Shown here piece after piece: positions 1 through 64,000 of a DNA stretch of 64,000 nt; position 1 is the first letter of the stretch, and every line of letters begins with the position of its first letter. The DNA comes from Lepraria neglecta (taxonomy: Eukaryota; Ascomycota; Lecanoromycetes; Lecanorales; Stereocaulaceae). The notes beneath the pieces were generated by a model. The model worked only from the letters and a program-made list of their open reading frames with translations, was not told where the DNA came from and made no database searches. The stretch covers positions 496,001-560,000 of the forward strand of contig CM065651.1 in NCBI GenBank assembly GCA_033220425.1, read 5' to 3'. Position numbers and translations under genes: made by a program.

Positions 1-496
1 CGTGCGGTAGTCCGTTATATATAGATTGATTCTTAATAGGGATAGAGATACAATAGAGTAAGAGGGTAAAGTAGGCTTCAAGTGATACTAAGCGGGTCTG
101 GTATATAATTAGATAATATATATTTAGTACCTAGCCTAAGAGATCTATCGTATATAGTAAATAATTAAATAGCAAGTTGAGCACGATACTCCAAGTAGTA
201 AGTAGTGCTCCGTATATATAGATATACGAAATCTATACCAAGCATTCCTAATCGCACTAGTTACACTAATTGCACCGCGCTTATTACGACCACTGCGCTT
301 ATCGCTTAACATGCCAAGCCTTCTTAATCGCACTAATCGCACTAATCGCACCGCGCTTATTATGACTACTACGCTTATCGCTTAATATACTAAGCCTTTA
401 GGGTCTATCCGAGTCGGATACCGATTCGTCGACTCGAACTATAATAGGCGCTACGCTCCTTGAGCGTATCCCTGATTATATTTCCTAATCGTAATA
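1..496 (-). repeat. Family A LTR, left end of copy 1
   Basis: This matches 6206-6642 over its whole length except for one extra unit of about 74 bp: the stretch around 243-320 is repeated at 320-393 and is present once in the right LTR. The inner edge is marked by a purine-rich tract (read on the minus strand) at about 497-510. The outer edge lies just outside the window. Confidence 0.85.
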
Positions 497-3400
497 TTAG
501 CTCCCTCTCCCAGATTTCTCGTCCCGAGAAACTATCTATCCTTTATACTACCCCGATATACTAAACGTTCAGATAAACCGACCGTCCGCCGAACAGTATT
601 AGCCAGTAAGCTAACCGAAGTCGTGATACGGCCGTATTCCCGATATATTACCAGCGGTAAGTAGTACTTAATAGGTACAGGTTCCGATAGGTATTCTAAC
701 TATATAGGCAGCGGTAGAAAATATAACCTTATAGTATTACCCCTTAAGATATATTATATTAAGATAGAACGAAAGGAAGCGTAGTTATAGTTAAAAACTA
801 CGCGCGAAGAGTTAGCTCGTAATACAGAAGAGTCTATATATCTTTAGGCTATACTAATACGCCTTTAGACGTAGTATAAATAACTCGAAGATAAAAAGCG
901 GAAGATTATAGACTAAGAGATATAGAATATTAAGGAGTTAGAAGAAGACTAGCGGTCTGTCCTAAGCGTTCCTAATAGCTAGATATTCAATGTCTCGTCC
1001 GAACAGTTTGGCTTCCTAGACAGAACTAATTGGTCCTCCTTCCCGATTATTCCCGGAACTCCTATAGAAGGTCCTGGCAGTTCCGGAGGTTCCTAAGAGG
1101 TTCCCAGGTATTTTTAGTATTATCGTACCCTTTCTATTTAACTAGATACTTCTAATCGACTTAATTTAGAATCCTCTCGACCTTAAACTCCGTTTCTTCT
1201 TTAATATTATAATAAAATATTTCCTATAAGGGTATATTAGAGTCTACTAGCTCTAAGAGTAAGACGTAGAATACTAGATATACCTTGGCGTTAGGTAGAA
1301 GCTCGAGTTTATAGTTAATAGGTCCTTTTACCTATTTAATTAAGAATAGTCCGACCTTAATATAATCTAGTTTCTTACTTAGTCTTATCGTTCTTATATT
1401 TTTTATTAGGAGGTATACTTTATCCCCCTTCTTTAGCTAAGGAATATTCTTTCTTTTCTTATTAATTCGTTCCTTTAGTTTAGAATTTAAGCTTTCGATA
1501 GATCTTTATATATCTTTATATAAATTCTTTAGCTTATCCGCCTTTACTAAGGCTTTTTCTATATTAGGTCCCTCCCTAGGTTATAGAAAAGTATTTATAT
1601 TCTTTCTATAATTAGTAAAGAATAGTATTAGCTTTATTATATCTAATATCTAATTATTATATACTAGTTATACTATTAGAAATAGTAATACCTAGTTATC
1701 CTATTTCTAGTTAACGTAGTACCTAAGGTACGCTTCTATTATCTAATTTGTATATTCTATTTATCTATCTATCTATAGATAGTATACTATCGATATCCTT
1801 AGTTTCGTTCTAATTACTCCGATAAGTATCTTCTAGTAATTAGATATAAAGAGCTTGTCTCTATCTAATATAATTGACTTTAGTATACTATAATCCCTTA
1901 TTAGCCTGTCTAATAATATAAATACTAGCTAATCTACTTTATAGATTTCCTTAAAAGGTACTATAATAGTATACTTCGTTAGTTTATCTATAATGACTAT
2001 AATTGAATTAAAGGTATCCTAAATAGCTAGATCCTTAGATAGTAGTAACTTAACTATAAAGTCTATTATAATATCGTCCTATAGTGATTCTAGAACTAGT
2101 GTAAATTATATTTATCCATATTTAGTATATTATATAGACTTATTCTGCTAGTATTGAATATATTCTTTAATATATTATTTAACGCGCGCTCGAAGCTTTA
2201 GCGCCGCGTATCCCCTTTCTAGGAGCTCTATTATTTTAGCGACTCCCGGATAACCTTACAATAGGTCGTCGTAGTAATCCCTAACTACTTCCTCTATATA
2301 TTACTTAGGTAGATAAGTCCTTTCCCGGTATTTAAGTAATACTATATCCGGCTAATCCTTTCTTAGGATTATTGCGAATATATTATCTTCGTAGGCCTTT
2401 ACGATCCTATTAGTTATATTAGGTCCTGTTATACGAAGGGTTATAGCTAATACCTAGTATAGTACTAATAATCCATCGGCTTCTTTCTTTAGGATTGGTC
2501 GTTCTATAATATTCTTTTCTTCTATATAGTCTAATCGTCTACTAAGGGTATCTACTCGACTATTATCCTTTCCTAGGGTATAGATTATCTTGAACTTATA
2601 TTAACCTAGTAGTTCTAACTATCGGATCTATTATCTATTTAACTCCTTTATTATTATAAAGTTAAGAAGGTTCTTATAGTCTATAAAGATAATTAAGTCT
2701 AAGTAGCTTTCTACGTATACTCGCTAGTTCTAAAGTATATATACTACGGTAAGTAACTCCTTATCGTGTATATTATAGTTCTATTCTACTACTAATATCT
2801 TCCTTGAATAGTAGGTAACTAGATACTATTTTTAGTCTTTTATCTAGTATAAGTATACTCCTATTACAAGATCCGATATATCCGTTTCAATACAAGCTAG
2901 CTCGTTTATTTAAAAGGTACAGAGTACTAGTAGATCTATATATACTTTCTTCAATATATCGAATGATTTCTATTAGTCTTTTCCCTATATAAACCCGATA
3001 TCTTTCTTTGTAATATCTATTAGTAGTAGTACTTTCTTAGAGTAGCCCTCGATAAACTTCCTATTAAAGTTAGCAAATCCTAAGAAGCTTTATACTACTT
3101 TAACGTCCTATAGTATAGGCTATTTAGCTATAGCCTTGATCTTCTCCGGGCTTATACTAATACCTTTTATACTAACTATAAATCCTAGAAACTCTACTAA
3201 TTCCCTGTAGAATTCGCACTTTTCTGGTTTAAGAAGAAGTTTCGCTTATAATAGGTATCTAAGGACATCCTATATATATATAATATATTCTTTCTTATTC
3301 TTAGAATAAATTAGTATATTATCGAGGTACGCTATCGCTATTCGATCTAAGTATACTTATATAATATTATTAATAAGTACTTAGCAGGTTACTAGTGCGT

Positions 3401-6205
3401 TAGTAAGTCTAAATAGTATTACTAGATACTTATAATAGCTATATCTCGTTCGGAAGGTAGTTTTCTATTCTTCGCCTCCTTTTATCCGAATTAGATTATA
3501 TATACCTCTAAGATCTAGTTTAGTAAATATCTTTGCTTTCCTAAGCTAATCCTATAGCTCGCCGATATTAGGTAAAGGATATCTATTCTTGATTATAATA
3601 TCGTTTAACTTTCGATAGTCGATATATAGTTATAAGCTTCCGTCCTTCTTTAGTATAAAGAGGATTAGATAACCTACTAGTAATTTAGATTCTCGAATAA
3701 ATCCTTTTTTAAGGTTCTTATTAATATACCTACAAAGTACTTTAAGTTCCTTTTCTAATAATACGTAAATAGGTCCAAATATTAGTTACTTACTAGGTTC
3801 GAGTTCGATCTTATAATCCTATAGCTAATACTTAGGTAATACTTCTATATTCGTCTCTTCCTCGAATAAGTACGCCTACTTACTATATTCCTGAGGGATA
3901 GAGAGTATATTAGTTCCTCCCTTAACTCTTACTTTATTATCCTACTAACCTTTACTAGTAACTATAGAGTCGGACTACCCTTTAGTACCGTCCTTATACG
4001 AAGCTAAGGTAATATATACCTCGACCGGTCTTTAGTTCGACTTCTTATCTACTATTAAATACTACTAATATATAGGTATAATCCTGGTAATATTTCCGGA
4101 TTAATCTATCTTAAGTACTCCTCGAGCCTAATCGATTATTAGGTTATACTTCTTTAACTAAGGTATTCCTAAAATTATATAATAGGTAGCTATCCTAATA
4201 ACGTTAAAGGTAATCTCCTTATAGTAGTACTAAATTATAATAGGTAACGAAAGTATCTCTTTATCTACCTTTCCTATTAATAGTATTAACCTATTAGCCA
4301 TCTAAAGATTATACTACTATAACTTCTTTCGAGTTAGTATTCTAGTTATTTATACTAAGTCTCGCGAGATAAAGTTTCTAGTAGCTCTAGAATCTATTAT
4401 CGTAATAGTCCGCTATCCGTTAATAATTACCGGTATCTTTATATATATATTATATTGCGCGGAACACAGATATTATTTAGGGGTTAATATATTGATCTCC
4501 TTATAGCTACCCCTGCCACGAGGGATTACTCTTTTCCCTATACGGGGAGGAATCCTATAAGCTACTTCTCGAACTTGTATTTCTTGTAGTTATCGTACAA
4601 ATATATATACTACTATTATAGGTGGCACTGGTTTACTTCTAGACTCTAACGTCTTATTTGGTTTCGGTAGTATACTTCTTCCTTATCTTTCTTGCGTAGA
4701 AAGTAGCTTAGTTATCGCTTTCTTACTAAGTACTAAGAGTATCTATCGTCCTTATACTTATAGTACTAGTAATTACTATAGGATGATTTTGTTAGAACTC
4801 CTAGTTCTTTTCTGCGATCAATTCTATAATAGTCGTAACTATTTTCTATATACTATCTCTAGTAGACTTCCTTGTATTCAGGGTAATAGTAGTTATACCT
4901 AAAGTCTAAGATACTAAAATCGTTCTAGAATTCTTTTAGTCTTTCTTCCTCTAAGTATTCTCTCTTCTCCTTAGATATAGTAGATCTAGGTTTAGGTATT
5001 ATCGGTAGTCCTTTTCTTTCGATTATAACCTCCTATTCCGATTCTTCCTCATCCTAATCCTACTCGGGTTACTTTCTCTAGACGTTACTACTATCTCTAA
5101 TATATAGCTTCCCTATCCGAGTATTAGCTTTATTCGTAAAGCTATCGTTAGAGAACTCCTCGTCTCCTAAGTTAGATTCCTCTTCTTATTACTAACCGTA
5201 GACTTCGTTCTATATTGGTAAGATTCTGCTAGAATTACTATCCTAGTCCTGTACTTTTTCTAGTATATTTAGCTACTATCGATATACTATATTTTTTGAC
5301 TTATAGTCTCTAGCGAAGTAGCCCGGTTTGCTATAGCTATAATACGTGAGTATTTTCTTCCTGCCCCCTTACTGCTTCTTACCCCTAGCTAGCCCTCTAA
5401 AGGCCTATTTACCTTTCTTCTCCGTGAAATCTAGTTCTATTAGTACTAGTCTATAAGAGTCGCGTTCTTTATAACCTAGGCGGTAGCTCTTCGATTTAGC
5501 AAAAAAGCTCGAGCGTCCTATCCCGCCGACTCCTCCGTCGTACCTTTTTTCTATAGTCCTTTTAAATAACTTATCGTTAATTTCGATTACTTCTTTAATT
5601 AGTTTATTAAGGGTATTAAGAATAATTCCCGTCCTTATAAGTTCGTCCTTGATATTATCCTTTAGACCTCTTCGGTATATAGTTATTAATACGTTATCGT
5701 CCTAGTTAGTTTTTACTATATACTACTAGAACTAAGTCGAATACTCCGATATAGACTTCTTCTGAGTTAAGTACTAGATAGTTCGTATTACTATATTAAC
5801 TTTATTAGATAGTCCGAATATACGGCGGATTTCAAGCCTAAATATTGCTATACTTTCTATCTACTACTTAATCTTACCGTCCTTATCGTCGTCTTCTATA
5901 TACTTCTTTAGGAACGGATTAACCTACTTTTAGGCTCTTCTACGTAAGTAAGTAATAGTAAAGGTAGAATATCTCTATATAGGTATAAGGTCCTCTTAGA
6001 ACTTTAGATATAATAATACCTAGGATAGCTATCCCTCGAGCTTGTCCCTCTCTCTATAGTATAAGTCGGGCTAGGCTATCTTGATATACCTACTAAGTCC
6101 TTCGTTAATAGTAGGGCGTCTCTATCCGCTTCCTCCTCCTGAGGAGCTTAGAGTAGATACCCTAGGGTCTCTTAGTATAGTACTTATCCTTAAGGGTGCT
6201 TAAAG

Positions 6206-6642
6206 TGTTATAAACTACGTTACGTGCGGTAGTCCGTTATATATAGATTGATTCTTAATAGGGATAGAGGTGTAATAGAGCAAGAGGGTGAAGTAGGCTT
6301 CAAGTGATACTAAGCGGGTCTAGTATATAATCAGATAATATATATTTAGTGCCTAGCCTAAGAGATCTATTGTATATAGTAAACAATTGAATAGCAAGTT
6401 GAGTACGATGCTCCAAGTAGTAAGTAGTACTCCGTATATATAGATATACGAAATCTATACCAAGCATTCCTGATCGTACTGGTTACACTGATCGCACCGC
6501 GCTCATTGCGACTACTACGCTCATCGCTTAACATGCCAAGCCTTCAGGGTCTATCCGAGTCGGATACCGATTCGTCGACTCGAACCATAACGGGCGCTAC
6601 GCTCCTTGAGCGCATCCCTAATTATGTTTCCTGATCGTAATA
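6206..6642 (-). repeat. Family A LTR, right end of copy 1
   Basis: 437-bp LTR matching position 1 onward. Read on the minus strand it starts with the family A terminus (TATTACG, originally TGTTACG) and ends TAACA. Immediately to its right the sequence changes to family B reverse transcriptase. Confidence 0.85.
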
Positions 6643-9587
6643 CTATACTTTTCGTACCGAAAAAGGATAGGGGGCTACGTCTTTACGTAGATTATCGAGG
6701 GTTAAATACGATAACGATCAAGAATCGGCACCTATTACCCCTAATTACCGAGATACTAGACCGCTTAAGCGGTACTAAAGTATTCTTAAAGTTAGACCTT
6801 AAGAATATATATTACTATATTCGAATTAAGCGTAGCGATAAATAGAAGATAGTATTCCGTATATATTATAGTTACTTTAAATATCTTATTATACTATTTA
6901 GGTTAGTAAATACCTCTATTACTTTTCAAGTATATATTAATCGGGCCCTTATAGGCCTAGTCGATATAATATATATAGTATATTTGGATAATATCTTGGT
7001 TTTTTCGGAAACCCTAGCGGACTACTAAAGATATATTAAAGGAGTAATCTAAAGACTTTAGTAATTCTAACTCTATACGAACCGGAAGAAGTATAAGTTT
7101 TTATAACCTAGGTTAAATACTTAGGCTTTATCGTCTCTATCGCTAGTATAGAGATAGATATATATAGAGTTAAGATAATTCGAGATTAGCCAATATCGAA
7201 GACTTATCGAGAAGTCCAGGTATTCCTAGGCTTTACAAATTTGTATCGTCGTTTTATCTATTATTATTCGGCTATTATAGCGCTACTTACTAGCCTACTA
7301 AAAGGTAGTAAGGATAGAAGGAAAACGGGACTACTTAAATAGTCCGATAACGCGTAGACGACGTTCTAATAACTATATAGGAAGTTTACTAAAGCCTCTC
7401 TACTATAATATTTTAATCCGTCTTAGAAAATTAGGGTTAAGACCGATATATTAAAATTTACTATTATAGATATCCTATTATAACTAGATAACTAGGGGAG
7501 CTAGTAGCCTATTATATTCTAGTCTTATAAAATAATTCCTACTAAATAGAATTATAAAGTATATAACTAGGAATTACTCGTAGTTATTATAGCGTTTAAG
7601 TAGTAGTAATACTATCTAGAAGGAAGCCTTTTCCCGATAGAGGTTCTAACGGATTATAATAATCTATAGGGATTTATAAAGCTAAAAGAGTTAATACCGC
7701 GGTAAGTATACTAGGTACTAAAGCTCGTAGCTTATAACTTCGAGATAATCTATAGAGCGGGCAAAACTAATCCCGCTAATCCTCCTTCTAGACGCCTAGA
7801 TTATAAAGGGGCCTCGCTATTAAATACTAAGCTATTACTAATATTATAGAATAAGCTAGTACTTTAGTCTATAGAGGATATAAGTATATATAAGCGCGCT
7901 AATAAGGCGATACTATAGCTAGGGTCGCGAGTTATAGGTATTTAGGTAGTTATACTAAGGAAAACCGTTAGAGATCTTAAGGAAGGGCCTTATATAGATA
8001 CCTAAAGACTACTTAAGTTACTAATTTCTAATTTATAATACTATAATAAATAGGTTAGGAAATATAGTAGCGATAGCGTAGAGTTAGAGGGGTACCCGCG
8101 CCTTCTAAATTAAGATTAGTCTTTTAATAACGAGAATCTCCTTCGGTATAAGGGACGACTATATATCCCTAAAGATAGTACTTTAAGATAAGAATTAATT
8201 GGTAAATACTATAACGACCCTCTAGTAGGATACTTTAGAGCCGAAAAGACGCTGGAGCTTCTATAGTATAAATACTATTAGCGTAATATCGCGGAGTAGA
8301 CGTAGAGCTATATATATAATATCTATTAAAGAGTTAAAGTGGCTAGATATCGTCCTTATAGCGAATTATAATTATTATCGTTACTAAAAGGTCTATAGTA
8401 GAAATTAACTATAGATTTTATAATAGGATTACCTCTAAGTAAATAGGGCGGTATCGTATATAACTCGATTTTAGTAGTAGTAGATAGATTTACCAAGATA
8501 GCTTATTATCTACCTACTACTAAAACTATCGCTACCGCCGAGCTAGTAGACCTCTTCTTTAATAAAGTTATCTACTAATATAGTATACTAACTAGTATTA
8601 TAAGCGATAGAGGGTCTATATTTATAAATATATTCTAGTTAGCGATTTACTATTATATAAAGATTAAACGGCGTATAAGTATCGCTTTTTACCCGTAGAT
8701 AGATAGTTGGATAGAATACTAAAACTAGATATTAGAGTACTTCTTATAGACGTTTATAAATTCAGAATAAATAAATTAGATAAAGCTCTTACCTATAGCT
8801 GAATTTACTTATATAAATAGCCTCTATAGCTCTATTAGCTACTCGCCGTTTTTTATAGGATATAGTTATAACCCCGAAATTCATTAGGAAGCCGGGGATA
8901 GTTCCCTAAGGAGGGAGATACTATTAGTAAAGGAACGGGTAGAGTAGTTATAGTACTATTATAAAACGATTAAAGAGTATTAGTAGAGAGCTATTAAGGC
9001 GTAGGCGAAGTATTATAACTAAGAATATAAGCCTAAAGAGTACTAAATAGATTAATTAGTAATACTATTAGCTAAAAACCTTAAGTAAAGGTAGCTAAGT
9101 AAGAAGCTATCCTATCGGTTTATTAGCCCTTTTAGAATTAAAGATAAGGTTAGAGTATAGACGTATCGACTTATACTACCCCCGGATTATTATATCTATA
9201 ATACCTTCTATATATCCTTACTTAAACCCTATTATTTATATAATAGTATAGAGTTAGCGGATTTTATATAGCCTCTAGAACTTATCAATAATAAAGAATA
9301 GTAGAAGGTAGAAGAAATTATTAATAAGGTAAAGAATAAGGAAGGTATATAGTATAAAGTTAAGTAGACTAGATAGGGTAATATCTATAACTAATAGTTA
9401 CTAGAGGATAAACTTATTAATACGCTAGTCTTTAAATATAAATATAAGGAGTATATAGAATATAGAAGGAAGTATAGGAGAAAGTTATCTTAATTAAATA
9501 CTAAAAGGAAAAAGTAAGAATATAATCTAAGAGGACTAAGTCTAGAAAGTTAGTATAAGCGGCGATAGTAGAGCGATATCGCTTACC

Positions 9588-10262
9588 CTCTTTACTACTT
9601 TTATAGCTCTCCTCCTCTCTTTTCTCTTCTCCCTCCTCCTTACTCTCCTCTCCTCTATCCTCCTCTCCTCCTGCTCCTCTAATATAGTACCTTGAATAAT
9701 ATTACTCCGAGATTAGCTTGCAGGAAGCTATATAACTTAGTATATAGCGGTAGTATACGGTATACTAGAGCTTACCTCCTCTTCTTCCTCTATCTCCTCT
9801 TTATTATACTCCCTACTTTCTCTAAACCTCTCCTACTCCTCTTCCTCTTCCTCTTCCTCTTCCTCTTCCTCTTCCTCTTCCTCTTCCTCTTCCTCTTCCT
9901 CTTCCTCTTCCTCTTCCTCTTCCTCTTCCTCTTCCTCTTCCTCTTCCTCTTCCTCTTCCTCTTCCTCTTCCTCTTCCTCTTCCTCTTCCTCTTCCTCTTC
10001 CTCTTCCTCTTCCTCTTCCTCTTCCTCTTCCTCTTCCTCTTCCTCTTCCTCTTCCTCTTCCTCTTCCTCTTCCTCTTCCTCTTCCTCTTCCTCTTCCTCT
10101 TCCTCTTCCTCTTCCTCTTCCTCTTCCTCTTCCTCTTCCTCTTCCTCTTCCTCTTCCTCTTCCTCTTCCTCTTCCTCTTCCTCTTCCTCTTCCTCTTTCT
10201 CTTCCTCTTCCTCCTTACTCTCCTCTTCCTCCTCTTTACTCTCCTTTACTATACTTACCTCT
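9588..10262 (+). repeat. Polypyrimidine tract with ~62 CTTCCT hexamers
   Basis: About 675 bp of almost pure C/T on the plus strand. Its core at about 9839-10213 is a nearly perfect (CTTCCT)n array of about 62 units with one variant unit near the right end. The open frame that reads Leu-Phe repeats here is a by-product of the repeat. The array contains no CpA or TpG, so RIP has nothing to act on, which fits its clean state amid degraded DNA. Its homopurine-homopyrimidine nature is the kind known to form triplex (H-DNA) structures. Confidence 0.95.
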
Positions 10263-11374
10263 ATATTTATAATATATAGCCCTTCTACCTTATCCTAGAA
10301 GAGATTAGTTAGTATATATATAGTATATAAGGCGTATAAGCGGAGTTAAGAAAAGCGGTATAATAGAAGGATAGAGAAGGAAAGAATAGGATATAACTTA
10401 CCTCCTACGGCGAGTTAGCGGAGTTAACTTATAGATTTAGATTTCTTACTAATACCTATACCCTCCCCTCTAGGTCGGCTACCTACTAAGCTAACCGATA
10501 GCCCGACGTAGCGGGGGTTATACTATAGTCCTTACGCTACTAAGTAACCTACTAAAGTAGGTCCCTAATACGCTAGACTAACGGGCGCGACACGCTCGCT
10601 ACCGCTATACTACTAGCTAATTCGGCGGAGAGCGCCCGGGCCTCTACCCTAAACTCTAGTAGTATCTTTAATATTAGCGGAACGTAGGTAGAAGGTTAAG
10701 TAATATCTATACTATAATATAACGATTTACTCTATATTATACCCCTTTATACTAAGTATAAAGAGGTACTAGTCTATAGTAGTACTAGATTTATACCTAA
10801 AGATATAGTCTATATAGGAGGTCCGCTACTATAAATATTAGTAGTATCCCGATAATAGAGCTTTTATATATTAAATTATACTTACTTCTAATACTACTAT
10901 TATTAACTATTAAGATATTAATATTATTTCACGACGACTCTATAATAGCTCTATTTACTTAGGAATCGAGAATTATTATAATAAGATAATCTATTATTAA
11001 TTAGAGTCTATATCTACTAAAGGAGTATTAGATTATAGGGTATATACTATAAATAGTAGGAGTTATAAAGGAAGAAAGTAAAAGGGGAATCTATAGGGTT
11101 TTTTAATATTGCGACGGCGGTTAGCTAGTATTATATAAGATTTACTTCGAAATAAATTTACTTTATAATCTTTTTACTATAGTAGTAACTATACTCGTAT
11201 TATTTCGGAGCTTATATAAAGTAGAGACTCTTTTCCCTCCTTTTTCCTATCGAGTTTTAGAAGGTTTTTAACGAGCTCTATATATAACTATCTAGCCCTA
11301 CTATCGGTATACGCTACGAACGCGCGCCGCTACAGGTTTATACTAGAGGGCTAGTACTTAAGGGGGGAGATAAT

Positions 11375-11826
11375 TATAATACCAACTATTATATTAGAAG
11401 GGGTCTACTTTATTAGTAAAGCTATTCCGATATCTTCTAGTGCGCGGAGCGCTAGTATAGATCGGGATAATATTTAACCGACTTAGTAGCTATTAGGAGC
11501 TAGGCTCTTAGTGGTACGCTAGCTACCTAATAGCGACTATATATTACCCGTAGAAAGAAGCTTAAGGAGTAATCTACCTACTTCTTTCCTAAGGATCCTT
11601 AGTAATTAGTTCTAATATAGAATTATCTATACTATAATAGTAATATAACTACTTCACGTCTTTGAATACCTTTATATATAGTAGTATAGTAATAGCGAGA
11701 AGCTAAGCCGTAGTCTAATATCGTAGCGCTAGCGGGACGTAGTTCCTAGGGCGCAGTAACGATCCGCTAGCGAGGAGCCTATCTTATAGAACGATAACGG
11801 CCCGCTAACGGGGAGTATACCTTATA
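11375..11826 (+). repeat. Family B LTR, 3' copy
   Basis: About 452 bp, starting TATAATACC (from TGTAATACC) directly after a polypurine tract and ending CTTATA (from CTTACA). It is followed by CGTAC, the reverse complement of GTACG beside the other family B LTR edge at 21016. The first 338 bp match 20679-21016 in reverse orientation. Confidence 0.8.
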
Positions 11827-13047
11827 CGTACTAAGTCTCGCGAAATAAAGTTTCTAGTAGCTCTAGAATCTATTATCGCAACGATCTACTATCCGTTAAT
11901 AATTACCGGTATTTTAATATATATATCGTATTGCGCGGAATATAGATATTATTTAGAGGTTAATATATTAATCTCCTTATAGCTACCCCTACTATAAGGG
12001 ATTACTCTTTTCCCTAATCGGGAAGCAATCCTATAAGTTCTTTCTATCTTATATACTTTTAATATTTCTTATAGAGGTATATATACTATTATATTATATA
12101 ATATTCTTCTATATTTGGATTATAGACTAATTCCCTTCGTAGGTTATTTATCTATATTTGTCTATTCCCTAGAAAGTACTAATACTTTCGCTTCTAAGCT
12201 AGATACTACTCGTATAAGTCCTTAATATAGTATATCTATCGTTAGAAACCGTATCATTTTACTAGTTCTCCTTCGGTATACTATCTTGCTAGTTCGTGTA
12301 ATAGATATAGTCGGTCTATATAATATTTCTATTATATCCGCCAGTAAGCTAGATAGAAGATATTATTTCGGTAGTCCTTTTCAATTTCGATACTTGCCTA
12401 TAGCTCTTTTAGCCTTTACTATTTTACTTCTTACTTCCCTTTCCCCTTAGACGTTACGAGTCTAGGTTCAGGTTTAATTAGTAGTTCCTTGGAGTTTCTT
12501 CCTTCCTTAGATATAGTAGATCTAGATATCGATTTCCTTAGTAGTCGTACGTCTTCCTACTTAGCTTCTAACGTACTAAGGGCTTCTTCCTACTCTAGAT
12601 CTATCTCTTCTTCCTAATCCTACTTAGATTCTTCTTAGGTATCGCTATTATCTCTAATTTTCAGGTTTTCTCCTTATTATTCCCTAATCTAAGAGTTGAA
12701 TTCATTTATAAATTTATCCTTATTATTAGGTTCTTCGTCGAGTTCTTCCTATATTATCCTATTATACTAGGAACTAACGTCTTCTTCGACTTTATCCTAT
12801 ACTAGTAGTTCTTCCTTAGGCGTGCCGTCTATATCGTCCTAGGTATATACTCTTTCTAGTATATTTAGCTACGATCGATATACTATATTTTTCGACTTAT
12901 AGTCTCTAGCGAAGTAGCCCGGTTTACTATAGCTATAATACTTAAGTATTTTCTTACCCCTATACTACTTCTTGCCCCTAGTAGGCCCTCTAAAGGCTTA
13001 CTTTCCTTTCTTCTCCGTAAAGTCCAATTCTATTAGTATTAGTCTAT
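11827..13047 (-). mobile_element. Family A chromovirus fossil, copy 2, gag-side piece
   Basis: Matches the protease-to-gag part of copy 1, including the protease region near 11840-11960 and the gag zinc knuckle near 12880-12930, on the minus strand. It ends where the LTR of copy 3 begins. It is the partner of 21017-27677, which carries the rest of the element in the opposite orientation. The two are bounded by inverted versions of the same family B target-site duplication. Broken, heavily RIP-affected. Confidence 0.8.
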
Positions 13048-13508
13048 TATTACGATTAGGAAATATAATTAGAGATACGCTTAGGGAGCGTATCGCCCGT
13101 TACGGTTCGAGTCGACGAGTTAGTATCCGACTCGGACAAGACCCTAAGGCTTGGTATACTAAGCGATAATAGTAATAATAGTAGTATAATTATTACGATC
13201 AAGAATGATAATAGTAATAATAGCAGCGCGATTATTACGATCGAGATACTTAGTAAAGATTTCGTATATCTATATATACGGAGTACTACTTACTACTTAG
13301 AGTATCGTGCTTAACTTCTATTTATATCTAGTACTCTACTATATATAATAGATCTCTTAGGCTAGGCACTAAATATATATATCTTCTAATTATATACTAG
13401 ACCCGCTTAGTATTACTAGAAGCCTACTTTATACCCTTACTCTATATACTCCCCTATCCTAGTAAGAATTAACTAATAGACCGTCGGTACGCAATACGGT
13501 TTATAATA
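13048..13508 (+). repeat. Family A LTR, 5' end of copy 3
   Basis: Starts TATTACG after copy 2 gag sequence and ends ATAATA before the leader at 13509. It contains an internal direct repeat of about 46 bp (around 13170-13255) absent from the copy 1 LTRs, so two LTR subtypes of family A exist here. Confidence 0.85.
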
Positions 13509-15719
13509 CTTTAAGTACCCTTAAGGATAAGTACTCTACTAAGGGACCCTAGGGTATCTACCCTAAGCTCCTTAGGAGGAGGAAGCGGATAATAATACCT
13601 AACTATTAATAAAGGACTTAGTAGGTATATTAAGATAGCCTAGCTCGACTTATACTATAGAGAAAGAGATAAGCTCGAGGGATAGCTATCCTAGATATTA
13701 TTATATCTGAAGTTCTAAGGGGACCTTATACCTATATAATAATATTCTACCTTTACTATTACTTATCTATATAGAAGAGCCTAAAAGTAGGTTAATCTAT
13801 TCCTAAAGAAATATATAGAAGACGACGATAAAGACGGCGAAATTAAATAATAGATAGAGAGTATAGCTATATTTAGACTCGAAATCTACTATATATTCGG
13901 TCTATTAAACGAAGTTAATATAGTAATATAAACTATCTAGTATATAACCTAGAAGAAATCTATATTAGAATACTTAACTTAATTTTAGTAGTATATAGTA
14001 AAGACTAACTAGGATAATAATATATTAATAACTATATACTAAAGAGGTCTTAAGGATAATATTAAAGACGAGCTTATAAGGTTAGGGATTATTATTAATA
14101 CCCTTAATAAGTTAATTAAAGAAGTAATTAAAATTAATAATAAGCTATTTAAAAGGACTATAGAAAAAAGGTATAATAGAGGAGTTAGTAGAATAGAATA
14201 CTTAAGCTTTTTTACTAAATCGAAGAGTTACCGCCTAGGACACAAGGAATATAACCCTTATAGATATATACTAATAGAATTAGACTTTACGGAGAAGAAA
14301 GGTAGATAGACCTTTAGAGGGCTAGCTAGGGGTAAGAAGTAGTAAGGGGGTAAGAAAATACTAAAGTATTATAGCTATAGTAAACCGGGCTACTTCGCTA
14401 GAGACTATAAGTCGAAAAATATAGTATATTAACCGTAGCTAAATATACTAGAGAAAGTATAAACCTAGGATAATATAGACGGTACGCCTAAGGAGATTCT
14501 ACTAGTATAGGATAAAGTCGAGGAAGATATTAGTTCCTAGTATAATAGGATAATATAAGAAGAACTTAATAAGGAATCTAATAATAAGGACGAACTTATA
14601 GAGGACGTTAACTTATAAATTAGGGAAGACCTAGATATTAGAGACGGTAGTAGTACTTAAGAAGAATCTAAGTAGGATTAGGAAGAAGAAGGGATAGACC
14701 CGGAGTAGGAAGAAGCTCTTAGTATATTAGAAGCTAAGTAGGAAGAAATATAACTACTAAGGAAATTAATACCTAGATCTACTATATCTAAGGAAAAGAA
14801 GAACTCTAAGGAACTATAATAGGACGGTAAAGAGCCGGATTATCGATAAGATTAGAACTACCGAAGATATAAAGAGTTACCGTAGGAAGATTATACTACG
14901 CTTTACTATATATAGTATAGTATATCGAGAAATTATAGAAAAGGACTAGTAAAGAAAGCTTACTATAGATAAGACTTCTACTATAACTATAAAAGAAACG
15001 AATATAAGTTTTATCTAGTAATAAAAAGACTTTACTAGTTCTTTCTAGAAAATAATATAGATTAGTTAGAGCGCGTCAAAAAGGAAATAATATACTATCC
15101 GTATATAGAGAAATACTATCTTAAGGAATAGTATACCTATTTATATAATAACTATACGGAATATAAGGAGGTAAAATCCGAAGTAGGGTTCCTACTTCTA
15201 ATAGTAAAGTAGATAGAATCTATAGCGGATTTTCTATAGGGAAAAGAGTAATCCCTCGCGGTAGGGGTAGCCACGAGGAGATTAATATACTAAACCCTAA
15301 ATAATATCTATATTCCGCGCAATATAATATATATATAAAAATACCGGTAATTATTAATAGATAGCGGACTATTGCGATAATAGATTCTAGAGTAACTAGA
15401 AACTTTATTTTACAAGATTTAGTATAAATAACTAGAATACTAATTTAGAAGAAGTTATAGTAGTATAACCTTTAGATAGCTAACGGGTTAATACTATTAA
15501 TAGGAAAGGTAGACGAAGAGATACTTTCGCTACCTATTATAATTCAGCGCTACTATAAGGAGATTACCTTTAATATTATTAGGATAGCTACTTATTATAT
15601 AATTTTAGGAATACCTTAGTTAAAGAAGTATAACCTAATAATCGATTAGATAAGAGGAGTACTCGAGATTAGATAATTTAGCTATATTACTAAAATCGAG
15701 CCTATATATTAATAGTATA

Positions 15720-16698
15720 CAAGTTAGTGCCCGTAATCTTCACAGAAGATTACAGTAAAAACTACTATATCTCGCTTATTTTATACTCTACTTAGAAAAT
15801 TTAAGCCTAATTAGAAAGCCCTCTATTTATAGTATATTTTATATGTATAAAGCTAAGTCCTAGCCCTAATGTATCGAAAGTTATTAAGGGTTAAATATTT
15901 GAGTGCTCCGGAGGCACTTCGGGGGTGACTGCGGTGGTAGCTTCAGGGAACTCCGCAGGCAAAAACATGTTTTTTGAGCTTTCCTTAGCCAAACCTTAGC
16001 CAAATTTCAAAATTCGAACGGCGTTGGAAAGCGCATGCTTGGTTCAAAACTTATGAAATTATGATGATATCATATGACGTATGTGGCGCGGGGCATTGCT
16101 GCGAAGAAGTTGCAGTGCGCATTCAACTTTTGATGTTCCAGGGTCCGGGGGTGCCAAGCTCAGTGCTTGGCATCTGGCACCGCCAGAAAAACATGGCGAA
16201 AACGCTTCTTTTGCTCATAACTTTTGCGCAAATGGACCGATTTTGAAAATTTTGACGGTATTGGAAAGCGCATGCTTGGTTCCAAAACTTAGGAAATCAT
16301 CTCGATATCATATGACGTATGTGGCACGGGGAAGTACTGCAAAGAAGTTACGGTGCGCATTCAGCTCAATGCTTGGCATTTGCCACCGAGCTCGCGGTAC
16401 ATGCAAAACATGGTGAAAACGCTTCTTTTGCTCATAACTATTGCGCAAATGGGCCGATTCTAAAAATTCTTGATGCGCAAGCAAGCTAATGATTGACTCC
16501 AAAACATATGAAATCATCTCGATATCATATGATGTATGTGGCGCGGGGAAGTAGTGCGAAGAAGTTGCGATGCGAATTCAAGTTTTGGTGGTTGAAGGCG
16601 CTAGCCGAGAGAGGGAATGCAGAATATAGGGCCAATCTAATTGGCTACAAGTGCGGAATTGCTCCGAATTTCGCTATAATCTATTATTAGAAGAAAGA
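15720..16698 (-). mobile_element. Non-autonomous Helitron-like element H1
   Basis: 979-bp insertion in the protease region of copy 3. Read on the minus strand it begins TCTTTCTTC after an A and ends ACTTG before a T, with no target duplication, which is the Helitron insertion mode. A perfect hairpin of 9-bp arms and a 3-base loop lies at 15733-15753, 13 bases from the 3' terminus, as Helitron 3' hairpins do. The last four bases are CTTG rather than the canonical CTRR. No Rep/helicase coding is seen. The interior carries two to three degenerate direct repeats of about 190-230 bp (near 16010, 16210 and 16430). Base composition is far more balanced than the surrounding RIP-degraded DNA. Confidence 0.75.
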
Positions 16699-19600
16699 TA
16701 ATAATAGATAAGAAGTCGAACTAAAGACTAGTTAAGGTATATATTACCTTAGCTTCGTATAAGGACGGTACTAAATAGTAGTCTAACTCTATAGTTACTA
16801 GTAAAGGTTAGTAGGATAAGGAAGTAAGAGTTAAGGGAGGAACCGATATACTCTCCGTCCCTTAAGAGTATAGTAAATAGATATACTTATTTAAGGAAGA
16901 GACGAATATAGAAGTATTACCTAGGTACTAGCTATAGGATTATAAGATCGAACTCGAACCTAGTAAATAGCCGATATTTAGACCTATTTATATATTATTA
17001 GAAAAGGAACTTAAGGTACTTCGTAGATATATTAATAAGAACCTTAAAAAGGGATTTATTTAGGAATCTAAATTACTAGTAGGTTACCCTATCCTCTTTA
17101 TACTAAAGAAGGATAGAAGCCTAAGGCTATATATCAACTATCGAAAGTTAAACGATATTACTATTAAAAATAGATATCTATAACTAAATATAGAAGAGCT
17201 ATAGAATCGGCTCGGCAAAGTAAAGATATTTACTAAACTAGATCTTAGAGGTATATATAATCTAATTCGAATAAAAGAAGGCGAAGAATAGAAAACTACC
17301 TTCTAAACAAGATATAGCTACTATAAATATCTAGTAATACCGTTTAGACTTACTAACGCACTAGTAACCTACTAAGTACTTATTAATAATATTATACAAG
17401 TATACTTAGATCGAATAGTAATAGTATACCTTAATAATATACTAATTTATTCTAAAAATAAGAAAGAATATATAGAGTATATATAGGATATCCTTAAATA
17501 CCTATTATAGGTAAAACTTCTTCTTAAACTAGAAAAGTACGAATTTTATTAATAGTCGATAGAATTTCTAGGATTTATAGTTAGTATAAGAGGTATTAGT
17601 ATAAGCCCGGAAAAGATTAAGGCTATCGCTAAATAGCCTATACTATAGAATATTAAAGTAGTATAAAGCTTCTTAGGATTTACTAACTTTAATAGGAAGT
17701 TTATCGAGGGCTACTCTAAGAAATTACTACCTCTAATAGATATTACGAGGAAGAATATTAGATTTATATAGAGAAAAGACTAATAGAAATCATTCGATAT
17801 ATTAAAGAAAGTATATATAGATCTACTAGTACTCTATACCTTTTAGGCTAATAAACCGGCCTATATAGAAATAGATACCTCGGATCTTATAATTAGAGTA
17901 TACTTATATTAAATAAAAGACTAAAAGTAGTATCTAGTTACCTACTATTTAAGGAAGATATTAGTAGTAGAATAAAACTATAATATATATAATAAGGAGC
18001 TACTTACCGTAGTATATATATTATAGAACTAGCGAGTATACGTAGAGAGCTACTCGGACCTAACTATCTTTATAGATTATAAGAATCTTCTTAACTTTAT
18101 AATAATAAAAGAATTAAATAGAAGATAAGTAGGTTAATATAAGTTTAAGATAATCTATACCCTAGGAAAAGATAATAGTCGAGCGGATACCCTTAGTAGG
18201 CGATTAGACTATATAGAGGAAAAGAATATTACGGAGTAACTAATCCTAAAGGAAGAGGCGGACGGATCGCTAGTACTATACTAGGTATTAGCCGCGACCC
18301 TTTATATAATAGGATCTAATATAACTAATAAGATTATAAAGGCCTATAATAATAATATATTTATAATAAACCTATAGAAGGATTAGTAGGATTTAGTATT
18401 ACTTAAATATTAGGATAAGACCTACTTACCTAATATATATATTAAAGAAGTAATTAGGGATTACTATAATAACCCTTTATAAAGTTACCCTAGAGTATCT
18501 AAAATAATAGAACTTCTAGGATAAGGATATATAGCGCTAAAGCTTCGAGCGTATATTAAATAATATATTAAAGAATATATTAAGTATTAGTAGAATAAAG
18601 CGGCATGATATACTAAGTATAGATAAATATAATTTACTCCTATACTAAAGTTACTATAGGATAATATTATAATAGACTTTATAATTAAACTACTACCTTT
18701 AAAAGATCTAGCTATATAGGATACCTTTAACTTAATTATAGTTATTATAGATAAACTTATAAAATATATAATTATAATACCTTTTAAGGAAACCTATAAG
18801 GTAGATTAATTAGCCTTTATACTACTCGATAAGCTAATAAGGGATTATAGTATACTAAAGTCGATAATATCCGATAGAGATAAGCTATTTACTTCTAACT
18901 ACTAGAAAACGCTTATAGTAGCGATTAGAACTAAACTTCGGATATTAATAGTATATTACCTATATACTAATAGATAGATAGAACGTATAAATTAGATAAT
19001 AGAAGTATACCTAAGATACTATATAAACTAGAAGTAAGATAACTAGGTTTTACTACTTCTAATAGTATAACTAGCGTATAATAATAAGAGATTAGATATA
19101 ATAGGTCTAATACTATTCTTTACTAACTATAGAAAGAATATAAATACTTTTCTATAATCTAGAGAGGGACCTAATATAGAATAAGCCTTAGTTAAAATAG
19201 AGGAGCTAAAGAATTTATATAAAGAAATATAAAAGTCTATTAAGAGCTCTAATAATAAGTTAAAGGAATAAGTTAATAGAAGAAGAAAGAATATTCCTTA
19301 GCTAAAAGAGGGGGATAAAGTATACCTCCTAATAAAAAATATAAGAATAAAGAGACTAAGTAAGAAACTAGATTATATTAAGGTTAGACTATTCTTAATT
19401 AAATAGGTAAAAGGATCTATTAACTATAAACTCTAACTACTACCTAACGCTAAAGTATATCCGATATTCTATATCTTACTCTTAGAGCTAGCTAACTCTA
19501 ATATACCTATCTAAGAAATATTTTACTATAATATTAAGGAAGAAATAGAGTATAAGGTTAAGAGGATCCTTAATAGAAGAAATTAGTTCTATCTAGTTAA

Positions 19601-20217
19601 ATAGAAAGAGTATAATAAAATAGAAAATACCTAGGAACCTCTTAGGAACCTTACGGGGAACTATAGAGAATATCTATAAGAGTTCTATTAGAAATAAGAG
19701 AAGACTAGTTAAAGTTCTTAGGGGTATCTAGCCTATCGGGGAGATCGAAACGCTCGGAGCCGATATTAAATATTAAGTCGCTAGGCGATATAGGAGCGAT
19801 ATATTAGTCCTCCTCTAACTCTCTAATATTCTAAAGTTCGTAGTCTACTATCTTCTTCTTCTCGTCTTTAATAGAGTTAAGCTACGCCTAGATATATATA
19901 AGTTTTACTAGCGTATCCTTCTACTTAGAATATAGCTCGTTTCGTCGTTTTTTAATACGATATATTTTAAGGGGCAATACTATAAGGTCGTATTTCCTGC
20001 CGCTGCCTATATAGCTAGAATATCTATCGGAACCTATACCTATTAGGTATTATTTACCACTGGTAACGTATTGAGAATATAGTCGTATTACGAACTCGGA
20101 TAGCTTAGTAGCTAGCTCCTTCGATCGGATAGAAGGGTTAGTAGATTATCTAGTATATTAGGGTAGTATAAAGGATAGATAGTTTCTCGGGACAAGAAAT
20201 CTAGGAGAGGGAGCTAA

Positions 20218-20678
20218 TATTACGATTAGGAAATATGATCAGGGATACGCTTAGGGAGTATATTACCTATTATAGTTCGAGTCGACGAGTTAGTATCCGA
20301 CTCGGATAAGACCCTAAGGCTTGGTATACTAAGCGATAATAGTAATAATAGTAGTATAATTATTATAATTAAGAATAATAATAGTAATAATAGTAGCGCG
20401 ATTATTATAATCGAGATACTTAGTAAAGATTTCGTATATCTATATATACGGAGTACTACTTACTATTTAGAGTATCGTGCTTAACTTCTATTTATATCTA
20501 GTACTCTACTATATATAATAGATCTCTTAGGCTAGGTACTAAATATATATATCTTCTAATTATATACTAGACCCGCTTAGTATTACTAGAAGCCTACTTT
20601 ATACCCTTGCTCTATATACTCCCCTATCCTAGTAAGAATCAACTAACGGACCGTTAGTACGCAACACGGTTCGTAATA
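20218..20678 (+). repeat. Family A LTR, 3' end of copy 3
   Basis: Preceded by the purine tract GGAGAGGGAGC and identical in layout to 13048-13508, including the internal ~46-bp duplication. Ends CGTAATA and joins a family B LTR piece directly. Confidence 0.85.
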
Positions 20679-21016
20679 TACGGCTTAGCTTCCCGCTATT
20701 ACTATACTACTATATATAAAGGTATTCAAAGACGTGAAGTAGTTATATTACTAGTATAGTATAGGTAATTCTATATTAGAACTAATTACTAAGGATCCTT
20801 AGGAAAGAAGTAGATAGATCGCTCCTTAAGCTTCTTTCTACGGGTAATATATAGCCGCTATTAGGCAGCTAGCGCACTACTAAGAGCCTAGCTCCTAATA
20901 GCTACCAAGTCGGTCAAATATCATCCCGATCCACGCTAGCGCTCCGCGTACTAGGAGATATCGGAATAGCTTTACTAATAAAGTAGACCCCTTCTAATAT
21001 AATAGTTAGTATTATA
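20679..21016 (-). repeat. Family B LTR, partial, reverse orientation
   Basis: 338 bp matching the first three quarters of 11375-11826 in reverse complement. Its right edge (TATAATACT read on the minus strand) is an LTR terminus followed by GTACG, the target-site duplication. Its left edge is the junction with copy 3. Confidence 0.8.
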
Positions 21017-21804
21017 GTACGAGTAACGGGAATACTAACTTGGAGGAAGTTATAGTAGTATAATCTCTAGATAGCTAACGAGTTAATACTATTAATAGAA
21101 AAGGTAGACGAAGAGATACTTTCGTTATCTATTATAATTTAGCGCTACTATAAGGAGATTACCTTTAATATTATTACAATAGCTATCTATTATATAATTT
21201 TAGGGATATCTTAGTTAAAGAAGTATAACCTAATAATCGATTGGATAAGAGGAGTACTCGAGATTAGACGATTTGGTTATATTATCTAAATCAAGCCTAT
21301 ATATTAATAGCGGACGATAGTAGATAAGAAGTCGAACCGAAGACCGATCGAGGTATATTACCTTAGCTTCGTATAAGGACGATACTAAAAGGTAGTCCGA
21401 CTCTATAGTTACTAGCGAAGGTTAGCGGGATAAAGAAGTGAGAGTTAAAGGAGGAATAGATATACCCTCCGTCCCTCGAGAATATAGTAAATAGGCGTAT
21501 TTATTCGAGGAAGAGACGAGTATAGAAGTATTACCTAGGTACCAGCTATAGGATTATAAGATCGAACTCGAACCTAGTAAATAGCCGATATTTAGACCTA
21601 TCTACGTATTATTAGAAAAGGAACTTAAGGTACTTCGCGGGTATATTAACAACAACCTTAAAAAGGGATTTATTCAGGAATCCAAATTACTAGTAGATTA
21701 CCTAATCCTCTTTGTACTAAAGAAGGACGGAAACTTAAGACTATACGTCGACTATCGGAAGTTAAACGATATTACTATCAAAAATAGATATCTATTACTA
21801 AATA

Positions 21805-22557
21805 CAAGTGAGTGCCCGTAATCTTCACAGAAGATTACCGTAAAAACGGCTATATCTCGCTTATTTTATACTCGATTTAGAAGATTTAAGGGGAATTAAA
21901 AGGCCCTCTATTTATAGTATATTTTTTATATATAAAGTTAAGCCCTAATCCTAATAGGGCAAAACTTATTAAGGATTTAGTATATTAGTACGTCGGGGGC
22001 GGCTGCGGGGGTAGCTTCAGGGAAGTCCGTAGGCAAAAACATGTTTTTTGAGCTTTCCTTAGCCAAACCTTAGCCAAATTTCAAAATTCGAACGGCGTTG
22101 GAAAGCGCATGCTTGGTTCCAAAACTTATGAAATCATAATGATATCGTATAACGTATGTGGCGCGGGGCATTGCTGCGAAGAAGTTGCAGTGCGCATTCA
22201 ACTTTTGATATTCCAGGGTCCGGGGTGCCAAGCTCAATGCTTGGCATTTGCCACCGAGCTCGCGCTGCCTGCAAAACATGGCGAAAACGCTTCTTTTAGT
22301 CATAACTATTGCGTAAATAGGCCGATTCTAAAAATTCTTGATGCGCAAGCAAGCGTATACAAGCGCATGCTTGGTTCCAAAACTTATGAAATCATCTCGA
22401 TATTATATAGTATATATAGCGCGGGGCATTACTGCGAAGAAGTGCGTAGCGGATTCAACTACAGTTTGATAGTTAATACCAAGCATCCTATAACTACCTA
22501 ATTTAGTATTAGTTACCTAAATAGGTATTAAATACTATTCTATTATTAGAAGAAAGA
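21805..22557 (-). mobile_element. Non-autonomous Helitron-like element H2
   Basis: 753-bp relative of H1 with the same termini (minus strand: TCTTTCTTC ... ACTTG) and the same 9-bp-arm hairpin at 21818-21838. The empty site is visible at 17195-17210 of copy 3. The flanks here join as CTA|TAT with no base duplicated or lost, confirming A|T insertion. It is shorter than H1 because it has fewer internal direct repeats (near 22070 and 22300-22460). Confidence 0.8.
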
Positions 22558-24751
22558 TAGGGGAGCTATAGAATCGGCTTAGTAAAGCAAAGATATTTAC
22601 TAAACTAGATCTTAGAGGCGTATATAATATAATTTAGATAAAAGAAGGCGAAGAATAGAAAACTACCTTCCGAACGAGATATAGCTACTATAAATACCTA
22701 GTAATACTATTTAGACTTACTAACGCACTAGCGACCTGCTAAATACTTATTAATAATATTATACGAGTATATTTAGATCGAATAGCGATAGCGTACCTCG
22801 ATAATATACTAATTTATTCTAAGAATAAGGAAGAATATATTAAGTATATATAGAATATCCTTAGATATCTATCGTAAGTAAAACTTCTCCTTAAACTAGA
22901 AAAGTACGAATTTCATCGATAGTCGATGGAATTTCTAGGATTTATAGTTAGTATAGAAGGTATTAGTATAAGCCTAGAGAAAATCAAAGCTATAGTAGAA
23001 TAGCCTATACTATAGGACGTTAAAGTAGTACAAAGCTTCTTAGGATTTGCTAATTTTAATAGGAAATTTATCGAAGGCTACTTAAAGAAAGTACTACCTC
23101 TAATAGATATTATAAAGAAGGATATCGGATTTATATAGGGAAAAGACTAATAGAAATTATTCGATATATTAAAGAAAGTATATACGAATCTACTAGTACT
23201 CTATACCTTTTAGGCTAACGAACCGGCCCGTATTAAAATAGATGCCTCGGATCTTATAATTAGAGTATACCTATATTAAATAAAAGACTAAAAATAGTAC
23301 CTAGTTACTTACTATTTAAGGAAGATATTAGTAGTAGAATAGAACTATAATATACACGACAAGGAACTACTTATCGTAGTTTATATATTATAGAATTAGT
23401 AAATATATATAGAAAGCTACTCGGATCTAACTATCTTTATAGATTATAAGAATCTTCTTAACTTTATAATAATAAAAGAATTAAATAGAAGATAAGTTTA
23501 ATAGTTAGAGCTATTAGGTAATATAAGTTTAAGATAATCTATACTCTAGCGAAAGATAATAGTCGAGTAGATACCCTTAATAGACGATCGGACTATATAG
23601 TAGAAAAGAATATTATAGAATAACTAATTCTAAATAAGGAAACGGACGGATTATTAGTACTATACTAGGTATTAGCTATAATCCTTTATATATTAGGATC
23701 TAATATAATTAATAAGATTATAAAGGCCTATAATAATAATATATTTATAATAAATCTAAGGAAGGATTAATAAGATTTAGTATTACTTAAATACTAGGAT
23801 AAAATCTACTTACCTGATATATACGTCGAAGAAGTAATTAGGGATTACTATAACGACCTTTTATAAGGTTACCTAGGAGTCTCTAAGATAATAGAACTTC
23901 TAGAACGAGGATATACGGCGCCGAAGCTTCGAGCGCGTATTAAATAATATATTAAAGAATATATCGAGTACTAGTAAAATAAAGCGATACGATATACTAA
24001 ATACGAATAAATATAATTTACTTCTATACTAGGATTACTATAGGATAATATTATAATAGACTTTATAGTTAAACTACTATCTTTAAAGGAACTAGCTACG
24101 TAGGATACCTTTAATTCAATTATAGTTATTATAGATAACTAACGAAGTATATAATTATAATACTATTCAAAGAAACCTATAAGGTAGATTAGTTAGTATT
24201 CGTACTACTCGATAAGCTAATAAGAGATTATAGTATACCTAAATCGATAATATTCGATAGAGATAAATTATTTACTTCTAACTACTAGAGAACGCTTATA
24301 GTAGTAATTAGAACTAAACTTCGGATATTAACGGCGTATTACCTAAAAACTAATAGATAAATAGAATATATAAATTAAATAATAGAAGTATATTTAAGAT
24401 ATTATATAAACTAGAAATAGGATAACTAGATCTTACTACTTCTAATAGTATAACTAGCGTATAACGATAAGAGGTTAGATATAATAGAACTAACCCTATT
24501 CTTTACTAACTACGGAAAGAATATAAATATATTTCTAGATCTAAGAGAAGGACCGGATATAGAAAAAGCTTTAGTTAAGGCGAAAGAGCTAAGGAATTTA
24601 TATAAGGAGATATAAAGGTCTATTAAAAGCTTAAATAATAAGTTAAGGGAATAGGTTAATAAAAATAGAAAGAATATTCCTTAGCTAAAAGAGGGGGATA
24701 AAGTATACCTCCTAATAAAAAATATAAGAACGACGAGACTAAATAGGAAAC

Positions 24752-26180
24752 TATTACGATACCGTCTAGAGTTAAGTTATAGAGGTGAAATAGACTAGGA
24801 TATCGAATCTAAGGAGGAAAACTATATAGGGCGAGCGAAGGATCTATATAGGTAGTAACCCCTAAGCTCGGCCCGAAGGTCCGATAGGACTGACTAGGAG
24901 GCTACGAGATACGCCTATAAAATCACCCCCCTCTCTAACAAGGCATCGACCGCGATACCTACAGCTATCCTTTGCCTCTAAAACCCTCCTATATCTCTAC
25001 GGCGGCGGCGATATCAAACGGATCGATTTAGCTATATAGTAGTAGCTACTAGGGCCGAAAAGGCGCGCTGCAGATCAAGCGCGATATTGAGCAAAAGTGT
25101 AGCCGAATTTGAATCGATCGAGGCATTCGAAAACATGCCCTAAACTTGGTGGCGTTCCTGATGCTTGGCGCTCATCACGTGATCTAACCCTGCTAGCCAA
25201 TACTGATATATATCTATATACTCCATCGCAATCTATCCTATATAGTCTACCAAGTTTCCTAGCTCTTGCCCCGGCTCAGTATTGCTATTACCGGCCAAGT
25301 CATCCTAGTCCAGCGTTGCCATCGCCTTATAGGGATCGCGATCGTAGATTAAATAGTAGGAAGGGGCTATTAAGTAGTAGGCGGACGAATTAAATATATT
25401 GAGGATCGTTAACACGGTTGTCGATAATACTATTAAAGTAGGCTTACTAGGTAGTACCATTGCAGCAGGCTCACTATTTGGCTTGTCGGTTAGATTATTA
25501 TAGTTATAGACGGGGTAGAGCTCAAACGAGATATAATTAACGAATTATCCTGATTGTTGTACTTTGCCGTTCAAGCAGGCTTACTATTACTAGTGCCGTT
25601 CAAGTAGGCTTACTATTACTAGTTGTAGAGGTGCTATTATAGCAGGCTCACTCTAGTAGGTACTTACTGCCGTCTCTAGTAATTCCGTTCTAGTCTCTTA
25701 TCGGTACTATTATAGCAGGCTCACTCTAGTAGATACTTACTACCGTCTCTAGTGATTCTATTCTAGTCTCTTATCGATACCATTAGAGTAGGCTTACTAT
25801 CGGGGGCGTTTTGGTATGGAGGAGTCCTTAGGTTGCTTAGGATTCTATACCGTCGTAGCTACTTTATTTTAACTCGCAGTTATAACTAGTATAAGTATTC
25901 GGCTATTCTTTTAACTCACGTGCCTTTATAAGTGCTACGGTTATTTAAAGTCGCCCGCGCGACCGTACCTTATTTAACATCGCCGGTCAATGATAGAGAT
26001 TCAATATAATATCACGGTATCGTCTAGAGTCAAGTTATAGGGGTGGAATAGACTAGGATATCGAATCTAAGGAGGAAAACTATATAGGGCGAGCGAAGGA
26101 TCTATATAGGTAGTAACCCCTGAGCTCGGCCCGAAGGTCCGATAGGGCTGACTAGGAGGCTGCGAGGTACGCCTATAATA
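24752..26180 (+). mobile_element. TRIM-type LTR element, 1429 bp
   Basis: Two 171-bp direct terminal repeats (24752-24922 and 26010-26180) flank 1087 bp of interior. The element is bordered by a perfect 5-bp target duplication, GAAAC, at 24747-24751 and 26181-26185. LTRs begin TATTACG/TATCACG and end ATAATA/ATAAAA, consistent with original TG...CA ends. No gag or pol domain is recognisable, and the size fits terminal-repeat retrotransposons in miniature. It is much less RIP-worn than its host element, so it is a late arrival. A short open frame at 25109-25393 has no recognisable similarity. Confidence 0.85.
25437..25808 (+). repeat. Seven copies of a 12-bp motif AGYAGGCTYACT
   Basis: Copies start at 25437, 25464, 25574, 25603, 25641, 25714 and 25797 inside the TRIM interior. 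Spacing is irregular (27-110 bp). Two are preceded by CCGTTCA. Two more copies (27714 and 27741) lie in the related block downstream. Confidence 0.8.
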
Positions 26181-26608
26181 GAAACTAGATTATATTAAAG
26201 TCGAACTATTCTTAATTAAATAGGTAAAAGGACTAGTTAACTATAAACTCTAACTACTATCTAATACTAAGGTATATCCGATATTCTATATCTTACTCTT
26301 AGAGCTAATAGACCCTAAAATACTATTATAAGAGATATTCTATTATAATATTAAAGAAGAAATAGAGTATAAGGTTAAGAGGATCCTAGATAGAAGAAAT
26401 TAGTTCTATCTAGTTAAATAGAAAGAGTATAATAAAACGGAGAATACCTAGGAACCTCTTAGGAACCTTACGGGGAACTATAGAGAATATCTATAAGAGT
26501 TCTATCGGAGATAAGAAAAGACTAGTCGAAACTCTCGGGGGCTTCTAGCCTATCGGGGAAATCGAATTATTCGGACGAGATATTAAATAGTAAGTCGTCG
26601 GAAGATAT

Positions 26609-26786
26609 TGTCACGGGCTGGCCATATATACGTATACCTTATTGGGTCTAGCTTAGAGGCTTACCGTCGCATACCTATATAGATTCCTCGCGCGTCTATA
26701 TAGCCTTCTTTCCTTAGTATTAGTATTTTATCTATATTACCTCATTGATAGCTACCGTTCTACTACTACTAGATCAGGCCGTGATA
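26609..26786. repeat. Solo LTR, 178 bp
   Basis: Starts TGTCACGGGC and ends GGCCGTGATA (from GTGACA), with near-inverted termini and a perfect 5-bp target duplication GATAT (26604-26608 and 26787-26791). Absent from the aligned position in copy 3, so it is a clean insertion. Size and termini group it with the other ~170-190-bp LTRs in the window. Confidence 0.8.
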
Positions 26787-27259
26787 GATATAGGAACGAT
26801 ATATTAGTCTTTCTCTAGCTCTTAGACGTTCTATACCTCTTAGTCTACTAACCTCTTCTTCTCCTCCTCGGTTTTCTCGTATTATATTTAAAGACGTACT
26901 AACTTATTTTAAAGATATATAGACTCTTCTATTAACCTTTGAAGCTCGTCGCGTATAGTTTTTAATTAAGCCTACGCTTTCTTTTATTCGGATTTGATAC
27001 GGTATATTTCAAGGAGCGATACTATAAGGTTATATTTCCTACTACCAATAACGTAGTTTGAATATCGTTTAGAGTTAGTATCTATTAAATACTACTTCCT
27101 AGTAGCGATGTATCGAGAATAGAGACGTATTACTATTTCGGATAACTCGCTAGCTAGTTTCTTTTTACGGATGGCTAGGTTAGATAATCGTTTAGTATAG
27201 CGAGGTAGTATAAAGGATAGATAGTTTCTCGAGACGAGAAATCTAGAGAGGGGAGCTAG

Positions 27260-27677
27260 TATTAGAACTACCGGTTCTAATAGGACTATCGCGGAGGACG
27301 AGGCGCTTCGGATAGGATATCTTAGATGGATAGTCGCGGCGCTTAGCGATACGATCATCTTCATTAGGATACTAGATCGCTTTAATCGCAATACTTAATA
27401 GTACGATCAGTTATAATTATAGAAGGCTTGGCGGACTTTCGTATATCTATATATATAGAGTACTATTTACTACTTAGAGCATCGTGCTTAACTTCCTATT
27501 TACTTATTTACTATATACGATAGATTTCTTAGGCTAGGCACTAAATATATATTATCTAATTATATACTAGACCCGCTTAGTATTACTTGAAGCCTACTTC
27601 ACCTCTTGTTAGTTATACTTCTATCTCTATTAAGAATCAATCTATAAATACGATATCGGAACGCACGGTTCGTAACA
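27260..27677 (+). repeat. Family A LTR, 3' end of copy 2
   Basis: Follows GAGAGGGGAGCTAG, begins TATTAG and ends CGTAACA. It shares the middle and 3' half with the other family A LTRs but has a divergent first ~150 bp, making it a third LTR subtype. Confidence 0.75.
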
Positions 27678-28746
27678 ATAGGGCGCTTCTCTAGACGAAT
27701 CGGGATACCGTTTAAATAGGCTCACTAGAGGTGCCGTTCAAGTAGGCTTACTAGTTTCCACGTCGTTTATTTAGATTCGCTAACTAGCTTACGAGCCCTA
27801 CCGTTTATTTAACCTCGCTAACAAGCGTACGAGGGCGAGGGTTAGACGGTAGATAAGATTTTATTCGTAGTACTATCGGTATTAAATAGGACCTCTAGAT
27901 ATTCGCTTACCAAGAGTATACTATAGTAGGTAGATAGACTTATCCTAGATCGACCGATTCTATATAGCTAGTATACTACTACTACTTACTAGGAGGTACT
28001 AAAAATACTCTCTATCTCAACGCCGACAATACCTTTTACCCGTAGCGATATTAGTTTCTACTCGGCCGTCGCGAGTATATAGGCTTTATATCGCCAGTCA
28101 ACGATAGAGATTCTATATACTATCAAGGGCCGGCCTTGTCGTGGCATTATATAGAGCGAGTCGATATAGATATAGATAACTAGTATATTAATACTAAGGA
28201 GGAAAACTATATAGAGCGAGCGAAGGATCTATATAGGTAGTAACCCTTGAGCTCGGCCCGAAGGCCCGATAGGGCTAACTAGAAGGCTGCGAGGTACGTC
28301 TATAATATCACCTCTCTCTCTAACAAGATATCGACCGCGATATCTAGAGCTATTCTTTACCTCTAAACCTCTTCTATATCCTAGCCTACGGCGGCGGCGA
28401 TATCAAACGAATCGATTTGGCTATATAGTAGTAGCCGTCGGGGCCGAAAAGGCGCGCTATAGATCAAGCGCGATACTAAGTAAAAATGTAGTCGAATTTG
28501 AATCGATCGAGGCATTCGAAAATATGCTCTAAACTTGGTAGCGTTCCTGATACTTAGTATTTACTACGTGATCTCAACCCTACCAGCTACGTTAATATAT
28601 ATCTATATACTCTACCGCGATATCCTATATATATAGCCTACTAAGTTTCCTAGCTCTTGCCCTAGCTCGATATTACTATTACCGACTAAATCTACCTAAT
28701 CTAGTATTGCTATTACTATCGTAGGAATCGTAATCTTATAGGTTAA
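27678..28746 (+). mobile_element. TRIM-related block with one internal LTR
   Basis: An LTR of about 187 bp (28121-28307) is flanked on the left by sequence like the 3' interior of the 24752 TRIM (the AGYAGGCTYACT motifs, then the conserved end near 28095-28115) and on the right by sequence like its 5' interior (28308-28746, matching 24923-25380). The order interior-LTR-interior is what two tandem elements sharing one LTR would leave. The first half of the LTR diverges from the TRIM copy, so it is a sister subfamily. RIP-worn. Confidence 0.65.
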
Positions 28747-29135
28747 TATTAGAGGCCTACCTAGAGCGAGTCGATAGGGGTGTAATATAACTAGGAAAAT
28801 ATATCTAAAGAGAGAAAGATAGATATATAAAGGCTACGCGTCTTGAAGACGCGCCAAGCCGCTAGCTATAAGCGGTTATCGAACGTTCGACAACTATACT
28901 CTATACTCTATATACTAGTACAAGTAGTAAGTAAAGGCCAAGCCGTAATAGTTAAATAGTAGAGAGAAAAGGGAAGCTATTAAGCGGCCGAAGACGATAA
29001 TATGGAATCTAGAGGAGGAAACTATATATAGAGGAGCTAAAGGGGTAATGACAATAGCTACCAAGTCGTCTAGCCTAACGAGGCTAGCGGTGGAAGATTA
29101 TGGAAGGTCACCGCGTGTAGGCTAGGGCCGTAACA
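28747..29135 (+). repeat. LTR-like repeat, 389 bp
   Basis: Its two ends match the solo LTR at 35754-35933 (start TATTAGAGGCCT against TGTCAGGGGCCT; both end with CGTAACA). The middle holds about 200 bp extra, including a short hairpin around GTCTTGAAGAC near 28840. It ends exactly where a transposase fragment starts. No matching target duplication is visible. Confidence 0.6.
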
Positions 29136-29285
29136 CTTGGATAGCTGTCGGCCTTGGTATCGGCGTTTTAAGGTTGTACTATTAACGGTATATTTTCTAG
29201 CGATAGCCTTAAAATTAGGCTTCTCTTGCTGATATAAATTAGTAACTACGAGATCAATACGAGCGTCGTGGGTAGAGCAATCCAT
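29136..29285 (-). pseudogene. Transposase N-terminus with psq/pogo-type HTH
   Basis: About 50 codons from an ATG at 29285, with a helix-turn-helix of the psq type (IARKYTVNSTTLKRRYQG) typical of the N-terminus of Fot1/pogo transposases. The remainder is replaced by the LTR-like repeat at 29135. GC-rich short direct repeats (GGTGTCG..GGGCCGG, 29311-29350) lie upstream, possibly the end of the same transposon. This is a fragment, unlikely to function. Confidence 0.6.
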
Positions 29286-29352
29286 AATTGAAAATTTGAT
29301 GATTTTTTTGTATAGGGTGTCGCTGGGCCGGAGGTGTCGTCGGGCCGGGATA

Positions 29353-29440
29353 TCGTAGATCCGAAAAACCTGTTGTAGCGTGGTTTTTTAGTTATCGATT
29401 GGCGCGCGTATATACTAAAATCTAAACAAAGTCGGCTTTT
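29353..29440 (+). repeat. Left terminal inverted repeat of the Tc1-type transposon
   Basis: Starts TCGTAGATCCGAAAAACCTG and pairs with 33309-33396 over about 88 bp, differing at four sites that fit RIP. Confidence 0.85.
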
Positions 29441-29559
29441 GTATATAAATCGATTATCGTACCAAATATACCTATAAAAAGCTTCCTAAACAGGCAATTA
29501 TAAGGCTTCTAGCGTAGTATTACTGTCGCCCCTAGGGTTATAGCCCTATCTGCCACCCC

Positions 29560-32010
29560 GCCGACGTCCAACCTCGCTGTTAACCCCTACTATACCTCTA
29601 GAAACCACCCTCCCCCCCTATAACGACTCGCCGCCGTGGTCTCCCTATACTACCGTCTACAGCACTACCCTCTGCGACTCCGAAGCCCCTAGTAGCCCGC
29701 AAAAAGCCTGCCCCCAAGCCTACCCCCAGGCGTCCAAGCAAAGCGCCCAAACCAAAGAGGCCTCTACTAGCCAAATTACAAAAGGCGCCCTTATCTAAAT
29801 CTACTACCGCTGTCGCCGCCGCTGAATAGAGATACTAGAATATTTAGATTAAGCAGGATAATAAAGAAGACGCTATAGCTACTACGTAGAAAGAAGCCCG
29901 CAGGCTAGAGCACCAGAGCTTTTATAAGAAATACTACTATACCCTAAATATAGACTTATAGAATACCTCTAGAGAACTTAGCTCTCTAGAGCTATCGCCT
30001 AGGGGGAAGGAGCGCTATTAGAAGGTATATACTAAGGAAGAATCAAGACGAGTAGCTATAGCTCGCACTATTATATAGGACGAATTCAAAGTAGTTAGTT
30101 ATTCGGTGGAATAGTAGGTCTATTTCGAGAAGATTGAGCTATTTAGAGACTCTACTATATATACTATAGGAGCCGCGGGACGCCTAGATTAGGAAGCCTA
30201 GTATAATAGGCTTTATCTAATAGGTCGGGAGTATATAGATAGCGAGAGTAAGAGCTACTATATAGTTATAATCAGAGTAGATTTAAAGGTAGATAATATA
30301 GCTGGCAAATCTACTAGTACTATAAATATGAAAGATAGCGAGCTAGACTCTATTTAGTAGAAGAAGGTCCTGAGTCTAATATAGCTTAGATACGAAAGTC
30401 GTCCGAAGAAGAATATAATACTAACTTTTAAAGTCGGTGTTAAATTCTTCTTTACTCGTACTTATAACGGTATTCTTCTAGCGTCTATACTACTATCTAT
30501 ACCTCTAATATAGTCGCAAATAAAGGTATAGTAGTCCTAGGCTAAAACACTGCGGGTAGATCTACTTAAGACTCAATAATAAGCTTTGGTCGATTAGTAT
30601 AAGCTTGCGTTGATAGCAGCCTATAAATATACTTCGCCCAGTTATCCAAATAGCGCCGGTAGATAGTACTTACTATAGGATAGTAAGTATTATACTCTCG
30701 ATGGATCTTATATTCGTACCTAGGTTTAATATATCAACACCAATACTACTATACTAAGTACCCCTCCTCCTAATTTCCATATTAATACAAGGCTAAGACG
30801 TTAGATTCCCTACGGGACCAAGGATCGCAAGAAGTAGGAGGAGGTCCTACCGCCAATAATACCTGCCCTAGTAGCTATAGATATTATAGATAAGAAGTAT
30901 ATAGATAGAGCTTTTAAGCTAGTAACGCTGAAGCTTATAGGAAAGCTTATTAGCGACGATATTCCAGCTTCACCGATACCTTATCTAACGTTAACGCCAG
31001 TGCTAGTACTAGCGTCTACGCCTACTCGTATACCATCTCCTCTACTATTACCGCGTCCTCGCTACACGGCGTCTTCTTCTAGGTCACGCGCTTTATCGTA
31101 TCTTCCTAACGCTGACGTATTAAGGCCAAGTAGCCCTATAACTACTAAAGATTGGGCTGGATATATCTTATGGCTTTGCAATATAGAAAATACCTAGACA
31201 GGGGCAAAAAAAGAAGCTTTTAAGCACGCTAGACATGTTCTAGAAGAAGCTTATATATTAATTTAGTCTATCCAATAGGAAATAAAGGGCTTAGAGTATA
31301 AGGCTTATTAGGATTCTATAGATATTAAACCTGGAGTTAGGTATTATCTTGCTCGACTTACTAGTAAATATCAGGCTTATAAGAAGCAGAAATCTGCCAG
31401 TTATTAATATCAATCGTTCTGCTTTTATTCTACCGTTAATTTCTATTTATAAGTAGTATTTTGGCGGTTAAATATATAGTAATCTTTTAGCTATACGGCT
31501 TTCTCCGCCGCTAAATATTATAGATTTTAGCTTCTACGCTATCGTTTTATTATATAAGATTTAGTAGTACTTAGTTATTAAATACACGGGTAATCTATAA
31601 CTAGGTGAAATAATACGCTAGAATTCGTGTTTTTTTGGCTTAGTAGTTAGAGAAGGCTATATAGAGCATAATCAATTAATTTTACTAATATCTTTACTTT
31701 AGTAGGTACTATAAAAGCTTTACCGTTTAATATAATATCCTTACCGCCACTATCTACTTAGGTCTAGGTATCTGCGTCTTAAGTAACGACTTAGGATATA
31801 ACGAGGAAGCTATTATCGCCGTAGTACTATACGCTAAAGAACTATAGAGTAGATAACGATTATAAGTCAGGTAGTAGCGATAAAGACGATATGCTAGAGA
31901 CTTAGCGGCCCCTTAGCGAGAATACGATTATATAGAGTATCGAGACTTAGTAGTAGAAGCGAGAAAAAGCAGGCTACGAGTTATATCGACGTCAATAAGA
32001 TAATTATATA
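29560..32010 (+). pseudogene. Second gene of the Tc1-type transposon, unknown function
   Basis: A long, decayed coding region that keeps codon-like structure between numerous in-frame TAG/TAA, mostly where CAG/CAA/TGG would be expected after RIP. The N-terminal part (about 29690-29820) is rich in Lys and Pro (KKPAPKPTPRR), followed by Ala/Gln-rich and Lys-rich stretches. A Pro/Ser-rich segment lies near 30960-31150, and the last part is Tyr/Gln-rich. I recognise no catalytic motif or family. It could be a DNA-binding accessory gene of the element, a captured host gene or a nested element. It converges on the transposase, leaving little space at 32010-32100. Boundaries are approximate. Confidence 0.45.
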
Positions 32011-32099
32011 TATATATATATATATATCTTATTTGCTAACTACCAATTAAAAGTACTTTTCTAATTACAATTCTATTAAGCCCGCCGTCTATATATAGA

Positions 32100-33212
32100 T
32101 CTCTCTACTATTTAGCTATTTTTTACCGCCCTTTATAATATATACCCGCTACTCGAAATAGTACCCTATAGTTAGTAAGGTCGCCCTGCGCCCTTACCGT
32201 ATTATTTAAAAATCTCTTAAAGTCTACCGGCTTAGGACTATATATATTAATAAGATAACTATTCCTTTTAAGCTACCCCTTAAGGATAGTAAATAAGGTC
32301 TTAATAGGGTTATAGTCTAGTAAGTACGGTAGAAGATAAGCTAATATAACGCCTGCAGCCTCGTATATATCTACTAATTCCTACGAGTAGTAGATAGATA
32401 TATTATTAAGGATAAGTACTGAATAAGGCCCTCCTAGTACTATAGGGGTATACTATAGGAGAACCTTATTATATATAAAATTATTGAATAAAGTCTCAGT
32501 AAGAGAACTATAGATAGTAGTCTAGGTAATATATCTATCTACCGTATATATAGGAAGAACTAACCACCTCTGTAATCTTTTCAATAGCGTATTTACCCCT
32601 ACCTCTACACTAAAACGAGACTAGCCAAACTTCCTATCAGCGGTACGCTTATAGGATACGGTCTTATCTAGAAATATTAGCTAATTTACGGTCCAGCTAT
32701 ATAGCTTTACTTTCTATTTATCGCGCTCGCGCTAGTCTCGCTAAGAAGCTCAGTAGGAAGCCTATCTAGACGTTAATAAGTAAATTAGGCTATACCTTAT
32801 ATTAATAGGAGGCGAGGCTTACTTTTTTATATAACTAATTATATCGCCGTAGGGTGTTATGAATAGTAGACTCGCCGAGTATTAGACTATATATATCGTA
32901 TAGAAAATATACTATTTCAAAGAGATAAGACAGTGGCTTTTCATCTAGCCAATTAGTTAGGGCTTTCTCTATTACTTTAGTAAGAAGGCGGGGACAGCCC
33001 TATACTATATATGGGGCAACGACCGTCCCCTACGCCTCCAGGTTCCGCTTCATCTTGGAGATCTGCTGTTGAGTCACACTAGTACGGTCTACTATATCTT
33101 TGACTGTATTACTGCGGTCGAGATAGTGCTCGATATCGAAACGTGTCTGAGAGCCTAGTAGGGGTGGTATTTTGGCGGCGGCGAGGGTGGTAGGCAGCGA
33201 TAGCGCGGGCAA
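32100..33212 (-). pseudogene. DDE_3 (Tc1-like) transposase, RIP-damaged
   Basis: The ATG at 33212 opens an intact stretch of 60 codons with a helix-turn-helix (TVKDIVDRTSVTQQQISKMK). Downstream on the same strand come the DDE landmarks of fungal Tc1-like transposases: the first Asp in a FLD..S-type block near 32660, the second in an ILDNxSIxxS block near 32420, and the acidic NPI[E] block near 32300, inside LxPYxxDxNPI. The 3' two thirds contain many RIP-type stops, so the gene cannot be translated as it stands. Length would be near 370 codons, normal for the family. TA flanks and inverted repeats agree with this assignment. Confidence 0.75.
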
Positions 33213-33308
33213 GAGCTCCGTTTATGGGGGCAAAAGTAATACTATGCCAAGAGCTTCACTTTTGCCCATTTAGGAACGATTCTGACTACTGGTGATGGAG
33301 ATCTAGTA

Positions 33309-33396
33309 AAAAGCCGACTTTGTTCAGATTTTGGTATGTGCGCGCGCCAATCGATAACTAAAAAACCACGCTACAACAGGTTTTTCGGATCTACGA
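33309..33396 (-). repeat. Right terminal inverted repeat of the Tc1-type transposon
   Basis: Reverse complement of 29353-29440 and the less mutated of the two. TA follows at 33397-33398. Confidence 0.85.
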
Positions 33397-33541
33397 TAAC
33401 TTCTAGGGCTGACGGTTGAGGGGTGAACCCTTCTATCGGCAACAGTAGACAACTCACAGGGAAAACCGAATGGCAAATGTCTGGGCACCTGAAGACTACG
33501 ATGTCACTTTTTCTCTCACTTTGCTCATCTCTACAATAATC

Positions 33542-35218
33542 TTAGGCGTGACCGTCTTCAGCTGCTGCTGCTGCTGCTTTGGGAACACTGGTCGAAGAGG
33601 CGATAGCCTTCACGGCCAGCGCAGTTGTAACGCCGCGATTTCCAATTTTCACGCCGGTCGACCCATATCTGTATATCCACCCAGATTCCCATCCTCCGTC
33701 TTGACACTGTTGACATAGTAAGGTATGGCGATCCACGCTGCACTCTATACCCAGCGAATCGCATGCAAGTACCCGCATTGCCAGGTCTAGAGCGCTTCCA
33801 CTTTCTCCAACTCGTTCCTGCAATCGCGACTTGAGAAGTGGACCTATTGTCGCCTGGAGATGGGCGTTGTTGTTTGAAGACTGCAAGAGACGTCCAAAGA
33901 AACCGAGACAGCAGTCAGAAGATGGATAGTAGCGGGTACCGTGTATGTAGGTCCGATGCAAGAGCACATCATGAATATGCTGTAGCGTGCGCGTGAGTTG
34001 ATAGCCGCGACCAAAGTGGTAAAAACACGCCAGTACATTTGCAGTAACGACTGTATCAGTTCGAGGCTTTTCTCGATCGAAATATGTCTATCATAATTCT
34101 GAGTCAGTGAGTGATTCACCAGCTTGATGGCGCTTTGGTGACATACCAAGACCGTGCCATCAGAATTTACATATTCACCCATTTCATCTAATATCGATGT
34201 GATGATCTCAGGATGTTCCGGTCGTAGGACAGTAAGGGCCAGAGAGGTGGTATCAAGGTCGTCAGGGAAGTATCCCCCTGGAACAAGTGTGACCTTTCCT
34301 ATTCATCGATGCTTTGTTAACTCCTTGACAACAAGGCTTGTATGACACTATCCAGAGACAAGAATGCTCACCCGCGAAAAAGTTCCAGGTCCGTTGGGAG
34401 TTCCACCTCACGTTGACAAGGTTTCTACCAAAAGTGTTCAGCTTCCTGAAAAGTTCACTCTTCACTATTTCATTTAGGACTCACTGATCTTGGGTCGCTT
34501 CTAGTATTAGCAGCTCTGAAAAACTGTCTTGCACGACAACACCACCGTCAGTGATGGAATCGAACTGCTTCGCGTTCCGGTATAGATACTCGTAGCCTCT
34601 TGCAACTGGATCACCCAATAGAGTTTGCAAAGTGTGAACAGTCGAGTTATCGAAAAGGATGCCTCTAATCCCCAGACGATCTGCTGCAAGCACATTTTCT
34701 TGTTTGTCGTCTATAAAGATAACTTGTTCGGGAGCTAGTTTGATTTCTTCCAGAACATAGCTGAAGAAATCGGGGTCTGGTTTGCGCATGCCAACCGCTC
34801 CTGAAGTAAACACCTGATCGAAAAGAGACCAATCCATCTTTTGCGACAAGGCAGCAAAATCCTCCCGAGCCACGTTTGACATGGCGTATACGTTGACCAA
34901 AGCGCTTTTTCTCAAGTGCTTGAGAAATGTCACTACCGTGTCTTCAGGTTGTAAAGACTCGCGGGCTTGCGCAAAAGCTTCAACTACCTGCGAAGCCTCA
35001 ATAGAGAATTCTTGAGCGATCTGCTCATAGCATGCATCTTGTTTAAGACGACCACATTCATATTCGAGCCAGGTAGGTGAGGATAATATCTTTCGAAATA
35101 TTCCAGCCGATATAGCAGTACTTGTGTTGGGCGACCACGTGAATAGGACATCGCCCAGGTCGAAGATGATCCCTCTTACAGGGACTTGAACAGATATCCT
35201 TTTCATGGCAATGCACAA
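33542..35218 (-). CDS. HAD-type sesquiterpene cyclase (AstC/DrtB-like)
   Basis: Predicted 494-residue protein in four exons: 35218-34485, 34445-34372, 34277-34147 and 34087-33542 (introns 39, 94 and 59 bp; the first is unusually short). Residues 1-245 form a HAD-like domain with FDLGD (Asp20), MSN (113-115), Lys146 in GMRKPDP, and FIDDKQEN, which gives the DDxxE motif at 170-174. The second half is a terpene-cyclase beta/gamma-like domain with DLDTT at 276-280 (the DxDTT motif), a TYFDREKPR block, GTRYYPS and a GGWESGWIYRYG block. This architecture is that of fungal AstC and DrtB, which cyclise farnesyl diphosphate by class II protonation to drimane-type products. The C-terminus ends in a GCT-repeat-coded Ala run. 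It is divergent from the P450 gene. The main uncertainty is the product, and whether the HAD domain also removes phosphate. Confidence 0.85.
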
Positions 35219-35494
35219 TTAATTCACTAGTTAGGCTGTGACAGTCCACACTTGCGCTTATATAGAGCCACGTTGGTGGATATCCTGTGGCTAAGCCGTT
35301 AACAGCTCAACTTGCAGAAATGCCCAAGTTGGTATCAAACTGTAGAACTCGTACACGGCACCTTGATGATCACTTGACTTGCATATTGAGGCAGACTTTT
35401 GCCATTTCATAGGCTTTTGTACAGATTCAGCCATTTACTGGAGCCACTGGCAATTGCCCCCCTAGACTTAGTTATTAGGAGCGGTGAGAAAATA

Positions 35495-35644
35495 AGTAAA
35501 TGTCACCTGCCTAGTTAGTTGAGTCTGCAGGCCGCATGCTGCAAAGTGAATGTCACCTGCCTAACTAGTCGTGTCTGCAGGCAGCATGCCGCAAAGTAAA
35601 TCTCACCTGCCTAATTAGTCGTGTCTGCAGGCAGCATGCCGCAG
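35495..35644 (+). repeat. Three tandem 50-bp repeats
   Basis: Units begin at 35495, 35545 and 35595, exactly 50 bp apart, with only a few base differences. Each contains TCACCTGCCTA, GTCTGCAGGC and GCATGC. Position in a divergent promoter suggests iterated binding sites. Confidence 0.9.
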
Positions 35645-35753
35645 CCCTAATTTTGTTTGTACCAAGGTCTTCATGTACCCAATACTTATGAGACGCAGTG
35701 GAGTCTTACGTACCCCTCACATGGTTTAGCTTTCTCCATTGCTGACAGGTATA

Positions 35754-35933
35754 TGTCAGGGGCCTGCCTAGAGCGGGTCGATAAGGGTGTTGTAATATGA
35801 CTAGGATATTGAATCTAAAGGAGGAAACTATGTACAGAGGAGCTGAAGGGGCAACAAGAGTAGCTGTCAAGCCGTCTAGCCAAACAGAGCTAGCGGTAGA
35901 AGACCATGGAAGGTCACCGCCAGGACCGTAACA
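35754..35933 (+). repeat. Solo LTR, 180 bp
   Basis: Starts TGTCAGGGGCC, ends CGTAACA, with near-matching 5-bp flanks (GTATA at 35749-35753, GTGTA at 35934-35938). It matches the ends of 28747-29135 and the second half of the TRIM LTRs. It shows no RIP wear, so it is recent or escaped RIP through small size. It ends 117 bp before the P450 start codon. Confidence 0.8.
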
Positions 35934-36050
35934 GTGTATTAGCTCTGATTATACAACCTTTCATATAGAGCTTTTCAGAAACGTCAGCACTGATCCTCTA
36001 CTATCAGGAAGTCATTCCCTCTTCTGCAATTTATATTGGCCTGTATTGAG

Positions 36051-37804
36051 ATGAGTTCCAGCGTGTTTCTTGAGGCTGCGAGACATTTTCGACTTTCCAT
36101 GTCGAGAGCGACATTAATCTGTCTCCTCGTATGATTATTGTCGCATCTATTACTTCCACTGTTTAGAGCACTAACCTTTCTCATTTGTAGGGTGTCTTTG
36201 CACTCGCATTCAAAGTCTTCTACAATATCTACCTCCACCGTCTGTCAACGTTTAAGGGCCCAAAGTATCTCATAGCCTCTGATATACCACTATCAGTGCT
36301 CCAGCTCCGTGGAACAAGTCATCATGCACTGAAAAGAGCTCATGAGCAGTATGGTGATGTCGTTCGAATTGGACCTTCAACACTTTCATTTATTAGTGCG
36401 TCAGCATGGAATGATATCTACGGCTATCGGCGCGGCCGCGCAGTTTTACCAAAAGACCCTCAATTCTACAATGAGATGCTTCTTGACAAAAACACCATTA
36501 CCATGGCAAGCGATGAAGATGCCGTCCCGATCCGAAAAGCTATAAATCCAGCCTTCTCGCATGAAGCTCTGTTAGAACAGGAGCCAATGATAAAAAGTCA
36601 TATCCAACGTCTAATGATGCAGCTTACCAAGACCAGCTACGACGATCGCCGCAACGAACATTGCACCGTCGACCTCCACAAATGGCTAGTCTTTTCCATG
36701 TTCGATATTAACAGCGACTTCGTCTTCGGTGAGGACATGGGCTGCGTAGCCAGCGGCTCGTTCCACGAATGGGTAAAGTTCGTCATCGATTATTTTTACG
36801 CTGCCACGCTCCTTCACCAGTGCTTTAAATTTCCGCTCCTCAATCGACTATTAGCACTGTGTATTCCCAAATCAGTTAGAGAACAACACCGACGGCATAA
36901 TGAGGCATCTCTGCAGCGAGTTCGCAGTCGTATGGATACAAAGATTGATCGCCCGGATTTCATGCATCACTTTGTACGGCATGCTAAGAAAGAGGGACTT
37001 TCCACACGTACTATCGAAGCACAGGCTTCCGTCGTTATCCTAGCAGGCAGTGAGACAACGTCTATTGCGCTTACCGCTGCTGTGTATCACATTCTCAGCA
37101 ATTCCCACGTCTACGAGAGACTTTGCAAGGAGATCCGTGGAGCCTTTACAACGGAAGAGGATATAGCGCTTCCTAATGTGCTCTCCAAGTTGCCGTATCT
37201 CGATGCTGTTGTGCAAGAGACTCTACGTATTCACACGCCACTTGCCAATGGCTTTACCAGAGTCGTTCCAGATGCAAAGGGAGCTATGATCAGCGGAAGT
37301 TGGGTTCCGCAAGGAGTGAGTAGAGCAAGTTACTTTCATTTTCCCTCAAGTTCACCTATTCTACGCTATTCTTAATATCGGCTTGGTTCTTTTGGTTGAT
37401 ATTGCTCACATGTTTTGAACCACCCAGACGGTCGTTACCATCAACCATTATTGCTCTAATACTTCAACACGAAACTTTCGCGAACCATTCTCGTTCATCC
37501 CGGACCGATGGCTTGGTGATCCGGCGTATGATAATGACAAGAAGGATGTTGTGCAGCCATTCTCAGTCGGACCGAGAAATTGTCCTGGCAAGGTGTAAGT
37601 AAAATCTCCTGTACTCTGAAAGATATCGTCTTAAAGACCTTGCGCAGGTTTGCTCTTAACAACATCAAGCTGATACTGACGCATCTGATTTGGACCTTCG
37701 ATATGAAGCTTGATGAAGGGGCGAAAGATTGGGAAATAGGGCAGAAAATCTATAACGGATGGTTTCAACCCGCGCTACCTGTTTTGTTGAAGAGGCGGCT
37801 TTAG
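36051..37804 (+). CDS. Cytochrome P450 monooxygenase
   Basis: Predicted 508 residues in four exons: 36051-36128, 36191-37315, 37428-37594 and 37648-37804. All splice sites are GT-AG and the frames agree. The N-terminus has a membrane anchor (about residues 20-45). The I-helix has AGSETT at 311-316, the K-helix has ETLR at 369-372, the PERF-like block is FIPDRW near 424-429, and the haem loop [11 protein letters not shown] places the ligand Cys near 453. Length and motifs are those of a complete ER-bound fungal class II P450. Position next to a sesquiterpene cyclase suggests that it oxidises the terpene scaffold. The start was chosen because it supplies the anchor and keeps exon 1 in phase with exon 2. 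Confidence 0.9.
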
Positions 37805-38898
37805 GTAGAAGACTCAATCAACGACGTCTTAGGATATGTTTGAAGAAGGGTCTGCGAGTGACGATGACTAATGCTTGTGATCTATATGCAAGTTGATTCC
37901 AACACATTCCTCGAAGCTTACTCACGTAGGTCAAAAGGTACCGTTCCATTTTTTTGACCTACGTGAGTCCTTCTTCTCATTCAATGAACCTCGGTTACAT
38001 AGACATCTGACATTAGCATGTATGTACCACCATTTACTGCAATCCAAGTCCTCTCAGAAGGCTCAACAGCGCGGAGAGGCTTAGCGGCCTCAATGAAGGC
38101 GGGTAGGCATGCGGTGTGAATAAGGCACCACGCTGACTGATATGCACCTTGTGGTTATACATTGGTTCGATAGCTGATGTACTCTGGACATATGCTCCAT
38201 GGCCTCACTTAAAACATGGATTGGAAATAAATTTCCAGTATTCCGTGCAGCTCCGGTTGGCTGGCAGCCATCCGAACTCCACGGGTCCATTTCAATGCAT
38301 CGGAAATTCGGGGATAAGGCTAACGGCTATGGCGATCATGGTAAATGTGATGCGTGTGGTGTGTGGTCTGCTGCATGTTGTCAATCAAGAGCGGATGGCT
38401 AACACAGCCCTTCTTCTTATGAGGCCTCACCTCCGTAAGCGTACCTTCTCTTCCCTCATTCACAGCTGCAAGCCACAATTTGCATTTTAGTTGCAATCAC
38501 TCACTCATCTAACCCCTATCAACCCCCACATCTGCATAGTAGTGGCCTTGCAGCCGCCCTGTAATGGCCTGCATTCGTGGACGTAGCTGGAAGGGTTGCA
38601 CCGGGGCGTGATAGAATGCAGCCCGCTAAGCGCTCGGGAAGTTCTCATCCAGGCATCCGCCTAGGCATACTTGGCTGGCTGCATTCTATTGGAAGAGCCG
38701 AGGTAAGTCTGGACCGTGTTGCATAAGACCAATTTTCGCTTGCGATTATCTTCGGCGGTCTTACTGATGAGCTATGTATCGTTGTTGAGATAGTCAATAG
38801 AAAAGTAGGAAACAAATTGCCTACCAGAATACAATATAACTTCAAGCTATTCATTCTACGAATACCGCCACATCTTGTATCTAGATTGCACAATTATC
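37805..38898. other. Intergenic region between P450 and dehydrogenase
   Basis: No supported gene. Overlapping short frames near 38150-38490 show no recognisable motif. It holds the 17-bp inverted repeat at 37920-37968 and a second, looser pair of 13-bp inverted repeats (ATAGAATGCAGCC at 38611-38623 and its complement at 38677-38689). Confidence 0.6.
37920..37968. terminator. 17-bp perfect inverted repeat downstream of the P450
   Basis: Arms 37920-37936 (ACTCACGTAGGTCAAAA) and 37952-37968 pair perfectly around a 15-base loop, 115 bp past the P450 stop codon. A role in 3'-end formation is inferred from position only. It could equally be a binding palindrome or the core of a tiny transposon. 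Confidence 0.4.
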
Positions 38899-40074
38899 AT
38901 GTGGCAAGTCTTCAGACAGTTCTTCTTCATTCCTACGCCGCCTATCACTGGCCTCAATTGTCCTGATCAAACGGCCCGAGTATGTCTAACATAGCTCTTT
39001 GGCACAAGCTCTATTCAATTAATAACGCACTTCTAGGTCTTTATCGTGACCGGGGGATACGGTGGTGTCGGACTTGAGCTTTGCCAGATCCTTTACGAAC
39101 ATAATGCTACCGTTTACATAGCTGGCCGCTCGCAATCAAAGGCTTCCAATGCCATTTCCAACATAAAAAGAGCCTTACCAAAAAGTTCCGGCCGTCTTGA
39201 ATTCCTGTTCATCGACTTAATGGACTCGTCCACCATCAAACCTAGCGTCGACGCTTTTTTGGCGCAACAGGAGCGGCTTGACGTCCTTGTGAACAATGCC
39301 GGCGTAAGTCGGATCCTGACGGCCCAGAACTAGGTTCAAAGATACGAATGTACTAACTCGTTGAATGCAACGCGTATAGGTTATGTTAAAGGGTAGTAAT
39401 GATCCCCAACACAACAAAGTGCACATCGGCACAAACTGCGTCGGTCCATGCCTCCTGTACAAGTTATTCCTTCCGATTCTCACGAAAACCGCTGCGTCCT
39501 CCCCAACAGGCAGCGTCCGCGTCATATGGGCCGGGTCTATCGCAATCGAAGTGAATTCGCCTAGGCCGGGCGGAATGGAAGTGGATGACACTGGCCAACC
39601 AATGGATATGGACGAACTGTCCAGCTACGGACAAAGCAAAGTGGGTAATGTGTTCCTGGCGCGAACACATGCCAAGACAACACCGCAGACGGGTGTGGTA
39701 CACGCTTCTTTCAATCCGGGCAATCTTCGGACTGACCTACAGCGGCACTGGCATGGTCTTGATCTCACGTTCATGGTAAGTACCCTACCTTCTTCTCAAG
39801 CTCCAGAACACTCTCTGTGGTTTGCGGCTAATGTCTACTGAAGAAGAAATTCTTGTTCTATCCGGCTATCAATGGCGCATACACTGAGCTCTGGGCGGCG
39901 CTTGCGCCCGAGCTGACGCCCGCACGAAGTGGAGCGTACATTCACCCGTGGGGGCGGTTTGGAGATCTTCCGGCAGGCATTGAAGCATCCTTGAAGGAAC
40001 CATCGGAGGGAGGAACAGGCCTGGCGGCCAAATTTATGTCATGGTGTGAAAAGCAGACAGAACCTTATCTTTGA
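38899..40074 (+). CDS. Short-chain dehydrogenase/reductase (SDR)
   Basis: Predicted 323 residues in four exons: 38899-38979, 39037-39303, 39380-39775 and 39847-40074, with consistent phase 0 junctions. The Rossmann NAD(P) motif TGGYGGVG is at 32-39 and NNAG at 113-116. The catalytic set is Ser169 (WAGSIAIE) with Tyr199 and Lys203 in SYGQSK. Similarity is to classical fungal SDRs of the retinol dehydrogenase/WW-oxidoreductase type. The last intron ends in a tandem GAAGAAG acceptor, so use of either AG would add or remove one residue. Likely role in the cluster: oxidising an alcohol placed by the P450, inferred from context. Confidence 0.85.
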
Positions 40075-41821
40075 ACTGGCAGTTATTGAACCACATGGAT
40101 CTATTCTGTAATCGTAATATTCATAAATCAGGATTCTCCTGGTGGAGTGGCGCCTGGGCAGCACGATGATCGAATAGTTGATGTTGTAGTCAGCTCGTAG
40201 CGCTACAGAAGACATGCGGATGGGCAATAGTGAAGATGGTTGAAGTTGACATTAATAACAGTTGTCTCTGCTGCGTTTACGCTGAAAGTGCAGCCTGGCA
40301 TTGCCGGAGGGGCCAAGCTGTTACGTGAAGGGGGAAGGCGCCGCATTACCAAATTTTGTGTGTGCGCCGTATTCTATTTTGTGTGAGCGTCGCCGTGCGG
40401 ACTTCTTCCTAAAAAGTGGATATTCTGTGCGTCGCAGGGCAGCGGAGTTCCGAAGTGTTACATGCTGATGCTTAGATATGCGTCTTGCTCATTCGTGGGC
40501 ACTAGAGAAACAAGACTCCCAGCTGATTCGACAGGATTATGTGTAGTTATCGCTTCATGGTTGTGACGGAACGCCGGTTACCCGTGATGTTCCAGCTGAT
40601 CATTACCCTTGGAGGTAGACCTTGCGAGGCAGCTTGCATCGCAGAAAATGTCTCAAAGGTGTTGGTGGGTCGCAGCCAAAATCTGTTGGTGGGGCTATAG
40701 GCGTTTCGCGACAGTCTACCCTTTTCGCCTTTTCGGACCGACTAGTTACTACGTGCCGCTGACAAAGCTGAAGCGAGAACGCTTTGACAAATTTTGATAC
40801 GAACTTTCCGAATGTGCGACTGAAGCTCCGGTGTGGATGGGTAAGAATCCTCGAAGTCTACCTGCTTTGCATGATGCCAGCTCGGGCTAGATGCTGCCTC
40901 AATCGTGCATATCACATACGGCAAGTCCCAGCCACTCGAAACCTGTCATTCGCAGCTATAGACCCAAGAATCTGCCGATTGCTACCATACTTGCAGTGTG
41001 CCAATCTCAACAGTCTAGGGCGTTTCGATGTGGATACGCGGATCACGAACGTGCCCTCTTCTTTGTCCGCCAATGACCCGGCGCCAGGAACTCGTGGCAG
41101 TGGATTGACCGCACTTTCTTTCCTTCCGTTACTAGTAATATCGTGGGATGCACATTACTCGCTCATCATGAACCACTGCGACAGTGTCATGCAAGCACGG
41201 GATGAACTTCCAAAACGAAGCACCAATTTAACAGTAGAGTGGAGGAAGGCAAGCGTTGAAAAATTTCGATGCAGCAGCATCCAATAGAACTCAGAGTAAG
41301 CAAACCATAAACTGCTACCTACCAGCCGAAATTCAAAGCCGGTGAGAAGGTCCCTTGGATTATCAATGCCAATAATAAACCGGCAACAGATGCAAGCTTT
41401 GCCATACGACCACATGCATAAGAAAATTCCTAATCGCCTGCATACTGAATATACCGCTGATCGAGGTGAGCTTTGCCTTTTAACGGCATACATGAGACGC
41501 AACACGGAGTAGCCGAAAAGTTGCTCATAGTAGAGGATCTTCCAAATCTTTGCCTTTTTGGCACTCCGAGGAACCCAGCTGCTATGTAAGATGATGGCGT
41601 AGTAGTTCTCAATGGGCGATCATGCAGACAGGTACTGGAAGCATATGCAAGACAGGTAGATCTGATTGGCTACATGATAGGTCTTTACATGGTAGTTCAA
41701 ACTTTAGATACAGGCCGCTTTGCGACCACCGGCTTTGATTTACAGATTCCTGTTTCAAAGCGGCAACATATTTAAAAAGCTTGCAATCGGGTATTTTTCT
41801 GATCTATGTCGCTGTGTAGAC
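40075..41821. other. Intergenic region, no supported gene
   Basis: Contains a 167-codon plus-strand frame (40784-41287) and a 116-codon minus-strand frame (41155-41505). Neither shows a recognisable domain or exon-like extension. Composition is normal, without RIP bias. Confidence 0.5.
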
Positions 41822-42656
41822 ATGGACGCCTACTTGAAATCACCCACTACTACAGAATTTGTTGTCGTAGCGGCGGTTTTCGAAGGGCTCGCTACCTTTT
41901 TCGTAGCCCTACGCTTTCACCTACGCGTCAAGCTCAAGCAGGGTGTCAAGTGGGATGACTGGTTAGCTTTGCTTAGTTTGGTGAGCAAAACTGCGTGAAT
42001 CGACTCTTACAACAGCATTGACTTAAGTTGACCAGACTGCCTCGTGGGGTTATGCCATCGCTATCTTTATCGTAGCCAGCCAGATTGGAGTGGACGTCGT
42101 TAAGGTGGATCCGCTTATAGCGGCTAAGAAATATGTTGAGGTTAGTTATCCAGATGCAGAGACTCGGGTCGCTTATTTCTGATGCTTCTCTACAGGCCGT
42201 TGCCATCGGCTCTATCCTTTTGATATTCGTCATTGTTCCGATCAAGATCTCAGTCCTTCTGTTCTACAAGCGCATCTTCACCACCCAACTCTTCAAACGG
42301 TGCATCTGGGTTACTATAAGTATTGTGTTGGCCTGGGGAGTTGCCAGCCTCGTGGTATGTTCTGATCGATCTATCAGTGCACTATTTCCGAAAATCTAAT
42401 TTACCAAGGATGGCTGACCGAATAATGCACAACAGGCACAATTATTGATTGCTGATCCGGTGCCATCGGCCGCCTGGGAAGACCTCGAAAATCCTAAATA
42501 TCGATTCAATTACTTCAAGTTTGGGCTGTCTGTTCCCGTTCTAAGTATCATTTTCGATGGCATCATCTTGCTCTTCCCATTGCCCCCTCTTCGAAAACTG
42601 CAAATGCCGAATAAGCGAAAGATTGCTATCATTGGCACATTCTGGCTTGGTTCATT
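41822..42656 (+). pseudogene. Fungal rhodopsin-like membrane protein, 3' end missing
   Basis: Four exons fit well: 41822-41980, 42036-42140, 42196-42354 and 42436-42656. They encode about 212 residues with five hydrophobic segments and the hallmarks of the fungal rhodopsin-domain (PTH11-like) family: R-x-R around the first helix (LRFHLRVK), WDDWLA, WGYA, FYKRIF, and PLPPLRKLQMPNKRK before the last seen helix (IIGTFWLGS). Family members continue with a further helix and a cytoplasmic tail. Here the fourth donor (GTAAGT at 42657) leads only to a GC-rich repeat tract, so the gene looks truncated. In its intact form such a protein sits in the plasma membrane, and its role in metabolite clusters is generally unclear. 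Confidence 0.7.
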
Positions 42657-43379
42657 GTAAGTCATTCGGTCTTCTCGATGTTCTTTCCTTATCTTTCCTC
42701 ATAGAGAATACCCTAGTAGACATGATCACGAGGATTTTTTCCCCCTTCCACTTCTAGCCTCGCGGGTGAGCAGCGGCCGCTTTAAGGTGAGCCGCGGGTG
42801 AGCGGCCCTGAGCCGCGCCTGAGCTGAGGTGAGCCCCCAGGGTCAATGCAGGGGCAGTGCAGGGGCACTGTAGGGGCAGTGCAGGGGCGCAGCACGCCGG
42901 GGCCAGAAATGGCTGCCTAGAGCCCGGCTTCAATTGCCTCGTTGTATAAAGAACGCGGATTGTTTGTGTGCAGGTGAGAAGGCGCCCGATTCGAGATGGT
43001 CTCGGCGCCGTCTTAGGCGGCGTTCTCACTTGTTATTTTTGGTGCCTGAGATGTGGAAGCGATCTAACGGTATTGACCGGTAATTTTCAAAACGATTCGA
43101 GGATTGTCTCTGAGCGTTACCTAGTGCTGCCTAGAGTGCTGCTGCCTAAAGTGCTGCCTAGAGTGCTGCCTAAATACGCAAATTTGGAGATTCCTATGTT
43201 TCAGATCATCCCTAAGCTACATGGGGCAGAGCAGGGGGTTGCTGCTTAGACTCAGCCGCTTACCAGCCTTTGACTAGCTTTGCCCGCCTCCTCACCTCAA
43301 TTATCAAGCTTTATTATAAGGTTGGTATCGCCGGTTTGGGCAAAAGCGCGGCGCCTCGGGCCGTCCCGCCACATTGTCA
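42657..43379. other. GC-rich low-complexity tract with two tandem arrays
   Basis: An abrupt change of composition at about 42755. It contains an 11-bp array (GCAGGGGCAST, about four units, 42847-42890), a 12-15-bp array (GTGCTGCCTARA, about four units, 43125-43175), and GC-rich imperfect inverted sequences around 42970-43030. No coding potential is evident. It probably represents an unclassified repeat or recombination scar that cut off the membrane-protein gene. Confidence 0.55.
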
Positions 43380-44767
43380 AGGTATAAAGATCCTTCGTCC
43401 CTCGCTGTGTTTCTATTCTTCCTCACCTTTCCTTTTCACCCCCCAACACCTCCCTCGATCTTTTATGGGTCTGCACCCCTTTTCCTCCGACTTTCGCTGA
43501 TCGCCCTGCCTCGACCGTGCACGAGGCGTTTCTCCAAACCGCCTTCGTATCGATCCTCGGCCCTCCATCCAATCTCTCGTCTCCTCGTCCGTCGAACTTA
43601 CCGGGTCGGAACTACGGCTTGAGCGAGCGACACAATCGCGCCCTCTCATTCGCTCCTCTCTCTCCCCCCTCCTACCGCTGCTGCAGCTCAGCTCGAATGG
43701 AGATAGTTCCATTTGGGGGAAAGCTGAAGGCTTCCATACGCCTCTGCCACGCGTGACTCTCCTGCCTCTGCCCCCCCTTCGCCGGCCACCGTTTCACCAC
43801 TACTCAGCTGACCTCCGACTTTGCGACGACATTGGTTGAGAGCTTCAGCTTACGGCGAGGATCCTACAGCGATACGAGTATTGGGATTAGGATGCCTGCT
43901 GGACGACTAATGAACGAAATGCCTCATCCCTCCATCGCGATGCGCTCGGGCTTTGTACCATTCTGCCTCGCCGTGCCGACAGGGATCGCACCTTGGCAAC
44001 GACCAGACGACCTGGCACCGAGGGGCCTAAGCGTGAAGCCAAACACCGGGCGGTAAGCTGTGAGCCCGCAAATGGAGTCCTAGGAGGGTTGGCTTCGCCT
44101 CGACCGACAGCGGCCTTTGCGTGTCTGCCTGGCTGTGCTCGCAAGGGTGCCGCAATGGCGTGGGATCCGGTAACGTGGCCTCGAGACGCCGATCTCGTGC
44201 TTGGGCAGGCATGGTGGACGGCGCGGTACAGCCGATGTGTCATAGAGTCTCAGCTCGAAGGATCCAGCCCGCTGCAGCTGACGTGGCTCGACCGGATATG
44301 GACGTCTCCGAGGGGCGCAAGGGGAAACAAGTTGCATAGGATGCTGATGCGCAGGGAACGCTCAGCTCGTATGAGGCGTGGATCGAGTATGAGGGTGCAA
44401 TGGCCGGGAGCTGCGCCTGGGCGTGCAACTTGGTGTGAGGCGAATGGCTGGAGATCGGCGATCGATGTTGTTGAGAGGAAGAGAAAGCGAGGGACGGGGT
44501 GTGCAAGCCGGGAAGATCCCAGTGCGCGGTCTGGCAACCTTGGGCATATATCATCCACCGCTCGCCATCCCTCTTCACCTGGAAATTGCCTTCTAGACGA
44601 CCAAGTCAAAAACCGTCCGACTATTTGTATCGTCTGGTTCCCTTTGCTCTTGTGTCGTACAATGGCCTTCACTGGGACGGGCCATTTCTATCATTATCAA
44701 CCCTCAACCGCAGGTCTGCATCGCGGTGGGCTGTCAACGGCCTCCGACTTGCATCCCCCTACGGCTC
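43380..44767. promoter_or_regulatory. CT-rich upstream region of the chromodomain gene
   Basis: A TATAAA at 43383-43388 is followed by a strongly pyrimidine-rich stretch (43390-43680), a common pattern at fungal transcription starts. Long overlapping frames exist on both strands (for example 43993-44928), but they reflect high GC and none has a recognisable domain. A 5' leader with introns, or an additional N-terminal exon of the next gene, is possible. Confidence 0.35.
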
Positions 44768-46217
44768 ATGCGAGGGGCCACAATCATACGTCTCATGGAG
44801 AAAGCGAGAGACCAAGTGGGAGACTCGAAGACTACGACCCGAATTGTCGATTTGACTGGCCCGCCGGAGGAGGAGCCTCACAATCCATCCTACGTGCCAG
44901 CACTGGATCTCGACTGCACCACTTGTGATGGATGTCAACTGACACTCCCAGATACCTCGAACGGACTTGATACCACTGGTGGCCACGGTCGCAGCGGTGG
45001 CCAGAAAGACGTTGATTTCCCATCCGTCGGGGAACTGCTGCGCGGTGCAGGAGAGACGCGAGAGCTGCAACGAACAGGCCCGAGTGATGGCCAAGCGACG
45101 GGAGGATCTGAAGGCGACTCCGAATATGACTCCGATGCGTATGAAGCTTTACGAAACCAGCCGCCGCCCCAATTCAGGCCTCCGCCGATCCTCGATTCTC
45201 AAGACAGGAACAATCGCGCAAGTTCGATTCGGAACAAACCTGGCAGTCCAGGTAAGTGTTGAATGCGTCTTTCTGATTCAGCGATTTCAATGGTCGTCTA
45301 ACACTCTCCAGGTGACCCGATCGTGGTTAAGGATGATGACATCGATAGCAGCGGCGACGATACTTCGGAGGAGCAGGTTGGAAACCTTGTTTCGCTCGAG
45401 ACTTCGCCGACGTCTGTGGGGGGCTCAGAGCCTAGGTAGCGCCCTCCATCCCTACTTGATGACTCCAACACTGACATTACGTAGATCCATTTATCTCAAC
45501 CTTCACGAGAACAGCGAACCTGGTGACCCCCACACCTCTCCCTCAAACCGCAATACCCTCTCGTCGACCCTGGGCAGGTCCAAAGGCGGAAATCGCAAGG
45601 GTCTTACGCAAGAGGATCAAGAGAGACATGATAGGGATGGCGACAAGAAAACTGCACCTTCGCTGGCATCCGCAGGGAAAAGGCTTTCGTCTGCCGTTGT
45701 GGGGACGTCTGCGTCGAAGCGTCGCCGCTATTTATCACCTGAGGAAAATGAAGCTGTCAGCAGTAAAGGTGGGTGTGGAATACACATTTATACTTCGGAA
45801 AGTGATTGGCCCGTCTGACATTCCACAGGTAACATATTTACGGTCCCGGAGCAGGATCTCGACACCCAGCCCGACGGCACTTCTCCGGAGTCAAAGGATG
45901 TCCAGCCCAAACTCCATAATACAACCATCCCCCGCAGCCCTGCCAGCGGTACTGCCACCAGCCCACCAACTCTTGCGCAGGCTCATGGACACAGTGATGG
46001 AGCACAAGCCGAGAAGTCGGAGTGGGAAATCGAAGAGATACTCGGCGAGAGAGATACGGTGTCGGGAAAAGAATATATGGTAAGCTGGAAAAAGACATGG
46101 CTGCCCGAAGATGAACTGGGAAACGCAGGGGAGTTGCTGCGGAAGTTCAAGGCAAAGGGCCGAGTACGACGTGGACGCAAACGGGGCAGACCGGCTGGCA
46201 TGGACAAAGTTTGGTGA
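44768..46217 (+). CDS. Chromodomain protein with AT-hook
   Basis: Predicted ~426 residues in four exons ending at 45251, 45312-45435, 45485-45768 and 45829-46217, with matching phases 1, 2 and 1. An ATG 14 codons upstream (44726) is equally open. Most of the protein is acidic and disordered. The C-terminus is a chromodomain (WEIEEILGER...KEYMVSWKKTWLPEDEL), with aromatic-cage-type residues W, Y and W, followed at once by an AT-hook-like basic run (RGRKRGRP). Nuclear, probably binding methylated histone H3 and AT-rich DNA. Such a reader is of interest beside a large RIP-marked, presumably H3K9-methylated block. The N-terminal boundary is uncertain. Confidence 0.75.
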
Positions 46218-47966
46218 TAGTTATATACTTTCGTGGAGAATTTACGTTGTGACCGGAGGATATACATTTATTCTTGCCAAAAGATATCCTGTCCTGCAAA
46301 TCTCTATTACAGGCGCCAGAGGGAAGGGCGGGTCCAGGATCAGTGCTACCGACGGTCCAATTTCTCTTGTCCGCACACACATGCATACCTGGCTCGCAGA
46401 TGTCACATGGCCTCGCAAAAACACACCTTGCATCTTTCTCTCGCCCCTTCTCTGTCCTCACCCGTCTCCATCGCGTCCCGCAACGGGAGCAATACCCATG
46501 CCACCAATTTTTCTCCGCCATCAACGCCGCCAACTGCTTCCGATGCAGCCGGCTACCGACAGAGGTATTCAACTCCGCTTCGGAGGCCATTACAGCATCC
46601 ATAAATGGAAGCCAGCGGGTGTATTCTTCGCCCGCATTTGCGGACATCACCGTGAGCTGAGGCAGAGCGCGATCGCTACGACGGAGCCAGATAAGGCTAT
46701 AGAGCCCCGATATCGATGAGCTCCTCTGGTCACCACGTCTTACGATCCCCAAGCTTCAAGTCTCACCACAAACCCTCCTACAATCACCGGGAATACAGCG
46801 ATTCATACAAGTGATGGCAACAATCCTCCCGGACTATACCTCTTCGTAAAAGGTGGCCCATCATGCCTCCTTTGCCCTCCAGGTATTGGGGTCTTATTCT
46901 ATGGGGCATAAGTCTTCCTGGTGTAAGGTCATACCTACTACCCGAACAGTATAATCGCTCACTCTACCATATCAATCTATTGCTTAGGCTGTTGGCATTA
47001 CATCACTACGAACTCTCAACGGACTGCGTCCAGAAACCCCGTTGCCGGCCCCGGTGTCATTAAGGTCAATTGATCCAAGGCCATGAATGGCGGCAGCGCT
47101 CCAACCCACAGCATTCTATATCTCTTCGAAGCCACGCGCTTAAAGACAGCGTGCCACCAGCCTAAATGTCCATAGCGTAGACGACAGACGACCACGTCCG
47201 CGTATTTGGTGATGATTGCATATGTATCCTCTGTATCGAGTTCGTTGGAGCCGTGGACGTCGAAATCTCCTGGGCATTTGGGGACGGTGAGGATATCTTA
47301 TTCGGAGGCTATATACTACGGGGATCAGATTATGCGTTATTGTGGGGTATGGGAAGGGAACAACAAACTATCAAGCTTTGAACAGGGAACTAGACAGAGT
47401 GTGCACTTTTCTGGGTCGAAGAGGGGGACCCTCTGTGGATTTTTCCCATTCAAGGGGCCCTTAGAGCTCATGTCTGTTGTAAGGAACCCAGAAATTTCGC
47501 GACTGGAATATATGTACTTTAGCCACTCTTGGTCAGGCGCAAAGTGTTATGCAGGTTACAGTAGGATAGCGAACGTCAAATTGCGTCAGGGTTTGTGTGA
47601 TTAATCGTCGATCATTTTCTTTATTTGGACGGGGCTGAGTACGCCATTATGAAGAGCAACATAGAGCCTCATAGCGAGGTGGATTGCGACAATAAATGCC
47701 TGGGATATCTGCATCATCTTCAAAGCCGACATGGCCCAGCAGGGACAATCAGATGTTGACAGCTCGTCTCAAGTAAGGCGGAAGCATTACTGTACACGAG
47801 CTTTGACCCTTTACCGACGGTATTCACCGGCTTCTACACACACATAGATTTACAAATCGCACTAGTGTACTAAGCATCGGCACGATTGTCGCGCCAACTT
47901 TCAGTCCGCGTGAGTGCAGCTGCGCCTGTTGAATATTGGTTTAACATCTAACAGACAATGACGATA
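46218..47966. other. Intergenic region with short open frames
   Basis: Open frames include a 201-codon minus-strand frame (46147-46752) that overlaps the chromodomain 3' end and shows a CSRC..C-like pattern (CSRCGTRW), and plus-strand frames at 46863-47063 and 47206-47604. I recognise no domain in any. The 3' part holds copy A of a dispersed repeat (47770-47930). Confidence 0.4.
47770..47930 (+). repeat. Dispersed repeat, copy A
   Basis: Shares CAAGTAAGGCGGAAGC, GAGCTTTGACCCTTTACCG, CACCGGCTTCTAC and GTGAGTGCAGCTGCGCCTG with copies B, C and D. Class unknown. Confidence 0.6.
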
Positions 47967-49133
47967 TTACAGTACTTCATTTCCCCCCCCAACAAATGAC
48001 TCGTCCTGGATAACGAACCTTATGGCTGATCGAACCACCTCAATTCGGACCGACTCTTCAACACCAAATGCATGGTCCAGTCTTTCTAATTCGGCCCAAA
48101 TATTTGCCAAAGGACTCCTAATGATGTTTCGAAAGTCTGGTCGATCCGCATCCAGAGCGTTGAGATACTCCTCGACTCGTTTCCTTCCTCCGAGGTCAGA
48201 AGAAACAGGATCAAGCTCCGTGTAGGACCTGTGTGGGAGACTGGCGACAACGTGTAGTGGAGCAGACAGAACGAAGTCGAGATCGATCATTGCTTTTACG
48301 TTGAAATCGTCGTCAATAAGTAGATTATGTGGGCCTAAGTCTCGGTTGGCCAGCCCAAAAGTATCCTCGGTATAGTCATCAACGACTGAGTTTGTGCATA
48401 GGCTAAACAGGGCGGGGAGGTCTCCACGGTTAAGGGTCTCTGTCTCGAAAAATCCGTAGGCTGTAGAACGTTTATCACGATGCGATGCCACCGCCTGGTA
48501 GTATTGTTTGGGTTTCTTAAATGGGCCCTGAGCCGTCTCGACATCGGGGCCAACTTCAAAGCCATCCGAAGACTGAAAGATCGAGCCAATCCTGTCCATT
48601 CGAACGTTGGCAAGTTTGACCTGGATCTGTGCCATTTGCCTCAGGAAATGCGAGTCCTGTTCCGGGGTAGCATTTGCCAATCTTTTTATAGCAGGTTTTC
48701 CTAGCATACATTCCATCAAGACGAAGGGCCAGCCGATCGTCTCATTGCTTGCGTCATATGAATAAACCTCGGGGACCGGTATGTCTGTTTTTTGCCTGTC
48801 GAGCATTAATCTATAACGTCTGCAATATCCAGTCTAGTCTTACCGGATCAATCTGTGAGCTGCGACTTCACTGCTGACTCGCGTCTCCCGATTGGATGCG
48901 AAGCGCCCGTGCTGCTCGTCGACTGGACAGTAGAGGCGGGCGACCCATTTCATACCATCCTCAAAGTTTATCTCTTTGATTACGTGCTCAGAATCTGACG
49001 CTGCCTTGGTTGAAAGGGTGCAACGGGAGTTTGGACGGAGAGACGAGCAATGAGCCGTCAATTTCTCAGCCACAATGCCTGGATTGAAGTCGCCCTTTCG
49101 TATCAAACGGCCCCATGAACAGTCCGAGCCCAT
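47967..49133 (-). CDS. Aminoglycoside phosphotransferase-family (APH) protein
   Basis: Predicted 372 residues in two exons, 49133-48844 and 48795-47967 (48-bp intron, phase 2). The N-lobe region contains the RLYCPVD strand and the hinge-like WPFVLMECM. The catalytic loop is NRDLGPHNLL (about residues 247-256), where Asp249 and Asn254 stand in the HxDxxxxN pattern with Asn in place of His, a change common in fungal members. The metal-binding loop is IDLDF (267-271). Fungi have many such kinase-like proteins, few of them with known substrates, and antibiotic resistance is not implied. No link to the terpene cluster is visible. Confidence 0.8.
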
Positions 49134-49619
49134 GATGATTTCGCGACTCGACTGATGTCAATACTTCATTGAGCAAAGGAAATCAGTGTGACATGCTAAC
49201 CTTTGAATCAGACAGTAAGATGTGGGGCTAGGAATTGGCGTGCATTGGGGGCCCTACAAGACGTAATCAAAAAGCGGAAACGAAAGACATGTGGGAATTT
49301 TGACTCTTAAGTACTAGGAGTTGCAGGCATGCTAGTCTTAGAAAGAGTCAGGACGCAGACCCCGGTCTGCCAATAAGGCCTAAGTCACACCGCATTAGAC
49401 CCCGTTTGGATATACATTCACGGTTCCACCTTCCTCGGCCAGCACACCAGCCTGCAGGTCTCCACCGCCTTCGACGCGAGAAGAAGACTAGGCGACATCT
49501 TCCGACATGAAAGGAGACTCTCAATCTTCTTGACAGCTTTTCCGCTACTGCAAGGCCAGCGGAGACGCTAAATCTTCTGCAGCCACGCTATTCCTACTTT
49601 ATTATTAACCCCTGAGCAG

Positions 49620-49745
49620 CGGTGTGATCAATCACATGTGGGCCTTTGTTTCTACGCTAAGACGCCCAAGTAAGGCGGAAGCACTACTGTGGAGAACATG
49701 AGCTTTGACTCTTTACCGGGCAATAGCAGTCACCAAAGCCCACTA
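49620..49745 (+). repeat. Dispersed repeat, copy B
   Basis: Shares AGCGGTGTGATCAA, TTTCTACGCTAAGAC and the CAAGTAAGGCGGAAGC to TTTACCGG block with copy D. The right part diverges. Confidence 0.6.
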
Positions 49746-49826
49746 CCGGGTTTATCTTATGGATCCTACAATCTACGAATTTCGTAGAAAAAGCACTGCA
49801 ACTAAGTTATACGAAGGTGACGAAAA

Positions 49827-50619
49827 GGTTCGCAAAAGCCGCACTCAACTATCTAGCTGTTGTATCCCAACATAAACCTCGTCTGGCAACGTTCTCAGTA
49901 TACTTGATCGTTTCTTTTCACTCCGTTGTGTCTCCTGCTGAGCTGACACCTTCCTCGTCAGATTCCTTCTCCTTGAGCTTGGTTCTCACAACGGCACCAT
50001 TCTACTCGGTGGCTATGATGTCAGCCTACGGACACTGCAGCATATAAGGAAGAGCTGGAGGCAATATAGGGAGGTGTACATACCCAGTGAGGACCGCGGT
50101 GGGAGGCCTAAGGCTCTACACCACCTGCTAGAAGAAGAGCTTCTGGCGTATTTGGAACAACGTCCTATGGCCTCTTCCTTCTGGATGAATTCGACGTCCG
50201 AGTCGGTGAGGCTACAATCTGGAGAGCTCTCACCCGCCTTGGTTGGTCTCGGAAGAAGTACCGCAAAATTGCTAAAGAACGCAATCGAGAGCTTCGAAAA
50301 GCTTGGATCAGGAGACATCAGGATATTGTGGAGCTCTGTTCAACAGACAATACATATTGAGAGTTTCTGAACTTAGCAGTAGAGGCTCAAGAATGGGTTG
50401 AATAAGGGCATTAATAATGCACTTAGACAAGTAGAGGAGTCAGACGAAGAAGGAGACACATAATCATATATAAGTTAGCACTGGCAGAAACAGCCCTAAG
50501 CGTAGCGAAATGCAGCACCGCGGAAGCCAGTGCCGTGAATGCCAGTGCCGTGAACGACGTCCGCAGTAATCAAGCTTTGTTCAGGACGAATATCAGGGTG
50601 TTGGGGCCTTTTGCGAACC
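49827..50619. mobile_element. Relic of a Tc1-type transposon
   Basis: 12-bp perfect inverted ends (GGTTCGCAAAAG at 49827-49838 and its complement at 50608-50619), with weaker pairing inward. The interior contains the helix-turn-helix part of a DDE_3 transposase (50074-50345). At under 0.8 kb it is an internally deleted copy. The segment 49870-49925 is about 85% alike to 60652-60707. Confidence 0.45.
50074..50345 (+). pseudogene. Tc1-like transposase N-terminal fragment
   Basis: Begins with a helix-turn-helix block (RGGRPKALHHLLEEELLAYL). After a one-base frame change near 50160 it continues in another frame (FDVRVGEATIWRALTRLGW, then KKYRKIAKERN), matching the usual order in fungal DDE_3 transposases. 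It stops before any catalytic Asp. Non-functional. Confidence 0.65.
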
Positions 50620-51309
50620 CTAGGGTCAAGAAGGGCTAGGAAGGAGAGGAGTCAGAAATAGAGCATCCAGAAATGGTGGAATGACCAGGAATGGAGGAGC
50701 CAGAACTGGAGGAGCCAGAATTACCTCCCGAGGATAAGCATCGGAGGGTAAACATTGGAGGTTTCTATGGTTGCAGTCCATCCGAGAGATAGTTCGACGG
50801 TTATGAAAATCAATGGTGATGGCGATTCTTGGTCGCCTCCTCTTCCCTAAGTATCTCTTGAAAACGTGAGTGGTTATACACAGACATGCCGGCTGGACTA
50901 GCACAAGGCGATATACTGGACAGGAGCTGTCCGAACGTTCTGTTGCATCGCGTTGGTGGATATGATATTCGATATGCGATCAACATGGAAATAATATGGA
51001 TCAAGGGTGCGAGCCACTGGGTAAACAAGGCGAAGAGGTGCACTGTTCAAGATCACTTTGGCTTCGTATGGGAAAGCAATGACTTATTGGAGTCGAGTGA
51101 AAGCCTTTGGAGCCGAACGTATATTCCTTGCCATGGTTGGAGGCGTCTTCATGGCCCAGGTGAATCGTAGGATACAGTTAAGGGATTTGCCATAAATTAC
51201 CTCTGGACCCAGCCGACTTTTTCGTGTGAGACCGAAGGATTGCATAGTACTTTTCATTCCGCACAGCTCTCAGCCGCGCGTCAAGCTCGTTTTCCTTTAC
51301 CATTGCCTC

Positions 51310-52086
51310 CTATATATACAGATCTCCATTCTTCATCTTTGCCACTTGCCTCGCCGATTGTATATTGAAAAGATAGTAGGGTTCCGTTCTGGCGATGCTT
51401 AGGTCTACAAGGAGCCCCGCCTTGTAATTCCTTGACCGAATATCTCCCGGGTATATGCCACAACGTTGCATCTTCTTCAGGTCCCGCAGTATCTTATCTG
51501 CAGCTTTTCCAGTCAGGGGGGTATCTTCCTGGATCAAATCTTTTATAATGGCTCGGAAAGGCTGTCGCTGGGAGACAGGCTTGGAGTACTCGTCACCGGG
51601 TCGGTCCCAATCCGATATATGGAATTTGCGCTTTAGCTGCTCTTTAACTGAGGCTGGAAGAGTGATGTAACCGTGACAGAGGACCGCAACCTTTCCATTC
51701 AGATTCTTATCTTGGAGCCGCCCATAAGCGCGGCATTCGTTATAGAATGGATCCGAGTGGGCCTGTAGAAGGTCGTCGGTAACCAGATCGTTCTCTTTGC
51801 CCACTAGCCCTGCTCGCTGCTCCTTAAAGTCACAAAATTTGAACTAGGGTATCAATACCTCCTCAGCAGCGCTCAGATTAGGGACTTGGTAAGAATGATG
51901 CTATACCATCTTTAATGCATACGCGGCAGACTCTATAGCGGCTTCGAAAACGTGCGTATGGCCTTCAGAGTCCTTGTCGCTGAGAAGACGGCGGAACGTG
52001 ACGGCTGGCTTAGGAGTATCGAACGGACGAAGCTTAGGACCTTCGCATTGAGGAAGAGGCTTATTGTACTGAGGGATTGTAACCAT
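51310..52086 (-). CDS. FTA2-like protein (kinetochore Sim4 subunit family)
   Basis: Predicted 237 residues in two exons, 52086-51907 and 51843-51310 (63-bp intron, phase 0). The sequence follows the fungal FTA2 family: CEGPKLRPF at the start, a kinase-like N-lobe remnant (VFEAAIESAAYALKMVKF), ECRAYGRL, KVAVLCHGY, RQPFRAIIKDLI and YPGDIRSRNYKAGLLVDLS. The canonical FTA2 is a Sim4/CENP-family kinetochore subunit, but ascomycetes carry many dispersed FTA2-like genes of unknown role, and this one stands alone among transposon relics. The stop comes right after NGDLYI, and the same frame stays open for about 35 further codons, so it may be slightly shortened. Confidence 0.7.
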
Positions 52087-52393
52087 GTTTCACTTTTTTT
52101 GTTCTGAGACATCGAAGTTGCAAGAATTTATTTTGGGGTGATATAGCGGCTAAGACTTTGCTGGATCGCAGGACTACGGCTTCTGCTGCTCATTTACTTT
52201 AATGAGACCGCAATAGGAACCTATTGGATATGGGTACGGATCCTCCTTGGACCCACCTTTAAGCGGCGTGACCAGTACCGTATACGAGCCCTGATAGATA
52301 GCTCGGCGTTACGCCAAGGGGGGCCTGCCCGCCCGTGTCCAGATTTATTGGTAGCGGATCACTAAATCAGAACAGCCAAGAGCCTCTTAGAGC

Positions 52394-52421
52394 ACCCTTT
52401 AGCCTTGTAAGGCTAAAGGGT
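52394..52421. other. Hairpin with 13-bp perfect stem
   Basis: ACCCTTTAGCCTT and its exact complement are separated by only two bases (GT). It lies 22 bp outside the inverted-repeat element that follows. Function unknown. Confidence 0.6.
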
Positions 52422-52443
52422 ATCGCTTACTACACTACGTTGC

Positions 52444-52896
52444 GGTGGACAAAAAAGCCCGATAATCCGCGCTACTAACCGAGAACCCCACCCAAATTTG
52501 TATACTGGAAGAAGATGCCATGGGGGCGGTAAAGCTAATAACCCGGTACGGAGATGGAAGCAAGAAATGGGCCTGAAATACTACTTTGATTACCCTGGTT
52601 CTCCAGATCTAGCACGGATTGAAAACCTATGGCAGGCACCAAAACAGGCATTACGAAAGGTGCCTCATTGGGACGATCAATCAATGCGCGCAATTATTAA
52701 TGACGCATGGGATGGTATTTCGCAGCCGTTTATAAACGAACGTGTACATACAATGCCAGATAGATTACGTGCCGTTATAGCTGGCGAGGGCGCAATGACA
52801 GGTTATTAAATGGTGTATAGTAAGATGGAGATGCAGATACAAATTTTGGTGGGGTTTTCGGTTAGTAGCGCGGATTATCGGGCTTTTTTGTCCACC
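52444..52896. mobile_element. Internally deleted Tc1/mariner-type element
   Basis: Inverted repeats of about 59 bp (52444-52502 and 52837-52896) begin GGTGGACAAAAAAGCCCG and match almost perfectly. The 453-bp element contains only the C-terminal part of a transposase. The near-identical ends and lack of RIP suggest recent movement. No clear TA duplication is seen. Confidence 0.75.
52498..52809 (+). pseudogene. Tc1-like transposase C-terminal fragment
   Basis: 103 open codons including YPGSPDLARIENLW, the block around the third catalytic acidic residue (Glu in xPDLxxIENLW) of Tc1/mariner transposases, followed by a helical tail. The first two catalytic Asp residues are absent, so this is a remnant. 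Confidence 0.75.
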
Positions 52897-53246
52897 ACGA
52901 GACTACATAATAAGGCGTTTTTTGACGTAGTTCCTTAAGGACCACATTCCAACGCCTAACCCTGCCTTTCACCAAGCGAAGGCCCAGCCATCCTCTCTCG
53001 ATGTATATATGCTGGCTCCCGGCGATGTTCTCGCTCACCAGTCCTCTCGAATGGGTTATCGAATGGTCCCGATAATCGACGTGATTGCCTCTCGTGCTCT
53101 AGTTCTTGGACAACAGAATCGTTCCTAAGCCAGGGAGCGCTGATGTTGATGCCTATCTGTCGTTGTGTCGCTTCATCTGGTGGTAACTTATGCTTCAGCG
53201 TGCATCCACGTCGTGTGGCTTCAAAGTCACAATGACCGGTCCGGAG

Positions 53247-55262
53247 CTAGAATGTACAGTATATCTTGTTTCGATTCTCGTCATGGGTTCGAGAAGGGAA
53301 TGTCTCCCTTGTGATAGGCATATAGGCGGGTGGAGTTCGTGACGTTTGACGAAGACTGTCTGTCAAGCTTCCCGTATGGACTTTTGAGCTAGATCCAGCT
53401 ATAGTGAATTCACCGTGTTCGTGCCTTGGTGTAGGAGTATAGTGTTTTGCAGGTGGTTGCTGCAGCGGTGTTGAAGTATGCTGAGAGGTGGGGGTAGGAG
53501 TAGGATACACAGCACGCCCAAATCCCTGAGAGTGCTGGGTTCCATTCTCCTGCATCTCATTCTCTCGTTTCCTCTTCATATTTTTGGTAGCAATATCGTC
53601 CGGCCGTCTAATCGGGCGTGACATCCCATTCCCCCACATTTCAAATTCATCACAATATTTGGAGATGTGACGCTGAGCCCCACATTTGCCACAACGCTCA
53701 TGACACCCTGACCAAAAGTGTTCCGAGGACCGGCACCCCCAGCAAATTGCCGGTAAGGGGCAATCCCAGTGGCTGTGCAAATCACGGCAGGCGTAATTGT
53801 CACATTGGGAGATTTTGCTCTGCGATAGTGCAGGCAGTATTGTGTTAGCAGAAGAACCAGGCTTGAAAGGCCTTCGTGGACGCGCGATGCCTGTGTAAGG
53901 ATCGATTTCGAAATCCTCGCAGTGTTTGCTAATATGGCCTTCAGAGCAACATTTCGTGCATGTCATAGGACAGTCTGGGGTAAAGTGATTTTTTGAGCGG
54001 CAACCCCAGCATTTCTTCTTCAGAGGGCAATCGAAGTGGCTGTGGAAGCTATTGCAGCCGTAATTGTCGCACCTATCAATGAATTCTGGCAGCGGTGAGT
54101 CCGTGGAAGGTGCGATACGAGCACGCTTGGCTGAACAATCATCGTCGCCAAGAACTGTTACCTCGGTCTGGTGGTTGTTCCAGGGAGCGGCAATGGGAGA
54201 ACGTGAGGATGAACAATGAGATGTGCTCAAATCAGTAGAGAGTTTCCTTACGTATTTACTCGTTGCTTCCGACTTAGTCGTATCACAGCGTAGAGCTTTG
54301 GGTGCTTCCGGCACTGATGGTGATGGTGGGCTGTAATTAGATGATCGAGATGCTGAACGGGCCATGTTTGATGGTGTTCTCTGGCCCTTGCTATGATCGC
54401 TTGTAACAGGTCGTTTGATTCCTCTTGATCTCGCAACTGCTGATTTCAGGTCGATTTTTATTCTTTCCTCCTCCTCTTCGTCCTCTTCAAACATAGAGAA
54501 ACTTTGCTCGCTGTCGATTGGGGTTAAAGCAAGGCGACCTGGAGTACCGGGTTCGTGAGGACACCCATCGACGCTAGGGAAGCGAAAGGGGGTGAAATCG
54601 CGGCCTTCGGATACCTGAGTGGATTCGCGCGTTCTGTCACTTTGGGGCTCGGCGACAGCTAGACGAGCGATTTCGACTTCGCCCAATTCCCAGTGCATAG
54701 CCTCGCATTCGCTCCAGGAAATTCCGAGTACGGTTGCTATAGGTTGCCAGAGATCGGCTCTGTACCTAAGAGTATCATCAGTACTGGAGCGTCTCAAAGA
54801 GATTTCGATTAAAGCCAGGCTGATAGGTCCGAAAGATAACTCGAATCCATACCTTGCATACAGTCTCGCCAGTCTGATTTGCTTCTCGACATATGGCTGG
54901 AACTTGAGGTCATGCTTGAGGTGATTTTTATAGCGCATCGCGCAACTCATGGCACTGCGACCGGGCATTTCCAAACTAACATCATTCCATTCTTTGCCAG
55001 ATCTACGTAGTCTAACAACCTTTTTATCCTCAGCCTCAGACCATCTTGGGCGTTTTGCTGGCCGGCTGATAGGCAGTTTTTTTTTAGGTTGGCGCCGTTT
55101 CCCTGGAGCTCGACAAGGGTTGGGGTTCTGCTTGAAGGGTATCTGTGAGGTTTTCGGAAGACTGGTTGGCGGTGTAACGAGCAGTTGCTGGTGTTGCTGG
55201 TGTCGAATAGGTGGACTCGCAGGGGCCGGGGTGGTAGCGAGATGGGATGTTGTGTTGCCCAT
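53247..55262 (-). CDS. SANT/Myb protein with six zinc knuckles
   Basis: A single 671-codon frame. A proline-rich N-terminus is followed by a SANT/Myb-like helix-turn-helix (RPRWSEAEDKKVVRL ... RYKNH, residues 71-115), an acidic Glu run near 260-267, and two tandem copies of a Cys/His module (398-448 and 487-537). Each module has one C-x4-C-type pair and two CCHC knuckles (for example CWGCRSKNHFTPDC and CTKCCSEGHISKHC). Probably a nuclear nucleic-acid-binding protein. It is related to the gene at 58705-59943. Sequence upstream of the ATG in another frame (55265-55330) still resembles the start of that paralogue (ISKSVSFPSS), so the present start may follow an indel. Confidence 0.75.
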   Translation of the reverse strand: MGNTTSHLATTPAPASPPIRHQQHQQLLVTPPTSLPKTSQIPFKQNPNPCRAPGKRRQPKKKLPISRPAKRPRWSEAEDKKVVRLRRSGKEWNDVSLEMPGRSAMSCAMRYKNHLKHDLKFQPYVEKQIRLARLYARYGFELSFGPISLALIEISLRRSSTDDTLRYRADLWQPIATVLGISWSECEAMHWELGEVEIARLAVAEPQSDRTRESTQVSEGRDFTPFRFPSVDGCPHEPGTPGRLALTPIDSEQSFSMFEEDEEEEERIKIDLKSAVARSRGIKRPVTSDHSKGQRTPSNMARSASRSSNYSPPSPSVPEAPKALRCDTTKSEATSKYVRKLSTDLSTSHCSSSRSPIAAPWNNHQTEVTVLGDDDCSAKRARIAPSTDSPLPEFIDRCDNYGCNSFHSHFDCPLKKKCWGCRSKNHFTPDCPMTCTKCCSEGHISKHCEDFEIDPYTGIARPRRPFKPGSSANTILPALSQSKISQCDNYACRDLHSHWDCPLPAICWGCRSSEHFWSGCHERCGKCGAQRHISKYCDEFEMWGNGMSRPIRRPDDIATKNMKRKRENEMQENGTQHSQGFGRAVYPTPTPTSQHTSTPLQQPPAKHYTPTPRHEHGEFTIAGSSSKVHTGSLTDSLRQTSRTPPAYMPITRETFPSRTHDENRNKIYCTF

Positions 55263-56903
55263 GACGGTGGCGGAAGCTTGGGATGGCTTGACGGGAACGA
55301 GACTGATTTGGAGATTGGAGGAGGTGCTGTCGTCCTCAAAGGTGGAGGGGACGGACTGGCCTCGAGATAATTCCTGATGTCTAGCTCAAAACCATTCAGG
55401 GTGTAGGTCGTCCTTGGTCGGTCTTTGCAAGACAGGGACCTCGACTTTAGACTAACGAGACCCTTGTACCTCGACGACTATTGGAGGTACCGTTGTTGCA
55501 GATGTAATGTTGAAAGTTAGTATATCTTGTACCAAGTTTAGAAGAGCGGTGCGAAAATCTCATTTCAAGCCCGACGGTTGGAAAGTATTGGTGAGAATAG
55601 TTAAAGGGTCGGAATTCTGATTTAGGAGAGTGAAGGAAAGATAGAAGAAGATAAGGATAGATTATAGGTAGGAAAGCCTACGCTGGCCTGCAATTTCGCC
55701 TTGATGCATCCCGGGACGGGGTTAGATTAGCAAGCCAATCGCTGGACTTGCGGGCTTCCACGGCCGAAGACTGATATCGAAATTAAGAACTTCATCAAGG
55801 AGGGATCAAGGCCCGCCCTATGCCGCTGTGCAAAAGGCGTCAGGGAATATGTGATAGGGCTAGTAGTTCGAGAGGAGGTAATAGTGCACTTGTTATTGTG
55901 AAAGAGTTCAATCTATGGTGGGATATTGATTGCTATATTTATGTGCACGACGAAACCGGTACCTTGACTGCACCATTCTGGATCATTGCCGAAAGAAAAG
56001 GTTACGGCTGTCTGGATCGTGACCATTGCTTGCATCGCCTCGTCCATTGGGGCCTTCCAGGCATCATCTTGAGCTCGAAATGTGCTGGCCATGCTGATGT
56101 TTGACTTGGTAATTTCATTTGGCGGTGACAATTGGCGGGATAAGTCTCCCTTAGATCACCACCCTACACTGGCCCGCCCCACGACGCCTCGTCCGACGTG
56201 GTTTACCACATGTGGGAACCGCTTCTCGAAGCGCACGAGGGACAAGAGAGTTTCAGAACCAGGATGTGCGACGAAGCGCGACATCTCTGTGGAGAACAAG
56301 GAGCTTTGACTCTCTCCCGGCCAGCGGTACGCACCGGCTTTTGGCACACACAAAGGTAAAGCATCTGTACGATTGCCGCGACCCCTTTCAGTCTGCATGA
56401 GTGCAACTGCGCCTGGTGCATACTGCTTATTGGACATGGTTGCATCGAGAATTTCCAAGAGTGCTGTAATTAACGAGTTTACTAAGATATTTCAAATTCT
56501 CAACAAGTCCTTTACCAAGCCTAATGACTGGAGTCCCTGAAGATTGCGCGTATCCCTCTAATACAACGCTGCTCTGATTTGTCAGAAAAACAGTCTTTGT
56601 ATTGAAGGCTGCCGAGATCGACTCCGCATCCTAGAGCCGAAGCCACAAGTATAATAACTACCATTGGGAAACACACGAAGAAAAATGACGCAAATATCAA
56701 GAGCGCTCATCCCCGTAGTTGTTGTCACGTCGACCAACTAAGAAAGAGTAATAAAATCATAATCAAAGTTGCAACCATTCAAATCCTAGCCTTCACCTCC
56801 CCCTTTCTCCACGCCTTCGTTCTAGTTGTCGCTGCAATTATTAGTCACCTAATGGACCGAATCTCCGCATGATGATACGACTTACCATCGCCGTATTCTA
56901 AGC
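55263..56903. other. Intergenic region
   Basis: No supported gene. Open frames near 55820-56458 overlap on both strands and lack recognisable domains. Copy C of the dispersed repeat lies at 56287-56420. Confidence 0.5.
56287..56420 (+). repeat. Dispersed repeat, copy C
   Basis: Shares TGTGGAGAACAAG.GAGCTTTGAC, CACCGGCTT and the right-hand block CGATTG.CGCG...CTTTCAGTC with copy A. Confidence 0.55.
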
Positions 56904-57140
56904 TTATTTCAAATACTTCTCTTGAATCTCAACCTTCGGTCCACCATTTTTTGACATACATTCATAGAACCATCGGTTTTCTCCCGAACCAATGAGCGGA
57001 AGTTCATGCTTCCAAATAACCTTCACGACCTCCAATTCACCTTTCGGGATGGTCCCGAATTTCAAAAATGACCTCGGACCCTTTGTTACTGTATCACCAC
57101 GATTGAACTTTTGTTCCGGTCTGACCCAGGTTTGGGTCAT
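56904..57140 (-). CDS. Hypothetical 78-residue protein
   Basis: Compact open frame with a KFNRGDTVTKG start, a central beta-rich segment and the end WFYECMSKNGGPKVEIQEKYLK*. The pattern (RGD-turn, Trp-Phe-Tyr, then a strand) recalls small SH3/Tudor-like folds, but I cannot assign a family. Single exon, ATG start. The opposite strand also has an open frame here, so confidence is modest. Confidence 0.4.
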   Translation of the reverse strand: MTQTWVRPEQKFNRGDTVTKGPRSFLKFGTIPKGELEVVKVIWKHELPLIGSGENRWFYECMSKNGGPKVEIQEKYLK

Positions 57141-58704
57141 TTCACGACAGCGTAATCGAATAATGAAGTTCTGCTTGACTATGACGGGCCTTAGTAACGA
57201 TATCTCTGGTGAAAGCGAAGCTGTAGTGTCCAGGTCAGCCTTTTCTCGTCAAGAGTATGGTGTTCTCCTACAGCCTTTCAATGAGCGGGCGGCGACGGCC
57301 TTCAGCAACTGATATATACCGAGGTTGTAAAGAAGCCCCAGCAAGGAGAAGCTTAAGATGGTATTTTCAAGCATTTTCCCCTGGGGATTCAAGGCCTTTA
57401 GTAGTAAATGGGGCCAAATAGTCAGCAGAATGGCCTTTCCTTGGCAGCGCCTGGGTACTACTCTTTTGAAATACTGATACACCAATGGAATCATGTTGTA
57501 GAAATGTTGTAGGGCAATTATTCTTACCATAGGTGTGCTTTGAAGGTCTTATCAGGCACTAATGTATGCAGGTTTCTATTATTTCGAGCTAGTATGGTAA
57601 GAGTTCCGGCTCATTCTTGCTCAGGGACACGTAAGTACTCGGGCGTATTACGGCGGGTAAACCCTGCATCACCACAACTCATTGTTATTCGATGGCACCA
57701 CCTGGAGATCTCCCCTCACACATTCAAACCAGCCCTCGTCCGACGCGATTTCTCATCCGTGGAAACCGATTTGCTCCCTCTGGTATTCCTTGACTCTTGC
57801 AATAATGGTGCTTTCTGGGTTCCATCTCTTCCCTCTCCATTCGTCTCCCTCAGGGCCTAGTACTTCTACGATATACATCCCATCTCCTATCTTTTATTAA
57901 TTAAGCGAACAGGAGTGAGCTATATTTGGTCAGCATAACAGGAACGGACTCAGACAAAGGCCCCAGAGTTCTACGCCTGTGCTCGAGGAGTCGGAGAGTT
58001 TGAATCGATGACAGTTAGGTGTGGAAGACTAAAGGTAAGGAGAAATCAATCTTTACGATAATGGGAGAGTGAGCCAATCTTAGCTAAGGATTGCGTGGCT
58101 CTTCCGAAGCAGGGACGCTAATTCTGCGTTGGACGACAGGATCGTTGGCTCTTCTCAAGCCTTGAGGGGAAGGGATCTCTACTAATGCTTTCTTCAGCCG
58201 CTAGCTGTTCTAAAGCTTCTTTAGCGCGAAAAAGGGCCAATCTTTAGACGAGGTCTTCCAGAAAATGGGGCGTTCGGGTTGTTATTCCGACGTAATGAGA
58301 TAAGTCAGCGTCACTGCAAGCTTCGCTTACTCGCTGCAGTCATTACTGCTTCGATGGATCCACGTTAGGTCCTGACTCCTTCGGAAGCGGTGTGATCAAG
58401 CATGCATATCAGCGGTCTCGTCCACTGATTGACCAGTTAGGCCTTTTTTTCTACGCTAAGACACTGTATTCAAGTAAGGCAGAAGCATTACCGTGGAGAA
58501 CAAAAGAGCTTTGACCCTTTACCGGTCAAGGGTAGCCACCGGCTTCTACGCACATAGAAGTATATGAATCACTTAGTATACTAAGCATCAAAAGCATTAT
58601 GGAGTAGGTGTCTATTTCCTACCCTTCTCGATGCTTATATTTCTTTACGTACTACTACCTTTCCTCTTCTCACTCGCTTCATCCTCTCCCGTCACCATTA
58701 TTTA
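57141..58704. other. Intergenic region
   Basis: No supported gene. Minor frames (57249-57530 minus and 57540-57860 plus) look like chance. Copy D of the dispersed repeat lies at 58387-58590. Confidence 0.5.
58387..58590 (+). repeat. Dispersed repeat, copy D
   Basis: The longest match to copy B on the left (AGCGGTGTGATCAA to TTTCTACGCTAAGAC) and to copy A in the middle and right (ACTAAGCATC), so it links the family together. Confidence 0.6.
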
Positions 58705-59943
58705 TTACTTCCCCGTCCTTATGAGATCCTGAACCCCCATCATAAACTCCGCAAATCCAGGTAATTTCTTGTGTTGTGGGATCTCAGTCCAGATGACTTG
58801 GCTTTTAGTAGCTGCTGCCAGAACTTCTGCACTCTCCACACTCAGCTCAAGCCGGAGTTGAAGGTTCCTAGCCACAGAATCATTCCAAGTGCCCACGCCA
58901 AAGAAGTTTTGCCATAAACGACTAACGCCTGGTTGCTGTATCAGCCCTCTGATCACCTTGCTGATATTCCATCCGCTGATATCCTGACGGTACCGAAAGT
59001 GCTCTGTATCAATGTGGTTCAACTGGTCGACGATGTTGCCGAACAGAGACACACAGAATCCGCAGCTGAAGTATTTCTTTTTCACCGTTTTACGACATGT
59101 GTCGGCCTGCGCAGACGCCTCCGAATCCGACATGTTATGAGTATCGATAAGATGATTCACCAGGTTGGCCTTCCTCGTATAGCTCCGAGGGTTCCTTGCA
59201 GCAGTAGCAGAGTCTTCGCATTGCCTGCAAGGGAAGACTGTCTCATGTTCTTTCATATGTCTCTTCCAACCATCGCATGTGTCGAAAGTCTGGGATATCC
59301 CGCAGCGAAAACAGCCGTGCGAATGTTGATGGTTGGAAGTTTCATTGGATGCCTTGGGGAATGGGTGTTGTTGGCTGTCAGCGCTCCGCGGCGTACAGGA
59401 CTCTTCACGATTGGAAGAGAGCGGGGTGAGATCGTGGCCTTCGAAAACCTGAGTGAATTTGGGCGTTCTGCGTCTTTGGCCTACCCGCCCTGGCTTGTTT
59501 CGCTTCTTCTCGTCCCACTCCTGCTTCTTCTCGCTTCGGCGTTCGAGGTTTTGATAATGCGATCTGCAGCTTATAGCACTGCGTCCTCTTAGCTTCTTGC
59601 TGATATCTTCCCAAGTCATGCCGGAATCTTTGAGTCGGGTGATTTCAGCATCCTCGGCGTCAGACCATCTGAACCGCTTTTTTGCTGGCGAGCCGATAAT
59701 TTGGTCTTCGGATCGAACCCTTTTGATTGAAGCTGCGGCTACTGCTTTAGGGTCAGATTTCTGCCTAAAGACTGACTGTGACTTTTTCGGAAGACTGATT
59801 GGCTGTGTAACGAGCACCTTATTCGCAGGGACCGTGGAGGTAGTGAGGTCGGATGTTGTAGAAGCTAATGACGGTGACGGAAGGTTGGGGAAACGAGAAT
59901 CCCTGGACGGGTACGAGACTGATTTGGAGATGATATCCCGCAT
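58705..59943 (-). CDS. SANT/Myb protein with three C2H2 zinc fingers
   Basis: A single 412-codon frame. The N-terminal 65 residues (ISKSVSYPS..., VTQPISLPKKSQ) and SANT/Myb domain (KRFRWSDAEDAEITRL ... SHYQNL, 89-133) match the gene at 53247-55262, as does the EGHDLTP linker. The C-terminal half differs: fingers at 211-233 (CFRCGIS...H.KEH), 239-269 (CRQCE...H..TH) and 294-315 (CGFC...H..TEH), then a leucine-rich helical tail. Likely nuclear and DNA-binding. It is transcribed in the same direction as its relative, 3.4 kb away. Confidence 0.75.
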   Translation of the reverse strand: MRDIISKSVSYPSRDSRFPNLPSPSLASTTSDLTTSTVPANKVLVTQPISLPKKSQSVFRQKSDPKAVAAASIKRVRSEDQIIGSPAKKRFRWSDAEDAEITRLKDSGMTWEDISKKLRGRSAISCRSHYQNLERRSEKKQEWDEKKRNKPGRVGQRRRTPKFTQVFEGHDLTPLSSNREESCTPRSADSQQHPFPKASNETSNHQHSHGCFRCGISQTFDTCDGWKRHMKEHETVFPCRQCEDSATAARNPRSYTRKANLVNHLIDTHNMSDSEASAQADTCRKTVKKKYFSCGFCVSLFGNIVDQLNHIDTEHFRYRQDISGWNISKVIRGLIQQPGVSRLWQNFFGVGTWNDSVARNLQLRLELSVESAEVLAAATKSQVIWTEIPQHKKLPGFAEFMMGVQDLIRTGK

Positions 59944-61025
59944 GGCGACGGGGTTGGCAGACGATGCCTGGGGGTCCAGAATATCACAGCGGCTCTGTGT
60001 CGTGTCTCTTCGGGTTCGTGATCGTTCTTACAGAAGAAAGAGGAGGGAAGCCGCGAGACTTGCTTTGTGTAAAGGTAATCAGGAAGATACAGATGCTGCA
60101 GATGAGATTGCTAGATTTCCTAATACCTTCGCGAGAGAAGAAAGGGGGATTTGCGTCAGGGTTCTAATATCCGAACGCCAATCCCGTATTGGGATCTGCT
60201 TAAGTTTTCGAGTCCATGAATAGGAAGTGCGCGTCCCTCATGGCTGAGAGTTCGGCGTTCCGCAACTGTCTCGAACCAATCAAGGTAGGGCGTTAACGCT
60301 ACGAACCTATCAGCGGAGTTATATATTGGAACACTTTAATTAGATATGGTTGCAGCGATTGTCGACGATTTAATCATTCAAAATGTGGATCTACTGGCTC
60401 AATGCCGAGGTCTGGCTGAGTTGCATATTCGAACACCACCGTTCCGGGGCTTGATAAGGCTTGAACATCCAACTGCAGACCCGCTTACGGAGCGCGATGA
60501 CCCGAAAACCAGGCCCCATCAGGCTGGGGAACGGAAATACGACATGGATTCGATGTGCACGAGTTACAGCAAAGACGTTGGTTGGCAAAGCAGCGGCAGA
60601 GAAAATGTTCTTTGCGTTCTTCAAGCCGCTGAGTATAGCTTTTGTTATCTAACTTAAATCTCGCCTGGCAATGTTCGCAGTACACTTGATCGTTTCTTTT
60701 CACCCCACGTCAGATCCAATCCGGAATATCCTCTGTATGTCCTGTTCTTGATTCTTGCCTTTGGCTGCAGGGCTTAGAAGGACCTTCGTCTTCAGGTCGG
60801 GCCGTTTACTTGGAGCTACGGCTGCTGGATGAAGGTTGGGGTTGTACTACTCGCATGAGAAAGGAATGACCGTTGGTGTCTATGACAACCTGATGATAAG
60901 TACATCCACCGGTACGGCGAGCACGATCAATGTAAATTATATTTTCAGGTGCCCGTCATATTTTGACCGCCTTCGTGAGCGTACGCCTTAGGACCCCCCG
61001 AATTGCTTCCTCTGCTGTATCTTCC
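59944..61025. other. Intergenic region
   Basis: Open frames on both strands (60346-60657 plus, 60485-60703 minus). The minus frame has an HCQARF Cys/His-like start (VYCEHCQARFK) whose DNA recurs at 49870-49925, which suggests a repeat rather than a gene. Confidence 0.45.
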
Positions 61026-62519
61026 TCATTTCCTCCCGTTGATGTGATGGGTTGGGACCAACACCGATGCTACAGGTTCCAACAATCGGAGAGCGACTCG
61101 GTCAGGTATTGGGGGCCACTCCGTCTCCAGTAGTATGCACATTTCCTCCGTACCGAAAAAGTCCCGTGTGAATTCATTCCTCTCAGGGTGCCCATGGCGC
61201 GGAGGAGTGAGGACGTTAGAGGGAGGTAGAGGATCGAAAGAAGTCTCTTCCGCTGTGGTGCGAACTGCAATCTTAAAGTCAGAACGGAGGCTGCAATGAT
61301 AAAGGATTAACGAGAGTCGAGTTTTACCGAGATCACCAAAACAAACCCCCCAGCCAGTAATCCTCAATGGCTGCGTTGATGTAGATGTAGGGGGTCTGCT
61401 ACTGTGTCGGCTATCCATCAAGGTTTCGTGAAGTATCCTCCGAAGCTTCTTGCGAGCTTGAGTAGCGACAATAACACAAATACGTATCGAAAGCTGCGCG
61501 GAAGTGCAGAGCAATAAGATCTGTGTTACCTAGTTATTTCGGTGTACTGGCTGTGGGTTCTATCCTCACTAACCTCAGGAAGCAGATCTCGCGCCCTCAA
61601 CACTTTCCAACCCACGAACAAAGATGTCAACGACGAAAGACTAACGATCAGGCAAGCCAGATAGCCACCTGCGAGACGGGACCATTTTTGAGGGACGAGT
61701 TGAAGATGTTTTGTGAGCCAGATATGAGCAAAGCAGAAGAGTGAAAAGTGCAGACAGCTGGCGCCGGAAATCGTCCAGAAATGATAAGACTCGTTGCGCC
61801 ATCTACAGTGTGTGTCAATATATGTACGTACGATAACAGGATCAACTTACTTGATTAAGGGTAGGAACAGCGAAAGATTGATAACGATGTTGACAGCAAC
61901 ACCAGGGCGATGTATCACCCATCCAAGACCGGTGTCGGAGGTATGTTTATACACGATCCATAAGAAGAAATGCTGCAATTGACTATGAGTATTAATTTAA
62001 TATCATTCACTGAGAGAAGACTTACCTCAAAGCCTGTTATACACATGGAGGAGCAGCAAAGCAGGATGTAATCGACCAACCGAATGATGCCTATCCATCA
62101 AAGCCGTCCATTATTGTATGTCCAGAACTCAAACAAGCCTCTAACTTACCGTCGTCCAGTGAAGTTCCCTTTGAAGAGTTCAAAGCCGTAAGAATGATTG
62201 GTACAAGGTCAAGGACTAACTTGATGAGCAAGGCCAGTGTCTGAAGGAGTCTCCCGCGAATTGGAATTTGGTGGCGGATCGCCTCAAGTAGAGTGAGGAA
62301 CGTGGTAAGAGTAGTACCAAAAATACAAGAACGTATAATAAGGTGAACAGTCGGTGAGACTCTTTCCATTCTAAGAATGACAGGGGGTGTAAGCGTGCAG
62401 GTGAGATTGCAGGAGACAAAGCGGTGCCTAACAAACGGGGCGAAAAAGGCAAACGAGGCAATAGTCCAAAACGAGGCTGCAAGATCCATGGGTTCTATAT
62501 AGGAGCTGCGGATAAACAT
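61026..62519 (-). CDS. Multi-pass membrane protein, unidentified
   Basis: Predicted 429 residues in five exons: 62519-62150, 62090-62026, 61972-61851, 61802-61574 and 61529-61026. All junctions are GT-AG with agreeing phases. Hydrophobic helices occur near residues 12-33, 60-80, 92-115, then in exons 2 and 3 (YILLCCSSMCITGF, VAVNIVINLSLFLPLI) and exon 4 (SCLHFSLFCFAHIW, LACLIVSLSSLTSLFVGW), about seven in total. The last ~150 residues are hydrophilic and proline-rich. The layout resembles fungal seven-helix membrane proteins, but I recognise no family motif. A further short intron may exist in exon 5 (GTAAAACTCG near 61330). Confidence 0.6.
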
Positions 62520-62902
62520 GATGGTAGCGGAACCCTCTTTCTCTCCCTATTCGGAAGCCCAAATCAGAAGAGAAAATACCAATACGATTAAGGATCAACG
62601 ACGCTGATCCTCGCATGACGGCTCCAAAATTGACTCGATATTCCCTCTTTACGATATGGCGCGCTAGATGGAACGATGGGATGGGGAAGTGGGACAGAGC
62701 ATACTAGTAACGGCAGTAAATTTTCAAGGGATGTTGTAGGCGAGACCGGACCAATGGGGCCTCGATCTACATCATCCCTGCAATGTTTTCGCAGTGCGAA
62801 AACATTGCAGGGATTGTAAGTGACTAAGCGATTACCCGCTCGATCCTTTGTACAAGCTGCATCGTCCTACTATTCTTATTTTTATTTCTGCCATTGAATA
62901 GA
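62520..62902. promoter_or_regulatory. Divergent promoter with 41-bp palindrome
   Basis: 383 bp between the start of the membrane-protein gene (minus) and the next gene (plus). It contains the perfect palindrome 62774-62814. Confidence 0.5.
62774..62814. other. Perfect 20-bp-arm palindrome
   Basis: Arms ATCCCTGCAATGTTTTCGCA (62774-62793) and its exact complement (62795-62814) flank a single central G. No mismatch is present. Confidence 0.9.
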
Positions 62903-64000
62903 ATGGGCGTCACAGCTAGTCGAGAGTTCAGCGACGCTGTTGCTAGTTGCGTCAATCAAGGCAAATGCCTTGAAGGCCTTTTAGAAGATCCAGAAGTCGT
63001 AAATTCCAGTATCTTCCATTTCGACGTCGCTAACTGACATTCAGTTTGTACATCGTTGGAAGACCTCCTACCAAGCGCTGCCCCCTAAAGCACAGAAAAG
63101 CTTCGGGGGTCTCGCCCGGCGCCCGCCTCACAAGAAAAGAGGGAAGACTTATTTATCAAAGGTACAGAAAGTCCAGGCGAAGGACATTTGCATCCCCAAG
63201 AGGCTCAAACCAATTTACGCCTCATGGAAGCGACCGACGACATTCTTCAATCAGTTCGCATGGCTGAGAGGGGCATCTACGGTCTCTCAAGTCTATGAAG
63301 AGTTGCGACACATAAATCGGCGGCAAGTTGATGACCCTATCCGTACACGAATCTATGCCGTTGCTCTTTACGACCTGCGTGTCCTAGTCGATGAGGATAC
63401 ATCTTTAAAGCTCAGACCAGAAGTGGAAGAAAAGATCGTGCAGGTTATTTCTGACTCACCAATTGTCAGCGACTCTCCCAAAGATGTGGCGCAATGGACC
63501 AAGTTATACTTGAAATTTGGCGAAAGAATGAGGGAGATTGCGGCGATGAATGGAGGGCTTGGGGCGTTAGTTGTGATGCCATCATCGCTCCTGACAGTAC
63601 ACCAGTGAGTCACCTCATCGTCGGGGCACAAAGTCACTGAGACGCGGCAATTCAAGATGGGCGAAAGAACTTAACGCCGACGACTTCGAAGGCTGCAAAC
63701 ATCATCTACAAAGTATCGGAGTCAACGAAAAAGCCCACGAAGCTGGTGCTCATGAGGTTGCAAATCGGATTCATAGCATTATTCTACAGAATTTCTTTTC
63801 TACTGTCGACCCGAATGCGAACCATGAGGAGGCAGATGAGGAGGCAGGGGAGGAGGCAGATGAGGAGGCAGGGGAGGAGGCAGATGAGGAGGCAGAGGAG
63901 GCAGATGAGGAGGCAGAAGAGGAGGCAGAGGAGGAGGCAGAGGAGGAGGCAGAGGAGGCAGAGGAGGAGGCAGAGGAGGAGGATAAAGGGTCACCAAAGG
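62903..64000 (+). CDS. Unidentified gene with Glu/Asp-rich tail, incomplete
   Basis: An ATG at 62903 opens 44 codons (MGVTASREFSDAV...). A frame open from 63045 runs to 63604 and joins 63657 onward across a clean 52-bp intron (GTGAGT...CAAG, phase 2). The first junction is unclear: a GTATCT donor at 63009 with a TAACTGAC branch and CAG at 63044 would be only 36 bp. The middle part (IRTRIYAVALYDLRVLVDED..., VAQWTKLYLKFGERMREIAAMN) is helical and conserved-looking, but I know no family for it. The C-terminus is a run of EEADEEAGEEAE-type repeats and the gene leaves the window without a stop. Confidence 0.5.
63823..63985 (+). repeat. GAGGAGGCA coding minisatellite
   Basis: About 160 bp of purine-rich units of 9-12 bp (GAGGAGGCAGAT and GAGGAGGCAGGG variants), in frame, coding Glu-Glu-Ala-Asp/Gly repeats. 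Length is expected to vary between strains. Confidence 0.9.

Follow-up and report, generated by a model that had tools for sequence, protein, structure and literature searches.

Among the HAD–TCβ enzymes with which a drimane-forming cyclase can be compared are AstC, from the astellolide cluster of Aspergillus oryzae (PDB 22tz, 22ty and 22ua), the albicanoyl monophosphate synthase AacA of Aspergillus aculeatus, the drimenol-forming ascomycete enzyme DrtB, presumably from A. calidoustus, and the bacterial drimenol synthase AsDMS of Aquimarina spongiae (PDB 9mhs and 9m7d). The HAD domain is active in AacA, whereas that of AstC is inactive (PMC13244436). The parts of PMC5024094 drawn on here describe an ast cluster that holds a HAD-like cyclase, an SDR and four P450s, together with separate phosphatases, a transporter, an acetyltransferase and an NRPS-like enzyme that forms an ester. 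The nanangenine cluster, as far as it is set out in the consulted sections of PMC6880815, likewise combines a HAD-like cyclase with a P450 and an SDR, and contains one HAD-like enzyme only.

A stretch of 64,000 nucleotides of Lepraria neglecta (assembly GCA_033220425.1, contig CM065651.1, positions 496,001 to 560,000), hereafter the window, carries a locus that probably represents a compact three-gene drimane-type sesquiterpene cluster, composed of a bifunctional HAD–TCβ cyclase, a cytochrome P450 and a short-chain dehydrogenase/reductase (SDR) (Table 1). Unlike the section Usti clusters, for which the same sections of PMC6880815 describe an HR-PKS and other genes, none of these additional genes is seen at the locus.

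Table 1. Features of the Lepraria neglecta locus and its flanks, in window coordinates.
Feature	Position	Strand	Basis
RIP-like AT-rich block, left bound of cluster	1..33000	.	composite RIP index in 2-kb windows and GC profile
HAD–TCβ terpene cyclase gene, 490 aa	33542..35206	-	gene model and AstC match
C-terminal terpene cyclase β-like domain, about residues 191–490, three introns inside	33542..34636	-	alignment to AstC-TC (22ty) and AsDMS
N-terminal HAD phosphatase-like domain, about residues 1–190	34637..35206	-	Pfam PF00702 E 2.2e-12, PF13419 E 2.2e-10
Divergent intergenic region, 844 bp, common to cyclase and P450	35207..36050	.	gene coordinates
Three tandem 50-bp repeats, each CCTGC-N16-GCAGG	35494..35643	+	copies 86% and 88% to reference copy
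Cytochrome P450, 511 aa	36051..37805	+	gene model; Pfam p450 E 1.3e-34 on largest exon
SDR, 324 aa	38899..40075	+	gene model; Pfam adh_short E 1.5e-21
Truncated fungal rhodopsin-domain gene	41823..42656	+	Pfam PF20684, E 3.4e-32
GC-rich dispersed repeat stretch, after truncated rhodopsin-like gene	42717..43293	+	genome search

The cyclase gene consists of four exons on the minus strand (35206–34485, 34424–34372, 34298–34147 and 34087–33542, stop included), separated by GT–AG introns of 60, 73 and 59 bp, and its 490-aa frame contains no stop. An earlier 506-aa model was dropped, since its introns 1 and 3 had weaker splice sites; the sites now adopted remove two insertions relative to AstC. The AstC E-value search and the Pfam scan were based on the 506-aa model, and the identities, the NCBIfam scan and the HAD-domain tree on the 490-aa model. 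In the search against solved structures, AstC matched query residues 9–488 with an E-value of 7.7e-99, a full-length match that excludes chance as the source of the assignment. This search, which the sequence-only reading had proposed as a check, upholds its description of a cyclase with a HAD domain and a DxDTT motif, the latter being present as DLDTT (class II) at residues 272–276. The protein is 41% identical to AstC and, with the linker left out, 33% to AsDMS, while the C-terminal cyclase part reaches 44% identity to AstC. A single polypeptide with HAD and TCβ parts and homology to AstC along its length, it belongs to the HAD–TCβ family.

The same reading had also taken a DDxxE sequence as a cyclase motif, a claim that has to be withdrawn, since DDKQE (residues 166–170) is HAD motif IV and is found in plain HAD phosphatases too. 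Among 13 plain HAD sequences, motif IV reads DDxxE in eight, DDxxD in three and DN in two, counts that demonstrate presence and not frequency because DDxxE itself was one of the two search patterns used to retrieve them. Therefore, DDxxE provides no evidence for cyclisation, which comes from DLDTT and the full-length match. The identity of motif IV, along with the fact that Pfam and NCBIfam recognize HAD-type families only in this protein (TIGR01509, HAD-IA, being the single one of 21 NCBIfam families above its cut-off), would suit a plain HAD phosphatase with an accidental resemblance to terpene cyclases in short motifs. However, the C-terminal half aligns with the cyclase-domain chain of AstC (E 1.8e-56) and with AsDMS, and DLDTT is kept, which renders such an accident extremely improbable. 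In a HAD-domain tree of 23 sequences, the cyclase is placed with AstC (90/70) and with the C4 relative (91/56), neither grouping being starred; next to these stands L035, a long-branched plain HAD sequence. The HAD–TC label takes two changes on this tree, and a single change in 2% of bootstrap trees.

The HAD–TCβ assignment leads to the question of which reactions this enzyme would carry out. The complete HAD catalytic set is present, namely the nucleophile D16, S110 (motif II), K142 (motif III) and D166/D167 (motif IV), and these five residues are identical in AsDMS and in seven bacterial HAD–TC sequences of the alignment. In contrast, AstC carries E, A and N at the positions of D16, S110 and D167 (E13, A108 and N166 in the numbering used here). 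The protein has the sequence features of the bifunctional, phosphatase-active subgroup, and the degenerate HAD site of the AstC type is absent. On these residues, the cyclase should both cyclise farnesyl pyrophosphate and take off the phosphate itself, and a separate phosphatase would probably be unneeded. The lack of a separate HAD phosphatase at the locus, explained by the catalytic residues that this HAD domain keeps and AstC has lost, is, as judged from sequence, no sign of an incomplete pathway.

AstC is, nevertheless, the nearest solved relative, and the residues at its selectivity positions F257, Y446, Y448 and I455 are all the same in the Lepraria enzyme (4/4). If the enzyme also behaved like AstC, its HAD domain would not hydrolyse phosphate and a drimane pyrophosphate product would need another phosphatase, an outcome that we regard as rather improbable, given that the three HAD positions lost by AstC are retained here. 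The earlier designation as an AstC/DrtB-type cyclase stands as to type, but AstC and DrtB are not interchangeable, and by its residues the Lepraria protein resembles a bifunctional enzyme more than it resembles AstC.

Regarding the cyclase site, changes at AstC D271, D273, T274, K314, N324 and Y361, as well as Y448A, abolish activity or nearly so (PMC13244436). These essential residues correspond to D272, D274, T275, K316, N326, Y363 and Y450, with the DxDTT acid/base pair shared between the two enzymes (AstC D273 reads N in the crystallised mutant used for the alignment) and most of the aromatic pocket in common. Two AstC pyrophosphate sensors are replaced, Q265 by P265 and K451 by T453, and AstC S35 by K39; K451A and S35A reduced AstC output (PMC13244436), and these three replacements count against the reading as an active drimane synthase. 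AsDMS shares the HAD catalytic residues and DLDTT with the Lepraria cyclase, but has another residue at each of the four selectivity positions (Y319, F509, A511 and F518 against F257, Y448, Y450 and I457). Compared by the positions named in PMC13244436, AacA Y306, Y357, R443 and G445 equal Y311, Y362, R449 and G451, whereas AacA Y253 and F444 are F256 and Y450 here.

The latter two positions have been studied as distinguishing AacA from DrtB, and the AacA variant Y253F/F444Y yields some drimenol, its product still being mostly albicanol at 2.8:1 (PMC13244436). Since F256 and Y450 sit at these two positions and fit the differences, drimenol is weakly favoured as the predicted scaffold, followed by albicanol or drim-8-en-11-ol, the last in keeping with the identity of the cyclase to AstC at the four selectivity positions. 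The drimenol argument involves two positions, with the DrtB residues inferred from PMC13244436.

The P450 gene has four exons (36051–36128, 36191–37315, 37428–37592 and 37637–37805) and an intact frame, in agreement with the complete P450 described from the sequence, and its model carries AGSETT, ETLR and a further 11-residue stretch. It had no match among solved structures at E<=1e-30, nor did any of four NCBIfam families score above cut-off. The SDR, whose occurrence in the region had also been noted, comprises four exons as well (38899–38979, 39037–39303, 39380–39775 and 39844–40075), and visual inspection of its model shows TGGYGGVG, NNAG and YGQSK; one solved structure matched at E<=1e-10 (E 8.3e-11), and none was above cut-off among the 25 NCBIfam families shown of 150. 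For neither enzyme did these searches hint at a particular function. In both genes, introns 2 and 3 allow more than one stop-free splice choice, by which a few residues could move. The SDR is larger than AstE (261 aa), a size difference that counts against the cluster reading; according to the consulted parts of PMC5024094, astE deletion merely lowered astellolides.

The region between the cyclase and the P450 is a candidate bidirectional promoter, and its tandem repeats form a candidate regulator-binding array (a CCTGC-N18-GCAGG spacing gave no matches, N16 being the right one). A search of the genome (42,023,604 bases in 11 contigs) returned the array's own copy only. Co-regulation of the SDR through common promoter words was unsupported: its upstream sequence and the cyclase/P450 region have 16 unusual 9-mers in common (control mean 12.6; 12/40 controls as high), eight 10-mers (2.5; 5/40) and no 11-mers.

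The array was found nowhere else in the window, hence not upstream of the SDR, and P450s and SDRs are common, with 77 exon-level P450 rows and 12 SDR rows in the genome listing, locus included. Both observations would agree with a bifunctional drimane synthase whose P450 and SDR are unrelated neighbours and not part of a dedicated three-gene pathway, which is conceivable but doubtful. Against it, the cyclase and the P450 are a divergent pair with a common upstream region and the array between them, neither the P450 nor the SDR has a near copy in the genome (best other matches 36% and 38% identity, respectively), and cyclase, P450 and SDR occur together in both published drimane clusters, as described in the sections consulted (PMC5024094, PMC6880815).

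The position of the cluster at the edge of a RIP block, as the sequence-only reading had it, is borne out by the composite RIP index, which exceeds 1 in 14 of the 16 2-kb windows of 1–32000 (lowest 0.64), takes the value 0.70 in the mixed window 32001–34000 and is negative in all 15 windows of 34001–64000. The rhodopsin-like gene does lie with the others, but it covers Fung_rhodopsin positions 1–182 of 237 and then ends, is one copy of a large family repeated in the genome and adjoins a dispersed repeat with at least 46 match rows, itself included. It is not a convincing cluster member and was dropped. This truncated gene on the right and the adjoining 33-kb RIP-like block on the left might indicate a decaying cluster whose genes retain open frames but have ceased to be expressed, a reading compatible with the others that we hold to be unlikely. 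The three multi-exon genes have intact frames and catalytic motifs, and their RIP index, introns included, is -0.48 (cyclase), -0.50 (P450) and -0.42 (SDR), with no RIP signature.

As for the remaining gene content, a Pfam scan (E<=0.01) of the six frames of 40050–58900 revealed no further terpene-pathway enzyme, acyltransferase or transporter domain, although an intron-split gene could escape it, and none of the ester-forming NRPS-like, acetyltransferase and transporter genes of astellolide-type clusters. On the left, 1–33500 was judged from the 12 ORFs of >=100 aa in the RIP-like block, one of which was also scanned with Pfam. Within these bounds, no acyltransferase or transporter is visible, as had been noted, and the expectation of something simpler than the astellolides holds as to gene content, with fewer genes than in the astellolide cluster.

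From the intact genes, their domains, the family and the catalytic residues, we infer how a three-gene drimane cluster would operate. In farnesyl pyrophosphate, D274 of DLDTT would protonate the terminal double bond; folding of the chain into the drimane bicycle would follow, and D272 would take the last proton. The HAD domain would then remove phosphate, probably across a head-to-tail dimer, to give a drimane alcohol or its monophosphate. Subsequently, the P450, whose N-terminus provides a hydrophobic anchor, may hydroxylate the ring system, and the SDR may convert an alcohol into a ketone or an aldehyde, conceivably on the way to a lactone. Altogether, the probable product of the three genes is a simple, oxidised compound of the drimane type. 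It is put forward only tentatively that this is a minimal self-contained pathway, in which a bifunctional HAD–TC enzyme with an unusual pyrophosphate pocket (P265 and T453) feeds a single P450 and an SDR towards an undescribed oxidised drimane, under a dedicated bidirectional promoter whose three-fold array is unique in the genome.

The locus is a good new example of the known HAD–TC drimane kind and not a new kind. Characterised fungal HAD–TC enzymes amount to a handful in the literature examined, and the Lepraria cyclase mixes AstC-like and AacA/DrtB-like pocket residues with an apparently working phosphatase site, making it a useful test of the residues that set the position of the drimane double bond and the phosphate state. 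Moreover, the three-gene layout is small enough for rebuilding in a laboratory host.

The sequence-only reading had grouped a HAD-terpene-cyclase, a P450, an SDR and a rhodopsin-like gene within 33542-42656, beside a block with signs of RIP, and the sequence bears this out closely for all but the cluster membership of the last gene. The models of the cyclase, P450 and SDR (see the table) are accompanied by Pfam matches to HAD domains in the cyclase (an earlier 506-aa model), to p450 in the main P450 exon and to adh_short in the SDR, and the cyclase introns, of 60, 73 and 59 bp, are all GT-AG. Among the open PMC papers listed by literature searches, no title or beginning of an abstract describes the locus.

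Features of the terpene cyclase locus and its surroundings (window coordinates)
Feature	Position	Strand	Description
Low-complexity tract	9790-10298		long, in RIP-like block; probably a short-unit repeat
Cyclase	35206-34485, 34424-34372, 34298-34147, 34087-33542	-	gene model, four exons, 490 aa without stop
Three tandem 50-bp units	35494-35643		cyclase/P450 divergent promoter region; each with an inverted CCTGC-N16-GCAGG pair
P450	36051-37805	+	gene model, four exons, 511 aa
SDR	38899-40075	+	gene model, four exons, 324 aa
Rhodopsin-domain gene	41823-42656	+	broken off
GC-rich dispersed repeat	42717-43293		two segments

On the left side, the composite RIP index exceeds 1 in 14 of the 16 2-kb windows of 1-32000 and never falls below 0.64; in the cyclase, P450 and SDR it is -0.42 to -0.50 and, therefore, there is no sign of RIP leakage into these genes. 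Read in several frames, the low-complexity tract in the RIP-like block yields runs of Leu-Phe, Ser, Pro-Leu or Glu. On the right side, the rhodopsin-domain gene ends at position 182 of the 237 of its Pfam family, and the GC-rich repeat, which has 45 or more further match rows elsewhere in the genome (40 of 62 candidates scored), starts about 60 bp past the break-off point. Comparison of two relatives with 42601-49000 by tblastx gave nothing beyond the previously known last exon and fragments at chance level. Apart from this gene, 58 exon-level rows in the genome belong to the family (62 in total, four from this gene). This gene is best excluded from the cluster. Six-frame Pfam matches over 40050-58900 comprise the rhodopsin fragment, an APH-fold gene, FTA2 and a Myb-like gene, with one winged-helix match marginally below the cut-off. 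By eye, ORFs 53247-55385 and 58705-60027 (-) resemble each other in their Myb-like part; the former has a Pfam Myb match and, by eye, zinc-knuckle-like repeats, and the latter shows C2H2-like motifs by eye.

The cyclase and P450 are divergent, with 844 bp between them, and the tandem units in this region may form a regulator-binding array. A genome search with the repeat stretch returned only its own copy, an absence of matches that is no proof of rarity, and its two core words have no other exact occurrence in the 64-kb window, hence none upstream of the SDR. By eye, the P450 has a hydrophobic N terminus along with the I-helix, ExxR and heme motifs, and the SDR carries TGxxxGxG, NNAG and YxxxK. 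In drimane clusters described earlier, the cyclase is accompanied by P450s and an SDR (ast, PMC5024094; nanangenine, PMC6880815). The ast cluster contains four P450s and AstE, and astE deletion merely lowered products (PMC5024094); the conserved nanangenine genes include one HAD-like enzyme, a P450 and an SDR (PMC6880815).

The proposal of an AstC/DrtB-type cyclase is upheld by a search of solved-structure sequences with the 506-aa model, in which AstC of the Aspergillus oryzae astellolide (ast) cluster (22tz) is the top match (E 7.7e-99, residues 9-488), followed by the isolated AstC cyclase domain (22ty, 1.8e-56), the Aquimarina spongiae drimenol synthase AsDMS (9mhs, 7.1e-51; 9m7d, 3.4e-50) and the plain phosphatase YihX (2.6e-10). 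The final 490-aa model is identical to AstC at 189 of 459 aligned residues (41.2%; HAD 36.5%, cyclase part 44.2%) and to AsDMS at 135 of 407 (33.2%, AsDMS linker left out). A 23-row tree built from HAD domains alone pairs the cyclase with AstC at 90/70 support and joins this pair to a relative on contig C4 (91/56); the seven Flavobacteriaceae rows are grouped separately (100/99). The HAD-TC label is not one clade in this tree because a long-branched plain HAD sits beside the fungal rows; by sequence, family membership is best placed on the full-length AstC match, not on the HAD tree.

The class II acid/base motif DLDTT occupies residues 272-276. DDxxE (DDKQE, residues 166-170), which the sequence-only reading had listed for the cyclase and which earlier papers (PMC9128629, PMC6880815, PMC10126200) call the class I motif, is HAD motif IV. 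Among 13 plain HAD rows (search matches without a cyclase match and with a usable frame), this motif is DDxxE in eight, DDxxD in three and DN in two; because DDxxE was itself one of the two search patterns that fetched the HAD rows, the numbers establish no more than that the motif can occur in plain HADs. In the cyclase, DDxxE is to be read as support for a predicted phosphatase, not for a class I cyclase.

One further place in the genome matches both the HAD and cyclase halves, namely the C4 relative (2360179-2361201, -). Its nucleophile position is occupied by E and its DxDTT position by DIDIN; it also contains an in-frame TGA and what seems to be a frame break, for which a missed intron is an alternative cause. 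This divergent relative may be decayed or else have a different activity and, with genes around it that appear ordinary by eye, gives no impression of a rival cluster. A bacterial HAD-TC locus from an uncultured Aquimarina has a 327-aa open frame that contains the HAD part and the cyclase domain's C-terminal end and lacks DxDTT, perhaps through a deletion or an assembly fault.

Regarding the scaffold, the cyclase conserves AstC D271, D273, T274, K314, N324, Y361 and Y448, residues whose change abolished or nearly abolished activity according to PMC13244436. The same paper reports that Y253 and F444 of the albicanol enzyme AacA (Aspergillus aculeatus) were tested as places where the drimenol-forming DrtB differs, and that Y253F/F444Y gave albicanol and drimenol at 2.8:1; the cyclase has F256 and Y450 there. 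At the four AsDMS/AncC selectivity positions named in PMC12365925, the cyclase and AstC both have F, Y, Y and I, whereas AncC has F, Y, F and A. Taken together, drimenol is only weakly favoured as the predicted scaffold, with drim-8-en-11-ol and albicanol as alternatives. Moreover, AstC has pyrophosphate sensors Q265 and K451 and cross-subunit S35 where the cyclase has P265, T453 and K39, which speaks against a straight copy of the AstC binding mode.

The HAD site differs further. The HAD alignment shows that the cyclase keeps the nucleophile D16, S110, K142 and D166/D167, as do AsDMS (nucleophile D43 and its activator K171, PMC12365925) and its bacterial relatives, whereas at the positions of D16, S110 and D167 AstC carries E, A and N. 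AstC motif IV is D165-N166-D167 in the numbering of this analysis; PMC13244436 gives Glu13, Asp166 and Asp167 for a degenerate, hydrolytically dead site, and PMC6880815 also mentions Asn in place of the second Asp. With these catalytic residues kept, one protein should both cyclise and dephosphorylate; the separate HAD phosphatase whose absence was remarked on in the sequence-only reading should not be needed. According to PMC13244436, AacA takes one phosphate off the cyclised pyrophosphate, ending at the monophosphate in vitro, and the alcohol was obtained in yeast; by analogy, the cyclase may behave likewise in both settings. Altogether, the locus is real and intact-looking, and its cyclase is of a known enzyme kind, read as bifunctional and not AstC-like, in a cluster from which one gene is dropped.
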